Below are positions 1-64,000 of a stretch of 64,000 nt of DNA, one piece after another (within the stretch, counting starts at the first letter, position 1; the number at the start of each line of letters is the position of its first letter). The translations under genes and the position numbers were made by a program. The DNA lies in the IMG/VR virus record IMGVR_UViG_3300018065_000011, positions 124,001-188,000 of that record; one strand, written 5' to 3'. Under the pieces are notes generated by a model. That model did no database searches and was not told where the DNA came from. It saw only the letters and a list, made by a program, of their open reading frames with translations. The DNA comes from a virus.

Positions 1-305
1 TTCCCGTCCCTCCGGCGAACCGAGAGAGGATGGAAAACAGAGTGCGTGTTGAAGCTGCTAGGACACCCGGAGGGTCAGAATGCAGCGCAAGCACCGTAGG
101 CGGCGGCTTCGGTCGTGTCAAGAAATCAGCGAACCCGAGAGTCCACAGGGTCAGCGCGGCGAAAAGCTAGTGAAACCCTCGGCTTGTCGCTTACGGGTGC
201 AAGTTGTCCACAAGCATCGGCCGGCGAGAATTTCTATAGGTGGTCGTCGGGCAGATCTGCCCGGCTGGTCTGGGTAGGCTGTCTATAGATCGTCGTCAGT
301 AGCTC
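1..305 (+). other. Gene-free leader with long-range pairing and palindromes
   Basis: I see no convincing gene here; the only ORF of any length (from 80) has shadow-like Arg/Ser/Pro-rich composition. Complementary arms are present: CCCTCCGG (8-15) with CCGGAGGG (67-74), GCTTGT (182-187) with ACAAGC (210-215), and the 16-base perfect palindrome CGGGCAGATCTGCCCG (248-263). The left edge is cut by the window, so this could be the 3' part of a structured RNA or a long untranslated leader of the gene at 306. It does not match tRNA, tmRNA or RNase P landmarks that I know. Confidence 0.4.
233..288 (+). promoter_or_regulatory. Two TCTATAG motifs flanking a palindrome (putative promoter/operator)
   Basis: TCTATAGG (233-240) and GTCTATAG (281-288) lie 48 bases apart, upstream of the gene at 306, with the perfect palindrome 248-263 between them. 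The same [TC]CTATnG core recurs in the leaders of most transcription units in this window. The promoter reading is inference. Confidence 0.35.
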
Positions 306-1523
306 ATGCAGGATCTATTCCTTGCGCTCGACAATGTGCTGCGCCGCTGTGCCTCGGAGCCCCGGACACGGCCCTCAGCGCTCCGTGTGGCCTCTCGGGT
401 GCTCCAGGCCCGGATTGACCTGGGCATGGACCTACTCGCTCGTGTGTCGTTTCTGGAGGGTGTGGCGTGGAGTGAAAACAAGAGCATGAAGCCGGGGACG
501 TGGGTGCGCAAAGGGCGTGCTGGGCGCAAGGAGGCCGAGAAGTACTTTGGCAAGCTGAATCCGGCGTGGACTTCCAATCAGAATTCTGGTTTCTTCAACG
601 CAGCCATCATCGGGGTCAGGAGACGGCTCGGGGATGATGATGATGCTCAGCGAAAGTACGGCCGCACCCCAGAGGAAGTTGCGGGTGATTTTGCGTTCGG
701 CTATTTTCCCATTGCGAAGAAACGACAGCCGACCTTCTTTGAAGTAGGAAAGACACTTCTTAAACCCTCGGAGGTCGAGGGTGTGCATGAAGGAACAACA
801 ACGCCAGCGACGCCCGGTATCACAGGAGCAATCGCCAAGAAGTTTACCCAGCGCGCGGCTGATTTTGTGCGGAGCGAGGAAGGCGGCAAGAAGAAGCAAG
901 AGACGTTCCAGCGCGTTTCTCCTCGGACAGAGTCGGTGTACGAGCGACAGAGGGGCGCCCCGGATCTGAATCCTCTCTACCTGGAGTTACGAAAGCACCA
1001 TAGCCCGAAGGCGGACAAGATTCGTGAGATTCTCAAGAGCATGGTCCGCCAGTCGGGACGCCGAGTCGAGGCTGACATCTTCTGTGCATATCTCGACTAC
1101 ATCAAGGGATCGGGCCGGACAACAACGCCCACGGGAAGAGGAGAACCCGAGGGCTTTCTCAAGGATCTCGTAGAGATCACGGGGAAGCCAAAGGCGCAGG
1201 TCACTAACTCCATCAAGAAAATGAAGCAGTGGCTAGTCGAGAATGCTCAAAAGACGGGAGCGCTCTGGAAGAATCTCCAGAGCTTGGTGAGCGACATCGA
1301 AGTGCTCGGTGAGCCGGGCTGGGCTACCCGACGCGCCACGGAAGATGAGGATCTTGAGGAAGTCTTGGCCGAGTGGCTGAAGATCGAGGAAGAATTACTT
1401 TCTGGCGATCGAACAGTCAACGTTGGGCCTTTGTCGATCACAATCGGAGACTTTCCTGGCGCTGGCGCGGGAGCGTACAAGCATGGTGGGAAAGATCTCT
1501 CGGCGGCCAGCAAGGGTCGGTGA
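306..1523 (+). CDS. Hypothetical protein with tag-A motif
   Basis: This 405-residue protein is not recognised. It starts at an ATG about 17 bases after the second TCTATAG motif. Residues 27-36 (RVASRVLQAR) match the short RVAxxYLxxR-like tag that recurs in at least seven other genes of this window, mostly large virion-type proteins. The rest is charged and mostly helical in character, with a Glu-rich stretch near residues 345-365 and a Gly/Ala-rich end. The tag suggests it belongs with the virion or cargo proteins even though it lies far from that cluster in the window; it may be the last gene of a late cluster lying to the left. No catalytic motif was seen. Confidence 0.75.
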   Translation: MQDLFLALDNVLRRCASEPRTRPSALRVASRVLQARIDLGMDLLARVSFLEGVAWSENKSMKPGTWVRKGRAGRKEAEKYFGKLNPAWTSNQNSGFFNAAIIGVRRRLGDDDDAQRKYGRTPEEVAGDFAFGYFPIAKKRQPTFFEVGKTLLKPSEVEGVHEGTTTPATPGITGAIAKKFTQRAADFVRSEEGGKKKQETFQRVSPRTESVYERQRGAPDLNPLYLELRKHHSPKADKIREILKSMVRQSGRRVEADIFCAYLDYIKGSGRTTTPTGRGEPEGFLKDLVEITGKPKAQVTNSIKKMKQWLVENAQKTGALWKNLQSLVSDIEVLGEPGWATRRATEDEDLEEVLAEWLKIEEELLSGDRTVNVGPLSITIGDFPGAGAGAYKHGGKDLSAASKGR

Positions 1524-1524
1524 G

Positions 1525-2008
1525 TCTGACGTGCGTCGCGCATAGATGGCGTGAGTGAAACGCGCTGCTTGACAGCGCACTTCGCATGAGTAAGGTGCTC
1601 CGGCTGCTCTCCCTCCGGTGTTGCCGGAGGCAGTCCTTGTGACACATCGAGGACGGAGCATCGGACCAACCTTGTGCTCACGCCGACTCCAAACTGTGAT
1701 CGGTCAATCCTGATGTCGCCAGGATACGTGGAGGGATCTGCGACCGAACGAACGTGGGGGAACCCCAGGCAAGGTCGGCATTGTATACGTTGGGATCGGT
1801 GGTCGGGAAACCGATCTGGGCAGGACGCCAGCGGAGTGGTGTCGTCTCCAAGACGACTTCGAGTACCAATACGAGTAGGCCCTTCGGGGCACGCGAACAG
1901 GGGAGCCCTCTGGACTAGAGACGTAACCCGCTGTTCTGCTCTCTTCCTCTCTCCGTAGGGGAACCAATTGGTTGTTAACTAATTGGAGAGAGTGATCGTC
2001 ACGATCAC
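1525..2008 (+). ncRNA. Candidate large structured non-coding RNA (about 480 nt)
   Basis: This lies in a 620-base stretch without a credible gene and contains an unusually dense series of paired arms, several nested. GCGCTG/CAGCGC pair at 1562-1578. GGTGCTCCG (1594-1602) pairs with CGGAGCATC (1654-1662) and encloses CCTCCGG/CCGGAGG (1612-1630) and TCCT/AGGA (1634-1653). GCCGAC (1682-1687) pairs with GTCGGC (1774-1779) and encloses TCGGTC/GACCGA (1700-1747), ATCCTG/CAGGAT (1707-1725) and TGGGG-GAA-CCCCA (1755-1767). Further helices are GATCGGT/ACCGATC (1794-1816), GTCGTCT-CCA-AGACGAC (1841-1857), a GCCC-UUCG-GGGC tetraloop hairpin (1879-1890), GAACAGGGG with CCC-G-CTGTTC (1895-1936) and CTCTCTCC/GGAGAGAG (1947-1992). 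Large ornate RNAs such as GOLLD and ROOL are known from phages; I cannot assign this to a known class. Ends are approximate. Confidence 0.6.
1992..2008. promoter_or_regulatory. 17-base perfect inverted repeat GTGATCGT-C-ACGATCAC
   Basis: The arms are perfect and separated by one base, so as DNA this is a typical dyad operator. As RNA it is too tight to fold fully. It ends the hairpin-rich block. The following 135 bases (2009-2143) hold only a short direct repeat, CCAGTACGAA, occurring twice between about 2043 and 2064, and no gene or clear ribosome-binding site. Confidence 0.35.
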
Positions 2009-2143
2009 GATAATGCAAACGAAGATAATCTCAAAACTGCAACCAGTACGAATGCCAGTACGAACCCAAGTAACGAGAGAACAAGCAACGGAAGCCCTAC
2101 CCACATAGCCCCTGATTATCCTATCCCGACCCACATAGTAGAC

Positions 2144-3328
2144 ATGGGCTCTCACAGGTTTGGCCTGGGAAAGAACCGGACGCCCCAAGAGGCTAGAGAG
2201 GAGCTTACGCTCCCTTGTCTGCTGATCCTCTTGGATGCTGCGAAGCTAGACTTCGGGCTGTCTACGATCGCCAAACCCGCACCCCTTGTCTACATCCGAA
2301 GGTCTACGCGGACAAGATCTGTAGTTAACTCGCTGGACGGGATCGACTACGCGCTGGACTCAAACTACGTTGCCGTGAACCAGAAACAGTGGGACACAGC
2401 CGTTGCTCCCGTGTTGGACTCCTTCGACATGAGAAGTCCTCTCAACCAACGCTTGTTGGAGTCGAATGTGGGTCAGGTCTTGGATGTGTTGGGAGCTTCG
2501 TTGGAGGCCAGTTTCACTCGCGCTGGTTACGGACCGGGGTCGAACACGTTTCCTGTCGCACCCGTGCCTTTTGTACCGAGTGATTTGGAGGGGCTGGTTG
2601 GATGGTTCGATGCTGGCGATTCGAGCACGATCTTGTTGAACGGTCCTGCTGGTGTTCGGAGATGGGCAAACAAGGTCACCAATGTTCATGCGAGTCAGCA
2701 AGTCTTGGCGGATCAGCCCCAGGTTGTCGCGGCCGATCTCAACGGTCGTGACGTGATCTCTTTCGATGGCGTCACCCAACATCTGACGCTTCCGCTACGG
2801 GTGCTTGATGACTTCACCTTGTTCGTGGTCGGAAAGTATCAAGTGACTGGCTCAGCCATCGGGACGTGGTTTGCTGCGACCGGATTTGAGGGGTCCTTTG
2901 GAGGCCCTGATTGTCGTGTTCATCAGGATGGTTCAGGAGCCCCTTCTGGGACTCCAGTCATGGCGGTGAAGACGGTTGACTATATTCCTACGTCTCTTGC
3001 TCTTGCCGCCAACACTTACGGAATCGTGGAGTACCGAGAGAGCATTGGTGGGGCGGGAACGATGGCTGTGGGGGTTGACGATTCAGCGACCACGATCTTC
3101 ACGGGCGACACGACCGACGATCACTGGGACCCTGGCCAGGAGTTGTTTGGCCAGTCGCCGCCCATCCTTGCCGCTATCGGTCGTCGGAATGCTGGAATCA
3201 ACGGGGCCGCATCCTACGACTACCTGGAAGGATCTCTCGCGGAGATAGTCTTGTATGAGCGGGTATTGTCTGATGACGAGCGGGCTTTCGTCCACTTGTA
3301 CCTTCAGACTGCGTGGGGACTGCCATGA
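2144..3328 (+). CDS. Tail-fibre-like protein with C-terminal LamG/concanavalin A-like domain
   Basis: This is a 394-residue protein. From about residue 150 it has the layout of a concanavalin A-like lectin/glucanase (LamG) fold: GLVGWFDAGDSST, then RWANKV, a strand with GRDVISFDG, the hydrophobic DDFTLFVVGKY strand, and the closing EIVLYERVLSDDERAFVHLYLQTAWGL signature common at the end of phage LamG domains. Such domains usually bind carbohydrate in tail fibres or tip proteins. The N-terminal 140 residues are unrecognised. The start is uncertain because no Shine-Dalgarno site precedes the ATG and the structured block ends just upstream. Its stop overlaps the next start (ATGA). Confidence 0.7.
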   Translation: MGSHRFGLGKNRTPQEAREELTLPCLLILLDAAKLDFGLSTIAKPAPLVYIRRSTRTRSVVNSLDGIDYALDSNYVAVNQKQWDTAVAPVLDSFDMRSPLNQRLLESNVGQVLDVLGASLEASFTRAGYGPGSNTFPVAPVPFVPSDLEGLVGWFDAGDSSTILLNGPAGVRRWANKVTNVHASQQVLADQPQVVAADLNGRDVISFDGVTQHLTLPLRVLDDFTLFVVGKYQVTGSAIGTWFAATGFEGSFGGPDCRVHQDGSGAPSGTPVMAVKTVDYIPTSLALAANTYGIVEYRESIGGAGTMAVGVDDSATTIFTGDTTDDHWDPGQELFGQSPPILAAIGRRNAGINGAASYDYLEGSLAEIVLYERVLSDDERAFVHLYLQTAWGLP

Positions 3329-3525
3329 CCGACAAAGCGAAGCCGAAGCCGAAGCCGAAGAATACCGTCCACATGCCATGCCGTGCCAAGCACGACATCA
3401 CGGGCGAGTCCAACTGCCCAGGCACGGAAGCCGTGGTGGTGTCTACGGTGAACATCCCCGGCGGCGGGAGACGAGCCACCTATAAGTGTCTGACGTGCGG
3501 CAAGGCATACGCGATCTCGTTCTGA
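3325..3525 (+). CDS. Small zinc-ribbon protein
   Basis: This 66-residue protein is translationally coupled to the preceding gene through ATGA at 3325. A Lys-Pro repeat segment (residues 4-12, encoded by repeated AAGCCG hexamers) is followed by four cysteines. One sits in PCRAKH, one in NCPG and the last two in CLTCGK. This spacing suits a single structural zinc site. An ATG at 3313 is possible but less likely because of the overlap. Function unknown; small zinc ribbons of this kind often bind nucleic acid or a protein partner. Confidence 0.65.
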   Translation: MTDKAKPKPKPKNTVHMPCRAKHDITGESNCPGTEAVVVSTVNIPGGGRRATYKCLTCGKAYAISF

Positions 3526-3530
3526 GACCA

Positions 3531-3589
3531 TCTATAGTGTGCCGGAGATCGGCGGGAAGCGTATAGGCCGACGTGCGGTACACGTCGGC
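3531..3589 (+). promoter_or_regulatory. TCTATAG motif plus hairpin over a GTG start
   Basis: TCTATAG is at 3531-3537. GCCGACGTG (3567-3575) pairs perfectly with CACGTCGGC (3581-3589) around a 5-base loop, and the GTG start codon of the next gene (3573-3575) lies inside the 5' arm. An in-frame TAG at 3564 rules out an earlier start. This would hide the start codon from ribosomes until the hairpin is opened. Confidence 0.5.
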
Positions 3590-4190
3590 ACTGCTGTTTC
3601 ATGGGCCTCGGGCTCGCCAGGAGGTCGGACAGCAGCTTCCCCGAATCGGCCGCTGTGTTGGCGGTCCCTTCGGAGAAGAGGGGCTCAAGATCGATGATGC
3701 CCGTTCGATCATCGCGTTGATGCAGTCGGCAACGGTGGGCGATGAACCGGGGGCGTTTATCGTGGGGCCCTTGGACCTGGCACAGCAGAACGCGACGGAC
3801 GTGTTGCTGAAGGTCATCGAGGAATTCGATCCCGAGGTCGTGCGTCCTGTTCTGTGGGCTAACGATTTGGGTGCGATTTCCTCGACCATCCGATCCAGGT
3901 GCATCCACAGATGGTGCCCAGGGCTGGAGGAACACGATGAAGAGATGCTGGCGTTTGCGCTGGATCTGGTGAAGGCGGCTGTAGATAAGGATCGAGCACG
4001 CGCCATCGAATTGCTTCGGGAAACCAAGGCGTCGCCGGGAGACATCATCGATGCCTGTGTGCGTGCGATGTCTCTCGACCCAGATCAGATGAGCGGAAAG
4101 CGCTACATGTTTTGGGAACGGTTGCGGCGGTTAGGTGGTTATCGGTACGTGGGGAAGAATGAGATTCTGGCTGTGTTCGCGGGAGGCTGA
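3573..4190 (+). CDS. holB: DNA polymerase III delta'-like clamp-loader subunit
   Basis: This 205-residue protein has the AAA+ core of a clamp-loader accessory subunit. The opening strand ALLFHGP lacks a working Walker A lysine/threonine. KIDDARSIIALMQ matches the 'VDQIRELI' helix of HolB and DnaX. QNATDVLLKVIEEF corresponds to 'AANALLKTLEEP', and ISSTIRSRC carries the SRC arginine-finger motif. It is shorter than bacterial delta' (about 330 residues) because the collar domain is reduced. Together with HolA at 4458, DnaX at 28727 and the clamp at 24601 it makes a bacterial-type loader. Its GTG start is buried in a hairpin. The gene starts a new unit after a TCTATAG motif. Confidence 0.8.
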   Translation: MRYTSALLFHGPRARQEVGQQLPRIGRCVGGPFGEEGLKIDDARSIIALMQSATVGDEPGAFIVGPLDLAQQNATDVLLKVIEEFDPEVVRPVLWANDLGAISSTIRSRCIHRWCPGLEEHDEEMLAFALDLVKAAVDKDRARAIELLRETKASPGDIIDACVRAMSLDPDQMSGKRYMFWERLRRLGGYRYVGKNEILAVFAGG

Positions 4191-4191
4191 C

Positions 4192-4470
4192 ATGAATCCA
4201 GAAGCCTATACGTTTTGGCGAGAGTATCCTGTTTCGGTCACGCGGTCCCTCTGCTGGAACAAGGAGTGGACGGCGCGGTTTGTGACACCCTCTTCCTTCG
4301 GACGAGAGATCTCCGCTACGTCGCGAATGAGCCCCGACGATGCGCTTCTCAAACTCAAGAAAGTGGTTCTGTCTGAGCCGTGCAAGCCGTTTGTTGAGGA
4401 GTGGTTCGCGAAGCAGGCGGATTGGGAACCTTATCGGCAGGACCATATTCGGCGCTCATGTCCTGGCTAG
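4192..4470 (+). CDS. Hypothetical small protein between clamp-loader genes
   Basis: This is a 92-residue protein of unknown function. The ATG at 4192 follows GGGAGG (about 4181), a good Shine-Dalgarno site, so I prefer it to the upstream in-frame ATG at 4135. The sequence has many aromatic residues and a C-terminal half with VVLSEPCKPFVEEWFAKQADW. Its 3' end overlaps the start of holA by 13 bases, so it is co-translated with the clamp-loader genes and may act with them; this is inference from position. Confidence 0.6.
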   Translation: MNPEAYTFWREYPVSVTRSLCWNKEWTARFVTPSSFGREISATSRMSPDDALLKLKKVVLSEPCKPFVEEWFAKQADWEPYRQDHIRRSCPG

Positions 4471-5453
4471 ACCCTCCGCCTGTTGTGCTCATCTCGGGGG
4501 CGCAGGATTTCATGCAACACCGTGAGATTCAGAAAGCCGTCGCGGCGGCGGCGCGCTCGGGTCGTCGGGTTGAGTACATCAAGGGATCGGACAAGCAGCA
4601 GTTGACTCGCACGCTAGGTGCGGGAAGTCTCTTCAAGGACAAAACTCTTGTCATCGTTCGTGAGCCCCAAAAGGCGGACGCAGATCTGCTCCTGAAGCAC
4701 CACCACAGCGGGTCCAAAAAGATCTGCCTGGTTTTGGATCATCGAGGCGATCTCAAGGCCAAGGGGAGTTTGGCGACCGTTGCAAAGACGCTCCCCAACG
4801 AGGTCCACATCCGTTTCGAGGCGATCCCGGCCTGGAAACAGGGGCAGCATGCAGTTGGATTCGTAGTTGCCGAGGCCAAACGTCGGAAAATTCGGCTGAG
4901 CGAAAAACTCGCCCAAGTTATGGTCCAGGCGGCTGGAATTGACGTGGGGATCCTGGCTTTTGAGGTCCAGAAAATTGCCGCCCTACTCCATGCTACGGGC
5001 GGCCAAGAAGTGCAGGCGGCGCACTTGCGGCTGACGCTCTCCACGCTCTCTCAGGTGGGTGCCATCGCCGTGGCCGATGCTCTGGGTGCTATGCACCCGT
5101 CACGTCTTGTGAGGGCTCTCGCGGCCATGAGGAGGACGCATGCTGGAGACCCCACGATGAAGGCGTGCGGGCTGCTCGCACGCAACGTCTCGCAGTGGCT
5201 CCATGCGGCTGCACTTCTCGGACAAAAGGCTGAGATCGAAGAAATTTCCGCACGTCTCAAGTTACACTCCTACGTTTGCAAAACGAAAGTCGTTCCGGTG
5301 GCGCAAAAGTGGGGCGAAAAAAGTCTGGCGAGACTTTTAACCTCCCTCGGAGAAATTGAGAGAGGGGTGAAGTCGGGTCACGTTAATTCTTGGGTGGAAT
5401 TGGAGTGCGCACTTCTCAAGGCTATACAAGAGCGCACACACCCGGTACAGTGA
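4458..5453 (+). CDS. holA: DNA polymerase III delta-like clamp-loader subunit
   Basis: This 331-residue protein opens the sliding clamp in the loader complex. The start is placed at ATG 4458 (MSWLDPPPVVLISG), which gives the usual HolA opening strand; an in-frame ATG at 4401 would add a foreign N-terminus. Family features in order: VVLISGAQDF strand, the SLFKDKTLVIVREP segment where bacterial delta has 'slFs.rrlv.v', LVLDHRG, a lid region with several helices, and a C-terminal collar (VADALGAMHPSRLVRALAAM and SLARLLTSLGEIERGVKSG). Size matches bacterial delta. It closes the first clamp-loader unit. Confidence 0.8.
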   Translation: MSWLDPPPVVLISGAQDFMQHREIQKAVAAAARSGRRVEYIKGSDKQQLTRTLGAGSLFKDKTLVIVREPQKADADLLLKHHHSGSKKICLVLDHRGDLKAKGSLATVAKTLPNEVHIRFEAIPAWKQGQHAVGFVVAEAKRRKIRLSEKLAQVMVQAAGIDVGILAFEVQKIAALLHATGGQEVQAAHLRLTLSTLSQVGAIAVADALGAMHPSRLVRALAAMRRTHAGDPTMKACGLLARNVSQWLHAAALLGQKAEIEEISARLKLHSYVCKTKVVPVAQKWGEKSLARLLTSLGEIERGVKSGHVNSWVELECALLKAIQERTHPVQ

Positions 5454-5470
5454 CGTGGCTCGTTTGTCGG

Positions 5471-5514
5471 TCTATACCCTGTCCTTGGTTGCGCGCAACC
5501 ATGCTCCGGGCATG
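5471..5514 (+). promoter_or_regulatory. TCTATA motif with 16-base palindrome upstream of nrdJ
   Basis: TCTATA (5471-5476) is followed by the perfect palindrome TGGTTGCGCGCAACCA (5486-5501) and a small CATGC/GCATG hairpin. The whole gap before nrdJ is 103 bases, too short for a cobalamin riboswitch of normal size. An operator or attenuator for nrdJ is possible. Confidence 0.4.
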
Positions 5515-5556
5515 TCGGTCGCGACAACGACACACACAGGTGAGTGAGGGTTCCTG

Positions 5557-8500
5557 ATGCTGCAACAGAGGCTTCCTGACGACTGTGTTCCTGTGCCTTC
5601 TAAGAAGAAGCCAACCAACGGAGCGCGGCCTCCGGGTGAGGCACAGCAAGCGCACGTCGAGGCGGTTCGTCCGACGTATACATTCGCAGAAGTCATGGAG
5701 GCTTCGCTTGCATACTTCGGTGGTGACGAGTTGGCGGCTAACGTGTTCGCCACGAAGTACGCGTTGAAGAACAACGCCAACCAGTATGTCGAGAAAACTC
5801 CTGAGGACATGCATCGTCGGTTAGCGCGCGAATTCGCACGCGCCGAGGCGAAGTATCCCAACTCGCTGTCAGAGGAGGAGATCTTCGATCTCTTCGATCA
5901 CTTTCGCTACGTCGTGCCGCAAGGATCGCCCATGTCAGCGATCGGGAACCCATACAGGTATCAGAGCGCGAGCAACTGCTACGTCGTGCCGCCACCGTAC
6001 GATTCCTACGGTGGAATCTTCGTGACGGACCAGCAGCAGGCACAGATCATGAAGCGTCGTGGTGGTGTCGGTTTCGACATTTCTACGTTGCGTCCGAAAG
6101 GACAGCCGACCACCAACGCAGCCGAGACCACGGATGGCATCGGCGTGTTCATGGAGAGGTACTCGCGAACGTGCAAGGAGGTTGCACAGTGTTTGGCGGC
6201 TGGTACTCTGGTTCTCACGTCTAAAGGACTCAAGCCGATTGAGCGGATTCAACAACGCAGTGACTTGGTGTGGACGGCCGAGGGTTGGAGAAGGGTTGCG
6301 AAGGTACTAAAGAACCGGAAGTCGGTGGTTCAGGTTCGAACGTCTCGCGGATTGGAGGTCTGGGCTTCGGGGGATCATGTGTTTCACAGCATGAGTGGTG
6401 AGATTGCCGTGGGTGAGATGATGGTTGGCGATCCCATTACAAATCTGTTAGGGGAGGGCTGGGAGGGGAGTGCGATTCCGTTGGAACCTCCGTTTATGGG
6501 CATGAGCGGGAACAGGCTGAAGAGGTGGCGTTTTCCTTCCACGCTAACTGCGGAGTTGGCTTATTTGGTTGGGCAGTTTTGTGGGGATGGTTGTGTGGAG
6601 GTAGCTGAGAAAAAGATCACAACAAACCACTGTGTCAGCGTGGCTTTGTCTAACGATTGGCCGGAAGTAACCGAGAAGGTTACAACGCTTGTTGAGCGTG
6701 TCTTTGGGTACTCTGGGCGCCTTAAACCCGGAGATGGGGACCTACAGCGACTGCGGATTTCTTCAGAACAGATCTACTTGTTTTTGACTGTTAATGGTCT
6801 TTTTCAGAGAGAGCCTGAAGTTGCGTTTCCTCAGTGTTTCCTTCGGGCGAAACGGGAAGTCTTGGCTGCTTTCGTTGCTGGATACTTTGATGCGGACGGC
6901 TATGCGTCCGGCTCGAAGAAGGGCTACAGTTTTAGCTCCACTTCTCGGCGTTTCTTGACTACTCTTAAGATTGTTTTGGCCGCGTATGGAATTGCGACGA
7001 GCTGGCATGAAGAGGACAGGTCTGAGAAGGGTTGGAAAACTCTTTATTCGGCCAATGTGGTGGGGGCTTCTAGTCAGCGTCGGTTCATCGAGTTTCTTGG
7101 CGGACAGAGTGTGAAGGTGGCTTCGCTCGGGTTTGTAGCCAAGCGCGATAACGTGTTGTCAATTTTCAATGCTGCTGACTTGGGCGTCCGATATAGCAAG
7201 TTTGCATACTGCCCCGATCCGTCTCACCTTCTTTCGCGAAACACCCTCGATCGTCTTGCTGTAGAGGGTGTTGATATTCCGTCGTGTGCGATGAGAATGT
7301 CCAACGACGAGATTGTACAGGTGGTAGAGGGGGGAGAGGAGGAGACCTACGATCTCGTTCTTGATGACACTCATCTGTTTTTCGCTAACGGATTGTATGC
7401 CCACAACAGCGGTCGGCGCGGCGCTTTGATGATTACGTGCGATGTTCACCACCCCGAAATCATGACGTTCGTTCGCATCAAGAACGAAAAGACAGCGTGT
7501 CGGGCGTGTGGACATGAGGAACGAACGAAGGTTACGCACGCGAACATCAGCGTGCGGCTCTCCGACGAATTCCTGAAGGCAGTCGAGGAGGGCAAGGAGT
7601 ACCATCTCCGCTGGCCGTGTGACGAGAAGGAGAATCCGAAAATCGAGGGGTGGCTGGATGCTCGCGAGGTCTGGGCGGAGATTATGAAGGGGGCTCGCGA
7701 CAGCGCCGAGCCTGGGCTTCTCTTCTGGGACACCATCCTGCGCGAGAGCCCGGCCGACTGCTACGCTGAGGAAGGTTACCGGACGGTCAGCACGAACCCG
7801 TGCATGACGGGAGATACGCTTGTGGCGGTTGCCGACGGTCGCGGATTTGTGTCATTTGAGACCTTGGCGGATGAGGGGTGCGATGTCCCCGTGTACGCGT
7901 GTGGAGAAGAAGGGCGCATTGTCATCAAGATGATGCGGAATCCGGGGATTAGTGGTCGTAAGCCAGTCTACAAGATCAAGCTAGAGGATGGCACGATTTT
8001 CCGTGCGACAAAAGAGCACCAGTTCCTTCTCCGTGCGGGGGTCTACGCTTCAGTAGATGAATTGATGGTGGGGGATAGCCTTCATGTAGGTTATCGGTAC
8101 GAGGCATCCATTAAAGATCGCTGGCCTAAGAGAGATAAACGAGGTCAGGATTACTTGTGGCTGCGAAATTGCAACCGATCCTATTCTCGTGCAGAACATC
8201 GGATGATTTGGGAATTTGCGACTGGGAAAGAAATCCCGAAGCATCACCGATTGCCGCTAAAGAGGAGCTTGGACAGGCGTATTGCTTACGCGAAATCGGT
8301 GACCGATCTTCCGTTGGTTGTCGAGGGTCGTGAAATCTTGGTTCGTAAGACTTGTCCACAGTGCGGCAAGAACTTTTCCTTGCCGCTGACTCGAAGAGGA
8401 CAAGAGTGTTGTAGCAGCGCTTGTCAGAATTCGCGCCGTGCGCGTTTGGAGGGGTTCCGAAAGAAGCATTTACAAGGGGTTCGCACAGGACATCGAAAGC

Positions 8501-10437
8501 GAATGCGTTGTGTTCGCGACGAGCAGCTCAGAGTATTTACAGCAGTGCAATTCCGGTTGGGGCGTGTTCCTTACAGAAGAGAGTGGGAACGGAGCTGCTC
8601 AGAAGAAGGCGTGCCTTTCAATATCCGAAAAAGCAATGTTAACGGCTTTCGGAGCTATGCTGCCCTCAAGGAGGCCGCGCAGAACTATAATCATCGCATT
8701 GTCTCCATTGAGGAAGACGGAACCGCGGATGTGTACAACGGTGCTGTTGATGGGGTAAGCAATTATTATATCGGGGGGGTGGAGTCTCTTTCTAAGTATG
8801 GTAAACCGCAACGGGTTCTCATCAATAGCCATAACTGTGCAGAGATTCCGCTGTCCGCGAACGCAGATTCGTGTCGTCTGCTGGCGCTCAACCTGACGAG
8901 TTTCGTTTCCGATCCGTTCACGGACCAGGCCGCATTCGAGTGGGAGAAATTCCGCCAGGTCGCCAACAAGGCTCAGCGGCTCTTAGACGATCTCGTTGAC
9001 ATCGAGCTAGAGCTAGTGGAGAAGATCCTCGCCAAGATTGACAAGGATCCAGAGCCCGATTGGGTCAAGGCCCCGGAACGAATGTTGTGGGAGGAGACCC
9101 ATAAGGCTGGTCTCACCGGGCGTCGTACTGGCCTGGGGATCACGGGACTTGGCGACACGGTTGCTATGCTCGGGGTTCGCTACGGGACAGATGAGAGCAT
9201 CGAGGTCGTGCGGGAGATCTACAAGGCGTTGGCGGTGGGTTCGTATGAGGCATCTGTAGAGATGGCAGGAGAACGCGGTTGTTTCCCGATCTATAACTAC
9301 GCCAAAGAGAAGGACCATCCCTTCATTCAGCGCATCATGGAGGCGGGCGGTCCTGAGTTGCGGATGCGCTGGGAGCAGAACGGGCGGCGCAATATCGCCA
9401 ATCTCACGACGGCTCCCACGGGGTCCGTTTCGATGATGACCCAGACTACGAGTGGGATTGAGCCTCTCTACAAGGCGCTTTACACGCGCTCAAAGAAGAT
9501 CAATCCCAACGATCAAGGCGCTCGGGTCGATCGCGTCGATAACGAGGGGGTCGCGTGGCAGGACTACACAGTTAGCGAGCACGGGTTCCGCAAGTGGAAG
9601 GAAGTCACCGGCAAGACCGACGATGATTTTGAAGAGAGTCCCTACCACATGGCTGAGGCTGAATCGATGGATTGGCAGCAACGTGTTCGGCTACAGGCGG
9701 CAGCGGGTCAGTACGTTGATCATGCAATCTCCAGCACGTTGAATCTGCCCGAAACCGTCACGGTGGAAGAGGTAGAGAAGATCTACACCGAAGCGTGGAA
9801 GGCGGGGTGCAAGGGCATCACGATCTATCGCGAGGGTAGTAGGGAAGATGCTCCGATCAAGAAGAAGTCGGCGTTTGTGCAGCACAATGCTCCCAAGCGG
9901 CTGGAGAAACTTGCCTGTGACATCCACCGCTCACGGGTCAAGATTGGTGAAAAAGAGTATACCGATTGGATGATTCTCGTTGGTCTGTACGACGGCAAGC
10001 CCTACGAGATCTTCGGTGGCTTCTCGGAAAACATCGAGATCCCGAAGAAGATCACGCAAGGCGTGATTGTCAAGCGGTCTTTCAAGGATGGTGGGAAGTA
10101 CGATCTTTGGTACGGGGATGAGGACGACCCCAACAAGATCAAGAACATCGTGAAGATGTTTGACAACCCGCAGCAAGGGGACTTTACGCGCATCCTCAGC
10201 CTGTCGTTGCGCCACGGTGCTCCTGTTCAATTCATCGCGGAGCAGCTTGGGCGAACGGCCGACGCAGATATGTACGATTTTGCCAAGGTGATTGCCCGCG
10301 TGCTGAAGAAGTACATCGCGGACGGGACCGAGGTTAAGGCCGTGAAGGTCTGCCCTGATTGTGGCGGGAAGGGCACGATGGTCTACCAGGAGAATTGCCC
10401 GCGATGCAGGCAATGTGGTAGCACCAAGTGCGGGTAG
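5557..10437 (+). CDS. nrdJ: Adenosylcobalamin-dependent (class II) ribonucleotide reductase with two inteins
   Basis: The 1626-residue precursor yields an extein of about 875 residues, the size of NrdJ, which makes deoxynucleotides using a B12 radical without oxygen. Signs are SASNCYVVP with the first redox cysteine, the GGVGFDISTLRPKG segment, SGRRGALMITCDVHHPEI, STNP-CAEIPLS holding the N-x-C-x-E thiyl-radical site, and TGLGITGLGD. APTGSVSMM, GCKGITIYREGS and a C-terminal zinc ribbon (CPDCGGKG...CPRCRQCG) follow. Intein 1 (residues 212-617) sits before Ser of SGRRG. Intein 2 (749-1093) sits directly before the catalytic cysteine, so the enzyme cannot work until both are spliced out. The gene follows the first clamp-loader genes and supplies precursors for replication. 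Confidence 0.93.
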   Translation: MLQQRLPDDCVPVPSKKKPTNGARPPGEAQQAHVEAVRPTYTFAEVMEASLAYFGGDELAANVFATKYALKNNANQYVEKTPEDMHRRLAREFARAEAKYPNSLSEEEIFDLFDHFRYVVPQGSPMSAIGNPYRYQSASNCYVVPPPYDSYGGIFVTDQQQAQIMKRRGGVGFDISTLRPKGQPTTNAAETTDGIGVFMERYSRTCKEVAQCLAAGTLVLTSKGLKPIERIQQRSDLVWTAEGWRRVAKVLKNRKSVVQVRTSRGLEVWASGDHVFHSMSGEIAVGEMMVGDPITNLLGEGWEGSAIPLEPPFMGMSGNRLKRWRFPSTLTAELAYLVGQFCGDGCVEVAEKKITTNHCVSVALSNDWPEVTEKVTTLVERVFGYSGRLKPGDGDLQRLRISSEQIYLFLTVNGLFQREPEVAFPQCFLRAKREVLAAFVAGYFDADGYASGSKKGYSFSSTSRRFLTTLKIVLAAYGIATSWHEEDRSEKGWKTLYSANVVGASSQRRFIEFLGGQSVKVASLGFVAKRDNVLSIFNAADLGVRYSKFAYCPDPSHLLSRNTLDRLAVEGVDIPSCAMRMSNDEIVQVVEGGEEETYDLVLDDTHLFFANGLYAHNSGRRGALMITCDVHHPEIMTFVRIKNEKTACRACGHEERTKVTHANISVRLSDEFLKAVEEGKEYHLRWPCDEKENPKIEGWLDAREVWAEIMKGARDSAEPGLLFWDTILRESPADCYAEEGYRTVSTNPCMTGDTLVAVADGRGFVSFETLADEGCDVPVYACGEEGRIVIKMMRNPGISGRKPVYKIKLEDGTIFRATKEHQFLLRAGVYASVDELMVGDSLHVGYRYEASIKDRWPKRDKRGQDYLWLRNCNRSYSRAEHRMIWEFATGKEIPKHHRLPLKRSLDRRIAYAKSVTDLPLVVEGREILVRKTCPQCGKNFSLPLTRRGQECCSSACQNSRRARLEGFRKKHLQGVRTGHRKRMRCVRDEQLRVFTAVQFRLGRVPYRREWERSCSEEGVPFNIRKSNVNGFRSYAALKEAAQNYNHRIVSIEEDGTADVYNGAVDGVSNYYIGGVESLSKYGKPQRVLINSHNCAEIPLSANADSCRLLALNLTSFVSDPFTDQAAFEWEKFRQVANKAQRLLDDLVDIELELVEKILAKIDKDPEPDWVKAPERMLWEETHKAGLTGRRTGLGITGLGDTVAMLGVRYGTDESIEVVREIYKALAVGSYEASVEMAGERGCFPIYNYAKEKDHPFIQRIMEAGGPELRMRWEQNGRRNIANLTTAPTGSVSMMTQTTSGIEPLYKALYTRSKKINPNDQGARVDRVDNEGVAWQDYTVSEHGFRKWKEVTGKTDDDFEESPYHMAEAESMDWQQRVRLQAAAGQYVDHAISSTLNLPETVTVEEVEKIYTEAWKAGCKGITIYREGSREDAPIKKKSAFVQHNAPKRLEKLACDIHRSRVKIGEKEYTDWMILVGLYDGKPYEIFGGFSENIEIPKKITQGVIVKRSFKDGGKYDLWYGDEDDPNKIKNIVKMFDNPQQGDFTRILSLSLRHGAPVQFIAEQLGRTADADMYDFAKVIARVLKKYIADGTEVKAVKVCPDCGGKGTMVYQENCPRCRQCGSTKCG
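6190..7407 (+). mobile_element. Intein 1 in NrdJ (LAGLIDADG type, 406 residues)
   Basis: It begins CLAAGTLVLTSKG (block A) and ends YAHN before Ser+1. Block B is ASGDH. The two LAGLIDADG helices are YLVGQFCGDG and FVAGYFDADG, both with the catalytic acidic residue, so the homing endonuclease looks intact. Block F/G is TYDLVLDDTHLFFANGLYAHN in outline. It splices by Cys1, terminal Asn and Ser+1. Its DNA looks more T-rich than the surrounding extein, which fits horizontal arrival. Confidence 0.92.
7801..8835 (+). mobile_element. Intein 2 in NrdJ (HNH-like, 345 residues) at the catalytic cysteine
   Basis: It begins CMTGDTLVAVADG and ends INSHN before Cys+1, which is the thiyl-radical cysteine of NrdJ. 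Block B is TKEH. There is no LAGLIDADG motif. Instead RAEHRMIWEFATGKEIPKHH resembles a worn HNH core. A CPQC...CCSSAC zinc finger follows, then LGRVPYRREWE...FRSYAALKEAA, which matches the homing-endonuclease-associated HNH repeat. Whether the nuclease still cuts is uncertain; the splicing residues are intact. Confidence 0.88.
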
Positions 10438-10444
10438 CTGCCCA

Positions 10445-10451
10445 TCTATCG
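10445..10451 (+). promoter_or_regulatory. TCTATCG motif after nrdJ
   Basis: This variant of the TCTATnG motif lies in the 51-base gap after nrdJ, 38 bases before the next start, next to a small CGCC-TGTTG-GGCG hairpin (about 10465-10477). Confidence 0.3.
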
Positions 10452-10488
10452 CCTCGATACTTCGCCTGTTGGGCGTAGTGGTAGGTGA

Positions 10489-11022
10489 ATGGTCAAGGCC
10501 AAAGCACAGGTCGTTGTGTTGTCGGGAGTCTTTTACCGGCAAGACGACAATCTGTTGGTTGCGGACGATGAGCTTGGAACTGTCTCGGTAGAGAAGGCCC
10601 TGGAGCCGATGCTTGGGGAGACGGTGACTTTCGTTGCTCACCACTGCCCTCCCGATCCGCCGCTCCCAGACCGTTGGGGTGGTGGTTGTTGTCTGGAGGA
10701 ACCGTCTGGGCATTGTCATGTGGGGCACCACGACCGACCCAACTACTTGTACGAGGTCAACAGCAAGGGCGTGCTCCGGTACGATGCTGGGGAGTGGTCG
10801 CTCACGAAAGAGGATGGGTCGAAAGTCAGGCTCTATTTCGACTTCCTCGTCGGGCACCAGAGCCAGATCGTCGCAACCGTGTTGCCGGACCTGGAGGAGC
10901 TTACGGCCGAGATTGAGGACGACATGAAGAACCCCTCCATAGAGCGTCTTCAAGAGAGGATCGGCCAGTTGCGTGACTTTCTGTCGATGATTCAGAAAGA
11001 GAAGGACGAGTTGAAGCCATGA
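10489..11022 (+). CDS. Hypothetical protein with Cys/His cluster and C-terminal coiled coil
   Basis: This 177-residue protein is unrecognised. Residues 64-80 hold GGGCCLEEPSGHCHVGHH, a dense Cys/His patch that could bind a metal. The last 50 residues (from about LEELTAEIEDDMKN) are heptad-like and probably form a coiled coil. It opens a unit after a TCTATCG motif and is joined to the next gene by ATGA. Position between nucleotide reductase and helicase suggests an early role, but nothing in the sequence tells which. Confidence 0.65.
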   Translation: MVKAKAQVVVLSGVFYRQDDNLLVADDELGTVSVEKALEPMLGETVTFVAHHCPPDPPLPDRWGGGCCLEEPSGHCHVGHHDRPNYLYEVNSKGVLRYDAGEWSLTKEDGSKVRLYFDFLVGHQSQIVATVLPDLEELTAEIEDDMKNPSIERLQERIGQLRDFLSMIQKEKDELKP

Positions 11023-11261
11023 GAACCTTAATGTGGACAGTCCGCCATCGTATCTACAAGTGGAAAGAGAATGCGTTGTTTTGGGTTGTCTGGAAGCTTC
11101 CGAGACGGCTCATTGAAGTTGCTGTCGTGCGGGCATGGGCGAATGCCACCACGGGACCGTTTTCACACGAGCTTTCCTGTGGAGTTTCGTGTGATGAAGT
11201 GTTGCGGCGATGGATGTGTGGTGTAGGTGGCGATCCCCATTCGAGCACTGTGTCCTACTAG
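11019..11261 (+). CDS. Small conserved-looking phage protein
   Basis: This 80-residue protein overlaps the preceding stop (ATGA) and ends right before the helicase start. It is rich in Arg and Trp with a hydrophobic helix (ENALFWVVWKLPRRLIEVAVV) followed by ATTGPFSHELS. Similar small proteins of this general pattern are common in tailed phages, but I know no function. The amphipathic helix may touch a membrane or a partner protein. Confidence 0.6.
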   Translation: MRTLMWTVRHRIYKWKENALFWVVWKLPRRLIEVAVVRAWANATTGPFSHELSCGVSCDEVLRRWMCGVGGDPHSSTVSY

Positions 11262-14200
11262 ATGACGGAGTACTACACAGGCCGAGTCCATTCGGTCATC
11301 TTTGAGAACGCAGGGCAAGCGTTCTACATTCTCAAGATCAAGATCGATGATGCGGATGATGCTGGTCCGGCCAGCCGCAGCTTCAGGCGTGAGAGGGATG
11401 ATCCAGCAGAGGACTATTCTCCCCTTGCCGGAGCGCTGGTGACAATTCGAGGCAACATCCCCGGTCTGAATGTGGATGTCGGTACGTGGTTTGGGTTTGA
11501 AGGCAAATGGGTCAAGCACCCGGAGTACGGACGCCAGATCGAGATCACGCGCGCCCCTGTCATCCGAGGTCCCTGGACGGTCTCCACGATCAAGAAGATC
11601 CTGAGCGCGCACGGAGTGGGTCGTCTGACTCTTCAGATATTGTCCGACCACTTCGGCGACGAGATGGAAACCGCTCTTGGAGATGCCGAGCGGCTGCAAG
11701 AGGTTCGAGGCATCGATCAGTTGTCAGCCGAGCACATCGTTTCGCGGTGGCAAGCGGTCAAGGCGATGTTCCAGGCACTCAGCTTCCTGAGCGAGTTTGA
11801 TTTGCCGAAGGTGAAGATTGATCGGGTGTGGAGCCTGTTTGGAGATCGCGTGGAGCAGGTGCTCGCGGAGGATCCGTGGAGTCTTGTTCAGATCGACGGG
11901 ATCGAATTCAAGCAGGCAGACGAGATTGCCATGCGCATGGGGCTGTCGTTGGATTCGGACAAGAGGATTCGAGGCGCAGTGCTTCACATGGTGAAGAGTC
12001 GGCGGGGGATGGGGCATCTGTACATGCTTTCGGGTGATCTCTTTGCTGCGGTCAAGGAGATCATTCCCAATGTGACGACCGAGCAAATCGCTCACACGCT
12101 CAAGGCGTGTCACCAGGAAGGCGCGGTCACCCTCGACCGCAAGACCAAGCCCGGAACGGTAGCCATCTACGAGCCGTGGCCGTTTCTGATCGAGGATGAG
12201 TCGGCAAAGCTCCTGGTAGAGAGGATGGAGCGCGCGCAGATCTGCGGAGAGGACATTCAGGAATACACCAAGAGGCTAGGAGAGGTTGGAGTCAAAACCG
12301 CCGAGCACGCAAAAGAGAACCCGCTGGATCTTGAGGGCACTGCGAAGCTAGCTCTGGACGAATGGACGGGCGGAAGCAAGGTGTCGCTGGAGCGCCTTCA
12401 GATGCAAGCGGCCCTCAATGCGCTTATTCATCCGGTTTCCATCATTACGGGGTCACCTGGAACGGGAAAGACGTTTTGTCTGCGGACGGTCGTGAGGGTT
12501 TTGCAAGACGCAGGGGTGTCGTTCTTGCTCGTTGCGCCCACGGGGATTGCTGCCAAACGTGTCCAGTCTGTTACGGGCTCGGAGGCGTCCACGATTCACA
12601 GGGCATTTCAGGCACGTGGGATTGATGGGGAGGACGATCGCGAGTCTACATACGCGGGCATCGTCGGGACCAGCGAAGGAGCGTCGGGCGACGGGTCTGG
12701 AGAGCTTTGGGGCTACGATGAAGGATCGCCCCATCCTGCCGAAGTGCTCATTGTGGACGAGTCCTCGATGGTTGATCAGCACTTGCTGTACCGGATCCTG
12801 TCTTGCACGCAGAAGAAGTGTCGCATCGTGTTCGTGGGAGATGCGGCGCAGCTTCCCCCGGTAGGCCCCGGCAACGTGCTGCGGGACATGATTGCTACCG
12901 AGTTGTTTCCCGTGACGAGACTGACAGAGATCTATCGTCAGGAGGACACGTCGGACATCGTTCTGGCAGCGCACGCGATCAACAGCGGCGAGATCCCACA
13001 ACCGACTCCAGGCAAGACGGACTTTGCTCTGTTTGAGATCCAGACAGAAGAGAAGGTGCTGGAGACGTTGCTGGCTACCGTCATGAAACTCTATGACAAG
13101 CACGCCAACTTCCAGGTGCTCAGCCCACGTCATGCTGGGACTCTCGGAGTCACGAACCTGAATTCGCGTATCCGGGGTTTGCTCAACCCCAAACAGCCAG
13201 GTCTGCGAGAGATGCGGTTGGGGGCGGAGACGGTTCGTGAAGGTGATCGGGTGATGGTGGTCAAGAACAACTATCAGTACGATATCTTCAACGGCGACGT
13301 GGGTAAGATTGTGCGTCTGGACCGGAAGAAGAAAGAAGTCAAGATCAGGATTTGGGGACCGCCAGAGACGGAGGTTTTCCTCCCGTTCCGCACGGCATCC
13401 TCACATCTCCGACTGGCTTACGCGATCACGTGTCACAAATGTCTCCACCCCGACACTTTGGTGGAGACAACCAAAGGGCTTCTTCCGATTGCTTCATTGC
13501 CGGGGGCGGGAATGGTTGGTGCGCCAGGAGGCCCGAGGGCCTACGAACGGAAGGTCGTCAACCCAGAAGCTCCGATGCTGAAAATCACGACCAAAGACGG
13601 CTACTCCGTCAGCGTTACTCCAGACCATGGCTTGGATGTTTGGGATGCTGAGACGGAAACCTATGAGCGGAAGGTGGCTCAGGGGATCAAGATCGGGGAT
13701 TTTCTGCGATTGCGAATGCGGCCGGAGCTAGATGCCATTGAGCCGGCCGTGTTACCGTCTCCTCCGCAAGAGACGGACGTTCGGACTCGGTTGTATTCGG
13801 TCCCGTCTGTACTCAACAACAGCGGCGCGGAGTTTTTGGGGTTGTTTGTGGCTGACGGTACGCTTTCCCCCGCAGGGTTTCGTTTGGCCAAGAGGCACCG
13901 AGAAGTGGTGGATCGGTTTGCTGAGCTTTGTCGGGAGCTATTTGGTGTGGAAGCGTCGCGATTCCACGAATTGGGAGCGTACCATGCCGAGGTAAGCTCC
14001 GTTTTCCTATCCCAATGGTTGTCCCGACTTGGTGGGTTGCTGCCGCACGCGAAGGATGTTCCTTCTTGTGTCTTGCAGTCTCCGGTGGAGGTTCAGCGGT
14101 GGTTTCTACGTGGGTTGTTTGAGGATGGGTCGGTGCATCTTCGTTCGGGTGACCCTACGAAACTCGATCACATTGAGCTGGCCAGTAAGTTTGCAGGAGT

Positions 14201-14906
14201 GCGGGAGAAGGTTCGGGTGCTTCTTTTGCGTATGGGTATCATTGCTGGAAGAACAACGAGCCGCACCCCTTCTCTTCAGCTTTACGGCGTTAATGCCAGA
14301 AAGTTCGGTGAGGAAATTGGTTTCATCACACGTGAGAAGCAAGAGAGGGCGAGATTGGCGGTGGGGCCGGAGCGCTATGTTTTTCCGTGTAGCAGGAGGT
14401 TAGTCAAGGCTCTGCGTGCAGAGTTGGGGTCTCGGGTTCCGTTGCCGGTGTATCGGAATGGCATCAATAGGGGGTGTATCAGCCGACATGCAGCCGCCGA
14501 GATCTTGAAGTACTCGACAGGGACACAGGCCCAGCGGGAGTTGGCTTCGTTTTTGGAGGACCACCATAGTGTGGTGGCGTCGGTTGAGCCTTGCGTCTCT
14601 TCTTCTGTCTGTGTCGAAGTGCCGGACGGGCATCGTTTTCTACAAAATGGGTTTTACGGGTGGAACAGCCAGGGCCAGGAGTACGATGTCATTCTGATGC
14701 CCTGGGTCAGCGGTTTCCGGCGTCAGCTACAGCGCAACCTCATCTATACGGCAATTACGCGGGCTCGCCGGAAGGTCTGCCTTTTTGGGCACCCCACGGC
14801 GTTGGCGCGGGCTGTGGGGAACAGGGAGGTCGATACGCGGAACACGCTCTTCCCTGACCGGCTAATTGCGCTCGCTGGGTGCTCAAGTGAGGCGGCCGAG
14901 GCGTAA
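11262..14906 (+). CDS. recD2: RecD2-like SF1B helicase with an intein
   Basis: The precursor of 1214 residues gives an 805-residue helicase, as in RecD2. The N-terminus has the family's OB-like region (VTIRGNIPGL...GTWFGFEGKWVKHPEYGRQIEI). Helix-hairpin-helix repeats follow around residues 100-220. The motor has Walker A GSPGTGKT (about 397-404), motif Ia APTGIAAKR, Walker B VLIVDESS, motif III GDAAQLPP, motif IV QVLSPRH, motif V ITCHK-SQGQEYD and motif VI YTAITRARR. It moves 5'-3' on DNA in known relatives. The intein interrupts motif V between HK and SQG, a site essential for DNA-coupled ATP hydrolysis. It lies upstream of RuvC, RecA and SbcCD genes, so a role in recombination-linked replication is likely. 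Confidence 0.9.
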   Translation: MTEYYTGRVHSVIFENAGQAFYILKIKIDDADDAGPASRSFRRERDDPAEDYSPLAGALVTIRGNIPGLNVDVGTWFGFEGKWVKHPEYGRQIEITRAPVIRGPWTVSTIKKILSAHGVGRLTLQILSDHFGDEMETALGDAERLQEVRGIDQLSAEHIVSRWQAVKAMFQALSFLSEFDLPKVKIDRVWSLFGDRVEQVLAEDPWSLVQIDGIEFKQADEIAMRMGLSLDSDKRIRGAVLHMVKSRRGMGHLYMLSGDLFAAVKEIIPNVTTEQIAHTLKACHQEGAVTLDRKTKPGTVAIYEPWPFLIEDESAKLLVERMERAQICGEDIQEYTKRLGEVGVKTAEHAKENPLDLEGTAKLALDEWTGGSKVSLERLQMQAALNALIHPVSIITGSPGTGKTFCLRTVVRVLQDAGVSFLLVAPTGIAAKRVQSVTGSEASTIHRAFQARGIDGEDDRESTYAGIVGTSEGASGDGSGELWGYDEGSPHPAEVLIVDESSMVDQHLLYRILSCTQKKCRIVFVGDAAQLPPVGPGNVLRDMIATELFPVTRLTEIYRQEDTSDIVLAAHAINSGEIPQPTPGKTDFALFEIQTEEKVLETLLATVMKLYDKHANFQVLSPRHAGTLGVTNLNSRIRGLLNPKQPGLREMRLGAETVREGDRVMVVKNNYQYDIFNGDVGKIVRLDRKKKEVKIRIWGPPETEVFLPFRTASSHLRLAYAITCHKCLHPDTLVETTKGLLPIASLPGAGMVGAPGGPRAYERKVVNPEAPMLKITTKDGYSVSVTPDHGLDVWDAETETYERKVAQGIKIGDFLRLRMRPELDAIEPAVLPSPPQETDVRTRLYSVPSVLNNSGAEFLGLFVADGTLSPAGFRLAKRHREVVDRFAELCRELFGVEASRFHELGAYHAEVSSVFLSQWLSRLGGLLPHAKDVPSCVLQSPVEVQRWFLRGLFEDGSVHLRSGDPTKLDHIELASKFAGVREKVRVLLLRMGIIAGRTTSRTPSLQLYGVNARKFGEEIGFITREKQERARLAVGPERYVFPCSRRLVKALRAELGSRVPLPVYRNGINRGCISRHAAAEILKYSTGTQAQRELASFLEDHHSVVASVEPCVSSSVCVEVPDGHRFLQNGFYGWNSQGQEYDVILMPWVSGFRRQLQRNLIYTAITRARRKVCLFGHPTALARAVGNREVDTRNTLFPDRLIALAGCSSEAAEA
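13440..14666 (+). mobile_element. Intein in helicase motif V (LAGLIDADG type, 409 residues)
   Basis: It starts CLHPDTLVETTKG and ends FYGWN before Ser+1. Note that the penultimate residue is Trp rather than the usual His. Block B is TPDH. LAGLIDADG motifs are FLGLFVADG and FLRGLFEDG. Residues 727-1135 of the precursor. Splicing restores HKSQG. Confidence 0.9.
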
Positions 14907-14917
14907 AGGAGTGTGGA

Positions 14918-15340
14918 ATGGCTGCCGACGATGAGCTAAGGGAAGTCCTATCTTCGATCAGACGGAAGCTGCGTATCACGAAGGTCGTGGCAACTCGGGC
15001 ATACAAGCACCGAGACGGTGATTCGTTTGCGGGCTTTGCTGCCGCCTGGGAATCCATACAGGATGATGCGGGCGGCCGAGGCGCCGACGTGATCGGAGTG
15101 CTTGAAGACGATGATCGGATAGCTGCACAGGGGATGACCATGTTTGAAGCCCGAATTGCTCATCTGCTGGTGGCGATGCAGGCTGACATTGCCGCGACCG
15201 AGGCGGCGATGGCTGGCGGCGGGATTGGTCCCGAGGTGTGTCAGGCGCGGGTTCGGATGTACAAGAACAACTATGCCAAGCTGATTCGCGACTTGCTTAG
15301 TCGAGGAAAGAATGTCGGAAGCAGCGACGACCATGAGTAG
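14918..15340 (+). CDS. Hypothetical protein
   Basis: This is a 140-residue protein with a strong AAAGGAG site 6-7 bases before its ATG. It is mostly helical: an N-terminal REVLSSIRRKLRITKVVATRAYKHRDGDSF segment in outline, then GMTMFEARIAHLLVAMQADIAATEAAM. No catalytic motif or signal peptide. Its end overlaps the next start by 29 bases. Not recognised. Confidence 0.6.
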   Translation: MAADDELREVLSSIRRKLRITKVVATRAYKHRDGDSFAGFAAAWESIQDDAGGRGADVIGVLEDDDRIAAQGMTMFEARIAHLLVAMQADIAATEAAMAGGGIGPEVCQARVRMYKNNYAKLIRDLLSRGKNVGSSDDHE

Positions 15341-16334
15341 CGATCTCGTACCGGACAAGCCCGTTGTTGATGAGGCCCGGATTCGGCGCATCCACAAGGA
15401 GCTTCGCTCGATGCCCGCCATCGATCTGGACGCCGATCCTCTGGCGGTTGGGCCGAAGGCGATGAATAACAAGAAGGCCGCGATCAGCAATCAGCTTCGG
15501 CGCTGTACGGCGTTGCAATTGCAGCTATTGGAAGATCGGGGCTGGTTCGAGCACGAATTGGCTCGTGAGAAGGGCAAGTACGAGATCGCTTACACGGATT
15601 TGCTGGCGCACAATCCACATGTTCGTGCTGGGCGAAGCACGGCCGACCGCGAAGCCGCAGCCAGGGTGATTTTGGCCGAGTCGGTCGTGCGAATCAAAGA
15701 GCTAGAGCTTTCGGTCGAGGATCTGGAGAGGCTGCTCGTTGCTGTCAAGACCAAAGTGACTGATCTGCGGAACAAGCAAGCCCAGTTACGAGACCAGTTG
15801 AAGATCTGCGAGCACGAATTGGGGCTCGGGGCTCATTGGGGGCAGCCCACCGGAGCGGCCTATCCGATGTCAAAACCCGAAGCTGTCACGGCTGACGATG
15901 TTGCTGTGGTCGATGACCTGATTGCCCAGGTTGATGCCGCGGACAATGGCGATTTGGAGGAGGAGTCGGAGGAGTCGGAGGAAGAGGAGTCGGAGGAAGA
16001 GGAGCCGGAGGAAGAGGGGTCGGAGGAAGAGGGGTCGGAGGAAGAGGGGTCGGAGGAAGAGGGGTCGGAGGAAGAGGAGCCGGAGGAAGAGGGGTCGGAG
16101 GAGGAACCCGAGCTAGGGCACGAGTCAGATGTCATGTCACAGTTGGATGAGGATGGCAGGACATTGTTGGACGCGCATGCGGAAGAGGATATTTTGCCCT
16201 CGACCACGACGGCTGAGGAAGTGGACACCTTTCTGGAAGGTCTCGATGTGGAGGATGCCGAGCCCGAGCCGCCCTCGGACCCAGGCAGCATCGATGTCGA
16301 TACGATTCTAGAGGGTCTAGAGTACGACGATTAG
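15312..16334 (+). CDS. Coiled-coil protein with acidic pentapeptide repeats
   Basis: This is a 340-residue protein. The start at 15312 follows GAGGAAAG closely; the in-frame ATG at 15333 has no such site. Residues 55-175 are heptad-like coiled coil (IKELELSVEDLERLLVAVKTKV in outline). Residues 215-265 are an EEEGS/EEEPE repeat with almost no other residue. Two copies of an acidic-hydrophobic element follow, EVDTFLEGLDVED and DVDTILEGLEYDD, the last at the extreme C-terminus. A related tail ends the next gene. An acidic scaffold or DNA mimic is possible; function unknown. Confidence 0.65.
   Translation: MSEAATTMSSDLVPDKPVVDEARIRRIHKELRSMPAIDLDADPLAVGPKAMNNKKAAISNQLRRCTALQLQLLEDRGWFEHELAREKGKYEIAYTDLLAHNPHVRAGRSTADREAAARVILAESVVRIKELELSVEDLERLLVAVKTKVTDLRNKQAQLRDQLKICEHELGLGAHWGQPTGAAYPMSKPEAVTADDVAVVDDLIAQVDAADNGDLEEESEESEEEESEEEEPEEEGSEEEGSEEEGSEEEGSEEEEPEEEGSEEEPELGHESDVMSQLDEDGRTLLDAHAEEDILPSTTTAEEVDTFLEGLDVEDAEPEPPSDPGSIDVDTILEGLEYDD
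15955..16106 (+). repeat. 15-base tandem repeat encoding EEEGS/EEEPE
   Basis: The unit GAGGAAGAGGGGTCG is repeated with few changes across about 150 bases and stays in frame. Repeat number probably varies between relatives by slippage. Confidence 0.85.
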
Positions 16335-16339
16335 GGCCA

Positions 16340-16447
16340 TCTATTGCCATCAATCGCCTGACGGGCGGGGTATGGTCAATCGTTGGCCCGGTTCCTTGTA
16401 CTGTTCCAAAGGAAACCACAAACCCAGTGCCGGGCCACGGTCAAGGA
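16340..16447 (+). promoter_or_regulatory. Structured leader with possible pseudoknot before the candidate SSB gene
   Basis: TCTATTG (16340-16346) is followed by TGGCCCGG (16384-16391) pairing with CCGGGCCA (16430-16437). TTCCTT (16392-16397) pairs with AAGGAA (16409-16414). Loop bases ACTG (16400-16403) can pair with CAGT (16425-16428), giving an H-type-like pseudoknot that ends just before the AAGGAG site (16443-16448). The arrangement recalls the T4 gene 32 leader, where the protein represses its own translation; here that is inference. Confidence 0.5.
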
Positions 16448-16455
16448 GAAAGCAC

Positions 16456-17283
16456 ATGAGTGACGATGCGTTTTTTGAGTTTGGCATCGGGCAGAATGAC
16501 GACAAGGTGGGCAAGAAGATCGCTCGCTTCAGCGCCGAGAAGCGTACCTATCGGATTGGGTTTTCCCATTGGGATGGGGCGGAGAACGAGAATCTCGATG
16601 AGGCCATGAAGACGCTCCTCAAGTCGATGACGACGGAGGACGAGGCTGAGCCTGCAACGCCGAAATTCATCGGTGCCCCGCGGCACTACAAGCCTGGCGT
16701 CGGTTATTTCCTTCACAAGGGGCCGGAGTATGCGGAGATCTCTGGTGAGCCGCCCAAGACCTACGTGGCAACCATCATCATCGTCTGGCCAACCGACCCG
16801 CAGGGGAATGTGACGAAAGAGTCTCTGTCTCGGATGCCCGACTTGTATCCGTGGGTGATGAGTAAGGACAAGTACCAGCCGATCTCGGCGGCTCATCGCC
16901 AATGGCCTTTCGGGGACCACGACCTGATGGCTACGTGTACCGACACGCAGTATCAGAAGATGGACTTCTTGCCTGCAAAGACCAGCCTGTTCCGTTCGCT
17001 CATCGAGCGGGCTCTGGGCGATGAGGTTCTGGAGGCAGAGTTTGGTACCAAGACCAAGGGCGATCCCCGTGCGCCGGACAAGCGGTCGCGGGAAGTGATC
17101 GAGCACATTCTCGCCATGACGCGAGAGATCATGGCGGACTTGCGCAACTTCATTGCGCGTGACATGACGCTCGATCAGATTCGGGAGCGGTTGGGACAGC
17201 AGACGGCTTCTCCTACCGGAGTCTCTGCACCTGCGGCCGACACAGAGATCGACGGGCTGCTGGGAGACATCTTGGAAGAATAG
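16456..17283 (+). CDS. Candidate single-stranded DNA-binding protein
   Basis: This 275-residue protein starts at ATG 16456 behind a perfect AAGGAG; an in-frame ATG at 16372 lies in the structured leader and is rejected. The middle (FIGAPRHYKPGVGYFLHKGPE, then KTYVATIIIVWPTD) looks like a beta-rich core. LMATCTDTQYQKMDF and a helical region (HILAMTREIMADLRNFIARDM in outline) follow. The protein ends in an acidic tail, TEIDGLLGDILEE, similar in style to SSB C-terminal tips. Phages of this genetic make-up need an SSB and no other candidate is seen beside RuvC and RecA. The assignment is by context and tail, not by a clear OB-fold signature. Confidence 0.5.
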   Translation: MSDDAFFEFGIGQNDDKVGKKIARFSAEKRTYRIGFSHWDGAENENLDEAMKTLLKSMTTEDEAEPATPKFIGAPRHYKPGVGYFLHKGPEYAEISGEPPKTYVATIIIVWPTDPQGNVTKESLSRMPDLYPWVMSKDKYQPISAAHRQWPFGDHDLMATCTDTQYQKMDFLPAKTSLFRSLIERALGDEVLEAEFGTKTKGDPRAPDKRSREVIEHILAMTREIMADLRNFIARDMTLDQIRERLGQQTASPTGVSAPAADTEIDGLLGDILEE

Positions 17284-17291
17284 GCGTCCGT

Positions 17292-17942
17292 ATGCTCGTG
17301 CTCGGGCTGGACCCTTCGTTGACCAATTTCGGCTGGGTCGTTCACGACACCGAAGCGAAGGGGAAGGCCCGAGTCGTTGGGCGAGGGCGCTGGTCAACAC
17401 CAGCCAAGATGGAATTCATTGACCGCTACACGCAGATGCGGGAATGGCTCCGTGAGAAGATTCAGGAGTACCGGCCAGACCACATGGGGATCGAGTACCC
17501 CGTGTTCCACGATCTCTGGTCAGAGGGGATGTATGGTCTGTTTTTGTTCTCCTGCGAGGCCATCAAGAGCGAGAAGCAGGATGTGGTGTTCTTCTCTCCA
17601 GGGCAGACGAAAGCACATGCTCGTTTGTTTCTCAAGCGACCACGGGTAGCCGGACGACTGTGGAAGATGGTGAAGGCTGACATGCGTGAGGCTGCCAAGG
17701 AGGACACGGGAGGTAAGGGCCGATGGTCTAGTGATGAAGCAGATGCCTATTGGGTTGCACGGACGGCGGGCCGGTTCTGGAGTTTCTGGGAAGGGATTTT
17801 GAAGGAAGAGGATCTCACGCCCGCCGAGCGTGAGCAGTTTCTCAAGATCCACACGTTCAAGCGAGGAAAGCGGGCTGGCGAGGTCGTCAAAAAGGGCATC
17901 ATCCATCGCGAGGATGAGCGGTTTTTCCTCTGGTCTGCGTAG
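17292..17942 (+). CDS. ruvC: RuvC-like Holliday junction resolvase
   Basis: This 216-residue protein is an RNase H-fold nuclease. Acidic active-site residues are visible: Asp in LGLDPSLTNFGW (N-terminus), Glu in MGIEYPV, and the paired Asp residues in SSDEADAYWVA. These match the D-E-D-D layout of RuvC. The last 45 residues are a basic extension. It would cut branched DNA during recombination or before packaging. It lies 8 bases after the candidate SSB gene and 9 before recA, in one operon. Confidence 0.85.
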   Translation: MLVLGLDPSLTNFGWVVHDTEAKGKARVVGRGRWSTPAKMEFIDRYTQMREWLREKIQEYRPDHMGIEYPVFHDLWSEGMYGLFLFSCEAIKSEKQDVVFFSPGQTKAHARLFLKRPRVAGRLWKMVKADMREAAKEDTGGKGRWSSDEADAYWVARTAGRFWSFWEGILKEEDLTPAEREQFLKIHTFKRGKRAGEVVKKGIIHREDERFFLWSA

Positions 17943-17951
17943 GAGATCGTC

Positions 17952-19229
17952 GTGTCTAAGAAAACCAAGAAAAAAGTAGCGAAGCGGACCAAGGTCACTG
18001 CTAAGCAAGGGAGCGCGGTTCAACGAGCGACCACGTTGATCGATGATACGCTCAAGACGCAAGAATGGCGCGTGGTTGACGTCCAGTCGCTTAAGGAGTC
18101 GCTGCCCTACATTCCCACGGGCAGCATCGTCATCGACTACCTCATCGGAGGTAAGCAGAACGACCACGGAGTCGCTCCGTGTCCTGGGATGCCTCGAAAG
18201 CGCATCATGCAGTTGTACGGGCATGAGGGAAGCGGTAAGACGACTCTGGCTCTCAGCGTCGCAGCTTCAGCCATCGCCAACGGCGGCACTGTGTGTTTCA
18301 TCGACTACGAGAACGCCATCGTGCCCCACTACGCTGCCGCGCTGGGCGTCCCTATCGGAGACAAGAGTAAGTTTGTGTTGGCTCAGCCTACATCTCTCGA
18401 CATCGGCATGACGATTGCCTACGCGATGGCGAGAGAAGGCGTTGATCTGGTAGTGTTCGATTCGGTGGGTGTTGGTGTTCCGCAGAAGGTTCTGGACAGC
18501 GATCTCAAGGACGTAGCGGAGCTTGGGCAGATTGGATTGGTGGCGGCTATGTGGTCGAAGTATCTGCCTAAGCTGCGTAGCGTGGCAGGCAAGACAGGCA
18601 CGGCTCTCATTGGCATTGCTCAGCTTCGCACGAAGATCAACACGGCGGGTGGTAAGGGTGCTACCGGAGACACGATCCAGGGCGGAAGAACGTGGGGTCA
18701 TCAGTCTGATCTGCGGCTCAAGCTGACGCGTATCCAAACCGAGAAGGCAAAGGCTGTCAATCCGCTGACCAACCAGATACAGGAACGGGTCATCGGTGCT
18801 GTAATTAAGGCGAAGCTCGAAAAGTGTCGTGTCAGTGCTCAACAAGGAAACGAGGAGACTCTCTACATTCGGCATGGCGAGGGCTTTGACGACTACCGGA
18901 CCCTCATTGAGATTGGGATTGCGCATAATCTCGTCCACAAGGGAGGCGCTTGGTTGGAGTGGAGCAGCCCCAAGGGCGACACGAATGTCAAGACTCAAGG
19001 CATGGACAAGTTTCGGCGGCAGATGATGGCGGAAGAAGGTGCGATGCAGACGCTTTACGATCAGGTCATGCCGTACCTGGGATCTACGGTTACGCCTGTA
19101 GTGGATGACGACGATCTTGTGTATGAGGGGGATGATGGCGATGACGACCTAGATGAGTTGACTGAGATGCTTGCGAACGTGAGTGCGCCGGGGACCGCAC
19201 CGGAGCCCGAATCTGATACCGAGGCGTAA
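17952..19229 (+). CDS. recA: RecA-family recombinase
   Basis: This is a 425-residue protein, starting with GTG 17952 after TAGGAG. Walker A is GHEGSGKTT. CFIDYENAIVPHYAAALGV matches the RecA 'fiDaEhalDp.ya..lGv' motif, and LVVFDSVGV is Walker B. The L2-type region is KINTAGGKGATGDTIQGGRTWGH. The N-terminus has a Lys-rich extension (first 25 residues) and the C-terminus is strongly acidic (DDDDLVYEGDDGDDDLDEL). It promotes strand exchange and probably recombination-primed replication with the RecD2, SbcCD and RuvC proteins encoded around it. Its stop shares a base with the next start. Confidence 0.9.
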   Translation: MSKKTKKKVAKRTKVTAKQGSAVQRATTLIDDTLKTQEWRVVDVQSLKESLPYIPTGSIVIDYLIGGKQNDHGVAPCPGMPRKRIMQLYGHEGSGKTTLALSVAASAIANGGTVCFIDYENAIVPHYAAALGVPIGDKSKFVLAQPTSLDIGMTIAYAMAREGVDLVVFDSVGVGVPQKVLDSDLKDVAELGQIGLVAAMWSKYLPKLRSVAGKTGTALIGIAQLRTKINTAGGKGATGDTIQGGRTWGHQSDLRLKLTRIQTEKAKAVNPLTNQIQERVIGAVIKAKLEKCRVSAQQGNEETLYIRHGEGFDDYRTLIEIGIAHNLVHKGGAWLEWSSPKGDTNVKTQGMDKFRRQMMAEEGAMQTLYDQVMPYLGSTVTPVVDDDDLVYEGDDGDDDLDELTEMLANVSAPGTAPEPESDTEA

Positions 19230-20488
19230 TGCTTCACATTCGGGTTCGCAACTTTCAGAGCATCAAGGATGCGACCGTCGTCATCGACGGGTTCACGGCT
19301 CTCACCGGCACGAACAACGCAGGCAAGTCGGCGCTGGTTCGGGCGATCCAGGGAACCTTCACAAACCCCGCGCCGTCGTTCGTCCGTTACGGGGCGAAGC
19401 ACTCCACGGTGGAGATCACGGACAGCAAGAACGATCTCTACGTCAAGTGGGAAAAGGGTGGCGGCAAGAACGATTATGAGTTGCGTGTTGGGGACAGCAC
19501 TGAGAAGTTTGTGAAGGTGGGGAAGACCGGGGCTCCGCCGCAGGTCTTGGAGGCTTTCGGGGTTGGCTCTCTCCAAGCTGGCAATGCGACTCTGTGGCCG
19601 CAGTTTGCGGCGTGGAAGTCGGGACCGTTGTTTCTGTTGGACAAGCCGGGAAGCGCAATTGCTGATGGGGTTGCCAACATCGATCGTATTACGGTGCTCA
19701 ACAAGGCGCTCAAGGCGTGCGAATCAGATCGTCGTCAGACTATGGCGACGCTCAAGCTGCGCAAGACAGATCAGGAGACGATTGAAGAACAACTGGCTAT
19801 GTTTGATGGGCTTGATGGGGTTGTCGCGACACTGGAGGGGCTCCAGACGAAACGCGATCAGGCCGATCGCGTCAAAGCTGGGCGTGAGAAGTTGGTTTCT
19901 CTCAAGCGGCAATACACGGAGGCTCGGGAGCAGGTTGATCGGCTGGAGGGTTTCGATGAAGTGGCGGCGATGGTGCCGACCAAAGAGCGGGTGCGGGAAG
20001 GCCGCGATCTGGGCCAGGAGTTACAGGAATACTGGAAACTTCAACGCGATTTGAGAGCCGCCAGGGAGCGTGTGGAGGCGCTCAAGAAACTCGGGGACGT
20101 GGCCAGCCAAATCCCGTCTCAAGACGTTGTGACGGGCCTCCAGCGGCTTCAAGAGGGTCTCCAGAAGCTCCTCCAGCTACGTGATCGGCTTAAGCCTCTG
20201 CAAGAGGAGATTGTGAAGTTGAGGGGGGCCGCGGAGATCGCGCGCGCCTCCAAACTCGGCGACGACTCGGTGCTTAAGAAGGCCAACAAGCTACGCCAAA
20301 TTCTCAAGTGGATTTACGGGATGCGCACCGAAGTCCAGACGAGTCGCGATCTGATTGAAGGTTACGAGGGAGACTTGGCAGAGAAGCGAAAAGAGCTAGA
20401 TGCTCTCCTCGACGCCTTGGGTTCTGTGTTGGAGCAGTACGATGAGTGCCCACTATGCGGTGCGTCTATCGAACACGAGGAAGAGTGA
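19229..20488 (+). CDS. N-terminal half of a split SbcC/Rad50-type ATPase (Walker A, coiled coil, zinc hook)
   Basis: This 419-residue protein overlaps recA by one base (TAATG). The start LHIRVRNFQSIKDATVVIDG and Walker A GTNNAGKSAL (residues 27-36) are typical of RecF/SbcC/Rad50 heads. About 230 residues of coiled coil follow (ETIEEQL through LLDALGSVLEQY). It ends at a zinc-hook motif CPLCG and a short acidic tail. There is no signature motif or Walker B; these occur in a separate gene at 25750. So this is the first half of the ATPase with a full-length arm, not a degraded gene. The nuclease partner SbcD lies in between at 22254. Confidence 0.82.
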   Translation: MLHIRVRNFQSIKDATVVIDGFTALTGTNNAGKSALVRAIQGTFTNPAPSFVRYGAKHSTVEITDSKNDLYVKWEKGGGKNDYELRVGDSTEKFVKVGKTGAPPQVLEAFGVGSLQAGNATLWPQFAAWKSGPLFLLDKPGSAIADGVANIDRITVLNKALKACESDRRQTMATLKLRKTDQETIEEQLAMFDGLDGVVATLEGLQTKRDQADRVKAGREKLVSLKRQYTEAREQVDRLEGFDEVAAMVPTKERVREGRDLGQELQEYWKLQRDLRAARERVEALKKLGDVASQIPSQDVVTGLQRLQEGLQKLLQLRDRLKPLQEEIVKLRGAAEIARASKLGDDSVLKKANKLRQILKWIYGMRTEVQTSRDLIEGYEGDLAEKRKELDALLDALGSVLEQYDECPLCGASIEHEEE

Positions 20489-20519
20489 GTGGTAAAGAGG
20501 CTATTGAAGGAGCGTCTGT

Positions 20520-21908
20520 GTGACCATGCACACTTGTGGTAAGGGCTACACGTTTCCGATCGCTGGCTGGGACTACCTGCACTGTGAAGGGAGTCCTTTT
20601 CAGCGCGGTTTTCAGCATGGCTATTTGTTGGCGGAGCGTCTGCGGACCATCTTCAAAGCGCTCTCATTCATGACGCCCTACAGCACAGGCAAGTCGTGGG
20701 CGTTCTTCAGAGAAGCCGCAGCGAACATGTGGAAGGGGAAGATCCCGACTGAGCTACAGCAAGAGATGCAGGGAATCGCGGAAGGAGCCTGCGAAGCGGG
20801 AGTCGAGATCACGTATGAGGACATCCTCGCGTGGAACGGACAAGAGGAGTTGACGGACTATTGGTGGCCCAATGAGCAGAAGCGGTTGGGTTACGACCCG
20901 GTGTATCCCGAGAGCGACCACTGCTCTGCGTTCTTGGCCGGCGGCCCGACTACGAAGGGTGACCAGATCGTGATGGCGCACAACTCGTTCAACGAGTTTG
21001 CCCTTGGTCAGTACAGCAACCTCATCCTGGACATCGTACCATCCACGGGCAATCGGATGTTCATGCAGAGCAGTCCGGGTTGGGTTGATTCGTTTTCCGA
21101 CTTTTTCGTTACGTCCGGCGGCATCATGGGAACGGAGACCACTATCGGTGGGTTTGGTCTCTACGATCCCACGGGCACGCCCGAGTTTGTTCGTGTGCGT
21201 CAGGCGATGCAATACGCGACCGAGCTTGGCGAGTTTGTCAAGCACATGCTCGACCACAACAATGGAGGCTACGCCAATAGTTGGCTGCTTGCGGACTACC
21301 GGAGCGGAGACATCCTGCGGTTTGAGCTTGGGCTTGAGCTGTACAACGTCGAGATGAATCCTCAGTTGGAGGGGCCAGGGAAGGGGCCGGGCTACTTCAT
21401 TGGCTTCAACGCTCCCCTTGACCCGGCGATTCGGAACATCGAGTGCTCCAACACGGGATACTGTGACATTCGGCGTCACCAAGGAGCCAGGCAGGTTCGC
21501 TTGCGTCAGATGATGCAGCAGTGGCGCGGGAAGATCGATCACCACATGGCTCAGAGTCTCATTGGCGATCACCATGACGTGTATCACGAACAGATGGGGA
21601 TAGAGCCCGTTGACAACCCGTCCTCTCGTACCGTGTGCTCGCACTACTATCTCGATCCGCGGCAGTACATGTCCGATCCCACGCGCCCGTTCCCGTTCCA
21701 GCCGCGCGGTGCTGTGGATGGGAAGGTCATGACCCAGGAAAGTGCTCGGAAGCTGCGATTCTGGGCACGATGGGGCAATAGCTGTGGCATGGTTTTCGAC
21801 AAGGACGCTTTCATCCAGGAACATCCTCAATGGCTGGATCTGAAGGACATTTTGGAGACTCGCGGGGGGAATCCGTGGGTCGAGGTTCAAGCAGACATGT
21901 GCCCGTAA
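20520..21908 (+). CDS. C45-type Ntn-hydrolase (acyltransferase/phospholipase B-like)
   Basis: This is a 462-residue protein. GTG 20520 lies 7 bases after AGGAG; ATG 20526 is the alternative. GSPFQRGFQHGYLLAERL near residue 25 is the typical opening of the family that includes acyl-CoA:6-aminopenicillanate acyltransferase and phospholipase B-like enzymes. DHCSAFLAGGPTTKGDQIVMAHNS (133-156 in outline) carries the expected nucleophile, Cys135. In that family the chain cuts itself before this Cys, leaving a new N-terminus that hydrolyses amide or ester bonds. Substrate unknown. It sits oddly inside the recombination operon, between the Rad50 N-half and SbcD genes, and has no signal peptide. Confidence 0.72.
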   Translation: MTMHTCGKGYTFPIAGWDYLHCEGSPFQRGFQHGYLLAERLRTIFKALSFMTPYSTGKSWAFFREAAANMWKGKIPTELQQEMQGIAEGACEAGVEITYEDILAWNGQEELTDYWWPNEQKRLGYDPVYPESDHCSAFLAGGPTTKGDQIVMAHNSFNEFALGQYSNLILDIVPSTGNRMFMQSSPGWVDSFSDFFVTSGGIMGTETTIGGFGLYDPTGTPEFVRVRQAMQYATELGEFVKHMLDHNNGGYANSWLLADYRSGDILRFELGLELYNVEMNPQLEGPGKGPGYFIGFNAPLDPAIRNIECSNTGYCDIRRHQGARQVRLRQMMQQWRGKIDHHMAQSLIGDHHDVYHEQMGIEPVDNPSSRTVCSHYYLDPRQYMSDPTRPFPFQPRGAVDGKVMTQESARKLRFWARWGNSCGMVFDKDAFIQEHPQWLDLKDILETRGGNPWVEVQADMCP

Positions 21909-21915
21909 GGAGACT

Positions 21916-22131
21916 ATGGTCTCTCCCACACACGCAGGAAACCCCGCTAGGACGTGCAATTGGGATCGCGCTTCTGAAGAAGCACGTATCGAGGCACAAC
22001 AGATTCAAGAATCTCAAGCAAAGTTGTCTGGCGAAGCGGCTCCCATCGATATTGGCCATCATCCGGTCTATGGGTGGTTTGTGATTGAAACCACTCTCGG
22101 GACTATTTTGTGGGCAGAAAGAGGAGAGTGA
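21916..22131 (+). CDS. Hypothetical small protein
   Basis: This 71-residue protein starts 3-4 bases after an AAGGAG that overlaps the previous stop. Residues near RASEEARIEAQQIQESQAKL are helical; the end PVYGWFVIETTLGTILWA is hydrophobic and beta-like. No known motif. Confidence 0.5.
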   Translation: MVSPTHAGNPARTCNWDRASEEARIEAQQIQESQAKLSGEAAPIDIGHHPVYGWFVIETTLGTILWAERGE

Positions 22132-22247
22132 CTAAGAAGCCAAGGCCGAGGCAGTCCGGCAGCGCGTTACAACGTCGGGATGTGCGTAGCGCAGGTTCCG
22201 CTGTAGCGTCACCTATAGGGAGCAACCTGTTTACTTCGTGGGTATAG
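22128..22247 (+). CDS. Possible tiny basic protein
   Basis: This 39-codon frame (MTKKPRPRQSGSALQRRDVR...) begins with GTG overlapping the previous stop (GTGA) and has AAAGGAG at a good distance. It ends six bases before the sbcD start. Evidence is only the translation signals. If it is not translated, this stretch is a leader holding the CCTATAGGG motif. Confidence 0.35.
   Translation: MTKKPRPRQSGSALQRRDVRSAGSAVASPIGSNLFTSWV
22212..22220 (+). promoter_or_regulatory. CCTATAGGG motif upstream of sbcD
   Basis: This member of the recurring CTATnG leader motif reads TCACCTATAGGGAG and lies 42 bases before the sbcD start. It looks like the core of a T7-type promoter with one extra base, but no single-subunit RNA polymerase gene is present in the window. 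Confidence 0.3.
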
Positions 22248-22253
22248 CGGAGT

Positions 22254-23240
22254 GTGGGCATTCGCTTCGTCACTCGTTCCGACGTTCACATCTCGGACCA
22301 CACTCCGCAGTCGAGAACGGATAACTGGATCGAGACCGTCGCGGAGAAGCTCGCTCAGGTTGGCGAGATTGCTCGCGAGGTTGATGCCCATGCTGTCCTA
22401 GACAATGGGGATTTCTTCGATGTGAAGTCTCCTGGGCGCAACTCTCACGCGATGGTGCGGCTTGTAGCGGATGTCCATGCCAAGTACCCCTGTTCGGTCT
22501 GGGGAAACGTCGGCAACCACGATTGCGTCTACGGCAACCTCGACTACCTGGACCAGCAACCGTTGGGCGTGTTGTTCTCGACGGGAGTCTTTCAGCGTTG
22601 CTACGGAGAGCACACGCGGAGGCTGACTGACCCGGATAGTGGTGTCGAGGTCCGTGTCGTGGGCATTCCTTACCACGGTCCCAAGTACGACATGGGGCGG
22701 TTCGAGGTACGCAAAGAGAAGGAGGACTATCTCGTTGTCATGGCGCATGTTCTCGCGTCGCCGCGTGGAGGGACGATGTTTGAGGGCGAGGACATCGTGA
22801 AGTACGATGACGCGCTCAACCTGTCGCCCGATGTGGATGTCTGGGTCTTTGGGCATTGGCACAAGGATCAAGGCATCGTAGAGCACAGACCGGGCAAGTG
22901 GATCGTCAACATCGGCGCGCTCACGCGAGGTTCGTTGAGCCAGGACGATCTCGATCGTGAACCTGGGGTTGCCATTCTCACGTTCGCAAAAGATGGTTTC
23001 CAGATCGAGCGTCGTAACCTCAAGGTTCGCCCTGTAGATGACGTGTTCAACCTGGAGCGCCGCGTTCAGGCCGAGACGCGAGCAATGACGATGGAAGCGT
23101 TTGTGTCGTCTCTGCGCGAGACGCTGGGCAAGGAAGCCAACTCGGAGTCCCTCCAAGAGAGGATCGATCGGATGGGTGTTCCCGACAACGTGCGTGAGCG
23201 GGCCATTCTCTACATCGAGGAAGCTGAAAACAGTAGGTGA
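22254..23240 (+). CDS. sbcD: SbcD/Mre11-like metallophosphoesterase nuclease
   Basis: This is a 328-residue protein with a GTG start. Calcineurin-type metal-binding motifs appear in order: SDVHISD, NGDFFD, GNVGNHD, MAHV and FGHWHKDQ, as in Mre11 and SbcD. The capping region after residue 230 is short, and the C-terminal helices (METLRETLGK-like segment and QERIDRMGVPDNVRERA) probably bind the coiled-coil base of the Rad50 partner. It works with the two-part ATPase encoded at 19229 and 25750 to process DNA ends. It follows a CCTATAGGG motif. Confidence 0.88.
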   Translation: MGIRFVTRSDVHISDHTPQSRTDNWIETVAEKLAQVGEIAREVDAHAVLDNGDFFDVKSPGRNSHAMVRLVADVHAKYPCSVWGNVGNHDCVYGNLDYLDQQPLGVLFSTGVFQRCYGEHTRRLTDPDSGVEVRVVGIPYHGPKYDMGRFEVRKEKEDYLVVMAHVLASPRGGTMFEGEDIVKYDDALNLSPDVDVWVFGHWHKDQGIVEHRPGKWIVNIGALTRGSLSQDDLDREPGVAILTFAKDGFQIERRNLKVRPVDDVFNLERRVQAETRAMTMEAFVSSLRETLGKEANSESLQERIDRMGVPDNVRERAILYIEEAENSR

Positions 23241-23276
23241 GGCCATGGGTAGAATGGTTGTGAATAGAAGGAGGGC

Positions 23277-23324
23277 CTCCCTTGGCGGCGGCGTAACGTG
23301 TGTGCTGCGCCGTCGTCTTGGGAG
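23277..23324 (+). promoter_or_regulatory. Strong 17-bp hairpin in the gap after sbcD
   Basis: CTCCC-TT-GGCGGCGGCG (23277-23293) pairs with CGCCGTCGTC-TT-GGGAG (23308-23324). Two G-U pairs and two T-T mismatches interrupt the 17-bp stem, and the loop is 14 bases. No T-run follows, so it is not a standard terminator. A 31-codon frame from about 23245 (MGRMVVNRRRASLGGG...) runs through it and may or may not be real. Confidence 0.5.
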
Positions 23325-23351
23325 GTTTGCTATTCGGTAGAGTGAGATCAC

Positions 23352-24296
23352 GTGGCTGCGAAGCACGATTTTACGCTCTACTGGAACAACCTCATCACGT
23401 ATGAGGGCTGTCCGCAGTGCTTTCTCTGGAACCGTGGGTGGGGTGATATCGACGTAGGCGGCGGGCCTGGGCGTAAGAAGCCCAAGCCAGTCAAGAAGTC
23501 TGCCCACCACAAGATCATGGGGCTCGTCATCCAGTCGGCTGTCGAGACCTTTTACAACGAGGAGCTATGGCGGAAGCCGGAAGGGCTCAAGCATCGGTTG
23601 GTGCGGATGACCAAGGCCGCTTTCACGCAGGAATTGGCGAAGCACTACGTCGATTGGAGGCAAGCGCCGGGTCAGGCTGAGATGGTGCGGGTGTGCTGCG
23701 ATGGGGTGCTGGGCTACATGCGTACCATGAAGTATCACAGGTTTCTGGGTTCGTATGCGCGCGCAGAAGTGAACCTTCGTGGGTGGATTGACAAGAGGAA
23801 TCCCCTTGGTGGCTATGCAGACGTGATCATCCGTCGTGAGGACACGGGCATCACCATTCTGGATGGCAAGAATTCTACAACGAAGGGTAAGTATGTAGAC
23901 CCAGACCAGTTGAGATTCTACGCCTTGTGCTTCTACCTGGCGTACAACGCGATGCCCGATCGCCTTGCGTTTGTGTGGTATCGCTACCCCTATGACGGCA
24001 AGGATGAGACGGGAGTAGAGTGGATCGAATTCACCAAGCGTGATCTCCAGACTCTCGCGAAGCGCGCTTTAGAGGCGCGGCAGAAGATGAACAAGGAGGA
24101 ATTCGACGCCACGCCCAACTCGGCAACGTGTCGGTTCTGCGACTACGAAACGGTGTGCCCCGAGCGCAAAGCCATGAGAGAGGCCGATCCGCGGAGTAGG
24201 CCAAGAGTGAGCCTGCCTACGGTAGATGAGGCGACCGGGTTCGTGGAATTTGATCTGAATTCCCCGGTTCATTCAACCTCGCGTTCGGGTAAATAA
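23352..24296 (+). CDS. PD-(D/E)XK nuclease of the Cas4/RecB type with iron-sulfur cysteines
   Basis: This is a 314-residue protein with a GTG start. The nuclease core is YADVII (Asp157) followed by ILDGKNS (Asp171, Lys173), the D...D-x-K pattern. Four cysteines match the Cas4/AddB cluster layout: Cys20 (CPQC) near the N-terminus and Cys260, Cys263 and Cys269 (CRFCDYETVC) near the C-terminus. Relatives resect DNA ends as exonucleases. It lies between SbcD and the clamp genes, fitting end-processing for recombination. Confidence 0.8.
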   Translation: MAAKHDFTLYWNNLITYEGCPQCFLWNRGWGDIDVGGGPGRKKPKPVKKSAHHKIMGLVIQSAVETFYNEELWRKPEGLKHRLVRMTKAAFTQELAKHYVDWRQAPGQAEMVRVCCDGVLGYMRTMKYHRFLGSYARAEVNLRGWIDKRNPLGGYADVIIRREDTGITILDGKNSTTKGKYVDPDQLRFYALCFYLAYNAMPDRLAFVWYRYPYDGKDETGVEWIEFTKRDLQTLAKRALEARQKMNKEEFDATPNSATCRFCDYETVCPERKAMREADPRSRPRVSLPTVDEATGFVEFDLNSPVHSTSRSGK

Positions 24297-24311
24297 GGCT
24301 ACAGGTTTCCC

Positions 24312-24626
24312 ATGCCAGAGACCACGACCGACCAACGTCTGGAAGATGCGATTCGGCGTCGTACCGAGATTCTGGCGCACATCGAACGCATCAAAGGCAA
24401 GAAAGAGGCAGCCGAGTCGAATCTGAAGGCGGCCGAAGAAGCCTGCCGTAGTCGCAAGGTCGATCCAGATGATATCGATGGCTACATCGAGAAACTGGAG
24501 ACGCGATACGAGCAGTTGGTCTCGGACCTGGAGCGGGACATTGAAGATCTTGAGGAGCAGCTTGCTCCTTTCCTCGGTGACGCAGACGGAGAAGAAGCTA
24601 ATGAAGATCGAAGTAGCGAAGAGTGA
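24312..24626 (+). CDS. Short coiled-coil protein
   Basis: This 104-residue protein is almost wholly heptad-like: ILAHIERIKGKKEAAESNLKAA in outline, a break at CRSRKVDPDDIDGY, then a second helix through DIEDLEEQLAPFLG and an acidic end. The helix-turn-helix shape resembles a piece of a coiled-coil arm. It is encoded between SbcD and the Rad50 C-half, which itself lacks a long arm, so it might be the missing arm piece; that is speculation. It overlaps the clamp gene by 26 bases. Confidence 0.6.
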   Translation: MPETTTDQRLEDAIRRRTEILAHIERIKGKKEAAESNLKAAEEACRSRKVDPDDIDGYIEKLETRYEQLVSDLERDIEDLEEQLAPFLGDADGEEANEDRSSEE

Positions 24627-25746
24627 TCTGGAAAACGCATTGCAGGTTGTGTCGATCGGAACCTCGGGAAGCGGCAGCGATCTCACGACCCATTTCGTGT
24701 TTCGGACCAAGGACGATCAGACGAGCATTCTGTCTTACAATGGTCGTCTTGGAGCGAGCATTCCACTCATCTGCAACGCTTCAGTGGATGACGGAGAGGA
24801 CGCGCCCGACGCTTTCACGATCGAATCCTGGCGACTACAGCAATGGCTCAAGGCAGTAGACGACGCCGCGGTGGTTCTGGAGCTAGATGGTGGTGTTGTC
24901 TCTGCGACCGCTCCATCTGGCACCGTGCAATTCCGTTCTCTCGATCCATCTTCCTTCCCCTTCTGGGACAAGACGCTCAAAGGCGCGAAGAAGACCATGA
25001 CCATCGAGGCGCGGCGGCTTCACGCTGCCCTGTCTCACGTCAAGTCGTTCATTTCGGCAGCCGACACGACACGGCCAGAGATGGCCGTCACCGAAGCCAA
25101 AGACGGGTCGTTGTGGGCAACCGATACGGCTGCGTTGACGATCGTTTCACTGGAGGAGCTAGGGAATTCCAACCTGCGCATCCATGGCAAAGACATTCCT
25201 TCGGTGCTTTCGTTCCTGCTGTTGGCAGGAGATGACAAGCTGGAAGTGCTGGAGCACAAGCGGTCGCTATTTCTCCGTCGAGATGATGGGGGAGTGCTCA
25301 GCGTGGGGCGCCCTACCACGGCGTTTCTGGAGTTGGAGGACATCGAGGAAGTCGAGGATGCGCATTGGTGGGAAGTGGGTACCAAAGACCTGGATCGAGC
25401 GATTCAGCAGCTTTCGGCGAGCGCTGCGAAAGAAGATCTCAAGATCACGTTCAACTTCGATCCCACGGCACAGAAGGTTGTCACGTCCATGACAGCCGAT
25501 TCTGGGGCGACGGTTACGTTGGATCTCGAATGTCCTGAGTACGGTTCCAAGGATGGTGTGGAGGTTGGGCTCCCGAAGAACGGCTGGGATGTGGAGTATC
25601 CCTATCTTCAGCGAATCTTGTCCTCGTACAGAGGCGGTAACGTGCTCAAGTTTGGGCTCAATCCCGCTGAAGAGGGCGGCTGGACGCGGTTTGTGGAGGA
25701 CCGGGAGGGCGACAAGTATCTCACGATCTTAGTGTGGATACCGTGA
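24601..25746 (+). CDS. dnaN: DNA polymerase sliding clamp (DnaN-like)
   Basis: This 381-residue protein starts at ATG 24601 (MKIEVAKSDLENALQVV), the usual clamp N-terminus; an in-frame upstream ATG at 24469 is inside another gene. Three repeats of the clamp fold are suggested by repeated ...LxxALxxV...LxVxA-type segments: residues 1-120, 130-250 (IEARRLHAALSHVKSF, then LWATDTAALTIVSLE) and 260-381. The acidic linker VEDAHWWEV is typical. The length equals bacterial beta. It is loaded by the phage DnaX/delta/delta' complex and tethers a polymerase not present in this window. Confidence 0.8.
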   Translation: MKIEVAKSDLENALQVVSIGTSGSGSDLTTHFVFRTKDDQTSILSYNGRLGASIPLICNASVDDGEDAPDAFTIESWRLQQWLKAVDDAAVVLELDGGVVSATAPSGTVQFRSLDPSSFPFWDKTLKGAKKTMTIEARRLHAALSHVKSFISAADTTRPEMAVTEAKDGSLWATDTAALTIVSLEELGNSNLRIHGKDIPSVLSFLLLAGDDKLEVLEHKRSLFLRRDDGGVLSVGRPTTAFLELEDIEEVEDAHWWEVGTKDLDRAIQQLSASAAKEDLKITFNFDPTAQKVVTSMTADSGATVTLDLECPEYGSKDGVEVGLPKNGWDVEYPYLQRILSSYRGGNVLKFGLNPAEEGGWTRFVEDREGDKYLTILVWIP

Positions 25747-25749
25747 CCG

Positions 25750-26403
25750 ATGGTGCTTTCTGAGCTTCCGTCTATTGGCTCCCTTCGATCGAAAGCCGAT
25801 CAGGCGATCGGCTTTCGCGATGCGCTTCAGCGCCGGAACAAGACCAATCAGCAGGAGATTCGGGACCTGACAAACGAGGAAGCGTTGCTTCTGTTGGTAG
25901 CTGAGTTGCTTCGGACGTTGGTGGACGCGGAGGTGACGGAGGGCGTCGAAGCCGTGACAAAGCTCCAGACGGAGGGCTTGCAGGAGATTTTCCCCGACAA
26001 GGACGTGAGCCTGGAGGCCGATGTCACGTCTTCACGAGGTAAGGTCTCCGTTGATCTGATGACGGTAGACCGCAAGCCGGACGGAGAGGTGGTTAAGGGC
26101 GCCGATGTGGACTTCTTTGGCGGCTCTATAAGCACCGTCGAGTCCGTGTTGCTGCGCATCATCGTGATTATGCGTCGGGGCTTGCGGCCGTTGCTTGTGT
26201 TGGATGAGACGTTAGGAGCCATCGCCAAGCTCTACGTGGACCGCATGGCGACGTTCCTGAGGACTTTGTGCAATCGCATTCCTGGCGGTATGGATGTTCT
26301 TGCCGTGAGCCACGATCCGTTGCTCATCGATGCGGCTGAGAAAGCCTACGTTGTTGATGTGCAGGCCGATGGTAGCGTCAAATTCAAGGAACGACGCCAA
26401 TGA
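25750..26403 (+). CDS. C-terminal half of the split SbcC/Rad50-type ATPase
   Basis: This is a 217-residue protein. FFGGSISTVESVLLRI (residues 122-137) is an ABC signature motif, PLLVLDETLGA (147-157) is Walker B, and VLAVSHDPLLI contains the H-loop. This is the C-terminal ATP-head half that the gene at 19229 lacks. The N-terminal helix (about 15-60) gives only a short coiled coil, with no zinc-hook Cys, so the two arms are unequal. Joined by ATGA to the next gene. The two halves must assemble in trans, with SbcD. Confidence 0.82.
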   Translation: MVLSELPSIGSLRSKADQAIGFRDALQRRNKTNQQEIRDLTNEEALLLLVAELLRTLVDAEVTEGVEAVTKLQTEGLQEIFPDKDVSLEADVTSSRGKVSVDLMTVDRKPDGEVVKGADVDFFGGSISTVESVLLRIIVIMRRGLRPLLVLDETLGAIAKLYVDRMATFLRTLCNRIPGGMDVLAVSHDPLLIDAAEKAYVVDVQADGSVKFKERRQ

Positions 26404-26894
26404 TGAAGCCCGGAGCCATCAAGCACAAGCTGGGCCAGGTGGTGTTTCGGCATCGTAAGAGGTTCATCGAGGAAGGGCTCAAGAGACGACCGTGCAACTG
26501 CGCCTACAACGCTCCTGTGAAGTTTCCGCGTAAGACGAGCGCCAGGGAGACGGTTCACGTGTGCCTCTTCCAAATCGCAGATCGCTCTGCGTGGAACAAC
26601 ACCATCTGTGACGATGCGTTCGATGGCGCTTCGCAGGCGCAGCAGTGTCCGTATTTTAAGTGCCAGAACACGGCGGAGGATCTCAAGGAGATGTTCGCGT
26701 CGCTGCTTGGTCTAGACGGGACGCCCGTAGAGATCGGATGGGTTGCTAAGCACTATCCCGACATTGCAGCGTTGACGTGGGTTCTGGGCGAGCAGCCCAA
26801 GGCGAAACCCGAGCACAGTGTCTTGGACTTGGTTGGCAAAGAGGAGCCAGAGGAGCTGCCGGAAGAACCATTGGCGGAGGAACCCAATGAGTGA
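26400..26894 (+). CDS. Cysteine-rich hypothetical protein
   Basis: This 164-residue protein is coupled by ATGA. Cysteines occur as RRPCNCAYN (two), VHVCLF, ICDDAF and QCPYFKC (two), which suits a zinc or iron-sulfur site. The C-terminal 30 residues are Glu/Pro-rich and probably disordered. Unknown function; position between the Rad50 C-half and primase suggests replication or repair. Confidence 0.6.
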   Translation: MMKPGAIKHKLGQVVFRHRKRFIEEGLKRRPCNCAYNAPVKFPRKTSARETVHVCLFQIADRSAWNNTICDDAFDGASQAQQCPYFKCQNTAEDLKEMFASLLGLDGTPVEIGWVAKHYPDIAALTWVLGEQPKAKPEHSVLDLVGKEEPEELPEEPLAEEPNE

Positions 26895-27423
26895 TCTGTT
26901 GATGGTTCACAATTGGGATGGCTTGCTCAAGCAAGCGAAAGTCCCTCCTCGAATCATGGAGGTTCCTGTCGATCCCGAGAGTGCGCCCTTCCTGGTTTCG
27001 GCTCGGGAAGGAGCCCCGTTCCCGCTCGTGTGGGTCCACAAGGCAAACAACCGAGAGAAGATTCGTGCCTGCCCGCGCAAGGATCTGACGCTGCGCACCA
27101 AGATCATCGAAGAGGTCGTTCGGGCAGGGGAAGAGAAGGAGGTAGGCAACATACATCCTCTCACGATCGAGGGTGTGCAGGCGGCGTTGGCTTACCTCAA
27201 AGCCTACAGTTTCGATGATGTGGAAGCCCTGGTCGCATCGGACGTGAAGGAAACGTATCTGGAAGAGGTGAACACCTACGTCAAAGAGTGGGTGCCGGAG
27301 GGGCACTTGGTGCTGCTCCCGAAGGACCGGTCATTCGTGGGTGATATGGGACAGATGAGCACGGGACACGTCATTGTCGTGGTCCACAATCCGCTTCGGG
27401 GAATCGCAGTAGTGAAGAGATGA
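26887..27423 (+). CDS. Hypothetical protein
   Basis: This is a 178-residue protein. ATG 26887 follows GGAGG by about 7 bases and overlaps the preceding gene. It seems a compact alpha/beta protein: a KVPPRIMEVPVDPESAPFLV segment, then a helical middle (VQAALAYLKAYSFDDVEALV), ending in a beta-rich VILLP-type stretch (GHLVLLPKDRSF...HVIVVVHNPLRGIAVVKR). No motif recognised. It overlaps the primase start (ATGA). Confidence 0.6.
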   Translation: MSDLLMVHNWDGLLKQAKVPPRIMEVPVDPESAPFLVSAREGAPFPLVWVHKANNREKIRACPRKDLTLRTKIIEEVVRAGEEKEVGNIHPLTIEGVQAALAYLKAYSFDDVEALVASDVKETYLEEVNTYVKEWVPEGHLVLLPKDRSFVGDMGQMSTGHVIVVVHNPLRGIAVVKR

Positions 27424-28097
27424 GAGAGTGGGTCGAGGAAGCCCTGGCGCAGTGTGTGCTGTCGCAGGAGGCGAGAGGTTACCTCTTGGCGCGCGGGGCG
27501 AAGCCAGAGACCATCGAGGAGTGGGGGATCACGACCTGGACGGCACCAGCAGAGTCCGCTCCAGATGAGGACTTTCGGAAGCGTCTTGGCGAGCACGGCG
27601 AGGTTTTCAATGACCGCATCATCATCCCGCTGCGGAGCCCTCGCGGGGTTCTTCTGGGATGGGACAGCCGATCTATAGGTGAGAAGGCGGTCCTTCGTTG
27701 GCTGATCGGAGACCGGCCTTGGTGCGTGTGCTGGGTTGGGCTCCAGGTGGCGATGGACAAGATCTGGGACGGTCGAGATCCGTGGATCGTGGAGGGAGCC
27801 TTCGATGTGTTCGCGCTACAGCACGCGTTGCCGGACGAGCCTGTACTAGGAGCGGGGCCTGCGCGTCTCGTCTATAGCCAGGTGGAGTTTCTCCGGCGGT
27901 TCTGCAAGCACGTCAATCTCGTGTTCGATCGGGATGCCGCAGGGCGTAAAGGATCACAAGAGGCTCTCGCGAACCTTCAGGGTCGCGGAGTCTCATGCCG
28001 GGAGATTGCTTACGGTAGAGCAGAGGATGACCCAGGTAAGATTTGGGATCGAGGCGGCGCAGAGGCCATGCGTCGCGAGTTTCCTTACCACAACTGA
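27420..28097 (+). CDS. DnaG-type primase catalytic (TOPRIM) protein
   Basis: This 225-residue protein has the core of bacterial primase: NDRIIIPLRSPRGVLLGWDSR (residues 64-84 in outline), the TOPRIM glutamate in WIVEGAFDV (Glu125), and the DxD pair in LVFDRDAAG (Asp170, Asp172). The N-terminal zinc-binding domain and C-terminal helicase-binding domain of cellular DnaG are missing. It would make RNA primers for the phage fork. A TCTATAG occurs inside the gene near 27670, showing that this hexamer also occurs by chance. Confidence 0.82.
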   Translation: MREWVEEALAQCVLSQEARGYLLARGAKPETIEEWGITTWTAPAESAPDEDFRKRLGEHGEVFNDRIIIPLRSPRGVLLGWDSRSIGEKAVLRWLIGDRPWCVCWVGLQVAMDKIWDGRDPWIVEGAFDVFALQHALPDEPVLGAGPARLVYSQVEFLRRFCKHVNLVFDRDAAGRKGSQEALANLQGRGVSCREIAYGRAEDDPGKIWDRGGAEAMRREFPYHN

Positions 28098-28108
28098 CGG
28101 GAGCAGCC

Positions 28109-28606
28109 ATGTCTCAGGAGATCTTTGAAGCAGGAAACGATGTCTACAAAGCGCTGAAGATGCTGATTGGCAAGTACCATCCGCATCTATCCGATGTGAA
28201 AGACCAGATCTTCGTGTATTTCAAGGAGAAGGCATCAACGCCGGGAGGCGTGGCTGTGGCGGGCAAGACCAAGAAGGCGCCCCTGCTGCTGGCCGCCGGG
28301 TTGGTGACGGAGAACAAGCGCAAGATCACATTCATCATCGAGCTAGGGCACGACTACTGGAAGCCACTCTCCGACAAGCAAAAGACTGCGCTCCTTGATC
28401 ACCATCTGTGTGCCATGGTCGCAGACGTGAGCCAGCAAGGTGGCATCACGTATGGCGTCAAGCCACCGGACTTCGTGGGGTATCGGGATGAGGTAGAGCG
28501 CTGGGGCTTGTGGCGTCCTGCACAGAACCCGAAGGCCAAGACGTTGGTGGAGCAGATGTTCGGCGCGGAGGAGGAAGAGGAGACGATGGAGGAGGAGGAG
28601 GAGTAG
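28109..28606 (+). CDS. Phage metallopeptidase-fold protein with a degenerate active site
   Basis: This 165-residue protein starts at ATG 28109; the upstream in-frame ATG at 28043 lies inside the primase gene. It follows the pattern of the putative phage metallopeptidase family: a central strand ITFIIELGHDYW, a helix PLSDKQKTALLDHHLCAMV, then VKPPDFVGYRDEVERWGLW. In that family the helix normally carries HELxH. Here it reads HHLCA, so the catalytic Glu and second His are lost and the protein is probably not a peptidase. The end is poly-Glu. Confidence 0.65.
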   Translation: MSQEIFEAGNDVYKALKMLIGKYHPHLSDVKDQIFVYFKEKASTPGGVAVAGKTKKAPLLLAAGLVTENKRKITFIIELGHDYWKPLSDKQKTALLDHHLCAMVADVSQQGGITYGVKPPDFVGYRDEVERWGLWRPAQNPKAKTLVEQMFGAEEEEETMEEEEE

Positions 28607-28607
28607 G

Positions 28608-28730
28608 ATGCATCAGCACGCGATCCCGGCGGAAGAAGTGATCGCCACAGACGGGTATACAGATGGGTTTCATGATGGGGTAGCTTGGGTGCTACGTCGC
28701 GTAGAGGAGACCACACGGCCGGAAGGATGA
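28608..28730 (+). CDS. Tiny protein between metallopeptidase-like gene and dnaX
   Basis: This is a 40-residue frame: MHQHAIPAEEVIATDGYTDG, then FHDGVAWVLRRVEETTRPEG. The Shine-Dalgarno signal is a long GGAGGAGGAGGAG run just upstream, and its stop overlaps the dnaX start (ATGA). It neatly fills the gap between two genes, so I think it is real. Function unknown. Confidence 0.55.
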   Translation: MHQHAIPAEEVIATDGYTDGFHDGVAWVLRRVEETTRPEG

Positions 28731-29425
28731 GTCTCGATACCAAATACAGGCCAATGAAGTACAAGGAAGTGCTCGGGCAAGAAGGCACTGTCGCGGTGCT
28801 GCGCCAATTCGTGAGCACGGGACATGGGTTCTGTCAGAGCTACCTCTTCGGCGGTCCGTTTGGCGCAGGAAAGACGACCCTTGCTCGCATTCTCGCCCGA
28901 GCGTTGCTGTGTGCTAATCCTCAGAAGGGGGAGCCATGTGACGAGTGTCATTCGTGCAAGGTGATGCTCGACAAGCCCGGCTCGCACGAGTGCTTCATCG
29001 AAGTTGATGCCGCCACCAACAGTGGCAAAGCGGACGTTGCCAAGCTTATCCAAGATCTGGACTATTCGACGTTCTCGGGCAAGCAGAAGATCTATCTCTT
29101 CGATGAGTGCTTTACTGAGGACACGATGCTTTTGACGCCGGACGGCGCGCGGAGCATCAAAGACCTTGTGGAAGAGAGATACATGGGTTTGGTTGCCTCG
29201 CTAGATCCGGTTACTGGTGACCATTGTTGGAGGCCGGTTACTGATTGGCATGACATCGAAGATGAACGCGACTGTGTGATGTTGGAATTTGATAATGGTG
29301 TTGTGTTAACTGTTACGACCGACCAGGAGATATTCACGAGGAATCGAGGATGGGTTGCCGCTTCGGACTTGACGGATGGCGATGATGTTTGCGAAGCCGC
29401 TAATGCGTCGTTTGCTCGACGCTGA
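28727..29425 (+). CDS. dnaX: DnaX (clamp-loader ATPase) N-terminal part fused to a split-intein N-fragment
   Basis: This is a 232-residue protein. Residues 1-127 are the DnaX N-extein: SLDTKYRPMKYKEVLGQE, Walker A GGPFGAGKTTLA, a zinc module CANPQKGEPCDECHSC, then KQKIYLFDE, the start of Walker B. Residues 128-232 are an intein N-fragment (CFTEDTMLLTPDG...). The frame then stops, a homing-endonuclease gene follows, and the rest of DnaX is at 30495. Active DnaX can form only if the two products find each other and splice, giving FDE-CHELS. The start is ATG 28727, overlapping the preceding stop; the upstream ATG at 28685 is inside the small gene. Confidence 0.9.
   Translation: MSLDTKYRPMKYKEVLGQEGTVAVLRQFVSTGHGFCQSYLFGGPFGAGKTTLARILARALLCANPQKGEPCDECHSCKVMLDKPGSHECFIEVDAATNSGKADVAKLIQDLDYSTFSGKQKIYLFDECFTEDTMLLTPDGARSIKDLVEERYMGLVASLDPVTGDHCWRPVTDWHDIEDERDCVMLEFDNGVVLTVTTDQEIFTRNRGWVAASDLTDGDDVCEAANASFARR
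29108..29422 (+). mobile_element. Split intein N-fragment in DnaX (105 residues)
   Basis: It begins with Cys1 (CFTEDTMLLTPDGARSIKDL). NGVVLTVTTDQEIFT is the block B region, where the usual TxxH histidine is replaced by Gln (codon 29324-29326). GWVAASDLTDGDDV follows as in other inteins. It ends at a TGA before the homing-endonuclease gene. Confidence 0.88.
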
Positions 29426-29434
29426 GGTCGTGAT

Positions 29435-30502
29435 ATGTTGGATGCGATGACAAAAAATCCCCATCCAAGAGGAAGTGACGCCTATTGGGAGAGACGTTTG
29501 GAGCTTCTGCTGCGGCGAGGAAAGTTGTGTGCTTGTGGTTGTGCTGAGCCAATTCGAGTTAGTTTGGAGTGGCTCAAAGCGCAAGGCGCCCAGCGCAATG
29601 TATGGCTACCTAAATATCGTCCGGGGCATGCTCCGCTTATTTCTTGCGCTTGCGGGTGTGGAGAATTGATCGAGGCTGTTGATGAGCGAGGACAACCTAG
29701 AAAGGTACGGGATCGACAACACGCCGCTCGCATGACTCCGGGTCCGGTGGTGGATTGGGAGAAACGAGCGGCTGAATGGAATGCTCGGGCGCCCCTTTGC
29801 GCTTGTGGGTGTGGGTTGCGTCTTCACCGAACGCCGGATCAGATGCGTGCTCGTTTGCCGGATGCGAAGCATTACCCAGGACATGCACATCGTCGGTCGG
29901 GGTTACAGAGGCTTAACTCGATAGAGCGCAGCGTGGTTCTTGGTGTGCTTTTGGGTGATGTGTCAATTTCTGTGCCGTGTAAAACACCGCGTTTGCAATT
30001 CACGCATGGGATTTCTCAACGTGAGTACACACTACACAAGATCCGAGTGTTAGAGCGATTGTCTTGGTGGTGGCAAGAGACGCAGACAAGCGGATACACA
30101 GACAATCTTGGAATTCAAGCCTCCTCCTCTTGCGCGGTAGCCTTGGGGGAGATCTACGAGCTTGTCCGGCCCGGTGGCGGCCCAAAGCGGGTCACCGGCC
30201 GATGGCTAGATGAGATCGATGACAGAGCTTTGGCGTACTGGTTCATGGATGACGGATCGGTTTCTTTCAGTAACAAAAAGCTGTCTCACGCAGCTTTTCA
30301 CACTGAAGCCTTTTCGGAGCAGGAACATGATTTGATGGTTGGGTGGTTTCGTAGTCGTGGCTATCTTCAGGTAGTCAAGGCTAAGGCTCGGGGGTATTGG
30401 TATCTGTATGTTCCTCGGAGCGACGCTGAAAGCCTGGTCAAAGCTGTTCGGCCTTTCGTTCCTGATTCGATGCGGTACAAGGTGAGGTGCGCTTGTGGCT
30501 AG
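29435..30502 (+). CDS. Free-standing LAGLIDADG homing endonuclease inside the split intein
   Basis: This is a 355-residue protein; its ATG follows GAGG by about 7 bases. Two LAGLIDADG-type helices are seen: SVVLGVLLGDVSI and ALAYWFMDDGSVS, the second with the YWFMDDG form of single-chain DNA endonucleases. The N-terminal part has three CACGCG-type clusters (residues 32-36, about 70-75 and about 121-126), likely zinc-binding knuckles that help DNA recognition. It would cut DnaX genes lacking the insertion and so spread the fractured arrangement. It overlaps the next gene by 8 bases. Confidence 0.88.
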   Translation: MLDAMTKNPHPRGSDAYWERRLELLLRRGKLCACGCAEPIRVSLEWLKAQGAQRNVWLPKYRPGHAPLISCACGCGELIEAVDERGQPRKVRDRQHAARMTPGPVVDWEKRAAEWNARAPLCACGCGLRLHRTPDQMRARLPDAKHYPGHAHRRSGLQRLNSIERSVVLGVLLGDVSISVPCKTPRLQFTHGISQREYTLHKIRVLERLSWWWQETQTSGYTDNLGIQASSSCAVALGEIYELVRPGGGPKRVTGRWLDEIDDRALAYWFMDDGSVSFSNKKLSHAAFHTEAFSEQEHDLMVGWFRSRGYLQVVKAKARGYWYLYVPRSDAESLVKAVRPFVPDSMRYKVRCACG

Positions 30503-30623
30503 GCTCGTGCGACGAATCCTCGCGGGGAAGAGGAAGGTTTATGATGTTGCTGTTGCTGGCAGCCATGCTTTCTTCGCCTATTCACGTGAGGGTAACGGTT
30601 GTCATGCTGTCCTGGCTCACAAC
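30495..30623 (+). mobile_element. Split intein C-fragment in DnaX (43 residues)
   Basis: MARLVRRILAGKRKVYDVAV, then AGSHAFFAYSREGNGCHAVLAHN. Block F is VYDVAVAGSHAFFA, block G is VLAHN with the final Asn and preceding His, and Cys+1 follows. The size matches known natural split inteins. Confidence 0.9.
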
Positions 30624-31694
30624 TGCCATGAGCTAAGTCGTCAAGCATTCGACGCCATGCTTCTGCCGATGGAGGACAACCGGCCCAACAGCCAGGACAA
30701 GAAGCTCGTGTGCATCTTCGCGACGACGGAGCCCGAGAAGATGCGACCGGCTGTCCTGTCCCGCTGCGCTCCCGCCTTCATCATCCGACCCTGCGCGCCT
30801 GCGCAGATCGCGGAGCGGCTGGGGCAGATCTGCACCGCTGAAGAGATCCCTCACCAGCCAGAGGCCCTGATGCTCATAGCCGAGGCCACGGAGTGCCACA
30901 TCCGAGACGCCATCAAGGCTGTCGAGGGGGTCTCGATGGTCGGGGATGTGAGTCCTGAGAGCGTCCGCTCGTATCTCCAGATGGACGCCAATCCGATCTA
31001 CCTGGAGGTTCTGGAGAACATCGGAAAGGACCAGAAAGCCCTCCTGGAAGCCATAGAGCGGCTTTTGCAGCACGTCGCCCCGGCCACTGCCTACGACAAC
31101 CTGGCCGAGTTGGCAATGTTGGCATATCGGTTGGCAAATTTGGGAGTAGGAACCGTACCTTCATTTTTGGACAAGGACAAACTCAAAGAAGTCGGAGATC
31201 GCCATGGGGCATTTCTGATTGAAGCCGGGTCGAGATTTGCGAAGCGTCCGGGCCGGGTTTCGTCTGCAATGCTGCGTTGTGATTTGGCTGCACTTCATCA
31301 ATTGGCGACTGGAGCGGTAGCCACGATCGTGCAGACCGAGACTCCTGTTGCCGTGCAGCCCACCGTGAGTGAAGGTTCTTCCGAGCCGAAAATCGTAGCT
31401 CCGCCTGCACCGAAAAAGACCGAAGATGCACCTTCCCCGTCCCCTGAAAAACCTTTACCGGACCCGGCTCCTGAGGAGCAGGCTGGTATTGTAGAGGGGT
31501 ACGTGACTTCCACGGGTGTGTTTTGTGATCCACGTGCTGCACGTTCTAACCGGCAAGGCGCTCCGCAAGATGGTTCTCGCCAATCCTCTACTCTGTCTCC
31601 CGAAGACTTTGCGCAGCGTTTGGATGAACGGCTGCGGGAGTTGATTGACGAGAATGGGAGATCAGAGGGACCGGGTTACCTGGGTGGCTCTTGA
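30495..31694 (+). CDS. dnaX: Split-intein C-fragment fused to DnaX C-terminal part
   Basis: This 399-residue protein has a GTG start. Residues 1-43 are the intein C-fragment. The DnaX C-extein starts at Cys44: CHELSRQAFDAMLLPMED completes Walker B (FDE-CHELS), CIFATTEPEKM is sensor 1, VLSRCAPAFI has the SRC arginine finger, and the lid and collar follow. A Pro/Ser/Glu-rich linker (about 265-340) and a small C-terminal helix resemble a tau-type tail. After splicing DnaX would be 127 + 356 = 483 residues, similar to bacterial gamma. Confidence 0.9.
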   Translation: MARLVRRILAGKRKVYDVAVAGSHAFFAYSREGNGCHAVLAHNCHELSRQAFDAMLLPMEDNRPNSQDKKLVCIFATTEPEKMRPAVLSRCAPAFIIRPCAPAQIAERLGQICTAEEIPHQPEALMLIAEATECHIRDAIKAVEGVSMVGDVSPESVRSYLQMDANPIYLEVLENIGKDQKALLEAIERLLQHVAPATAYDNLAELAMLAYRLANLGVGTVPSFLDKDKLKEVGDRHGAFLIEAGSRFAKRPGRVSSAMLRCDLAALHQLATGAVATIVQTETPVAVQPTVSEGSSEPKIVAPPAPKKTEDAPSPSPEKPLPDPAPEEQAGIVEGYVTSTGVFCDPRAARSNRQGAPQDGSRQSSTLSPEDFAQRLDERLRELIDENGRSEGPGYLGGS

Positions 31695-32205
31695 GCTATC
31701 CAAGCAGGGCGAGCAAAAGGTCGAAGACGGGTCTCTGGTCACCGATATCCGTGAAGCTCTGGGCGTAGATGAGGACTGGCCCGTGTTCGTGCCAGCGAAG
31801 GTCTACGCCAAAGGCGGCAAGCAAATCACCATCCACCTAATGGAAGGATATGCTTTCATAGCTTCGGGGTTGGACGAAGTAGACTATTTCAAATTGGAGA
31901 GTGACACGAAGCTAGTTTCAAAGGTCATGTCTGCAATCTCACCCTCCGGTGTGAAGGTTCTGAGTACGATTGCGGATATTGAAATACAGAGTTTGCGTCG
32001 ACAATTGATGGAGCGTATTGCGTCAGATATCTCACCTGGCATGAAGGTTCATGTGACCGAAGGTAAGTATCGTGGTTTGGACGGAGAGGTGCTTCTGATC
32101 TTGGACGACTGTGCTATAGTCCACATCGGTTTGCGGTCGTTGCAGACGATGGCCCGGATTCCTCGGGTGTTTCTGGATGCGAGCATTGACAAAGGTGTTG
32201 TTTGA
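31654..32205 (+). CDS. NusG-like transcription elongation factor
   Basis: This 183-residue protein uses ATG 31654, with TTG 31645 as the alternative. It has an NGN-like N-terminal domain (VTWVALELSKQGEQKV opening, PVFVPAKVYAKGGKQ, then GYAFIASGLD, the NusG 'GYvfv' strand). A short helical linker leads to a KOW motif: SPGMKVHVTEGKYRGLDGEVLLI. It overlaps dnaX by 41 bases and is joined to the sigma-like gene through TGATG, suggesting the two act together on phage transcription. Confidence 0.72.
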   Translation: MGDQRDRVTWVALELSKQGEQKVEDGSLVTDIREALGVDEDWPVFVPAKVYAKGGKQITIHLMEGYAFIASGLDEVDYFKLESDTKLVSKVMSAISPSGVKVLSTIADIEIQSLRRQLMERIASDISPGMKVHVTEGKYRGLDGEVLLILDDCAIVHIGLRSLQTMARIPRVFLDASIDKGVV

Positions 32206-32816
32206 TGGCGACGCGATGGACGGATTGCCGGTCAGTTGATCCTGCCGAGTTAGAGGCTCGGTACTCGGTTGACGACTTGATGGACTTCATCGAGTCAACG
32301 GTCAACGATGAGCCTTCCGAAGAGGCGCAACGAAACCTGGAGCGCATTCGGGAGATCATCGAGGATCTCCCACCGCGTGAAGCTGACTTCGTGGAGTTGT
32401 ACTTCTTTCGTCACCTGAAACAAACAGACATTGCAAACATCTTCAAGGTCAGTCAGCCGACTGTCTGCTACCGACTGCAACGAGCAACCCTACGCATTCA
32501 GTTTATGCTCTCGTTGCCTGATGTGACGGCGGAGGAGATCGAGGAAGCAATGCGTGGCTTCTTGGCTGATCCGAAGGATGTTGAGATCATGGTGCTCATG
32601 TACAAGACCACGTGTCAGAGCGAGGTCGCAAAGCGTCTGGGCGTCACGCAAGGTCTCGTGCGACATCGGTTCATGCGAGCCACGCAGAAGATGCAGAACA
32701 ATGAGGAGATGGAGACCTACGCTCAGGTCTTCGATGCCATCAGCAGAAACCTCAACATTCTTCGCGAAGTACAACGCAACGCTTGGGATGCCCGAGTAAC
32801 GCACGTCGTGGACTAG
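32205..32816 (+). CDS. Transcription factor with two sigma-70 region-4-like modules
   Basis: This is a 203-residue protein. LPPREADFVELYFFRHLKQTDIANIF...QPTVCYRLQRA (about 53-95) has the region-4 helix-turn-helix layout. A second, DPKDVEIMVLMYKTTCQSEVAKRLGVTQGLVRHRFMRA (about 122-160 in outline), repeats it. There is no region 2 to melt a -10 element, so it is unlikely to be a complete sigma factor. A phage activator or co-sigma that touches -35 DNA is more likely. It starts at TGATG after the NusG-like gene and precedes the shift to virion genes. Confidence 0.7.
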   Translation: MATRWTDCRSVDPAELEARYSVDDLMDFIESTVNDEPSEEAQRNLERIREIIEDLPPREADFVELYFFRHLKQTDIANIFKVSQPTVCYRLQRATLRIQFMLSLPDVTAEEIEEAMRGFLADPKDVEIMVLMYKTTCQSEVAKRLGVTQGLVRHRFMRATQKMQNNEEMETYAQVFDAISRNLNILREVQRNAWDARVTHVVD

Positions 32817-32832
32817 CGATAGTCCGCCTATG
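32810..32832 (+). promoter_or_regulatory. Hairpin over stop codon plus CCTATG motif
   Basis: GGACTA-GCGA-TAGTCC (32810-32825) encloses the TAG stop of the sigma-like gene, and CCTATG (32827-32832) follows directly, 25 bases before the lipoprotein start. This is a member of the recurring leader motif set. Confidence 0.35.
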
Positions 32833-32856
32833 ACACGTCAAGCACAGGAGAAGGTC

Positions 32857-33426
32857 ATGTCTCGATTCGCAAAATTCATGTCGGTGGTTGCTCTTATTGG
32901 GCTCATGGCTGGGTCCACGGGCTGCAAGGTCAAGAAGCAAACCGCTAGTCCCGAGGACTACTACCCGCTCATTCTCATCGCCCTGGACGGTGGCAAGACC
33001 GCCGCCATGATCGGACGCAACGAATTCATCGAGAAGAAGAATTTCGGCGGGTGCGTGGCAACGGAGGTTCTGATCTCGGGGTTCGGTTCGGCGCAGGATG
33101 TGCTGTCGGGGAAGATGCAGGACAAGATCGTTCTTCCTGCGATGGAGCTAGACCTTGAAGAGTGCCTGGCGATCAAGGGCGACACGCCGCAGGGACACGA
33201 AGATCTGGTTCCGCTCATCGAGGGCGTCTCCGGCATAGCTCTCATGACCGGCGAGTTTTACGCCAAGAAACTCAAGCAGCACGACTGCAAGAAGGGGGTC
33301 GCCGCGCTGGGGGCCATTGCGTACATTCGGGGGTTGATCAAGCCCATCACCGATCAGGTCGCCGAGCCCGGTAGCATGATCTCGGTCCCGGCTGTCGAGA
33401 TCACGTTTGACGAGTGTAGACGCTAG
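32857..33426 (+). CDS. Predicted lipoprotein
   Basis: This is a 189-residue protein. ATG 32857 follows AGGAGAAGG; the in-frame ATG at 32830 is less likely because it would displace the signal peptide. The N-terminus is a signal sequence: MSRFAKFMSVVALIGLMAGST ending at Gly-Cys. This gives a lipobox-like STGC, somewhat weak at -3. The mature part has six Cys, of which GGCVATEV, EECLAIKG, HDCKKG and DECRR are four. A phage lipoprotein may block superinfection or help lysis; unproven. It ends the early half: a terminator follows. Confidence 0.65.
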   Translation: MSRFAKFMSVVALIGLMAGSTGCKVKKQTASPEDYYPLILIALDGGKTAAMIGRNEFIEKKNFGGCVATEVLISGFGSAQDVLSGKMQDKIVLPAMELDLEECLAIKGDTPQGHEDLVPLIEGVSGIALMTGEFYAKKLKQHDCKKGVAALGAIAYIRGLIKPITDQVAEPGSMISVPAVEITFDECRR

Positions 33427-33442
33427 TTCCGCCCACGGCAGC

Positions 33443-33479
33443 CAGAAACCGGGCTCTGGGCTCCAGGGTCCGGTTTCTG
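33443..33479 (+). terminator. Strong hairpin ending the replication half
   Basis: CAGAAACCGG (33443-33452) pairs perfectly with CCGGTTTCTG (33470-33479), with a second CTGG-GCT-CCAG stem in the loop. No clean T-run follows (CGTTTCTGGGCCTTT), so termination may be partial. It divides the replication genes from the virion genes. Confidence 0.6.
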
Positions 33480-33518
33480 CGTTTCTGGGCCTTTCAGGGG
33501 CTCCTGGGCCGGTACTCC

Positions 33519-33526
33519 GCCTATCC
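33519..33526 (+). promoter_or_regulatory. GCCTATCC motif at the start of the virion genes
   Basis: This member of the recurring CTAT leader motif lies 40 bases after the terminator and 30 bases before the first structural-type gene, a sensible place for a late promoter. Confidence 0.35.
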
Positions 33527-33555
33527 GTCCCATTTGAGTAGGACTCCTCTACCTC

Positions 33556-33882
33556 ATGGAAAAGAAACCATCTGAGCGGCGGATCATCATGGCTAAGAAG
33601 GTGGCCCGTGATTGGCTGCTGAAACGTGCCAAACCAGAGTATCGATTCCGGGTTTACCACAACCAGGATTCGGCGCCTTATGTGAGTTTGTTGCGGAGCT
33701 TTCGGGATGGTCGTTTCAAGCTCGCGGGTGTGGACCAGCTTCCCGATTTGGGGGTGAAGGAAGAGGTCGGCGGTTTCACAGTATGGTCGTCAGACTGGAA
33801 GGCGATCATGTCGCTCAAGACCTTCTTTGAGAAGAAGGGGATGGATACGTCGTGGATTTGGACCCGAGATGGTGATCGATGA
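33556..33882 (+). CDS. Small tag-A protein
   Basis: This is a 108-residue protein; ATG 33589 is an alternative start that would put the tag at the very N-terminus. KKVARDWLLKRAK (about 14-26) matches tag A. The remainder (YRFRVYHNQDSAPYVSLLRSF, then VGGFTVWSSDWKAIMSLKTFF) seems a compact alpha/beta domain not known to me. Coupled to the next gene by ATGA. Confidence 0.6.
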   Translation: MEKKPSERRIIMAKKVARDWLLKRAKPEYRFRVYHNQDSAPYVSLLRSFRDGRFKLAGVDQLPDLGVKEEVGGFTVWSSDWKAIMSLKTFFEKKGMDTSWIWTRDGDR

Positions 33883-34307
33883 CCCTCTCACTGATCGAGT
33901 CAGCGTTCACGTACCGCTCGGAGAGCGGCGGACAGTCGTGGTACTACACCATCGTCCAGAACATGAATGGTGTGCTTGGGATTCGAGACATCCTCTCGCC
34001 CTACGGTCCTCTCTGCGATTCCAACACACAGATTCCGCAATTCGTTCTCGATGATCAGCAGACGGCCATCGGCCAGGTGGAGAATATCTTGGCTACCACA
34101 AGTGCGATCAATGGCATTCTGACGTTCACGAACGATACGAGTCAAACGGTGACGTTCGCGACACCCCTTTCCAACACGAGCTATCGCGTCCAGATTGCTC
34201 AACAAGACCCGGTGTACTTCTGGACGACAAACAAAACTCTCACCGGCTTCACCATCAACGCGAGCATCTCGTTTACGGGGTTCGTGGGCTTCGATCTGTT
34301 CGTGTAG
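33879..34307 (+). CDS. Virion-type beta-rich protein
   Basis: This 142-residue protein is Thr/Ser-rich and beta-like. QTVTFATPLSNTSYRVQIAQ and KTLTGFTINASISFTGFVGF match the repeating pattern of small phage tail-fibre end domains. A similar C-terminal module closes the protein at 35378. Likely a tail or decoration component; not recognised by name. Confidence 0.6.
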   Translation: MTLSLIESAFTYRSESGGQSWYYTIVQNMNGVLGIRDILSPYGPLCDSNTQIPQFVLDDQQTAIGQVENILATTSAINGILTFTNDTSQTVTFATPLSNTSYRVQIAQQDPVYFWTTNKTLTGFTINASISFTGFVGFDLFV

Positions 34308-34315
34308 GAGGACTC

Positions 34316-35368
34316 ATGTCGCTACGCAAGAGAGTCTTGAAGCTGGCTTATCAACGGGAGGATCTGCGGTCCTATCTGTTGCCTTTGATCGAGAAGGATG
34401 CGGGCGCTCTGGGTAGTCTTTCCAAGCAGATTGAGAAGCTACAGGGTGTCGATAGCGTCAAGGTGATTTCGGACAAGCCGACTTTGAACGGGAAACGAGA
34501 GGTTATCCTTGGGATCTACATGGACGCTGAGATTGGAGCTACGAAAGGTCGTCAACACCTAACGAGGCTCGTCCGCAAGGAGCTAGACCGCGCGGTATCG
34601 AAGTATCCAGTTGTCATGATTCGAATGTTGTCCCCAAGCCCTGGTCTAGATCCCTTCGGTCGTCCGGGGGTGGGGTGGGACACGCATCGCGAGAGGTTCC
34701 AGAAATACTACTCGGAACATCCCTACAAACTCATTTTGGAGACAGAGCCGGGAGTGTTGCGGACGGCCAAGGACTTTTGGGTGGAGCTTCGCGAGTTGCC
34801 TCCGGTGCTTCAGCGGGCTCTCAAGTCCGTGGGATACCGGCGCAAGGACATTCGAGTCGAGCCGGACACGACCTACAGTCCGAGCGAAGGGTCGGCCAGT
34901 GCTTCGGGACAGCGCGGCTACGTCATCGTCGTCAACATGCAGACGGGTCAGATGAAAACGGAGATGGGCTCGTGGGGCGGCCCCAACCCCTTCGAGCGCA
35001 AGCAGGTTGATCTGGATCGGCGCAACTACCCCATCCCGGCCAACGGAGCTGTGGTTGTTGGCGAATCGGGTGGTCGTGGCTCCTTTGCCCGCATCAAAGT
35101 CAACCCATCCAACCTGTCGGCCATTCTTCCGTCTGGGGATGAGGACAAACTTCCTCCCGATGAGCAGAAGGCTCTCAACATCATCGGCGGGATCAAGGGC
35201 GGTCACCGGGTCCGCTACTTCGAACGCAATAACCTTGGCCCCTACGACTTTCGGGCTAACCCCCTTCTCCAGTCGCTCGCCAAGAAGGGGATGATCAAAG
35301 CCAACCGGGCTGGGGCGATGAAGATCACCACGAAGGGGCGCAACGCCATGACGCGGGAGATCCTCTAG
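34316..35368 (+). CDS. Tag-B protein (350 residues)
   Basis: It starts MSLRKRVLKLAYQREDLRSY, then LLPLI: tag B, shared with genes at 37577, 40562 and 43194 whose other parts differ. AGGAGG precedes the ATG. The middle has charged beta strands (VDSVKVISDKP, REVILGIYMDAEIG) and GYVIVVNMQTGQMKTEMGSWGG. The C-terminal 100 residues (ALNIIGGIKGGHRVRYFERN, then LAKKGMIKANRAGAMKITTKGRNA) look like a winged-helix-type end. Function unknown; a virion or virion-assembly role is inferred from tag and location. Confidence 0.65.
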   Translation: MSLRKRVLKLAYQREDLRSYLLPLIEKDAGALGSLSKQIEKLQGVDSVKVISDKPTLNGKREVILGIYMDAEIGATKGRQHLTRLVRKELDRAVSKYPVVMIRMLSPSPGLDPFGRPGVGWDTHRERFQKYYSEHPYKLILETEPGVLRTAKDFWVELRELPPVLQRALKSVGYRRKDIRVEPDTTYSPSEGSASASGQRGYVIVVNMQTGQMKTEMGSWGGPNPFERKQVDLDRRNYPIPANGAVVVGESGGRGSFARIKVNPSNLSAILPSGDEDKLPPDEQKALNIIGGIKGGHRVRYFERNNLGPYDFRANPLLQSLAKKGMIKANRAGAMKITTKGRNAMTREIL

Positions 35369-35377
35369 GAGCAACTC

Positions 35378-37006
35378 ATGGCACAGCCCCCGCTCAAACT
35401 CGATGCTCTGGAAATCGTCGGCGATAGTGGCGTTGGTGTTCGGCTAATCGAGTCGGACGCGACAACCGGAGAGCTTCTCTTTTCGGATGCTGTTGTAAGC
35501 GCTCGCAAGCTGGCCGAAATCATCGGTTTGCAGGGTGTCGATGGTGTGATCGTTTGCGGCTCTGGCGATGGCGTGAGCAAGGACGCGGACAACAACCCGA
35601 TCACGACCCTTCAGGCAGCCTTTGCGGCGGTTCCCACGTCAGCGAGCGCCTCGAATCCCTGGCTCATTCTTCTAATGCCGGGGGTCTACATCGAGGATGT
35701 TTACGCTGATCGTGACGGCGTCCAGGTCCGGGGACTCGGAAACGTCATCGTTCGGAACGCCACTGCGAACGATACGCTCACTATCTTGGAGGGACCTTTC
35801 TCGGTGCCTCGGCGTGTGACCTTTGAAGGCGTGCGCTTCGAGAACACCGACGTGTCGAGCGCTTGTGTCACGGTGACTTCTGCGCTCTACGCGACAGGCA
35901 CGATCACGGTATCCGATGTGACGCTTGCGGGAGACACGGTTTCCATTGCCGGGATCACGCTCACGGCGATTGCGTCCGGTGTTCCGGTAGCGGGAGAATT
36001 TCTGCTTGGAGCCACGTTCATCGACACGGCCACGAATCTCACGACGGCAATCAACGATCCAATCAACACGCCGCTTGACACGACGGTTAAGGCATTTTCC
36101 AGCGGTCCGGTGATCACGCTTCGAGCGCAGGTACCTGGGTTGGCTGGAAATGCGATTACGATGGCAACTTCTGTGCCGGCAACTTTTGTGCTTTCGGGAG
36201 CCACGCTGGCTGGTGGGGTAGATTCGGCTGCCGGTTCTACGGTTGCGAACGATCATATCGCGTTTCTCAACTGCGACTTCGTTCCGGCCGGAGTGACGGG
36301 CCAGTACATGAACCTGGCGTCGATCAACAACATCTACGTGCAGGGCGGCGACTGCGCCGGATCGAGCACCGGAGCTACGTTGATCTGTCACGAGTGTGCT
36401 CGGTTTGAGGTTGTCGGACTCGGCAACGTTTCTCGAATCGACCTTCGTTACGATTCAGGCGGCACGTTGCCGTCCATCGCGACATCCACCTACACGTTGC
36501 GCGACATGACGGTTTCGACGGCGGTCACGGCAACGTTTGTTGGGGTGGTCGGGAGCCTAGATGTTCGCTCGTCTCGGCTAAGCGCAGCGTTTACGTTGTC
36601 TGGCGGGACGGCTTTGATTGCCAATTCGGACGTGAGCACTTCCACGACGGTGGGTGGGGGAGGCGCTCTCACGGCGCAAAACTCGTCTCTGGGTGCTCTG
36701 GATGTGACGGGTTCCTCGGCGGCTACACTGACGAATTGCACACGCGGCACCCTGACTGGAGACGGGACTTCCACCGTAGCGGAGACTCTCTCGGTTGGGT
36801 CGCTCGCATTCGCCGCTGCACCAGCAGCGACATTCACGTTCCCGGTTCCCCAGCCAGATGCAGCCTACACCGTGCATCTCGATTCGGCCATCTTGCCTGG
36901 GGCGGTTGCGGACATTCCGGTTGTGACTTCTCGATCGGCAGCCAGTTTCACGGTGACGTTCGGCGCACCACAGACGACCACGGTCGGTTTCACGGTAACG
37001 AGGTAA
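35378..37006 (+). CDS. Tail spike/fibre-like protein, beta-helix type
   Basis: This 542-residue protein has a helical start, then PGVYIEDVYADRDGVQVRGL and NVIVRNATANDTLTI, typical of pectate-lyase-like right-handed beta-helices. From about 170 to 280 an inserted domain (TVSIAGITLTAIASGVPVAGEF, TAINDPINTP, LRAQVPGLAGNAITM) resembles the beta domain in the protein at 42593. The C-terminus (ATFTFPVPQPDAAYTVHL...GFTVTR) is a small fibre-tip fold. The composition is strongly Thr/Ala/Val. Likely host-recognition or adhesion apparatus. Confidence 0.7.
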   Translation: MAQPPLKLDALEIVGDSGVGVRLIESDATTGELLFSDAVVSARKLAEIIGLQGVDGVIVCGSGDGVSKDADNNPITTLQAAFAAVPTSASASNPWLILLMPGVYIEDVYADRDGVQVRGLGNVIVRNATANDTLTILEGPFSVPRRVTFEGVRFENTDVSSACVTVTSALYATGTITVSDVTLAGDTVSIAGITLTAIASGVPVAGEFLLGATFIDTATNLTTAINDPINTPLDTTVKAFSSGPVITLRAQVPGLAGNAITMATSVPATFVLSGATLAGGVDSAAGSTVANDHIAFLNCDFVPAGVTGQYMNLASINNIYVQGGDCAGSSTGATLICHECARFEVVGLGNVSRIDLRYDSGGTLPSIATSTYTLRDMTVSTAVTATFVGVVGSLDVRSSRLSAAFTLSGGTALIANSDVSTSTTVGGGGALTAQNSSLGALDVTGSSAATLTNCTRGTLTGDGTSTVAETLSVGSLAFAAAPAATFTFPVPQPDAAYTVHLDSAILPGAVADIPVVTSRSAASFTVTFGAPQTTTVGFTVTR

Positions 37007-37009
37007 TCA

Positions 37010-37573
37010 ATGAGTGGTGACCCCTTCGATCCCTATGCCAGCATTACGCTGGGCCCCGACACCGATGTGATGGACTCCCACATCCAGGGCAAAAAGTTGG
37101 ATGGGGGTCAGTTTGTTGCGGTTCGGAGCCTGACTGATCGTGAGCGTGAGAAGAATGCGTTGGCGGTTCCGGCGGTTGCGGGTACGCGCGTTGCTTTCGT
37201 GGCAAACATTGGTTCGGTTCTTCACTATGACTACATCCCTGATGAGGGCGTCGAGGGATCGGTTATCATGGTGCGGACGGCAGAGGGTGACTGCACGAGC
37301 CTGGGAGACAATGTGTTCGTGAGATGGGATGACGGGTACTTCATGCCCGTCTCTCGCTACCACCTTCGGCCAGGAACCTCCGAGGACGCAAACCCTCCCA
37401 CCATGCGCTTCGCCAGCCTTGGTGACTTGCACGGAACCTTCATTAGCTCGGACGACAAGACAAGTGAGTTAGTCCACAAGAGCACGAAGGACCTGTGGAG
37501 CTTTGAGGAGAAGGACGGCGAGTATGTGATCAGCCGTTTGTTTGATGACACGGGAGAGCCCTTGAAAGGCTAG
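37010..37573 (+). CDS. Hypothetical protein with SH3/KOW-like core
   Basis: This is a 187-residue protein. Residues 58-120 (GTRVAFVANIGSVLHYDYIP, then GSVIMVRTAEGDCTSLGDNVFVRWDDGYFMPV) follow the small barrel pattern seen in KOW or SH3-like domains that bind 'V.W.DG'. A similar core occurs in the protein at 63106 and within the giant protein at 58525. No catalytic residues. Virion association is inferred from neighbours. Confidence 0.6.
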   Translation: MSGDPFDPYASITLGPDTDVMDSHIQGKKLDGGQFVAVRSLTDREREKNALAVPAVAGTRVAFVANIGSVLHYDYIPDEGVEGSVIMVRTAEGDCTSLGDNVFVRWDDGYFMPVSRYHLRPGTSEDANPPTMRFASLGDLHGTFISSDDKTSELVHKSTKDLWSFEEKDGEYVISRLFDDTGEPLKG

Positions 37574-37576
37574 GCC

Positions 37577-37909
37577 ATGACGCTTCGCAAGAATCTCATC
37601 CGCCTTGCACACGAGAATCCCGGCATGCTTCGGGAAGCGTTGCTTGATGTATTGGCCGCCAAGCTGACGCTTCGCCAGGTCAAGGCTCTGATCAAGAAAC
37701 ACAATCTTCCGGGGGAGGTGAGCGGTCGCGGGACGGATTGGGAGATCGAGGTCGCGAACGAGAACCAGAAGCGGAAGGTGGAAAAGGTGATCAAGGGCCT
37801 GGGAGGCTTCAAGACCGGGTATGGCGGCTGGGGTGTTGCGCCAGGGCTACAAGGGCAAAGGCGAGTGGAGCGATCCCGCGTCGAAGTGGCACTACTAGGC
37901 TGTAAGTAG
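37577..37909 (+). CDS. Small tag-B protein with a probable frameshift near its end
   Basis: The 110-residue frame begins with tag B: MTLRKNLIRLAHENPGMLRE. Residues 30-80 are a small alpha/beta domain (TLRQVKALIKKHNLPGEV, WEIEVANENQKRKVEKVI). After GGFKTGYGGW the reading becomes Arg-rich and unlike a protein end (GLQGQRRVERSRVEVALLGCK). The +1 frame after TGGGG (about 37832) gives VLRQGYKGKGEWSDPASKWH, then Y and TAG (37896-37898). I think the latter is the native end and one G too many is present, by error, mutation or programmed shift. Confidence 0.6.
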   Translation: MTLRKNLIRLAHENPGMLREALLDVLAAKLTLRQVKALIKKHNLPGEVSGRGTDWEIEVANENQKRKVEKVIKGLGGFKTGYGGWGVAPGLQGQRRVERSRVEVALLGCK

Positions 37910-37917
37910 CGAATCCT

Positions 37918-37924
37918 CCTATAG
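37918..37924 (+). promoter_or_regulatory. CCTATAG motif
   Basis: Member of the recurring leader motif, 22 bases before the next ATG and after a weak CTACT/AGTAG hairpin. Confidence 0.3.
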
Positions 37925-37945
37925 AAAAACCCCCTACGGACCCCC

Positions 37946-38614
37946 ATGACTCAGCCCGACCCACAGCGTGTAGCAGCCATTTACCAGGCTAGGTGCTTGT
38001 ATTCACGGGCAGAAAGCCTGTTGGCGTCAATGGACCGGATCGCGAGCCAGGAGACGGGAGGCCGCATCAAGACGGCTGGAGAGGTCATCTTCAGGAAGGA
38101 TCGCGGCGGAGACGAGAATCAGTGGGCCTATGCTGATGTTGGGCCATCCGAGCGTGTCATAGGGGATTTCAACTATTCGCCCAAGAACCTCAAGCCTCTG
38201 GCGCGGGCGCTACGCTCGACGCTGGCTGGATTGGGGCATGTTCTCTCGGCCTACAACGTGTTTGCCAAAACCAAGTCGGCGCGTGTGAGCCCGGACGGAA
38301 GTCTGGGTGGCAAGGGATTCATCCAGAAGATCTCGGACATGAGACGGCAGTTTATGAATTGTGTCGAGTCCTTGTCGGCTCTGTCGGACACGCTCTATGA
38401 CGAAGTGAATGCTCCGCACTGGTCCGTGCTCTCGCGTCAAGAAGACTCCGAGCAGAAACGTGAAGTGCAGGAGATGATCGAGGACGTGGAGGAGATCCGC
38501 AGCGATCCCGAGGAGTGGGCCGAGGAGCAGATCGAAGAAGAGTTTGAGGAAGGCAACGAAGGGGTTGCCAAGACCGCGAGCCGACTAGCGAGCCGTTGGT
38601 TGGAAGGTGCCTAA
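37946..38614 (+). CDS. Tag-A protein with tags at both ends
   Basis: This 222-residue protein has RVAAIYQAR at residues 8-16 and ASRLASRWLEGA at its extreme C-terminus, so it carries tag A twice. Between them is a helical domain (LKPLARALRSTLAGLGHVLSAYN, FIQKISDMRRQFMNCVESLSALSDTL in outline) followed by an acidic stretch (EEWAEEQIEEEFEEG). Function unknown; a scaffold-like role is possible. Its stop overlaps the next start (TAATG). Confidence 0.65.
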   Translation: MTQPDPQRVAAIYQARCLYSRAESLLASMDRIASQETGGRIKTAGEVIFRKDRGGDENQWAYADVGPSERVIGDFNYSPKNLKPLARALRSTLAGLGHVLSAYNVFAKTKSARVSPDGSLGGKGFIQKISDMRRQFMNCVESLSALSDTLYDEVNAPHWSVLSRQEDSEQKREVQEMIEDVEEIRSDPEEWAEEQIEEEFEEGNEGVAKTASRLASRWLEGA

Positions 38615-40569
38615 TGGGTTCCAAGATGCCAAGTGACGATCTCACGCCCACCATGGGATACAACTATCTCTTGGAGGGGTACGACTTCGATGAGCAGTAT
38701 GGGGATGGTGTTGTCGATGGCGCCAGGCTTCCCGAAGCCTATGGTCTCGGCGGACTGCCCGATGGCATCGTTGATGCGGACGATAAACTCGCGATTCCCG
38801 AGGGAGTCGAGCGTACGGAGGAAGAAGGGTTCGATCTGACCAGCACGGATCTGGTAGCCGACAGCGGTCTGCCGCAGCCGGAGTATCAGGAGGATGAGGC
38901 CCATACGGATTCGGTACCTGATGTCACGGACTTCTCCTGGTTAGAGGATGCTGAGCAAGATCCCAATCGGCTTCCGAGCTTGGCGACCAATCGAGTGATC
39001 CCAGAGCTAGTTGAAGCATGGGGCAAGAGAACGGATGGTATTCGTCGGATCGAGGCAGTCGATCGTGACGCAGCCCCAACCGAAACGAAGGTTTCCGATG
39101 CTGACCTTCGGCGTGTTCTGGCTTCGGCAATGCGCAAGTCCGCTTCCGGCGTTTCGGTTGCTCAGATCAAGGAAGAGGTCGTTCAAGCTCTCGGCCATGA
39201 AGCAGCACGGCTGGCGAAGCCCATGAAGGCTCTGGAGAATGAGCATGGGCTCGTTGGGAATGTGTACTTGCGTCCAAGCGCTTTCCCTGGACTGCTCCGG
39301 GGGAAGTGGGCCAAGGAGATCAAGAAGAATTACAAGACCGCACGCTATCTCATAGCGTGCGGACAATGCACGGCGTGCAAGGGCGGCAACAGCTCGGAGT
39401 GCGCCTGCAATGCTCTGCTGGGCCTGAAAGTGGTTACGGCGGTTGACTGGAATCAGGCATACGCCCACTACGCGCCGCGTCTGGAGGCGACAGGGCGACT
39501 GGACCGTATGGCTACGGTCATGGACAAGCGCCTGGCGCTCCAACAAGCATTCCTGCGTCACGAGCGGAACGTGGTGCCGGTGACGCGGCAGCAATTCCCC
39601 AAGGATGTGGTGCCCGAGCCGGAGATTTCGCCAGAGGAGGCGCGTCGGGCATTTGCGGAAACTGGCCCAGCGAAGCGTGAAGTGGTCGATCCGGCCAAAT
39701 TGGCCGCGAAGCACCAGAGCAAGAAGGTGCAGGCGAAGATTGGACAATGGGTCAACGCTCGTCTCCTCACAGAAGGTGAGGCGCGTACTCTCCTGGAGTC
39801 CGGTGGACATCCAGACGCCATGCTCAAGAAAGCAGCGCGTATCATTACAGCACGCAAGGAGAGTGGGGTCTACAGAGGGGATGGTCGTCTGCCGCCAATG
39901 GCGACGGCGAAAGAAGCATTCGAGGCGATGCGGGGTCAGGGTGCGGAGCTACAGAAGCGTGTGGCTTCTCAGCAAGTCCCAGAGCCAGAGGGTGAGAATG
40001 TCCGTCAGGTCACACAGATGATGCGGTGGGCCAGGCGACAGATGACAGAAGGATTCGCAGGCAAGGGTCTGACCGATCTGCTCAGAGGGAAATTCTCTCC
40101 GCGGTTGCTCTCGGCAGCCAGCAAGCAACTGACTCAGATCCGCAAGAAGCATGAAGGGCTTTCGGGGCGCGTGTATGTGGATGCCGCTGCCTATGCTTCA
40201 TCGAGCGGGACAAAAGGCTGTGAGGAAGGCGCTCTGATTCACCGCGCGAACGCACTACCTACCGTTTTGGCTATGTCACGTTGTAGCTCGTGCGTGTCGC
40301 GGAGTCAGTTGGAAGATGGCACGATGCGGTGCCAGAAGTACAACAAGATGTTGGTGGATGCGCCGCCGGTCGAAAACCCACTCGTGTATCAGGCTGAGCA
40401 GATACGGCTGGCCGATGCTTCGGATGCCGAGATAACGGCTTCGATTTTCTCGCCATCCGAGTTTGATCTCTGCAACGATAACCTTGAAGGCTTCGACATC
40501 GATGAGGGGCCGCCTTTGTCCAAGTTGTCAGAGTACACCTTCGGAGGCATGGAGTGGAATGATGAGTAG
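38614..40569 (+). CDS. Large hypothetical protein with two cysteine clusters
   Basis: This is a 651-residue protein; the start at ATG 38614 overlaps the previous stop. The first 110 residues are acidic and look disordered. Around residue 245 there is YLIACGQCTACKGGNSSECAC, and near 555 AMSRCSSCVSRSQLEDGTMRC, both likely metal sites. Each lies after a similar module ('...L..R.Y.......Y...CG...'), so the protein may contain a duplicated cysteine-bearing domain. No enzyme motif recognised. Position among tagged virion genes suggests a virion or cargo protein. Confidence 0.65.
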   Translation: MGSKMPSDDLTPTMGYNYLLEGYDFDEQYGDGVVDGARLPEAYGLGGLPDGIVDADDKLAIPEGVERTEEEGFDLTSTDLVADSGLPQPEYQEDEAHTDSVPDVTDFSWLEDAEQDPNRLPSLATNRVIPELVEAWGKRTDGIRRIEAVDRDAAPTETKVSDADLRRVLASAMRKSASGVSVAQIKEEVVQALGHEAARLAKPMKALENEHGLVGNVYLRPSAFPGLLRGKWAKEIKKNYKTARYLIACGQCTACKGGNSSECACNALLGLKVVTAVDWNQAYAHYAPRLEATGRLDRMATVMDKRLALQQAFLRHERNVVPVTRQQFPKDVVPEPEISPEEARRAFAETGPAKREVVDPAKLAAKHQSKKVQAKIGQWVNARLLTEGEARTLLESGGHPDAMLKKAARIITARKESGVYRGDGRLPPMATAKEAFEAMRGQGAELQKRVASQQVPEPEGENVRQVTQMMRWARRQMTEGFAGKGLTDLLRGKFSPRLLSAASKQLTQIRKKHEGLSGRVYVDAAAYASSSGTKGCEEGALIHRANALPTVLAMSRCSSCVSRSQLEDGTMRCQKYNKMLVDAPPVENPLVYQAEQIRLADASDAEITASIFSPSEFDLCNDNLEGFDIDEGPPLSKLSEYTFGGMEWNDE

Positions 40570-40876
40570 TCTGCGAAGTCACCTCATCCGACTCGCTCAT
40601 GAGAACCCTGGCGAAGTGCGCGACGCCATCCTCCCGCTGCTCAAGGAGGCCGCCAAGAAGTTGGGCAAGCCAGAGATCATCCACGGGATGAAGTACGGAG
40701 GAACGCGCTACAAGTACAACTACGGGATCTTCATCGATCACGTAGAGAAAGACGGAGATTTTCTCGTGGCTCAATCCGGCAAGAGGACCAAGAAACACGG
40801 AAAGGCCAAGAGTCTGAAGGAAGCTGAGAAACTCGCACTGAGAAAGTGTGAATTCACCACGAAGCCTTCGCACTGA
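40562..40876 (+). CDS. Small tag-B protein
   Basis: This 104-residue protein overlaps the preceding stop. MSSLRSHLIRLAHENPGEVR followed by DAILPLL is tag B. The remainder (PEIIHGMKYGGTRYKYNYGI, FIDHVEKDGDFLVAQSGKR) is a basic alpha/beta domain. Unknown function. Confidence 0.65.
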   Translation: MSSLRSHLIRLAHENPGEVRDAILPLLKEAAKKLGKPEIIHGMKYGGTRYKYNYGIFIDHVEKDGDFLVAQSGKRTKKHGKAKSLKEAEKLALRKCEFTTKPSH

Positions 40877-40903
40877 GAAACGGCTACTACGGACGGTGAT
40901 CTG

Positions 40904-42583
40904 ATGACTGCTCTAGCTCTTCAAAGCTGGATCGTTGCTCCCGAGGTAGAGCGGGTGGCGCGGGAGTTTTCCCCCGAGGAGTGGGAGACGTACAAGAAGG
41001 ATCACCCTGGCGCAAAGCGGGAGCGTCATACGATCCGTGAGCGCAAGAGGGAGCGTGGGAAGGAAGAGGAGAAGGCTGAGAAGCCGAAGGGGAAAGCGAA
41101 CGAGACCAAGGAGGCGCTCAAGGCCGCGAAGCCGAAGATCGAGAGCAAATTCAAGGAGGCGATCGGCGAGCAGTCGCAGAAGATCGCGGATGGTGTCGAT
41201 AAGCTCCTGAGTATCTCTGAGGGCTCGACAAGCAAGTTTCTCAAGCATCTACCTACAGCGGGTATCGCTGTTGGCGCTGCGGTAGGCGCTGCTCTGGGGC
41301 CTGAGTGGCTTGATGCTCTGGGTTCTGGCGATCTCGCAACGATGTTGCCAGGGATCAAGGGCACACTGCTCGCAGGAGCGGCAGGAGCGGCGATGGGAGC
41401 TATTCCCGGTAGTGCAACGGTGTTGGCAGGTCTCGGGGCGTTGGGAGTGCTCGCCAAGAAACTTGCCAAGTGGGCTGGCGGTAAGGAAGGCAAGACAGCC
41501 GCCGATTTGGCCGACATGCCTGATGATCTCAAGCAAGCATTGCTCGACTACTTTACGAACGTGACGGATGACGAGATGGCGCTAGTCGGGAAGGCGAAGT
41601 CCAAAGAGAACGCAGCCAGCCTTGCCGCTGCGGTTCTCAAACAAGAGGAAGAGAAAACAGAAGGTGGGGAGAAGCAGGCTGCTTTGATGAATAGGTGGTC
41701 CTCAATGGAGAACACTAAGCAAGCATGCGTCAACCTCAGAGCGCTGATGGCGTTGTTGCAGGCAATGTATCAGCACTACTACACAGCACACTGGACAACG
41801 CGTGGGGAGCCTTTCTACGGTAAGCATCTCATGTTCCAGCGCATTTATGAGGCAATCGATGAGGAAGTCGATTCTCTTGCTGAGAAGTTGGTTGCCTTCT
41901 TCGGTGCGGAAGCTGTTGAGCCTGTGGCGCTGGCTTCTTTGATGCAGGGATGGTTGCAGCGTTGGTCTTCGATTGAGGATTTACGTCGTAGGTCTCTTCA
42001 AGCTGAGAAGGATTTTCAAGAGAGTCTGCGTCTGATCTACGATCAGTTAGAGAAGGAAGGCTCTTTGACGTTGGGGCTTGATGATTTTTTGGCCGCCATT
42101 GCCAATACCCATGAGACTCACACGTATTTGGTGCAGCAGTCACTTGGTGGTGTGTCGCGGGTAGCTACGTTGGTTGAGGCATGGGGACGAGGATATGGAC
42201 CAGGACGTGGATATGAGTGTGGATATGGGCCGGGGCCGGGCCGGGGGCCAGGACCGGGCTGGGGTGGATATGGGCCGGGGCCGGGATACGGGCCAGGATG
42301 GGCAGGATTGCCTGGCGAGATGACGCCTCTCGAAAAGTCCTGGGGTGGCTATTCGTCCTTCCGGCCGATTCGCCGTGGCGAGGAGGATGAGGACGAGGAA
42401 GTCGATGCCGATGACCTGGATCTCGATGCTTCATGGGAAAGTCTCGCGGACGATGAGGGCTATTTCCATTCGGTTCCGCAGTGGAGCGAGCTACGTGAGC
42501 TAGCAGAATCCGGCGAACGAGAGAAGATGCCGAAGACGGACCAAGAGCCCTTTGAAGGGTGGACTCTATCCGCGACCGGATAG
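40904..42583 (+). CDS. Virion-type protein with tags A and C, a hydrophobic Gly/Ala region and a Dps-like ferroxidase domain
   Basis: This is a 559-residue protein. Residues 17-44 hold a tag A/C fusion (RVAREFSPEEWETYKKDHPG...). Residues 115-190 are Gly/Ala-rich and hydrophobic (AGIAVGAAVGAALG, TLLAGAAGAAMGAIPG), possibly membrane-active. Residues about 270-415 are a Dps/ferritin-like helical domain. Its ferroxidase ligands His296 (AHW), His308, Asp323 and Glu327 are spaced +12, +27 and +31, exactly as His51, His63, Asp78 and Glu82 of E. coli Dps. A GYGPG-repeat linker and an acidic tail follow. Dps proteins oxidise and store iron and protect DNA. Fusion to a tagged virion-type protein is unusual. 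Confidence 0.78.
   Translation: MTALALQSWIVAPEVERVAREFSPEEWETYKKDHPGAKRERHTIRERKRERGKEEEKAEKPKGKANETKEALKAAKPKIESKFKEAIGEQSQKIADGVDKLLSISEGSTSKFLKHLPTAGIAVGAAVGAALGPEWLDALGSGDLATMLPGIKGTLLAGAAGAAMGAIPGSATVLAGLGALGVLAKKLAKWAGGKEGKTAADLADMPDDLKQALLDYFTNVTDDEMALVGKAKSKENAASLAAAVLKQEEEKTEGGEKQAALMNRWSSMENTKQACVNLRALMALLQAMYQHYYTAHWTTRGEPFYGKHLMFQRIYEAIDEEVDSLAEKLVAFFGAEAVEPVALASLMQGWLQRWSSIEDLRRRSLQAEKDFQESLRLIYDQLEKEGSLTLGLDDFLAAIANTHETHTYLVQQSLGGVSRVATLVEAWGRGYGPGRGYECGYGPGPGRGPGPGWGGYGPGPGYGPGWAGLPGEMTPLEKSWGGYSSFRPIRRGEEDEDEEVDADDLDLDASWESLADDEGYFHSVPQWSELRELAESGEREKMPKTDQEPFEGWTLSATG
42181..42305 (+). repeat. Low-complexity repeat encoding GYGPGPG
   Basis: GGATATGGGCCGGGGCCGGG-type units repeat irregularly over about 120 bases in frame, giving a flexible Gly/Pro/Tyr linker after the Dps-like domain. 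Confidence 0.75.
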
Positions 42584-42592
42584 GAGGACTGC

Positions 42593-43186
42593 ATGGGTCA
42601 ACTCAGGATCACACCGTTGCTCATAGCGCCGCAGTCGGCACAGCCGCCCTATCAGCTATTGGTAGCGAATTTCTCCAAGCCGCACACGCCCGAGTTTGGC
42701 ACGACGGGAAGCAATCCCATTCGCACGAGGTCTGGGTTCGAGTGGCAGAACACGAGCTACCTGTCGTATGGACACGACGCTGCTCGCAATACGGTCGTGG
42801 CAACAGGGACGGGTTCCCTTCTGACGAATCCTCCGTGGACGGGCCAGACGGGAGCTGTCACGATCAACGACAACGACTTCACCACCGGGCGCGCGTTCGT
42901 TTTCATCGGTAGGTTTGTGCTGGAGGCAGGAGAGGACTTCGCCGTTGGGGCCAACGTGGGGGCCACGGCAACGAACCTGGCGTTAGCGATTAGCAATCTG
43001 CCAGGCTACACCGGTACGCCCGCGGCAGCAGTTGTCAATGTCGTTGGGCCTCTTGGTAGCCAGGTGCTCACGTGGCGAACACAAGTGTTTGGCGCCAAAG
43101 CCAACTTCTCGAATATCACGCCAGACAGTGGGTTCTTGGCTCCGGGCGATCCGCAACGTGGCGGCAACGTGATTCTCCCCGCGTGA
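42593..43186 (+). CDS. Beta-rich virion-type protein
   Basis: This 197-residue protein has a good AGGAGG site. GAVTINDNDFTTGRAFVFIG, GEDFAVGANVGATATNLALA and PLGSQVLTWRTQVFGAKANF share the pattern of the domain inserted in the beta-helix protein at 35378. Such domains occur in phage decoration and tail proteins. No signal peptide or catalytic motif. Confidence 0.6.
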   Translation: MGQLRITPLLIAPQSAQPPYQLLVANFSKPHTPEFGTTGSNPIRTRSGFEWQNTSYLSYGHDAARNTVVATGTGSLLTNPPWTGQTGAVTINDNDFTTGRAFVFIGRFVLEAGEDFAVGANVGATATNLALAISNLPGYTGTPAAAVVNVVGPLGSQVLTWRTQVFGAKANFSNITPDSGFLAPGDPQRGGNVILPA

Positions 43187-43193
43187 GGTCGTT

Positions 43194-43931
43194 ATGAGCC
43201 TTCGTAAGAGCGTCATCCGTCTTGCCTATGAGAAGCCAAATCTTCGGTCGTTTTTGCTTCCGCTCGTGACCCGCAAGAAGGTCGCGCGGGAAATTCCAAA
43301 GATTCTTGAGGGCAAGAACATCCGTGTCTATGCGGATCGTTTTATGATCAGGGTGGTCGAAATTCCTCAAAAGCCGCTCAGGCGTCGGAGTGTTCGCACC
43401 CTGTCGATTCCTATCAACGCACCGGGTAGTAGGCCCTTCGATGCGTTCATTGTGGACAACCTGCTTCACCATCGCGATGGCGCCAAGATTGGCAAGAACG
43501 ACACCTACGATCAGGCTCTCAAGAAACTCCAGAAGGCTCTCAGCAAAGCCGAGGAGTTGACGACCAAGGAGTGGGAGGAGCAGAAGATCGACGGCAAGCC
43601 TGATCCCTGGTTTCCTCGCATCAGCCAAGACGAAATCAACTACCTGTTGGTCGAGCCCTCGGACTACAAGCCGCTCAGCATCAAGGGCAAGGACTTCACT
43701 CTTCAAAGTACGTGGACCGACTTCAAGGCATACGACCCAGGTGCGGATTTCCAATCGCACGATCCAACATACACGGTGATCGTATCGAAGTCTCCGACAG
43801 GAGCGCGGAAACTCTACAAGATGCTCAAGGTCAACCCTGACGCGCTCAAACGGGTGTCTTGGTATCAGCTTACGGACTGGTTGCGCAAGAACAAGATCAA
43901 CTTCGACAGCCATGGAAGCGTGTATCGCTAG
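43194..43931 (+). CDS. Tag-B protein (245 residues)
   Basis: MSLRKSVIRLAYEKPNLRSF, then LLPLV: a clear tag B. The rest is basic alpha/beta with a VYADRFMIRVVEIPQK strand pair, a helical region (DQALKKLQKALSKAEEL) and a C-terminal TYTVIVSKSPTGARKLYKML domain. Unknown. It lies next to the terminase genes. Confidence 0.65.
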   Translation: MSLRKSVIRLAYEKPNLRSFLLPLVTRKKVAREIPKILEGKNIRVYADRFMIRVVEIPQKPLRRRSVRTLSIPINAPGSRPFDAFIVDNLLHHRDGAKIGKNDTYDQALKKLQKALSKAEELTTKEWEEQKIDGKPDPWFPRISQDEINYLLVEPSDYKPLSIKGKDFTLQSTWTDFKAYDPGADFQSHDPTYTVIVSKSPTGARKLYKMLKVNPDALKRVSWYQLTDWLRKNKINFDSHGSVYR

Positions 43932-43937
43932 GTGTGA

Positions 43938-44624
43938 ATGCCGACGAAAGAACAGCTAGATCTCCTTGCTGACAGTCCTCCAAATGCCACACGGGTCAAG
44001 GTCGTCACGGCCGAAGGGAAAGAGAAGTGGCGAATCCTTCCTGGTTTGGTTGGCCCCGAGGAGCAAGTCCTTCTCGATACCGACACGATTGCGCTGAGCA
44101 GCAAGAAGCGCAGGCCCATCTTCATGACGGGGAAGCCGGGGCGGAAGGTCCGTCCCAAGCGGGATCCCAAAGATGAGCTAGTCAAGGTCATCGTCAAGGA
44201 CAAAGAAGAACACATGAAGAAGGATCCTCTTCTGGCTGCGGTTCGCGAGAACCCGGAGTCGGTGGAGGTTCTGCACGAAACGATCAAGGCCATAGCCAAC
44301 GAGGTTTCCTCCCTGGAATTCGAGCGCATTGAGGCAGACCGCAAAGGCGAGGGCTCAGCCATGCTCTCGAATCGTCGCATCGCGGCGTTGACCAAGATCG
44401 GTGACACATGGCTCAAGCGGATGGACCAGATCATGTCCAAGGGCATCGATCTGGAGAGCCCGGCTTTCAAGGGTGTCTACAACCTGATCATGGAGACGTT
44501 TCGCGAGGCCATGTCCTCTGCAAATATCCGTGAGGAGGCCATCAAGCTGACGTTCACCAAATTCAGTCACCGTGTCGAGGCTGATGATTGGTGGAACGAG
44601 GCTCGGATGAGGATGAAGCAGTGA
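43938..44624 (+). CDS. Candidate terminase small subunit
   Basis: This 228-residue protein directly precedes terL and overlaps it through GTGA. The N-terminal 110 residues are basic and partly disordered (KKRRPIFMTGKPGRKVRPKR). The C-terminal half is helical with ESVEVLHETIKAIANEVSSL and RIAALTKIGDTWLKRMDQIM, similar in character to small terminases that form rings. The call is from position and helical make-up; no diagnostic motif was found. Confidence 0.45.
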   Translation: MPTKEQLDLLADSPPNATRVKVVTAEGKEKWRILPGLVGPEEQVLLDTDTIALSSKKRRPIFMTGKPGRKVRPKRDPKDELVKVIVKDKEEHMKKDPLLAAVRENPESVEVLHETIKAIANEVSSLEFERIEADRKGEGSAMLSNRRIAALTKIGDTWLKRMDQIMSKGIDLESPAFKGVYNLIMETFREAMSSANIREEAIKLTFTKFSHRVEADDWWNEARMRMKQ

Positions 44625-46759
44625 CCCGGTCGAGCCTAGCGGAGATAGCCCGAACGGTCGGCTCCTTCTGGGACAACAACGCGGCTTCCGGGCAGACAGA
44701 GGTGGTGGATGTCATCACCTTCATCGAGGAGTGGGCAGGCCGCAGGCTTTTCCCAGCACAAAGAGTCATCCTCAAGGCCCACTACGGGCTGGCTCTCGAT
44801 GACAGCCCGGCTGGCTTTTCAGAGGAGCTACTGGCGTCTTACTCGACCGTGGATCTCCTGGCTCTGGCGCTGGAGGAAGATCCCAAGGTCAGTGGTCAGG
44901 CAGATCGAGCGCAACTCATTCGGACCATCATGCGCAAGACCGTCGTCATCTATGATGACGATGCTCCTTGGCGCAAGACGCCAGCCTCAGCGAAGTGGCT
45001 GACTGAGCGCGAGTACCTGCACTATCTGTACGACAACCAGCGTGCGAACATTCGCGAGGTCATTCCCGGCGAAGAACGCCGGGAGATGATCCTGAGTGTC
45101 GGACGACGGTCAGGAAAGACTGAGTTGTCGGCCATCATTGCGGCTTACGAGACGTACAAGCTGCTGGCCAAGGGGGATCCGCAGCTTTTCTACGGGCTCC
45201 CAAACGGCGAGACGATTCAGCTTATCTCTGTTGCTACTGATCGTGATCAGGCGAGCATTCTCTACGGCAAGGTCAAGGCGATCTTCAACGACACGGACTA
45301 CTTCGCGGCTCACCGGGCCAACTCGACCCAGACCTTTGCGAAGTTTCAGACGGCGAGGGACATCCAAGACTTCGGTCGGTTTGATGGCAATGCTCAGCAG
45401 GCGAGCATCAACGTCACTTTCCGTTCGTGCATCGCGAAGGGGCTGCGTGGTCCCGGTAACATCGTCGCCATCCTAGACGAGATCGCTCACTTCACAGATG
45501 CAGGGCAGTCGTCGGCAGAGGAGGTCTACAAGGCGATCTCTCCGTCGCTCTCGACGTTTACTCCGAAGGATCCCGACAACCGAACCAAGGCGCTCACGGA
45601 AACATCCGATGGGCGCATGATTCTGATCTCATCTCCGCTTGGTCGGCAGGGCAAGTTTTTCGAGTTGTTCCAGATGGCGATGAAGGGCGGCTCTGGGTCG
45701 GCCAACATGCTGGCGATTCAGGCACCGACGTGGGAGATCAACCCGACCATTCCGCCGGGAGAGTACGAGAAAGAGTACGCCAAAGATCCTATCCAATTCA
45801 TCACGGAGTTTGGCGGCGAATTCTCCAGCCGGACGCTGGGTTGGATCGAGGTCCGCAAGGATCTGCTCGAATGCGTGGACCCGACGCTTCGCCAGCGAAC
45901 ACGCGGGCTCCCTCGTGTTCCTCATTTCATGGGGATCGACTTCGCGTTGGCTCAAGACGGCACGGCCGTAGCCATCGGTCACATCGAAGGCCCCAAGGTC
46001 ATCCTCGACTACATCGATGAGATCCGTGCCGGGACGCCAGGGCCCTACGAGAACCATGAGCGGCTCGACTACGAGGAAGTGGCTGACTGGATTCGGGACT
46101 TGTCGAAGAAGTTTCTGATCGAGGAGGGGATGTTCGATCAGTGGGCCGGGATCATCTTTGAGCAAGCTCTTGCGAAGCGCGGACTTGCCCAGATCAAGAC
46201 GCAACACCTGACGGGTCCTCTGTCGAGCCAGATCTTCAAAAACTTCAAGGATCTGATGTACGAGAGGCTTCCCGGCGGAGAGTCGCGGCTCGTTCTCTAC
46301 GATGACATGCCCGATAAGGACAAGACGGGGATGAGCGAGGACGCGTACCGGGAGGCACTGGCGGCGCAGGACGAGATGGGGGAGGGCGACGATCCGAAGG
46401 AGGAAGAAGGGCCTATCTCGTATCTCCAAGAGTTGCTGGAGCTACAGGCCACGATCAAGTCCAAGTACATCGTGGAGGTCAAGGCTCCCAATCTCGTTGG
46501 TAAGCATGACGACCGCTCGGATGCTCTGGTGCGCATGGTGTGGCTGGCTTCGCAGAGACTTGGAAACATCAAGTATATCTCAGGGCAGATAGCTCAGGGC
46601 GTTGGCCCCAATCGACACCGAATCTCAGAAGGTGCGGTTGTCAAGGCGCGAATGAGGGCGATGCAGAGTGGTAGCCATGAGCATCGGACTGTTCGCCAGC
46701 GCCAGGGTCACTATGTGCGTCCAGTGCTCGGGGTTCGCGGAGGAAGGCTAAAGGGGTGA
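44621..46759 (+). CDS. terL: Terminase large subunit
   Basis: This is a 712-residue protein; GTG 44621 overlaps the previous stop. The ATPase domain has Walker A SVGRRSGKTEL, Walker B IVAILDEIAHF and a coupling motif LISSPLGRQGKF. The nuclease domain has MGIDFALAQDGTA (first Asp), an Asp in MFDQWAG and DDRSDALVRMV near the end. It pumps phage DNA into the procapsid and cuts it. Its length is typical of large myophage-type terminases. No intein here, unlike the portal. Confidence 0.9.
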   Translation: MTRSSLAEIARTVGSFWDNNAASGQTEVVDVITFIEEWAGRRLFPAQRVILKAHYGLALDDSPAGFSEELLASYSTVDLLALALEEDPKVSGQADRAQLIRTIMRKTVVIYDDDAPWRKTPASAKWLTEREYLHYLYDNQRANIREVIPGEERREMILSVGRRSGKTELSAIIAAYETYKLLAKGDPQLFYGLPNGETIQLISVATDRDQASILYGKVKAIFNDTDYFAAHRANSTQTFAKFQTARDIQDFGRFDGNAQQASINVTFRSCIAKGLRGPGNIVAILDEIAHFTDAGQSSAEEVYKAISPSLSTFTPKDPDNRTKALTETSDGRMILISSPLGRQGKFFELFQMAMKGGSGSANMLAIQAPTWEINPTIPPGEYEKEYAKDPIQFITEFGGEFSSRTLGWIEVRKDLLECVDPTLRQRTRGLPRVPHFMGIDFALAQDGTAVAIGHIEGPKVILDYIDEIRAGTPGPYENHERLDYEEVADWIRDLSKKFLIEEGMFDQWAGIIFEQALAKRGLAQIKTQHLTGPLSSQIFKNFKDLMYERLPGGESRLVLYDDMPDKDKTGMSEDAYREALAAQDEMGEGDDPKEEEGPISYLQELLELQATIKSKYIVEVKAPNLVGKHDDRSDALVRMVWLASQRLGNIKYISGQIAQGVGPNRHRISEGAVVKARMRAMQSGSHEHRTVRQRQGHYVRPVLGVRGGRLKG

Positions 46760-46760
46760 C

Positions 46761-47039
46761 ATGGCAAAGATCCTTCAGCCTTCAGATCTCCTCCGGGCTG
46801 ACCATCGGTTGATCAAGGATCTCATCCGTACCATGGGGAAGGCGGAGAAGGTCCAGCACCTTCCCCAAGAGTACGAGTGGGTCTGTGGGTGCTTCTCTGG
46901 TCTGGGGGGTTCGTGGGAGGCAGCGGCGAAGGGGAGCGTTGCGCAGATTGATCTGCTCAAGAAGATCATCAAGAACGCGATCAAGACCAAACGAATCAGC
47001 CCTGCGCCAAAGTGGGGCGGGTACAGTGGGAAGGGATGA
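46761..47039 (+). CDS. Small hypothetical protein between terL and portal
   Basis: This 92-residue protein is basic and helical (RLIKDLIRTMGKAEKVQHL, AQIDLLKKIIKNAIKTKRI) with WVCGCFSGLGGSWE between. No known motif. Overlaps the next gene by ATGA. Confidence 0.6.
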   Translation: MAKILQPSDLLRADHRLIKDLIRTMGKAEKVQHLPQEYEWVCGCFSGLGGSWEAAAKGSVAQIDLLKKIIKNAIKTKRISPAPKWGGYSGKG

Positions 47040-47449
47040 CGCTACTCTCCGCGCGCGATCCCGCAGTCCGTGCCCTGCCCCCTCGGCAGCGCCAGGCATA
47101 CCTGCGGTATCTAGATGAAGGGGACCAGGAACGGGCTGCCGCGGTGCTGGAGCGGTCTCCGACGTGGCGGGCCGCCAGGAGCCGCCAGGAGGCCCAGGAG
47201 GCCGAAAATACTGCCTTGTTGCAGCGGGGGACCGGTTCGCTGGAAGAGGCTGAGAGGGCTCTCAGGAGGGCTCTGAGGGCGTTTAGGAGCATTCGGATAG
47301 CCAAGCGCGGTCCAGAGCACCGGGAAATGAGGTTTTTGGTCGGGAACATAGGGGACGCGTTATCCGCAGTCAGGCGCGCAAAGCGTGGGTCGCTCGTTGA
47401 CTACAGCGACCCGGATTTGGCTATCAGAGACAGAGACTTAGAAGGCTAA
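47036..47449 (+). CDS. Small Arg-rich helical protein
   Basis: This 137-residue protein starts at the ATGA overlap (47036). It is rich in Arg, Ala and Glu (ALPPRQRQAYLRYLDEGDQE, EEAERALRRALRAFRSIRIA) with an acidic end. It may bind nucleic acid or a portal/terminase partner; this is inference from position. Confidence 0.55.
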   Translation: MTLLSARDPAVRALPPRQRQAYLRYLDEGDQERAAAVLERSPTWRAARSRQEAQEAENTALLQRGTGSLEEAERALRRALRAFRSIRIAKRGPEHREMRFLVGNIGDALSAVRRAKRGSLVDYSDPDLAIRDRDLEG

Positions 47450-47451
47450 TT

Positions 47452-50400
47452 GTGGCGTCTCCAAGGAAACGCGTTCGCGCTCGGACATGCCTGCGGGTGA
47501 CCCCCAAGCGACGGGTCATCGCGGGATCAGCGGATGTTCCGACCAACGGAGATGCTCAACTCGTGGGCCGAGTACCCACGCGGACAGACCGGCGAGAGGA
47601 GCTATCGGTAGGTAAGCCGCAGCCTCTCATTCGTGGCTCGATGAGGTCGAAGATCGCTACGTGTGGTGGGTCGGCTTTCAGCGGCTACGGAGGAGCCGGC
47701 GGCGTAGGAGGCATAGGTGTTTCTGGCGGCGGTTCGGGTGTTGGGTCGGCGGGATCATCCACGCTCGGAAGTGGTGGCAACTTCTATTCGCCCGAGCTAT
47801 CCACCGATTTCCTTGAGCTACCGCAGAGCCTAGACGAGCAGCGAAACTACTTCCGGTTCTTCTACCGGGCTGATCCGTTTGTTGGTCAGGCCATCGATCT
47901 ACACACGGAGCTACCGCTGTCCAAGATTCGTCTCGGTCGCCCCGAGGCCAAGAGCAAGGAGCTTGGCGATCAGTCATTGGACTTCATCAAACGTTGGTGC
48001 AAGAACATCGGGTTGTTGCATCGGCTGATCGAGATCGTTCACGAGTACAACCTCCTTGGTGAGGTCTTCATCTTCTTTGAGGACCGCAACCCGGAGATGC
48101 CCGAGGATATCCGTGTCGAGCGGAAGTATGTCTTGCCGGATGAGGAGGGTGCGGAGCTGATCGAGCAAGCCGAGGAGCGCGACAACGCGGACGAGCGCGC
48201 TGCCGACTGGATGCAGGCAAACTACGAAGGATGGACGGCGATCCGCGTGCTTCCGCCGGAGCAGATTCATCTTGAGGGCTTTCCCTTTACGGATGAGAAA
48301 CTCATCGAGCTAATCCCTGACTCCAAGACCAAGGCCATCATCGAGATGGCTGGCAACGGCGACGAACGAGCCAAAGAGATTGTGGAGTCGATGCCTGCGG
48401 ATGTCGTGAGTGCGGTTACGGATGGCAAGAACATCCCGCTCAACACGAATCCGAAGGCAGGGTCGTTCTGCTACTACATGGCGAACAAGCGCAGCCAGTA
48501 CGAGCCCCGCGGGCACTCTCGTCTGGAGCGCTGCATTCGCACGCTCGTCTATAAGGACAAGTGTCTGCTTCCGGGCTGCTTGGTTTGGGTGAGGAGAAAG
48601 GGTATCCCGCAGCAGGTCCGAGTAGAGACGATTCAAGACGGGGAATTCTTACTTACGCACAAGGGGAGATTTCGCAAGGCTATAACCGGGTCTCGGGAAA
48701 TTGAAGAAGATATTGTTGCTCTGGCGGTGGAGGGAATCCGGCGTCCGCTTTGTGTGACGAGGGATCATCGAGTGTTGGTTGTGGAGGATGGTGTTGAGCG
48801 ATGGATCGAAGCAGGTGAGTTGAGGCCGGGGCAGCAGCTTTGCGAGCCTTCGATTGATAACGGGGATAGGCGGAGGACGTTTGATCTTAGAAAGTGGTGG
48901 GGCAATCGTCATTTTGCGGTCCAACGAAGAAGTCTTTGCGGGGGGGAGACTTGTATTGTGGACCGTCACTTGAGTGTTTGTGAGGTAAGCGAAGAGGACA
49001 ACACTCTATATGTAACATTTAGTTTTCCGCAGGATCATGTCAATCGTGTCGGGGCCGTACAAGGAATGAGGAAATTGCTAGAATGGCTCAGAGATTTGGA
49101 GAGACCTACTCAGGTTTCTTACAAGGCTCTTTCTGAGGTTACTGGCATTTCTCCTGTTCGCTTAAGGAACTACGCGTTTACACTAAGAAAGCGTTTGGGT
49201 CTGCGGATGGATACAACTCCAGTAGGGGCAGGTCCGCGCAAGACTACGTGGCATCCCGCGCCCCCAGACGCCGAGGTTCCTGATGAGACTCAGTATCATA
49301 CGTTGGCTTCGGGTCTTTGCGAAGTTCCTCTGACGGAAGACGTGTGTTATTTGCTTGGTGCTTTTTTGGGTGATGGGGCAATATGGCACAGCGATTGTAG
49401 ATTTCTCAATACCTGCTATGTTGAGTGGTCGTTCGGCGGCGACGCCATTTCGTTAAAAGTACGAGATCGGATCGCCCGCATTGCAGGAGATTTGATCAGC
49501 GATGAGAATCTGCATTTTACCCCTGTAATGGGGGAATACGACACGGAGAGTGCGATTCATTATGTTCGTGTTGAGGATGAATTGTTTGCACGATGGGTAG
49601 CCGAGGAGATGGGCGTTGACTGCTATACTAAGCGGTTGCCTTTTTGGGTGTTTGAGCTAGCAGATGAACAAATCAAGGCGTTGCTGTGTGGCCTACTTGA
49701 TACGGACGGATCGTTGAAGGTTGGATTGCCTTCTAACGATAAAACTGTCGAGATCTCTGTTGAGTTGGCAAACGCTACATTAATTGATCAGTTACATCTC
49801 TTGTGCAATCGTGTGGGGCTTGTGTCGTATGTTGGGCAATGCACGAGGTCTGCAACTTCGATAACGCGCCGCTGGAAAACAAAATCCGGGATGCGGGAGA
49901 AGACATACACGTACCCGGAGGCAACATATTATTCGCTGAGAAGCACAGATTATTCTAGTGTTAGGGAGTGGAGTAGGGGTTCAGTTAAGGGAGAAGAAAC
50001 AGAGTGGGTTGAGCGAAAGTATACTTGGCGTTCGCGGTTTGATCATAATAGGCTGACTCGAAGAATCACTGGAGTGGAGAGAATTCCATACACGGGTACG
50101 GTGTATTCGTTTGATGTAGAAGAAGATGAGTCGCATACAGGCGGTGGATTGCTTTTGCATAACTGTCGGCAAGCCCAGACATCGATCGCATCGCGTCATA
50201 TGACTCCAATTCGCCTGGTCTACGCTGAGAATATGAACCAAGCGCAGACCGAGGCCCTCCGAGATCAGATCGATCTGGCGCTGCAAGATCCCGACTACAG
50301 CATCGTCACCAACTTCCAGGTGACGTGGGAAGAGATGACACCGCAGGGTCGTCTCTTGGAGCTTTCGGGAGAGTACGAGCTAATCAACCGGGAGCTTTAC

Positions 50401-50919
50401 GCGGGGCTCGGGGTCACGGAGTCGTTGCTGTCTGGCGAGTCGAGCTACAGTGGCGACCGCATCAATCTGGAGGTCATCAACGTCCGCTACATGCTCATGC
50501 GTGAGATCGTTCAAGATCTCATCGAGGAGTATTGCTTCAAGCCCATGTGCGCGAGGATGGGCTTCATCGAGACCGTCAATGGCAGGGATCAGGTCGTCTA
50601 TCCGAAGCTGAGCTTTACTCGGCTTGCGCTTCGGGACAATCAGGACACCTACGACGCACTCTACAACCTCTACTCGAAAGGCTCGATCCCGGTTTCGACC
50701 ATTCTGGACCTTCTCAACATCGATCCAGAGTCGGCGGCGGAGGAGTTGGAGCGCGACTTCGCGACCTTCCAAGACGCGACGTTCAACGAGGTTCTCCGCG
50801 GTGCCTACTCCAGCGTGGGAACCAAGCTGGCTGACGATACCGACTTCACGGAGATGATCGCCAAGCGGCTTGGGCTCAAGTACGAGCCGAAGGAGGAAGG
50901 CGGCGGAGGACGGTTCTAG
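47452..50919 (+). CDS. Portal protein with an intein
   Basis: The 1155-residue precursor has an extein of 621 residues. The first 60 residues are basic and unlike a portal; a later start (ATG 47641) is possible. A Gly/Ser-rich stretch is followed by a typical portal core: ELPQSLDEQRNYFRFFYRAD, PFVGQAIDLHTELPLSKI, a stem region, then RHMTPIRLVYAENMNQAQTE and NRELYAGLGVTESLLSGESS with INLEVINVRYMLMREIVQDL. It forms the ring through which TerL moves DNA. The intein (residues 371-904) sits between KDK and Cys of CRQAQTS, in the stem/clip region, so unspliced protein cannot assemble. Confidence 0.85.
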   Translation: MASPRKRVRARTCLRVTPKRRVIAGSADVPTNGDAQLVGRVPTRTDRREELSVGKPQPLIRGSMRSKIATCGGSAFSGYGGAGGVGGIGVSGGGSGVGSAGSSTLGSGGNFYSPELSTDFLELPQSLDEQRNYFRFFYRADPFVGQAIDLHTELPLSKIRLGRPEAKSKELGDQSLDFIKRWCKNIGLLHRLIEIVHEYNLLGEVFIFFEDRNPEMPEDIRVERKYVLPDEEGAELIEQAEERDNADERAADWMQANYEGWTAIRVLPPEQIHLEGFPFTDEKLIELIPDSKTKAIIEMAGNGDERAKEIVESMPADVVSAVTDGKNIPLNTNPKAGSFCYYMANKRSQYEPRGHSRLERCIRTLVYKDKCLLPGCLVWVRRKGIPQQVRVETIQDGEFLLTHKGRFRKAITGSREIEEDIVALAVEGIRRPLCVTRDHRVLVVEDGVERWIEAGELRPGQQLCEPSIDNGDRRRTFDLRKWWGNRHFAVQRRSLCGGETCIVDRHLSVCEVSEEDNTLYVTFSFPQDHVNRVGAVQGMRKLLEWLRDLERPTQVSYKALSEVTGISPVRLRNYAFTLRKRLGLRMDTTPVGAGPRKTTWHPAPPDAEVPDETQYHTLASGLCEVPLTEDVCYLLGAFLGDGAIWHSDCRFLNTCYVEWSFGGDAISLKVRDRIARIAGDLISDENLHFTPVMGEYDTESAIHYVRVEDELFARWVAEEMGVDCYTKRLPFWVFELADEQIKALLCGLLDTDGSLKVGLPSNDKTVEISVELANATLIDQLHLLCNRVGLVSYVGQCTRSATSITRRWKTKSGMREKTYTYPEATYYSLRSTDYSSVREWSRGSVKGEETEWVERKYTWRSRFDHNRLTRRITGVERIPYTGTVYSFDVEEDESHTGGGLLLHNCRQAQTSIASRHMTPIRLVYAENMNQAQTEALRDQIDLALQDPDYSIVTNFQVTWEEMTPQGRLLELSGEYELINRELYAGLGVTESLLSGESSYSGDRINLEVINVRYMLMREIVQDLIEEYCFKPMCARMGFIETVNGRDQVVYPKLSFTRLALRDNQDTYDALYNLYSKGSIPVSTILDLLNIDPESAAEELERDFATFQDATFNEVLRGAYSSVGTKLADDTDFTEMIAKRLGLKYEPKEEGGGGRF
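48562..50163 (+). mobile_element. Intein in the portal protein (LAGLIDADG type, 534 residues)
   Basis: It starts CLLPGCLVWVRRKG and ends GGLLLHN before Cys+1. Block B is CVTRDH. LAGLIDADG motifs are YLLGAFLGDG and LLCGLLDTDG. It is the longest intein here; extra sequence around residues 85-250 includes a possible DNA-binding helix-turn-helix (YKALSEVTGISPVRLRNYAF). Its DNA is visibly more AT-rich than the extein, indicating recent transfer. Confidence 0.92.
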
Positions 50920-50924
50920 GCTGA

Positions 50925-50957
50925 TAGATAGCCTATCTAAGCCCTCTATCGAGGGCT
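50925..50957 (+). promoter_or_regulatory. Palindrome and hairpin abutting the start of the 1510-residue gene
   Basis: TAGATAG-C-CTATCTA (50925-50939) is a perfect dyad containing the CCTATCT motif. AGCCCTC-TATC-GAGGGCT (50940-50957) is a perfect 7-bp hairpin whose last base touches the ATG at 50958. No Shine-Dalgarno site is free between hairpin and start. It could be a terminator for portal mRNA or a translation gate. Confidence 0.5.
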
Positions 50958-53900
50958 ATGTTCTCAGCCGCCAAAATCGCCAAACGTTACCTGCAACGGC
51001 AGGCGAATGGCAAGAAAACTGGCTACCGGGACAGCGTGGGATTGTTCATTCCGCTGCCCGCCGCTCTCGCCAGGCAGTTTCCGTCACTCGGCACTGAGGA
51101 CCGTTCGCCACCGCACACCACTTTCCTGTTCGTAGGTGACGTTTCGGAGGACCGGGAAGCTGACTTTCTGAGGGTTTTGAGCGATGCGTTCCAGGGCGAG
51201 GGCTGGCCCAGGGTCAAGGCCACGCTGGGCGATCTCAACTACTTCCAGCACACCGACAAGGGGCGGATCGTTCCTCACGTGGCCGTGAAATTCGGTCAGC
51301 CGATGGCTGAGTTACGGGACCGGGTGAAGAATCGCTTGGAGGAAGCGGGTTTCGAGGTCAAGGACTCGTTTCCCGTCTACATGCCGCACGTCACGTTGGA
51401 TTACACGCCTGGGTTTGACAAGCCGTACAAGGGGGACGTGCCGACCGGTACGTGGGAGTTTGATGAAATGGAAGTGTGGGGCTTGCCCAAGGTCCACAAA
51501 GTCAAGTTTGGGTCCGCACTCCAGAGCAAGCTGGGTGCTCAGAAAAGGAGTCCTCGGGACATCCCCACGAAGGCGCAGCTTGACTTTGATGGCACGTTCT
51601 CCCACTGGCAGAAGTCAGCGTTTGTCGCGGAGTCGGGTTGGGATGCAGCGGACAACCATCGATTTGTGCTCTGGCCGGACAACAGAGATGAGGAGACGTT
51701 TCTCAACGGGCCAGTGCGGTCGCTATTCGAGGACAGCGGGTACTTCACCGGGCGTGTCTGGAGCGACACACAGAAGGAACAAGGTCGTCCGCTCGGAGTC
51801 GAGGTCCATGGGGAAATTGCCAAACGTGTTGCCAGGCAGTACTTGGCTCGCGTTCAGCCACTTGACCTACGGCAGATCGAGAAGTTTCGCAAGGACTTCT
51901 TGATGCTGATGAAGAACGCCAAGGTCGTGAAGGACTATAAACAGGCGTTGAAGTGGAAAGAGGCGGTCCAGACTTGGAGTGATCGGTTTGAGCTTTTCGT
52001 TCTTGATCGTCTTCGCAAGGCAATCAAAGACCTGAGATTTCAGAGGCGAATTACCCAAGGTGATGCAGACTATTGGGACAAGAAGATCGGGCACGAGGTC
52101 TGGGATTTGCATCTCGACTTTCGTGTTCCTCTAGAGCGCTACGAATTTGTGGTCAAGTATGATCCGAGGGCGTCTAGAGAGGGGCTGTTTGCGCAGCTAC
52201 AGCGCGAGCTTCCAAAGTGGGAAGGGCGTGTGCGTCGCTCAGCGCGCAAAGCATGGCGTGTGCTCAAGGACTTTGCGGAGTGGTACTCGCGAATCTCTGA
52301 AACACCGCTGGGCGTGGATATCCCTGAAGAGGAGCGGGTAAGCATTGAGGGTCTTCCGGTAACAATCAGAGGTTTTCCGACCGACTCCTCTGAGATGTAC
52401 GCCGACTTTTTGGAACGATTTAAGGTAGGTCTGAAACGCTACAAACAGCGTGCCAGACAAGCGCTTCCGCTTCTGCTCCGCGGTCAGCTTCCGTTGGTTG
52501 TCGATTTCCGTGCGAGGCTCGATGAAGCGGGGGTCTACGAGCACGACCACATCTCCATCAATCCTACTTCGGCGGAGCGAAATCCAGGCGCGCTGGCTAA
52601 GACCATTGCGCATGAGATGGGGCACCACGTCTACAAGACGTACTTGAGCAAAACCGCTCAAGACTTCTGGTCTCGGGCGATTTCAGGAAACTACGGAACG
52701 CTTGATCTCAACGAAGTTGCTCGTAGGTACGGAGGCGACAAGTTTCTCTACGATAACGAACGGATCAAGAAAGAGAACCCGTTACTTTATCTTCAGATCC
52801 AAGGGCTGTGGCACATGCCGGAGACCAAGCGCGTATTCGATTACGTCTTGGGCATGGATGACTTGAAGAAGTACCTCGCAGAAGGCGGCACGGCCAAGTT
52901 TCGGGTCCACGGCAAGCCGATCACGGGATACGCCCACAAGAATAAGGAGGAAGCGTTTTGCGAGGCTCTGGGCATGCTCGTCGGTTACGGACCACGCACC
53001 GTACTGCCGGAGGTTCGGTTGTGGCTCAAGACGATTCTGCCCCAGATCAAGATCGCACGCCATTCCGTGAGCCAGTGCATGCACAAGGGCTGCAAGAAGG
53101 CTCCAGAGATCGAGTGTATCTGGGCTGAGGGCATCGGCCATGCGTGGTTTTGCAAGCCGCACTTCAAGGAGTGGTCCACCAAAGGGGACGGGAAGGGAGA
53201 GGTCTGTAGGCAATGGGAGATCGACGGAAAGGCGGGAGAGAAGAAGTGCGCTGGTGATGGAGAGTGTTTCTATCCAGGCCAGCGCGTGAAGATCGGCCCT
53301 TATACAGACGGATCTTGGAAGGATGGCGTTGTCTTGAAGTTGGAGCGATACGACATCCTCAATCCAGATGTTCTGGTGCGAGATGACGAAGGCATTGAGG
53401 ACTGGGAGGACCAGGACAGCTTGGTTCCCTTGGAAGGACCAGACGCTAGGGCAGATCCCTCTTTGAAGACAGCCAAGCCAAGCGATAGCTGGCTGGCGCT
53501 GAATCCCGACGTGCTCTACCGGGCCGAAGAGGAGGATGAGGAAGTGACGGCGGAGGATCTCGTAGCCGAAGCCGCGCGGTTGTTGGGAGTTGCCAAAGCC
53601 GGACCCGTTGTGGATAGCACGGAGTGGAACGAGGACGTGGCGTCGTTCCTGAAGATCGCTCCGCCCGTAATGCGCGTGGCTTTCCAGTACAGGCTCAAGA
53701 CGGCTGGATGGTGGGCGATTCAGCCGGGCAAGCCGGGCATCAACCCTCCGCCAGTCGACAAGGGTGGCTTGATGAACGCCATCCCAGGCACGGACCCGAA
53801 CGAAGGGGCGCTCTATGGCGGGGATCGTCCCGCGGACATCCTGGGTGACGCCATGCGGGATGTGGACCGAGAGTATCTGCTTGCCTGGGGCCGACCGGCG

Positions 53901-55490
53901 ACCCGGACAGAGCTAGAAGAGGCATGGAATTTCGTGATGGGTCCGATTCTGGAGGACGGGAGCTTCAACTACGGAAGCAAGTCGGAGCCGTTGAACCAGT
54001 GGCTCATCGAATTTGCCGAGTGGTTGGGGAAGAAACCCAACGAGATCATGTTCTGGAGCGACGATCTGTGGCATGCGTTGGCGCGGCTGTGGAAAGAAGG
54101 GAAAGGTCCCGCGCACCTGGAGGCATACCGCAAGGAGTTGCTGGGGGTCTGTGAGGACTCCAAGGGGTTCGGCGAGCACGCCACGCTTCGTTCAGAAGAC
54201 CTGGCAGAGAGGCTCCAAGCTCGGGTCTCGGTCATCCATGATGAGACTTTCCGTGGTGAAGATACTTTGGAAGGAGACCAGGAGCCGGAGATCTTCATTG
54301 GTCGGGTGGCTTCCCAGCACTTGGCTCTGAGTGCGCACCGACGCTCGATCGCGTTGATGAAGTTTCTGTCCGAGACTGCGAGGAGCCTCGGCGTAGCGAA
54401 GCATGTCTACGTGGTGGGTGGCGCGGTACGAAACTTCGTCATCGAGCGGCCGATCAAGGATCTGGATCTCGTGATCGACTCCATGTCGGCCGGGCGCGAC
54501 TCCGAGTGGTTTGCCAAGGAGTTAGCGCGTCGGATCCCAGCAGCCACAAACCTCAAGACGAATCAGTACGGGGTCGCCATCCTCACTGTGAGCGGAGATT
54601 GGGAGCTAGATGGCGACAACATGAAGGGTGAGGTCATAGAGATCGCCAACGCCCGTAGCGAGTCCTACGCCAAGGGTGAGGGGAAAGGCTACAAGCCTTC
54701 GGAGGTACAACCGGCGACCATCGAGCAGGATATACGAAGGCGCGACTTTACAATGAATACATTGATGTGGCGCCTGCTGGACTTGGCGAAGGGGCCAGAC
54801 AAGGCCGAGATCATCGATCTTACGGGGTGTGGTCTGAAAGACCTGAAAGAGCGTTCGGTCAAATGCCCGGCCGACCCCAACAAGACGTTCTCAGATGACC
54901 CCACGCGCATGTTGAGGGTCATTAAGTTTACGGGGAAGTACGGCTTCAAGATCCCGCCAGACGTAGCGGCTTCCATCAAGCGCAACGCACGGAAGATGAA
55001 GCAGATGCCCTGGGAGGCCATCGGCAACATCTTGGTCGGAGACATTCTCAAGGAGCCTACCGCCCGCAAGTCACTACGTCAGATGAAGGAGCTTGGGCTG
55101 CTCGACGTGGTGAGCGAGATGATTCAGGAGAAGCGACCGTTCGCCACGTTCATGGCGAACCAACTCAAGCGCGACCGACGGGTGCAGCTTCTCCTCGATC
55201 TCATGGATCTCGGTCTCCCAGCGAACACACCGCTCCACTTCCTCACGCCCAAACAACGGCAGTGGCTTCGCGAGACCACGGTGAGGATGCCAGAGGATGA
55301 GGCGAGCAAGTTTGCAGACAGGCTGATCAAGCCTCCGGTGGACAACAAGAGAGTCATTGACGAGTTGATGCTGCCGCCGCCAGAGCGAAGCCGCATCAAA
55401 CCGTTAGCTCGCGAGCTAATTCTGGCTGACCCGAAGCTGGCTGACGATCCCCGAAAGCTCACGGATCTGGTGGTCAAGAAGTGGAAGTGA
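50958..55490 (+). CDS. Giant multidomain protein: 2H phosphodiesterase, HExxH metallopeptidase and CCA-type nucleotidyltransferase, separated by tag-A segments
   Basis: This is a 1510-residue protein. Tag A (KIAKRYLQRQ) is at 6-15. A 2H phosphodiesterase/LigT-like domain follows with His53 (PHTTF) and His144 (PHVTL). A second tag (RVARQYLAR, 290-298) precedes a helical region and a metallopeptidase helix with HEMGHH (His552) and a downstream KEEAFCEALGM. Cys-rich and SH3-like segments follow (about 700-840). A third tag (RVASQHLAL, 1116-1124) precedes a class II tRNA nucleotidyltransferase/poly(A) polymerase domain with VVGGAVRN, KDLDLVID, IRRRDFTMNTL and DPTRMLRVIKF. These are separate enzymes in one chain. 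Virion location, and cleavage near the tags, is inferred from layout and position after the portal. Confidence 0.82.
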   Translation: MFSAAKIAKRYLQRQANGKKTGYRDSVGLFIPLPAALARQFPSLGTEDRSPPHTTFLFVGDVSEDREADFLRVLSDAFQGEGWPRVKATLGDLNYFQHTDKGRIVPHVAVKFGQPMAELRDRVKNRLEEAGFEVKDSFPVYMPHVTLDYTPGFDKPYKGDVPTGTWEFDEMEVWGLPKVHKVKFGSALQSKLGAQKRSPRDIPTKAQLDFDGTFSHWQKSAFVAESGWDAADNHRFVLWPDNRDEETFLNGPVRSLFEDSGYFTGRVWSDTQKEQGRPLGVEVHGEIAKRVARQYLARVQPLDLRQIEKFRKDFLMLMKNAKVVKDYKQALKWKEAVQTWSDRFELFVLDRLRKAIKDLRFQRRITQGDADYWDKKIGHEVWDLHLDFRVPLERYEFVVKYDPRASREGLFAQLQRELPKWEGRVRRSARKAWRVLKDFAEWYSRISETPLGVDIPEEERVSIEGLPVTIRGFPTDSSEMYADFLERFKVGLKRYKQRARQALPLLLRGQLPLVVDFRARLDEAGVYEHDHISINPTSAERNPGALAKTIAHEMGHHVYKTYLSKTAQDFWSRAISGNYGTLDLNEVARRYGGDKFLYDNERIKKENPLLYLQIQGLWHMPETKRVFDYVLGMDDLKKYLAEGGTAKFRVHGKPITGYAHKNKEEAFCEALGMLVGYGPRTVLPEVRLWLKTILPQIKIARHSVSQCMHKGCKKAPEIECIWAEGIGHAWFCKPHFKEWSTKGDGKGEVCRQWEIDGKAGEKKCAGDGECFYPGQRVKIGPYTDGSWKDGVVLKLERYDILNPDVLVRDDEGIEDWEDQDSLVPLEGPDARADPSLKTAKPSDSWLALNPDVLYRAEEEDEEVTAEDLVAEAARLLGVAKAGPVVDSTEWNEDVASFLKIAPPVMRVAFQYRLKTAGWWAIQPGKPGINPPPVDKGGLMNAIPGTDPNEGALYGGDRPADILGDAMRDVDREYLLAWGRPATRTELEEAWNFVMGPILEDGSFNYGSKSEPLNQWLIEFAEWLGKKPNEIMFWSDDLWHALARLWKEGKGPAHLEAYRKELLGVCEDSKGFGEHATLRSEDLAERLQARVSVIHDETFRGEDTLEGDQEPEIFIGRVASQHLALSAHRRSIALMKFLSETARSLGVAKHVYVVGGAVRNFVIERPIKDLDLVIDSMSAGRDSEWFAKELARRIPAATNLKTNQYGVAILTVSGDWELDGDNMKGEVIEIANARSESYAKGEGKGYKPSEVQPATIEQDIRRRDFTMNTLMWRLLDLAKGPDKAEIIDLTGCGLKDLKERSVKCPADPNKTFSDDPTRMLRVIKFTGKYGFKIPPDVAASIKRNARKMKQMPWEAIGNILVGDILKEPTARKSLRQMKELGLLDVVSEMIQEKRPFATFMANQLKRDRRVQLLLDLMDLGLPANTPLHFLTPKQRQWLRETTVRMPEDEASKFADRLIKPPVDNKRVIDELMLPPPERSRIKPLARELILADPKLADDPRKLTDLVVKKWK

Positions 55491-58400
55491 CGACTCCCAT
55501 GCGTGTCGCCGGCATCTTGGCCTACCCGCCAAAGATGCGACAGGAGATCCTCGATTGGGTGAAGTCGCTATATGCCACATGGGCTGCAACGAGAGCCCGT
55601 GTGGAAATCAAGGGGCACAAGGAGGATATCAAGGAATTCAAGGCTGATCTCAAGGAGGCAACGACTCCAAGAGAGATTGAGCGGCTCAAGGATCGTATCG
55701 AGGTACGACAAGAAGGCATCGACAAAGCGAGCAAGATTCTGAAGGAAGCCATCCGCGATGGTGCGAAGGGCCGTGGTCGGAAAAAGTCCAAGCGTGACTT
55801 CGTGACGGACCTGGGGGGGATGCCGAAAAACTACCCGATCGAGCAGTTGCAGCAGGAGATACCCAAGATTCGCGTCGGGGTGGAGTTTACAGGCCAGCCC
55901 GCTCCGCGAGAACGCGCTGTCCACGGCACGTGGAACGGCAACACCAAGAAGTTGAGGATTCTGCTGCACGGTAGAGCGCCTGACCAGATCTTCAAGTACC
56001 GCGAAGCTGCTCGGACCATGGACACGATCATCAAGCATGAGCTTCGGCACATGGTCCAGCAGATGTTCTTCCAGTTTGAAGCGGAGTTGATGGAGAGGAA
56101 GATTCTGGAGCGCGGCAAGAGCTGGGAGAAGCTGAGCCCGAAAGAGCAAGAACACATCCGCAAGTCGCTGAGCCGAGGTGCGCCAAAGGAGTACGAAGTT
56201 GGCAGCTTTGCGCTCTATGAGGACGTTCCCAAGAATCTACAGTACTACCTACTGCCGCAGGAGTTTTTCACGTGGCTCGGTCAGAGCGAGGAGACGTTCT
56301 TGGATGAGGTTCGCACCATGCGGGTGGTTGGTGGTGAGAAGGACCCCCGACCCAAGAAGAAGGAGTTTGACCAGTTTGTAGGCAACCCGCGGCCGATCAA
56401 GTCGAAAGGCCGGGTTCTCAAGAAGGGCGACCCCATTGCCACGCATCCGTTCTTCGCGACTCTGTGGGAATACGACCGCAAGCGGTGGCAACGGGCAGTG
56501 CGTGAGTTGTGGAAGCGTGTGCAGAACAAGCTCGTCTTGCCGCCAACGAGATTGCCGTCTTCCAAGAGGGTAGCAGCGCGACACAAGACCGCCCGCATGG
56601 CAGAGCGGGTAGCGATTCGGCATCTGGTTGCCCGCGCTCCCATGAGCAAGCTGCTCGGGGACCTGATGGGCAAATGGGAGCTTCTCAACCGTAGCGTCGA
56701 TGAGGATCTGCAAAAGGGCGGGGTATCGCGGGCCGATTTCCTGGCCAACAGGTTCAAAGGTCTGGACGAGTACGACATTCGGTCGTTGCTCATGCGTCTC
56801 AAGTCTAGCGGCCGGGTCATTTGGCCGCACATGCTTCGGGCTGCCAAGCTCTGGGTCGAGTACCTGCTTCAAACCAAATCGATTCCGCGAGGCCAGGCGA
56901 AGAAGTTTGAGTTGTCGGCACGGCCCTTCTCTGCGGCCAAGCGGCCTCCACGAGACATCGTCGCGTGGCTTGAGAAGAACAAGGGCAAGTATCGCTACTT
57001 GGTAGACGCAGCCGGGTGGCCGGACAAGGTTGAGAATGGCATCGGGGGAGCAGAGGACTTGTTTACGGTCGGGCCGTTCAAGGTCCACAACACCGTGCGG
57101 GAGACGGGCGGTCAGCCGCGAACGTTGGCCTGGTACAACCCGAATGACGACAAGCTCTACCTACGACCGCATATCAAGGTGGGAGAGGGCGAGCTTCACA
57201 ATTTCCTGCATGAGTTGGGGCATCGCTATTGGGACAAGATCATGTCTCGCGATGTCAAGACGAAATGGGCGAATCACCACTCGATGATCAAGTACGGGCT
57301 TGGGCAGTACGAGCGGTCTAGACCCACAGATCTACCTGAGATTGGTGAGCCTCTTCCGATCCCCATGCAGGGCATGAGGCGCGGGGGTCCTCCGATAGTC
57401 ACCGATATCGATGATCGCTTCATCCACGTCTTGCACAAGCCAACTGGACGTGACGCCAAGATCAAGAAGCGGGAGTACTGGAAGTTTTTGGAGCGCCGAG
57501 CCAAACGGGGGCAGTTTCCGACCCCTTACGCCAGTACGAATAGGGAGGAGCACTTCTGTGAGGCGCTTGCCATGCACCTCCTCGGCAATCTGCCGGAGCC
57601 CCACAAGTCGATCTTCGACACGGTCGTGATCAAGGGTGAAGACCCTCCTGGGATGCCGGCAAAGGTCGCCCGGATGTACCTCGCCAAGCGGTTCACGCCG
57701 GAGGCGTGGAAAGAGTACAAGCGCAAGCACCCCAAAGCCGATCCGAAGCGACACGAGATTGTCCAGCCCGAGAAGGGGAAGGCTCCAAAGCCCAAGAAAA
57801 CGGTCCGGCAGAAGCTCGACCACGTGTTCACGAGCATCAAGGGGCTCAGCAAGTCGGTCGCCAAATCGGTTCGCGAAGCTCCCGAGAAGGTCCAGAAATT
57901 CATCGTGGACAAGAGTTATCGCGATGACGTGACCAAAGCAGCCGCCAAGACGATCAAGGAAGCCCCTGGAAAGATCAAGACCGCGGTCATCCAGTCCGGC
58001 AAAGCCGAGTTGAAGGCAATCTTCAAGGAGACTCCGCGCATCCTCGCCACGCTGGCGAAAGAACGACGCGCTCCCACGAAGGCAGAGGCAAAGACTCTTT
58101 ATGGAGTCGGTGTGTATGTGGCAGGGACGGTTCTAGCCATGACCACCGGAGGGCCGGCAGGCGGAGCGATTGGGCGAGTGGCCTTGGCCGGCGCTAAAGC
58201 GTTCGGGCATAGCCTGAGCCTGCACATCGGCATCAAGGCCATGAACCAGTTTGCTGATGAGGGATTCCTGGCCTACGAAGCAGCCGAAAGTGTTGCTCAG
58301 GCAGGAGGCATTTCGGCGGTGCTTCCAGTCAGCACGAGTGCTCTTCCTGGTCTGGGTCAGATTTGGGATGCCGTGAGTAAGGTGGTGATGGCTTCGGAAG

Positions 58401-58528
58401 AGAAGTCCAAGTCCGAATCCGCGATGGATAAGATGATTGAGCAGTTGATCAGGATCATCGGGGAGGAGTTGGATAAGGGGCTCACGGACGATGAGATTGT
58501 GAAGATTCTGAAGGAGGAACGGCCGTGA
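55487..58528 (+). CDS. Giant protein with two HExxH metallopeptidase domains, tags A and C and a hydrophobic C-terminal region
   Basis: About 1013 residues. GTG 55487 overlaps the previous stop; GTG 55481 and ATG 55499 are alternatives. Domain 1: coiled-coil start, then HELRHMVQQ (His about 184), a zinc-peptidase helix. A doubled tag A (RVAARHKTARMAERVAIRHL, encoded about 56565-56630) leads to domain 2 with HELGHRYW (His about 575) and EEHFCEALAMHLLG, the third zinc ligand region. Tag A plus tag C (KVARMYLAKRFTPEAWKEYK, then RKHPKAD) follows near 57662-57766. A basic amphipathic region and a Gly/Ala-rich hydrophobic segment (VAGTVLAMTTGGPAGGAIGR) complete it. The peptidases might open the host envelope or mature the particle; unknown. 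Confidence 0.78.
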   Translation: MTTPMRVAGILAYPPKMRQEILDWVKSLYATWAATRARVEIKGHKEDIKEFKADLKEATTPREIERLKDRIEVRQEGIDKASKILKEAIRDGAKGRGRKKSKRDFVTDLGGMPKNYPIEQLQQEIPKIRVGVEFTGQPAPRERAVHGTWNGNTKKLRILLHGRAPDQIFKYREAARTMDTIIKHELRHMVQQMFFQFEAELMERKILERGKSWEKLSPKEQEHIRKSLSRGAPKEYEVGSFALYEDVPKNLQYYLLPQEFFTWLGQSEETFLDEVRTMRVVGGEKDPRPKKKEFDQFVGNPRPIKSKGRVLKKGDPIATHPFFATLWEYDRKRWQRAVRELWKRVQNKLVLPPTRLPSSKRVAARHKTARMAERVAIRHLVARAPMSKLLGDLMGKWELLNRSVDEDLQKGGVSRADFLANRFKGLDEYDIRSLLMRLKSSGRVIWPHMLRAAKLWVEYLLQTKSIPRGQAKKFELSARPFSAAKRPPRDIVAWLEKNKGKYRYLVDAAGWPDKVENGIGGAEDLFTVGPFKVHNTVRETGGQPRTLAWYNPNDDKLYLRPHIKVGEGELHNFLHELGHRYWDKIMSRDVKTKWANHHSMIKYGLGQYERSRPTDLPEIGEPLPIPMQGMRRGGPPIVTDIDDRFIHVLHKPTGRDAKIKKREYWKFLERRAKRGQFPTPYASTNREEHFCEALAMHLLGNLPEPHKSIFDTVVIKGEDPPGMPAKVARMYLAKRFTPEAWKEYKRKHPKADPKRHEIVQPEKGKAPKPKKTVRQKLDHVFTSIKGLSKSVAKSVREAPEKVQKFIVDKSYRDDVTKAAAKTIKEAPGKIKTAVIQSGKAELKAIFKETPRILATLAKERRAPTKAEAKTLYGVGVYVAGTVLAMTTGGPAGGAIGRVALAGAKAFGHSLSLHIGIKAMNQFADEGFLAYEAAESVAQAGGISAVLPVSTSALPGLGQIWDAVSKVVMASEEKSKSESAMDKMIEQLIRIIGEELDKGLTDDEIVKILKEERP

Positions 58529-61500
58529 GCGACTATTCCGTGCTTCAAGTTGCGGCCTTGTACCGAGCCTCTCAGGACACCAAGTACAAGGGCAAGAAGG
58601 TCGTCAAGAACCAAGACGGTGAAGATACGACCGTCTACGAGTACAGCGAACGGCAGGTTGCGTTGCGGGACAAGGACAAGGCCGAGCGCATCCAGAAGCT
58701 CCGACAACGCCGGAGCGACCTGATCAAGAAGGTCAAGAGCGATCTCAAGAGCAAGGATGACAAGACCCGACTGACCGCTCTGGCGGTCGCACTCATTGAT
58801 CACACTTACGAGCGTCCGGGTAACGAGGACAGCGCCGACGATGGTCATTTCGGTGTTACTGGCTGGCTCAAGAAGCACGTCACGTTCTCTGGCAACAAGG
58901 CCACGCTGAGTTACGTCGGGAAGTCTGGCGTCAAGCAGAAGAAGATCGTGAACGACGCGGCTGCGGTCAAGCTGCTCAAGGAGATCACGAAGGGCAAGAA
59001 GCCAGACGAGCAGATCCTCACGACAGATGACGCGAGCATCACAGCCAAGGACATCAATGCCTATCTGCCCGAAGGCATCACGGCCAAGGATCTGCGAGGG
59101 CTCCATGCCAATGAGGAGATGCTTGGGCAGCTAAAGAAGGTCAGGAGCAAGGGATCGAAGCTGCCGAAGGCTCGCACGGAGCGTGACCGCATTCTCAAAG
59201 ACGAATTTAATCGAGCGTTGAAGGAGACGGCCGAAATTGTCGGGCACGAGCCGAGCACGTTGCGAAGCCAGTATCTCGTTCCTCACTTGGAGGACGAGTA
59301 CAGGAAGGACGGCACCGTTCTCACGAATCTGGACAAGACGGCAGCCGCCCCGAAATTCCGCAACTACGAAGAGGCTATGGCGTGGGTGAAGAAGAAAAGC
59401 CGGGAGTACGGCGGTAAGAACAAGTTTCTGTCGAGTGACGAGTACCGGGAAGCCTACCCGGTGATCAAACGGTTGTCCGACAAGGCGAAGAGTGAGGCGA
59501 GGAAGAGTCTGCGCGGAGATGCCGAGCGTGCCATGAAGGAAGTCGGGGTCCGGTTCGGAGATCGTGTGGAATGGCATCAGGTGGGGCCGTTCATGACGGT
59601 GGACGTGTTCACCGGCACTGTGGTGGACAAGAAGGGCATCCCGTATGTGAAGCTGGATCGGCCAGTCCAGGGGAAGCGGACAGTGCGTTGGCACAAAGGG
59701 TTCCGGCGCGTTGCGGCCAAGACAGCGGCCGAAGTGGGCACGGATACCGGAACCATTTACGCGATTTCGCCCGAGATGCTTCATCGCGTGGTCTCACGCA
59801 GTGTTTGGCGTGACGCTGCGGATGAGGTTTGGAACGAGGGTGTTCCGGCTGACTTTAGTGCGTTGTGGGAGCGCATGAGCCGGGAGATTCGTGAACACGG
59901 CGGAGCCGTGTTGTCGCCGGGCGGTGATGGACGCTGGGATGTGACGATTCCCGAGGCGGCTCCTCACTTGCAGGAGCAGGGTTTGCTGCCTCCCTACGGG
60001 ACGCCCGAGTTTGGGCGCGAGGCGACCAAGAGCAAGGCCGAGAAAGAAGAGGAGCAGATCAGGAAACTGCTCCGTCCCGATCCCAAGAAGAAGCCGCCCC
60101 GTCACGACCTTCGAAAACATCGCATCGAGGAAGAGGATGAGGATCTGAAGGGAGACCGGGCGGATGAGGACAAGGATCGCAGCCTGAATTACAAACACGT
60201 GGCGGCTCTCTACCTGCAAGCCTGGCAGAAGGCCAAGAGCGAGGAAGCCGCCAAGAAGCTCTTTGACCAGTACAAAGAGAAGAACCCGGACACGGAAAAG
60301 ACCTGGCAGGAATTCCTAGAGGACCCCGAGCCCAAGGAAAAGAAGCCCGAGGAAGAGAAGTCGAAGAAGGACAAGGCTGAGGTCGGGGAAGAAGGCGAGA
60401 AGCTCTGGAAAGACATAAAGGATGAGCCTCCGCCAGACAAGGGGAAGAAACCATCGCCCGACGCCGAAGCGGTCGCACGCAAGAAGATTGTCAAAGACAC
60501 CGTGAAGGGCGTTGCGGATTCTCTGAAATCCAACATCGCAGGTGCTTCGCTCCCTCCAGCCGTGCGCAAGGAGATCACGACAGCGCTGGAGAACATGGAC
60601 GCGGAGCAGATCAAAACGTTCAACAGCGCTCTCCAGAGCTACGGTTCACGAGCCAAGACGCTCGCGATAGATGGGCCGAAGGCTGTCCAGAAGGCCGAGC
60701 GGGCGCTAGAGGATTTGGCCGACTATGACTTCGCGGGAGCGCTCAAAGCCGATGAGCTAGCTCAGAAAGTGGTCGAGCAGGCTCACGCGAACGCGGTGAT
60801 CAAGAAGGACAAGCAGAAGCAACGCGGTAAGAAGCGCAAGGTCACCGACTCCATCGACAAGATGCAAGAAGTCGTGCGCGACCTGTCGGGCGACTCCAAG
60901 TACGTCATCCCGAAGAAGGTCAAGGACGTGCTCAAGAAGCAACTGGAGGGGATGGAAGAGGAGAAGTACGAGGATGTCATCGGTGCCGTCGAGCGCCATC
61001 TCCATCTCATGCAGCAGGAAGAGAACCTCGATGCAGCAACGGCTCTAGCTCCGGCAGAGGCGTCCTTGGAGGAATTCGAGGAGCGCATCGATGAAATGGA
61101 CGATCCGCACGCGAAGGGAGACCAGATCGCGGAAGCCATCCAAGCCACGCGCGTCGTCCAGCGACATGAGCAACGTGAGAAGGCGAAGCATCAGGCGAAC
61201 AAGGCAGCGGTGTCGTCCACTGCACGGATCTTCGGAACGAAGGAAGTCCCTTCGGATGTCATGGACAAGCTGGGCCCGGCCCTGGAAGGGCTCGATCTAG
61301 AGGAGAAAGAGAAGTACGTCGAGGCTGTCCAGGCCGAGTACCGAGACATCAAGAACCGCATCGAGACAGATCCGGCAACCGGCGCACAACGGATTCCGCC
61401 CTTGCTTCTCAGGGAGTCCATGGAGGCGCTGGAGAAACCATCCTACGAGGGCAGCCCCGAGGACATCGGACGCGCCACAGCACGCGCGATGGCGGCACAG

Positions 61501-63096
61501 ACGTTGATCGCAGACCCGTTCACGATCGGCGGACAGAAGGTCGGCCAGGTTGCTCTGGACGACGCTGGAACCCGTCAGCGAGGGCTCCAGGCTTTCGAGA
61601 AGTACCAGGAGTTGCCCCAGCAGATGAGGACGGCTGCTGCCTCCCAGATTCAAGAGCGGCTGGAGAACGTCGATCCCGAGAGCCCCGAAGCCAAGGAGCT
61701 AAACCGCATCCTCGATGGCATCGCCCTGGCTGCGCTCGTTGATGAACGCGAGGAAGACAAGCTGCCGCAGATCCCGGGCCGCGAAGTGAATGAGGGATTC
61801 GCGGAGGTTGCGCGAGCGATGGCGAAGGCGGGCAAAATTGACTTGTTACTAGGTCCCGTCGAGGATTTCTACAGCGCGGAGGGCCAGAAGTCGGTCCACT
61901 CTGCGATGCAGAGCCTCGATGACGCCAACCTGGCTCGGTCCGTCAAGGACACCATGCCGGGGATGGATGAGTACCTCGTAGGCACCGAGGAGACGCCAGC
62001 GCTCCCAGAAGAGAAGAAGCGGCATTTGCGCCAGGCCATCATCGACATGGCCGTAGACAACATGACCGTCGTGGACCGCCTCATCCGCTCCCGACTGGAA
62101 GAAGCCGGAGAGAAGAAGAAGGCCCGAGACGCCAAGTATGTGGCCGAGACGGCGCGAAAAGCTACTGGAAAGTCTTGGTGGCAGAAACTCATCGAGAAGT
62201 ACCTAAAACCGGATGTTCCGATGGCGCAAACTCGGACTTCCTCCGGTAGTTTGAAACTTCCAGCGTGGACTCTCCGAGATGGAGAAAGGGTCCGACTGGC
62301 AGATTCAGATTCTCCCGAGGAAAGCCCTGTTTTGGACATGCGGTTGGAGTATTTGCGGGCTCTCAACGACTTTGTGACCAAAGAAATTGGGAAGCCTTCA
62401 AAGTCGCATGCAGACCGCGCAATTCAACGATTCTTGGAAACGAAGAACCCGAATTTCCTCCGATCCGAACCTGAAACTCCAGAAGGAGACTTTGAAAGTG
62501 CGGAACGGAAGAAAGAGGGACGAAATTCTCGTTTTTCGCTTGATAGTAGGCACGTATTAGCAGCGGGGCAGCCTTCTGTCCGCGCTGTCGAACCCTTTTT
62601 CGTCTCAAAGAGAGGAAAACAAATGTCAACGCTGACTCGTGAGGCTGCCCAAAAGGTCACGGATGACCTTGATCGTATTGCCAATCTCTTCCAGCACAAT
62701 CACGAATCCCTGGGGGTTCCGCAGAAGATTGCGCTCGACTTTGCCTATCGCTGTGATCTGCTCTCCGACGAGATTGGCCGTCTGACCGGCCAGGAGAAAG
62801 AGGCGTACCAGCAAGGCACAGGAGAGGGTACAGCGCCAGGTTCCGACGACAACACGAACAAGGGTCCGTCGCAGCCGTTCAACCCTGCCGAGATCGGCAA
62901 GCAGGACAACACGCCCCCGCAGACGGAGCCCGATGAGCCTTACATGAAGGGCAACTTTCTCCAGAAGGAGTACAACGAGCTTCGCAACTGGCAGGAGCAA
63001 GGGTTGTTCTCCAATGCGAAGGCAGCCTCCGTAGTTGCCAGCCGGATGATCGCCAAGCTTCAGGGGCTTCAAGCTGCACTTGACGGCGCCGAGTAG
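58525..63096 (+). CDS. Giant protein with an N-terminal topoisomerase IB domain
   Basis: This is a 1523-residue protein; GTG start overlaps the previous stop. Tag A (QVAALYRAS) is at 8-16. Residues about 45-265 match topoisomerase IB: Arg97 (YERPGNE), a GxTxLKKxHV segment, Lys133 (GKSG), Arg191 (TAKDLRGLH), His241 (GHEPS) and the nucleophile candidate Tyr250 (SQYLVPH). These are the R-K-R-H-Y set. An SH3-like region near 345-385, a second tag A (HVAALYLQA) with a tag C-like KNPDTEKT, and about 700 residues of charged helical repeats follow. The final 157 residues look like a distinct domain with its own start signals at 62623. Relaxation of DNA supercoils on entry or during packaging is a reasonable guess. 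Confidence 0.78.
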   Translation: MSDYSVLQVAALYRASQDTKYKGKKVVKNQDGEDTTVYEYSERQVALRDKDKAERIQKLRQRRSDLIKKVKSDLKSKDDKTRLTALAVALIDHTYERPGNEDSADDGHFGVTGWLKKHVTFSGNKATLSYVGKSGVKQKKIVNDAAAVKLLKEITKGKKPDEQILTTDDASITAKDINAYLPEGITAKDLRGLHANEEMLGQLKKVRSKGSKLPKARTERDRILKDEFNRALKETAEIVGHEPSTLRSQYLVPHLEDEYRKDGTVLTNLDKTAAAPKFRNYEEAMAWVKKKSREYGGKNKFLSSDEYREAYPVIKRLSDKAKSEARKSLRGDAERAMKEVGVRFGDRVEWHQVGPFMTVDVFTGTVVDKKGIPYVKLDRPVQGKRTVRWHKGFRRVAAKTAAEVGTDTGTIYAISPEMLHRVVSRSVWRDAADEVWNEGVPADFSALWERMSREIREHGGAVLSPGGDGRWDVTIPEAAPHLQEQGLLPPYGTPEFGREATKSKAEKEEEQIRKLLRPDPKKKPPRHDLRKHRIEEEDEDLKGDRADEDKDRSLNYKHVAALYLQAWQKAKSEEAAKKLFDQYKEKNPDTEKTWQEFLEDPEPKEKKPEEEKSKKDKAEVGEEGEKLWKDIKDEPPPDKGKKPSPDAEAVARKKIVKDTVKGVADSLKSNIAGASLPPAVRKEITTALENMDAEQIKTFNSALQSYGSRAKTLAIDGPKAVQKAERALEDLADYDFAGALKADELAQKVVEQAHANAVIKKDKQKQRGKKRKVTDSIDKMQEVVRDLSGDSKYVIPKKVKDVLKKQLEGMEEEKYEDVIGAVERHLHLMQQEENLDAATALAPAEASLEEFEERIDEMDDPHAKGDQIAEAIQATRVVQRHEQREKAKHQANKAAVSSTARIFGTKEVPSDVMDKLGPALEGLDLEEKEKYVEAVQAEYRDIKNRIETDPATGAQRIPPLLLRESMEALEKPSYEGSPEDIGRATARAMAAQTLIADPFTIGGQKVGQVALDDAGTRQRGLQAFEKYQELPQQMRTAAASQIQERLENVDPESPEAKELNRILDGIALAALVDEREEDKLPQIPGREVNEGFAEVARAMAKAGKIDLLLGPVEDFYSAEGQKSVHSAMQSLDDANLARSVKDTMPGMDEYLVGTEETPALPEEKKRHLRQAIIDMAVDNMTVVDRLIRSRLEEAGEKKKARDAKYVAETARKATGKSWWQKLIEKYLKPDVPMAQTRTSSGSLKLPAWTLRDGERVRLADSDSPEESPVLDMRLEYLRALNDFVTKEIGKPSKSHADRAIQRFLETKNPNFLRSEPETPEGDFESAERKKEGRNSRFSLDSRHVLAAGQPSVRAVEPFFVSKRGKQMSTLTREAAQKVTDDLDRIANLFQHNHESLGVPQKIALDFAYRCDLLSDEIGRLTGQEKEAYQQGTGEGTAPGSDDNTNKGPSQPFNPAEIGKQDNTPPQTEPDEPYMKGNFLQKEYNELRNWQEQGLFSNAKAASVVASRMIAKLQGLQAALDGAE
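62623..63096 (+). CDS. Possible separate product from an internal start in the giant protein
   Basis: AGAGGAAAACAA precedes an in-frame ATG at 62623, giving a 157-residue helical protein (MSTLTREAAQKVTDDLDRIA, ending AASVVASRMIAKLQGLQAAL). The 140 codons upstream have different codon use and a disordered, non-domain look, as if two genes had been joined. The end also has a tag A-like VVASRMIAKLQ. Confidence 0.4.
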   Translation: MSTLTREAAQKVTDDLDRIANLFQHNHESLGVPQKIALDFAYRCDLLSDEIGRLTGQEKEAYQQGTGEGTAPGSDDNTNKGPSQPFNPAEIGKQDNTPPQTEPDEPYMKGNFLQKEYNELRNWQEQGLFSNAKAASVVASRMIAKLQGLQAALDGAE

Positions 63097-63105
63097 GCGA
63101 TCTGC

Positions 63106-63639
63106 ATGGAACGCAGGTCAGACGATGTGAATTGGCAGGAGACCACACGGGAATTCACCGTGGGGGATTCTGTCAGGCTATTCAACGGCGAGGATACCGA
63201 TGTAGGCCGCGTCGTTGCCGTCTGGCCTGCGATCGGAATGCTCGATCTGCAATTTGCCACGGGGTGGACTCGTAAGCCGGTCGAGGATGTGGTCCGGCTG
63301 GACAAGTGGACTCCGTATGCGCCGCCGAAGACCGAGCACAGTCAAGTTCCAGGCGGTGCGGGTACGGTTCCTGTCAGCGCAGGCCCGGCAAACAAGCAAT
63401 CTAGCGTGCGCCGGGTTGCGGAAGCATACGTCAAGAAGGCGCTCTATTGGGCCGCACGAGATCGCCAGTACCGACCCACACAAGAGGAGATTGAGACTGG
63501 CGAATACATCTGCCCACGATGCAAAGGGTCGATGGGGATGGCTCGCTACAAACGACGCAACGGCATCACTGAAAGGCTTCTGGCCTGTCATAGGTGTCTC
63601 TTCTTGATCAAACCAATGGACGCCGGGTTGGAGGGCTAG
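63106..63639 (+). CDS. Tag-A protein with SH3/KOW-like domain and zinc ribbon
   Basis: This is a 177-residue protein. Residues 15-65 (FTVGDSVRLFNGEDTDVGRV, then VAVWPAIGMLDLQFATG) form an SH3/KOW-like barrel. A linker leads to tag A (SVRRVAEAYVKKALYW) and a zinc ribbon with CPRC and CHRC about 25 residues apart. The combination suggests a small adaptor in the virion. Function unknown. Confidence 0.65.
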   Translation: MERRSDDVNWQETTREFTVGDSVRLFNGEDTDVGRVVAVWPAIGMLDLQFATGWTRKPVEDVVRLDKWTPYAPPKTEHSQVPGGAGTVPVSAGPANKQSSVRRVAEAYVKKALYWAARDRQYRPTQEEIETGEYICPRCKGSMGMARYKRRNGITERLLACHRCLFLIKPMDAGLEG

Positions 63640-64000
63640 GTGGCTTTCCTCAAGTACGCATACGCTCAGACCGTCGAGCCCGCCATATCGGGACGCGGTT
63701 GGAGCAAGATCCGCACGGCAAGCGGCGGGTCTGATGCGAATTTGGTCGAGAAGGCCAGCGAGATCCTCGGGGAAAACTTCGACCCCCATCGGTATCTGCT
63801 GACACACGCCACGATCGTCGCGTCCGTGGACGTGGAAGAAGTCCCGAACGTCAAGCTCGGGTCAGTCCTCGATCCCAACACGGGACGCCGGATCAACCGG
63901 AAGTGGACCGACTACCGGGTCATACCTGAGTGCGACAAATTCATCAACAACAACTGTTTCATTCCTGGGACGCTCATCACAATGGCAGATGGCACGGTCA
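63640..64000 (+). CDS. N-terminal part of an intein-bearing virion-type protein, cut by the window edge
   Basis: GTG 63640 lies directly after the preceding stop. About 105 extein residues are visible: ISGRGWSKIRTASGGSDANL, FDPHRYLLTHATIVASVDVE, DPNTGRRINRKWTDYRV and PECDKFINNN. The frame then enters an intein at Cys106 and runs off the right edge. The extein is not recognised from this piece; position suggests a head or prohead protein. Confidence 0.65.
   Translation, partial: MAFLKYAYAQTVEPAISGRGWSKIRTASGGSDANLVEKASEILGENFDPHRYLLTHATIVASVDVEEVPNVKLGSVLDPNTGRRINRKWTDYRVIPECDKFINNNCFIPGTLITMADGTV
63955..64000 (+). mobile_element. Start of a sixth intein (truncated by the window)
   Basis: CFIPGTLITMADGTV directly after NNN is a standard intein block A: Cys1, the GTLI strand and the DG turn. 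Only 15 residues are visible. Confidence 0.8.

What the first reader, a model, noticed from the sequence alone, without database searches (positions are those of the whole stretch)
28727..31694. DnaX gene fractured by a split intein with a homing-endonuclease gene between the halves
The N-gene ends as FDE-CFTEDT..., with stop at 29425. A LAGLIDADG gene with three CACGCG-type knuckles follows (29435-30502). The C-gene starts with a 43-residue intein C-fragment ending VLAHN-CHELS. Joining gives FDE-CHELS, the Walker B of DnaX. Fractured genes with split inteins are known from metagenomic phage sequences (for example gp41 and NrdJ loci); I know of no established DnaX example with this nuclease type. 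It makes clamp-loader activity depend on trans-splicing.
Basis: partly seen in the sequence, partly recalled or inferred. Interest (0 to 1): 0.92.

Follow-up and report, generated by a model that had tools for sequence, protein, structure and literature searches.

The report
Clamp-loader gene fractured by split intein
In a huge bacteriophage the gene for a DNA-replication protein is cut into two genes with a DNA-cutting selfish gene between them, the two half-proteins carrying the parts of a self-splicing element that should rejoin them, and related phages carry the same site empty, uncut, or cut with only a ruined nuclease left, which lets one watch such broken genes come and go.

Summary
Confirmed. 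dnaX of a huge phage is two genes (28727-29425; 30495-31694) carrying a 105-residue N-intein and a 43-residue C-intein, with a nuclease gene between (29435-30502). Two other IMG/VR records hold the same DNA (0 and 1 mismatch in 12,696 bases) and two divergent phages repeat the arrangement. The nuclease is I-SceI-like (LAGLIDADG_2) behind CxCGC knuckles. Relatives show four states at the same junction (FDE|C): empty (79 of 85 sequences), contiguous mini-intein (2), split with nuclease (3), split with only the last ~88 residues of the nuclease (1). So splitting can outlive the nuclease. The intein belongs to a phage family mostly found in fractured genes (25 of 29 non-DnaX relatives classified); none of 18 intervening ORFs scanned there matches LAGLIDADG. 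Equal-cost parsimony makes the split state ancestral, so the contiguous forms would be re-fused; a reductase-like locus (L273) looks like direct re-fusion. Caveats: the block-B histidine is glutamine here, and splicing is untested. The kind is known; the DnaX host, the nuclease type and the four-state series are new as far as my open-access searches reach. New variant of a known kind.

The parts
28727..29107 (+). N-extein: DnaX residues 1-127, Walker A (GPFGAGKTT) to the first half of Walker B (LFDE)
   Evidence: TIGR02397 7.5e-34, model 4-127; Pfam DNA_pol3_delta2 1.9e-15
29108..29422 (+). N-intein, 105 residues (CFTEDT...NASFARR), TGA stop at 29423-29425; block B reads TTDQ instead of TxxH
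   Evidence: conserved in 5 further contigs; phrog_16259 'DNA helicase' match to N-gene residues 120-223 (5.8e-9); block B by alignment
29424..29427 (+). Shine-Dalgarno-like GAGG overlapping the N-gene stop, 7 bases before the nuclease ATG
   Evidence: sequence
29435..30502 (+). Free-standing nuclease gene, 355 aa: N-terminal part with three C-x-C-G-C knuckles (residues 32, 71, 122) and LAGLIDADG_2 domain at residues 165-331
   Evidence: Pfam PF03161 6.8e-20; profile of three relatives to I-WcaI 6x1j 4.7e-22 and I-SceI about 2e-13; predicted fold to 6x1j E 3.3e-15
29927..30427 (+). LAGLIDADG_2 domain of the nuclease, with both acidic motifs (LGVLLGD, AYWFMDDG)
   Evidence: D175, D272, D273 invariant in an alignment of 23 sequences, window included
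30484..30487 (+). Shine-Dalgarno-like GAGG inside the nuclease gene, 7 bases before the C-gene GTG
   Evidence: sequence
30495..30623 (+). C-intein, 43 residues (VARLVRR...VLAHN); GTG start, overlapping the nuclease gene by 8 bases
   Evidence: start region (M/V/L)ARL shared by the C-genes of L004, L005 and L011
30624..31694 (+). C-extein: DnaX from CHELS (second half of Walker B) through the lid domain to the stop
   Evidence: TIGR02397 3.7e-22, model 125-286; PF22608 DnaX lid 2.2e-6

Best explanation
A fractured dnaX. Shown: two genes encode the two halves of one DnaX, each fused to half of one intein at the Walker B junction FDE|C, with an I-SceI-like nuclease gene between them that has its own start and stop. 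Inferred: the three genes are translated one after another by re-initiation; the intein halves find each other and splice in trans, giving a 483-residue clamp-loader ATPase; the nuclease cuts dnaX alleles lacking the cassette (or lacking the nuclease), and repair copies the cassette in, Cys+1 codon included. When target alleles run out the nuclease decays (L011) but the gene stays in two pieces, because only trans-splicing restores DnaX; the way back is an in-frame deletion or replacement that re-fuses the halves into a contiguous mini-intein (L003, L006). The last step is the least certain.
For: Same order in L004 and L005, split with nuclease remnant in L011, contiguous in L003 and L006, exteins abutting exactly in 139 of 158 locus records holding both (79 of 85 de-duplicated sequences). 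On the extein tree the nearest neighbour of each of the six intein alleles is an empty one. +1 is Cys in 6 of 6 intein alleles and 12 of 79 empty ones; the seven nearest empties of L004, L005, L006 and L011 all have Ser or Ala. Intein halves are held at the protein level, also after nuclease decay (L005 against L011, differences per codon position: N-intein 0.22/0.13/0.55, C-intein 0.15/0.09/0.65). Frame steps N to nuclease to C take three patterns in four loci (coordinates), so no conserved recoding; 4 of 4 C-gene starts have an SD-like core (background 123 of 696). Nuclease motifs and fold are I-SceI-like. One dnaX in each of six records searched. N-intein relatives mostly in fractured genes.
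Against: No splicing, cleavage or homing data exist. Block-B His, essential in many inteins, is Gln in window, L003, L005 and L011. The pairing of the six inteins broadly follows the extein tree, with intein identities near those of the exteins, so vertical inheritance with many losses is not excluded. Around window and L003 several of the nearest empties also have Cys+1, so there the Cys may predate the intein. The window nuclease lacks the first knuckle of its relatives and might be impaired. SD-like cores are missing before the window's N-gene start and the L005 nuclease start tested. The cis-from-split direction depends on step costs (reverses at 3:1). The AlphaFold2 model of the mini-intein was unusable.
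Confidence: 0.78

Rival explanations
1. Forward-only history: the ancestor carried a contiguous mini-intein, and the nuclease gene inserted into its loop three times (window, L004, ancestor of L005/L011), fracturing dnaX each time; L003 and L006 never had it.
For: Nuclease genes home, so repeated insertion at one point is easy (established knowledge); no significant nuclease trace in the L006 linker and in 3 of 4 comparisons of the L003 linker, none at all in a first test; with split-to-cis costing three times cis-to-split, parsimony prefers a contiguous ancestor (15 against 18).
Against: A split ancestor is cheaper at equal costs (6 against 8) and at 2:1 (12 against 13); 25 of 29 related N-inteins classified are in fractured genes; the L003 linker shares GGAAACTGCTTT with the nuclease end / C-gene start of L011 at nearly the same place (1 of 8 comparisons, P 0.0006 before correction, post hoc); L273 looks like a re-fused form in another gene.
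Confidence: 0.35
2. The gene is in pieces but is not spliced: the two DnaX halves work as a two-chain protein (as recalled for nrdA of phage Aeh1), or DnaX is dead.
For: Block-B His is missing in the window; splicing untested.
Against: C1, block F, HN and +1 Cys are kept in the window; in every intein pair compared the third codon position differs most, in N-intein and C-intein alike; the break lies inside Walker B; the only dnaX found in the record is this one.
Confidence: 0.12
3. One long precursor is made by stop-codon readthrough and frameshifting, so this is a contiguous intein with an internal nuclease domain.
For: In the window the N-gene and nuclease frames are the same, separated by a single TGA; contiguous inteins with an in-frame nuclease of this family seem to exist (intein-like stretches precede the nuclease in L094, L095, L098, L106, judged by eye).
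Against: Stops are TGA, TAG, TAG, TAA in window, L004, L005, L011 and the frame steps take three patterns; 4 of 4 C-gene starts have SD-like cores; no tRNA was found in the window.
Confidence: 0.04
4. Assembly or sequencing artefact.
For: Reads could not be mapped.
Against: Three IMG/VR records agree up to one base in 12,696; repeated in two divergent contigs and, as a remnant, in a third.
Confidence: 0.01

Closest known systems
Fractured genes with split inteins (Dassa et al. 2009, NAR 37:2560; paper not held here, content recalled, citation seen in reference lists)
   Same: Host gene broken at a conserved site, N-intein at the end of one gene, C-intein at the start of the next, free-standing nuclease gene between
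   Different: Host is DnaX; nuclease is an I-SceI-like LAGLIDADG with knuckles, not the nuclease family introduced there (recalled as Vsr-like)
PolB of Pseudomonas jumbo phage MIJ3 (PMC6892783, passages seen)
   Same: Putative split intein with a nuclease ORF between the two gene halves, said to resemble the mini-intein in PolB of Salicola phage SCTP-2: the same cis/split pairing
   Different: PolB and an HNH-family nuclease; no empty, remnant or polarity analysis in the passages seen
NrdJ-1 split intein (PDB 8ubs)
   Same: Best match of the L003 DnaX mini-intein among solved sequences (5.7e-5)
   Different: Ribonucleotide reductase host (by name)
Cyanobacterial DnaX inteins (Ssp DnaX, PMC3443213 passages; Spl DnaX mini-intein 7cfv)
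   Same: Intein in DnaX; 7cfv matches the L006 intein at 6.1e-6
   Different: Split only by engineering in the passages seen; insertion site not compared here
I-SceI / I-WcaI intron-encoded endonucleases
   Same: Sequence profile and fold of the LAGLIDADG part
   Different: Those are intron-encoded; this one sits between intein halves and has an N-terminal knuckle array

Membership tests
Fractured gene with split intein | Two genes ending and starting with complementary intein halves at one conserved junction | tested here: met
Fractured gene with split intein | Free-standing nuclease gene between the halves | tested here: met
   window, L004, L005
Fractured gene with split intein | Nuclease of the Vsr-like kind (recalled for the founding set; DUF559/MTES_1575 in 4 of 18 related loci here) | tested here: not met
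   the only Pfam match of the window nuclease over its cut-off is LAGLIDADG_2. A variable trait rather than a defining one, since 6 of the 18 match GIY-YIG and/or NUMOD3 and MIJ3 has HNH
Fractured gene with split intein | Splicing in trans | not testable with these tools
   needs expression
Class 1 intein | Cys1, C-terminal HN, +1 nucleophile | tested here: met
   C1...HN, C+1 in window, L003, L004, L005, L011; L006 ends SN
Class 1 intein | Block B TxxH | tested here: not met
   TTDQ in window and L003, TTNQ in L005, TLGQ in L011; His in L004 and L006, the L006 one aligned to the TxxH of the Mtu RecA intein. [quoted passage not shown]
DnaX (gamma/tau) clamp-loader ATPase | Walker A, Walker B, lid; similarity over the DnaX N-terminal model | tested here: met
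   each half alone stays under the 250-bit cut-off, as expected for fragments
I-SceI-type double-motif LAGLIDADG endonuclease | Two LAGLIDADG motifs with acidic residues and the I-SceI fold | tested here: met
   (fold from a predicted model)
I-SceI-type double-motif LAGLIDADG endonuclease | Site-specific cleavage of the cassette-less allele | not testable with these tools
   needs purified enzyme

The most novel reading that the evidence does not exclude
Fracture by split intein is reversible: in phages the split, nuclease-bearing state is the ancestral one for this intein family, and contiguous mini-inteins (DnaX in L003 and L006, a reductase-like gene in L273) are derived by deleting the nuclease gene and re-fusing the halves, so that genes cycle empty, split with nuclease, split with ruined nuclease, contiguous, empty.
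Probability: 0.5. Interest if true: 0.8.

Novelty: new variant of a known kind. Interest (0 to 1): 0.7.

Why it matters
How split inteins arise, and whether they can go back, is hard to argue from single loci. Here one site in one gene shows the empty, contiguous, split-with-nuclease and split-with-remnant states in related phages, so the order of events and its dependence on the nuclease can be tested by trees and by bench assays. It also puts the ATPase of a phage clamp loader under the control of protein splicing, and offers new natural split inteins, some without the usual catalytic histidine.

Tried and rejected
AlphaFold2 of the L003 mini-intein from two sequences gave pLDDT 38.8; not used. 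The scan of genome contigs with the N-intein alignment found 5 pattern matches and no relative. A co-conversion test (extein identity near against far from the junction) was suggestive for one of 15 pairs only (L005-L011: 2.9%, 1.1% and 3.5% of comparable pairs as alike in the three near segments); not relied on. Empty alleles with Cys+1 were tested as scars of lost inteins: they lie further from intein alleles than random draws of empties do (99.9% of 5000 draws as near or nearer); rejected. A first test for nuclease traces in the contiguous linkers, with a 42-base segment ending before the start-codon position, showed nothing in 8 comparisons; a wider segment gave one hit in eight (L003-L011), which is therefore post hoc. 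The junction is not the most conserved DNA of the gene (91 of 809 windows score higher). Codon-position numbers for the L004 knuckles and the L011 remnant were out of frame and were redone. Recoding, artefact and dead-gene readings are treated as rivals.
Full report
What is there. The window is bases 124001-188000 of a 372,162-base virus record. Between 28727 and 31694 three genes follow one another on the + strand: an N-gene of 232 residues (DnaX 1-127 plus 105 residues of intein, TGA), a 355-residue nuclease gene, and a 399-residue C-gene (GTG start; 43 residues of intein, then DnaX). NCBIfam's DnaX model matches the N-gene over positions 4-127 (7.5e-34) and the C-gene over 125-286 (3.7e-22): two halves of one protein meeting at Walker B, FDE|CHELS. 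Joined exteins count 483 residues. A PHROG family of 'DNA helicase' matches N-gene residues 120-223 with its own last positions (225-328 of 330; 5.8e-9), a hint that other phage genes end in the same intein half.

Not an artefact. L001 (497 kb record) and L002 (87 kb record) are identical to the window over 12,696 bases but for one mismatch in L002. L004 and L005 repeat the order N-gene, nuclease, C-gene at 57% and 62% N-gene identity. Their nucleases are 47% and 42% identical to the window's and have 4 C-x-C-G-C knuckles each, the window's 3; by the alignment it is the first that the window lacks.

Four states of one site. Three alignments or proteins of dnaX and one of the nuclease were searched in IMG/VR (the lists were cut at 80 of 89 and 80 of 102 confirmed stretches). 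Of 165 locus records found with dnaX queries, 158 hold both exteins, and in 139 of these the two exteins abut exactly, gap 0 (7 records with only one extein were set aside). Several records share a contig, so 160 records with near-complete halves (window and nuclease-query loci included) were reduced to 85 by dropping any more than 97% identical to one already kept; only sequences of equal length were compared. The 85 are 79 empty, 3 split with nuclease (window, L004, L005), 2 contiguous mini-inteins (L003, gap 462 bases; L006, gap 501 bases) and 1 split with a nuclease remnant (L011). In L011 the N-gene ends TAA at 5681, the last ~88 residues of the nuclease survive as an open frame, and the C-gene starts at TTG 5960. 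The intein halves of L011 are still held at the protein level when compared with L005: differences per codon position 0.22/0.13/0.55 in the N-intein and 0.15/0.09/0.65 in the C-intein. The remnant against L005 shows 0.47/0.36/0.69, not clearly different from intact nucleases compared with one another over the same stretch (0.51/0.36/0.61 for L004-L005). So in this one contig the gene stays fractured after most of the nuclease is gone.

Mobility. On the extein tree the nearest neighbour of each of the six intein alleles is an empty one (tree distances 0.29 to 1.36). The +1 residue is Cys in all six, whereas empties have Ser 40, Ala 27, Cys 12 of 79; the seven nearest empties of L004, L005, L006 and L011 are all Ser or Ala, but among the seven nearest of window and of L003 four have Cys. 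For the first four the simplest reading is that the Cys codon came with the intein, or was selected by it. Against simple recent invasion: intein identities within the three closest pairs are about those of the exteins (N-extein against N-intein: window-L003 61 and 67%, L004-L006 78 and 67%, L005-L011 72 and 72%), and the pairing of the six inteins broadly follows the extein tree. Base composition fits a cassette: GC3 0.51-0.53 in N-intein, nuclease and C-intein against 0.69 and 0.63 in the exteins.

Translation. The steps in frame from N-gene to nuclease to C-gene are 0 and +1 in the window, +1 and +1 in L004 and L011, -1 and -1 in L005 (from the coordinates), and the N stops are TGA, TAG, TAG (L005) and TAA (L011); a conserved frameshift or readthrough is unlikely. 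SD-like cores stand before 4 of 4 C-gene starts and 2 of 3 nuclease starts tested, not before the window's N-gene start, against 123 of 696 start-like triplets in these regions. I infer re-initiation.

The nuclease. Pfam LAGLIDADG_2 6.8e-20. A three-row profile matches solved I-WcaI (6x1j, 4.7e-22) and I-SceI (about 2e-13). The AlphaFold2 model (pLDDT 78, pTM 0.59) matches 6x1j at E 3.3e-15 and I-SceI at 2.1e-14 (TM by target 0.77 and 0.79). D175, D272 and D273 are invariant in an alignment of 23 sequences. The knuckle part has no Pfam match over a cut-off and is modelled with low confidence. Other relatives of this nuclease appear inside intein-like frames (L094, L095, L098, L106, judged by eye).

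The intein. The contiguous intein of L003 matches the NrdJ-1 intein best among solved chains (5.7e-5); that of L006 matches Mtu RecA and a cyanobacterial DnaX mini-intein (4.7e-7, 6.1e-6). Cys1, HN and Cys+1 are kept in the window. Block B, however, reads TTDQ in window and L003, TTNQ in L005, TLGQ in L011, but TREH in L004 and TSNH in L006; L006's His aligns with that of Mtu RecA. A paper on the Ssp DnaB intein calls this His essential in many inteins and notes that a very small subset lacks it, another residue compensating (PMC6333167, passages seen). L006 in turn ends in SN instead of HN. Splicing therefore needs a test.

Family context. The N-intein alignment found 60 loci in IMG/VR, 53 of them not DnaX. 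I examined 36 of the 53 (17 were left out) and, after dropping seven near-duplicates, classified 29: in 25 the N-gene stops within 39 residues after the matched N-intein (fractured by that measure), 4 continue (a few near-duplicates remain, such as L299/L300). For 19 of them a downstream C-intein could be taken. Of 18 intervening ORFs scanned with Pfam, 4 match DUF559/MTES_1575, 6 GIY-YIG and/or NUMOD3, 1 a TnsA-like family, 1 is itself an intein pair, 6 match nothing; none matches LAGLIDADG. On a tree of N- plus C-inteins, whose 19 outgroup rows are all split by selection, the six DnaX inteins separate from the rest (99) and group with four fractured genes with K(W/I)DG|C junctions, ligases by my reading (75). 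On an N-intein tree with contiguous forms included (midpoint root), a split DnaX ancestor costs 6 steps against 8 at equal costs and 12 against 13 at 2:1; the answer turns over, 18 against 15, when split-to-contiguous costs three times the reverse. The contiguous branches (0.40, 0.41) are longer than those of their split sisters (0.18, 0.17).

Re-fusion. In another gene (reductase, by my reading) L273 carries a contiguous mini-intein whose halves are 99.0% (287 of 290 bases) and 99.1% (110 of 111) identical to the split inteins of L275 and L277, while the first 900 bases of C-extein are 71% identical (74% to L279). In L273 about 780 bases with the N-gene stop and nearly all of the intervening gene (NUMOD3 over cut-off, GIY-YIG under it) are missing; the former C-gene ATG sits in frame inside the fused intein, and the bases before it resemble the 3' end of the intervening gene. 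The N-gene tail KN(Y/F)HE is shared by split loci L270, L272 and L275 but absent from L273, which polarises the change. Caveat: the L273 contig ends exactly at the intein's first base, so its N-extein is unseen and an assembly effect is not excluded. In DnaX the trace is weak: the L003 linker shares the 12 bases GGAAACTGCTTT with the nuclease end/C-gene start of L011 at nearly the same place (P 0.0006 by shuffling, 1 of 8 comparisons, found after a first test failed; 0 of 150 segments inside the nuclease genes score as high); L006 shows none.

Consequence. One dnaX (one N and one C match) was found in each of six records searched (the L004 record was not searched), besides weak clamp-loader-like matches in four, and no PolIII alpha subunit in the six (records may be incomplete). 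If the phage needs its clamp loader, it needs splicing.

Literature. Full-text searches for split intein with DnaX and phage (2 papers), DnaX intein (9), fractured gene with split intein (28, 20 listed), split intein with fractured and homing endonuclease (29, 25 listed), split intein with LAGLIDADG and phage (11), split intein with clamp loader (2), and intein with clamp loader, homing endonuclease and phage (4) listed no title or abstract reporting a DnaX fracture. Passages were seen in PMC3443213, PMC6892783, PMC10448857, PMC8966425, PMC6801210, PMC3229294 (reference list only), PMC7886860, PMC6333167 and PMC7162821; a passage search of PMC7765530 showed none. No paper was read whole. The library is open-access only and the key 2009 paper is not held, so print outside it was not searched. 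The closest published parallel is PolB of phage MIJ3 (split, HNH-family nuclease), compared there with the mini-intein of Salicola phage SCTP-2 (PMC6892783).

Verdict. The finding is real and rightly read. As a kind it is known; the host gene, the nuclease type and above all the four-state series at one site, with hints that fracture is reversible, make it worth a bench test.

Noticed in passing
L273:1-420 against L275:3062-4270, L277, L279, L280: Contiguous mini-intein 98-99% identical in both halves to split inteins with a NUMOD3/GIY-YIG-type gene between, in C-exteins only 71-74% identical; looks like loss of the nuclease gene with re-fusion, the old start codon kept in frame.
   Followed up: yes
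window 5557-10437: 1626-residue ORF: ribonucleotide reductase large subunit with LAGLIDADG_3 and two intein-splicing stretches, apparently more than one contiguous intein.
   Followed up: partly
window 11262-14906: 1214-residue RecD2-like helicase with LAGLIDADG_3 and an intein-splicing match under its cut-off.
   Followed up: partly
window 47452-50919: 1155-residue ORF whose only Pfam match at E 0.01 is the intein splicing domain, under its cut-off; host protein not identified.
   Followed up: no
G000:C1:189134-190726 and 195109-197492 (beyond the window): Further intein-splicing matches in a 1371-residue frame and two more LAGLIDADG nuclease frames; the phage seems rich in inteins.
   Followed up: no
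L271:4001-6500: The ORF between N-gene and C-gene itself matches the intein-splicing domain in two stretches, as if a gene were fractured into three pieces by two split inteins.
   Followed up: no
L278:4001-5700, L299:4001-5800: Apparently fractured genes with no frame longer than 75 codons between the halves; further candidates for split inteins that outlived their nuclease.
   Followed up: no
L094, L095, L098, L106: Relatives of the nuclease preceded in frame by intein-like sequence, apparently contiguous inteins with an I-SceI-like domain (by eye).
   Followed up: no
window 3687-3908: Weak DnaX-model match (2.2e-4, model 98-170), perhaps a second clamp-loader subunit.
   Followed up: no
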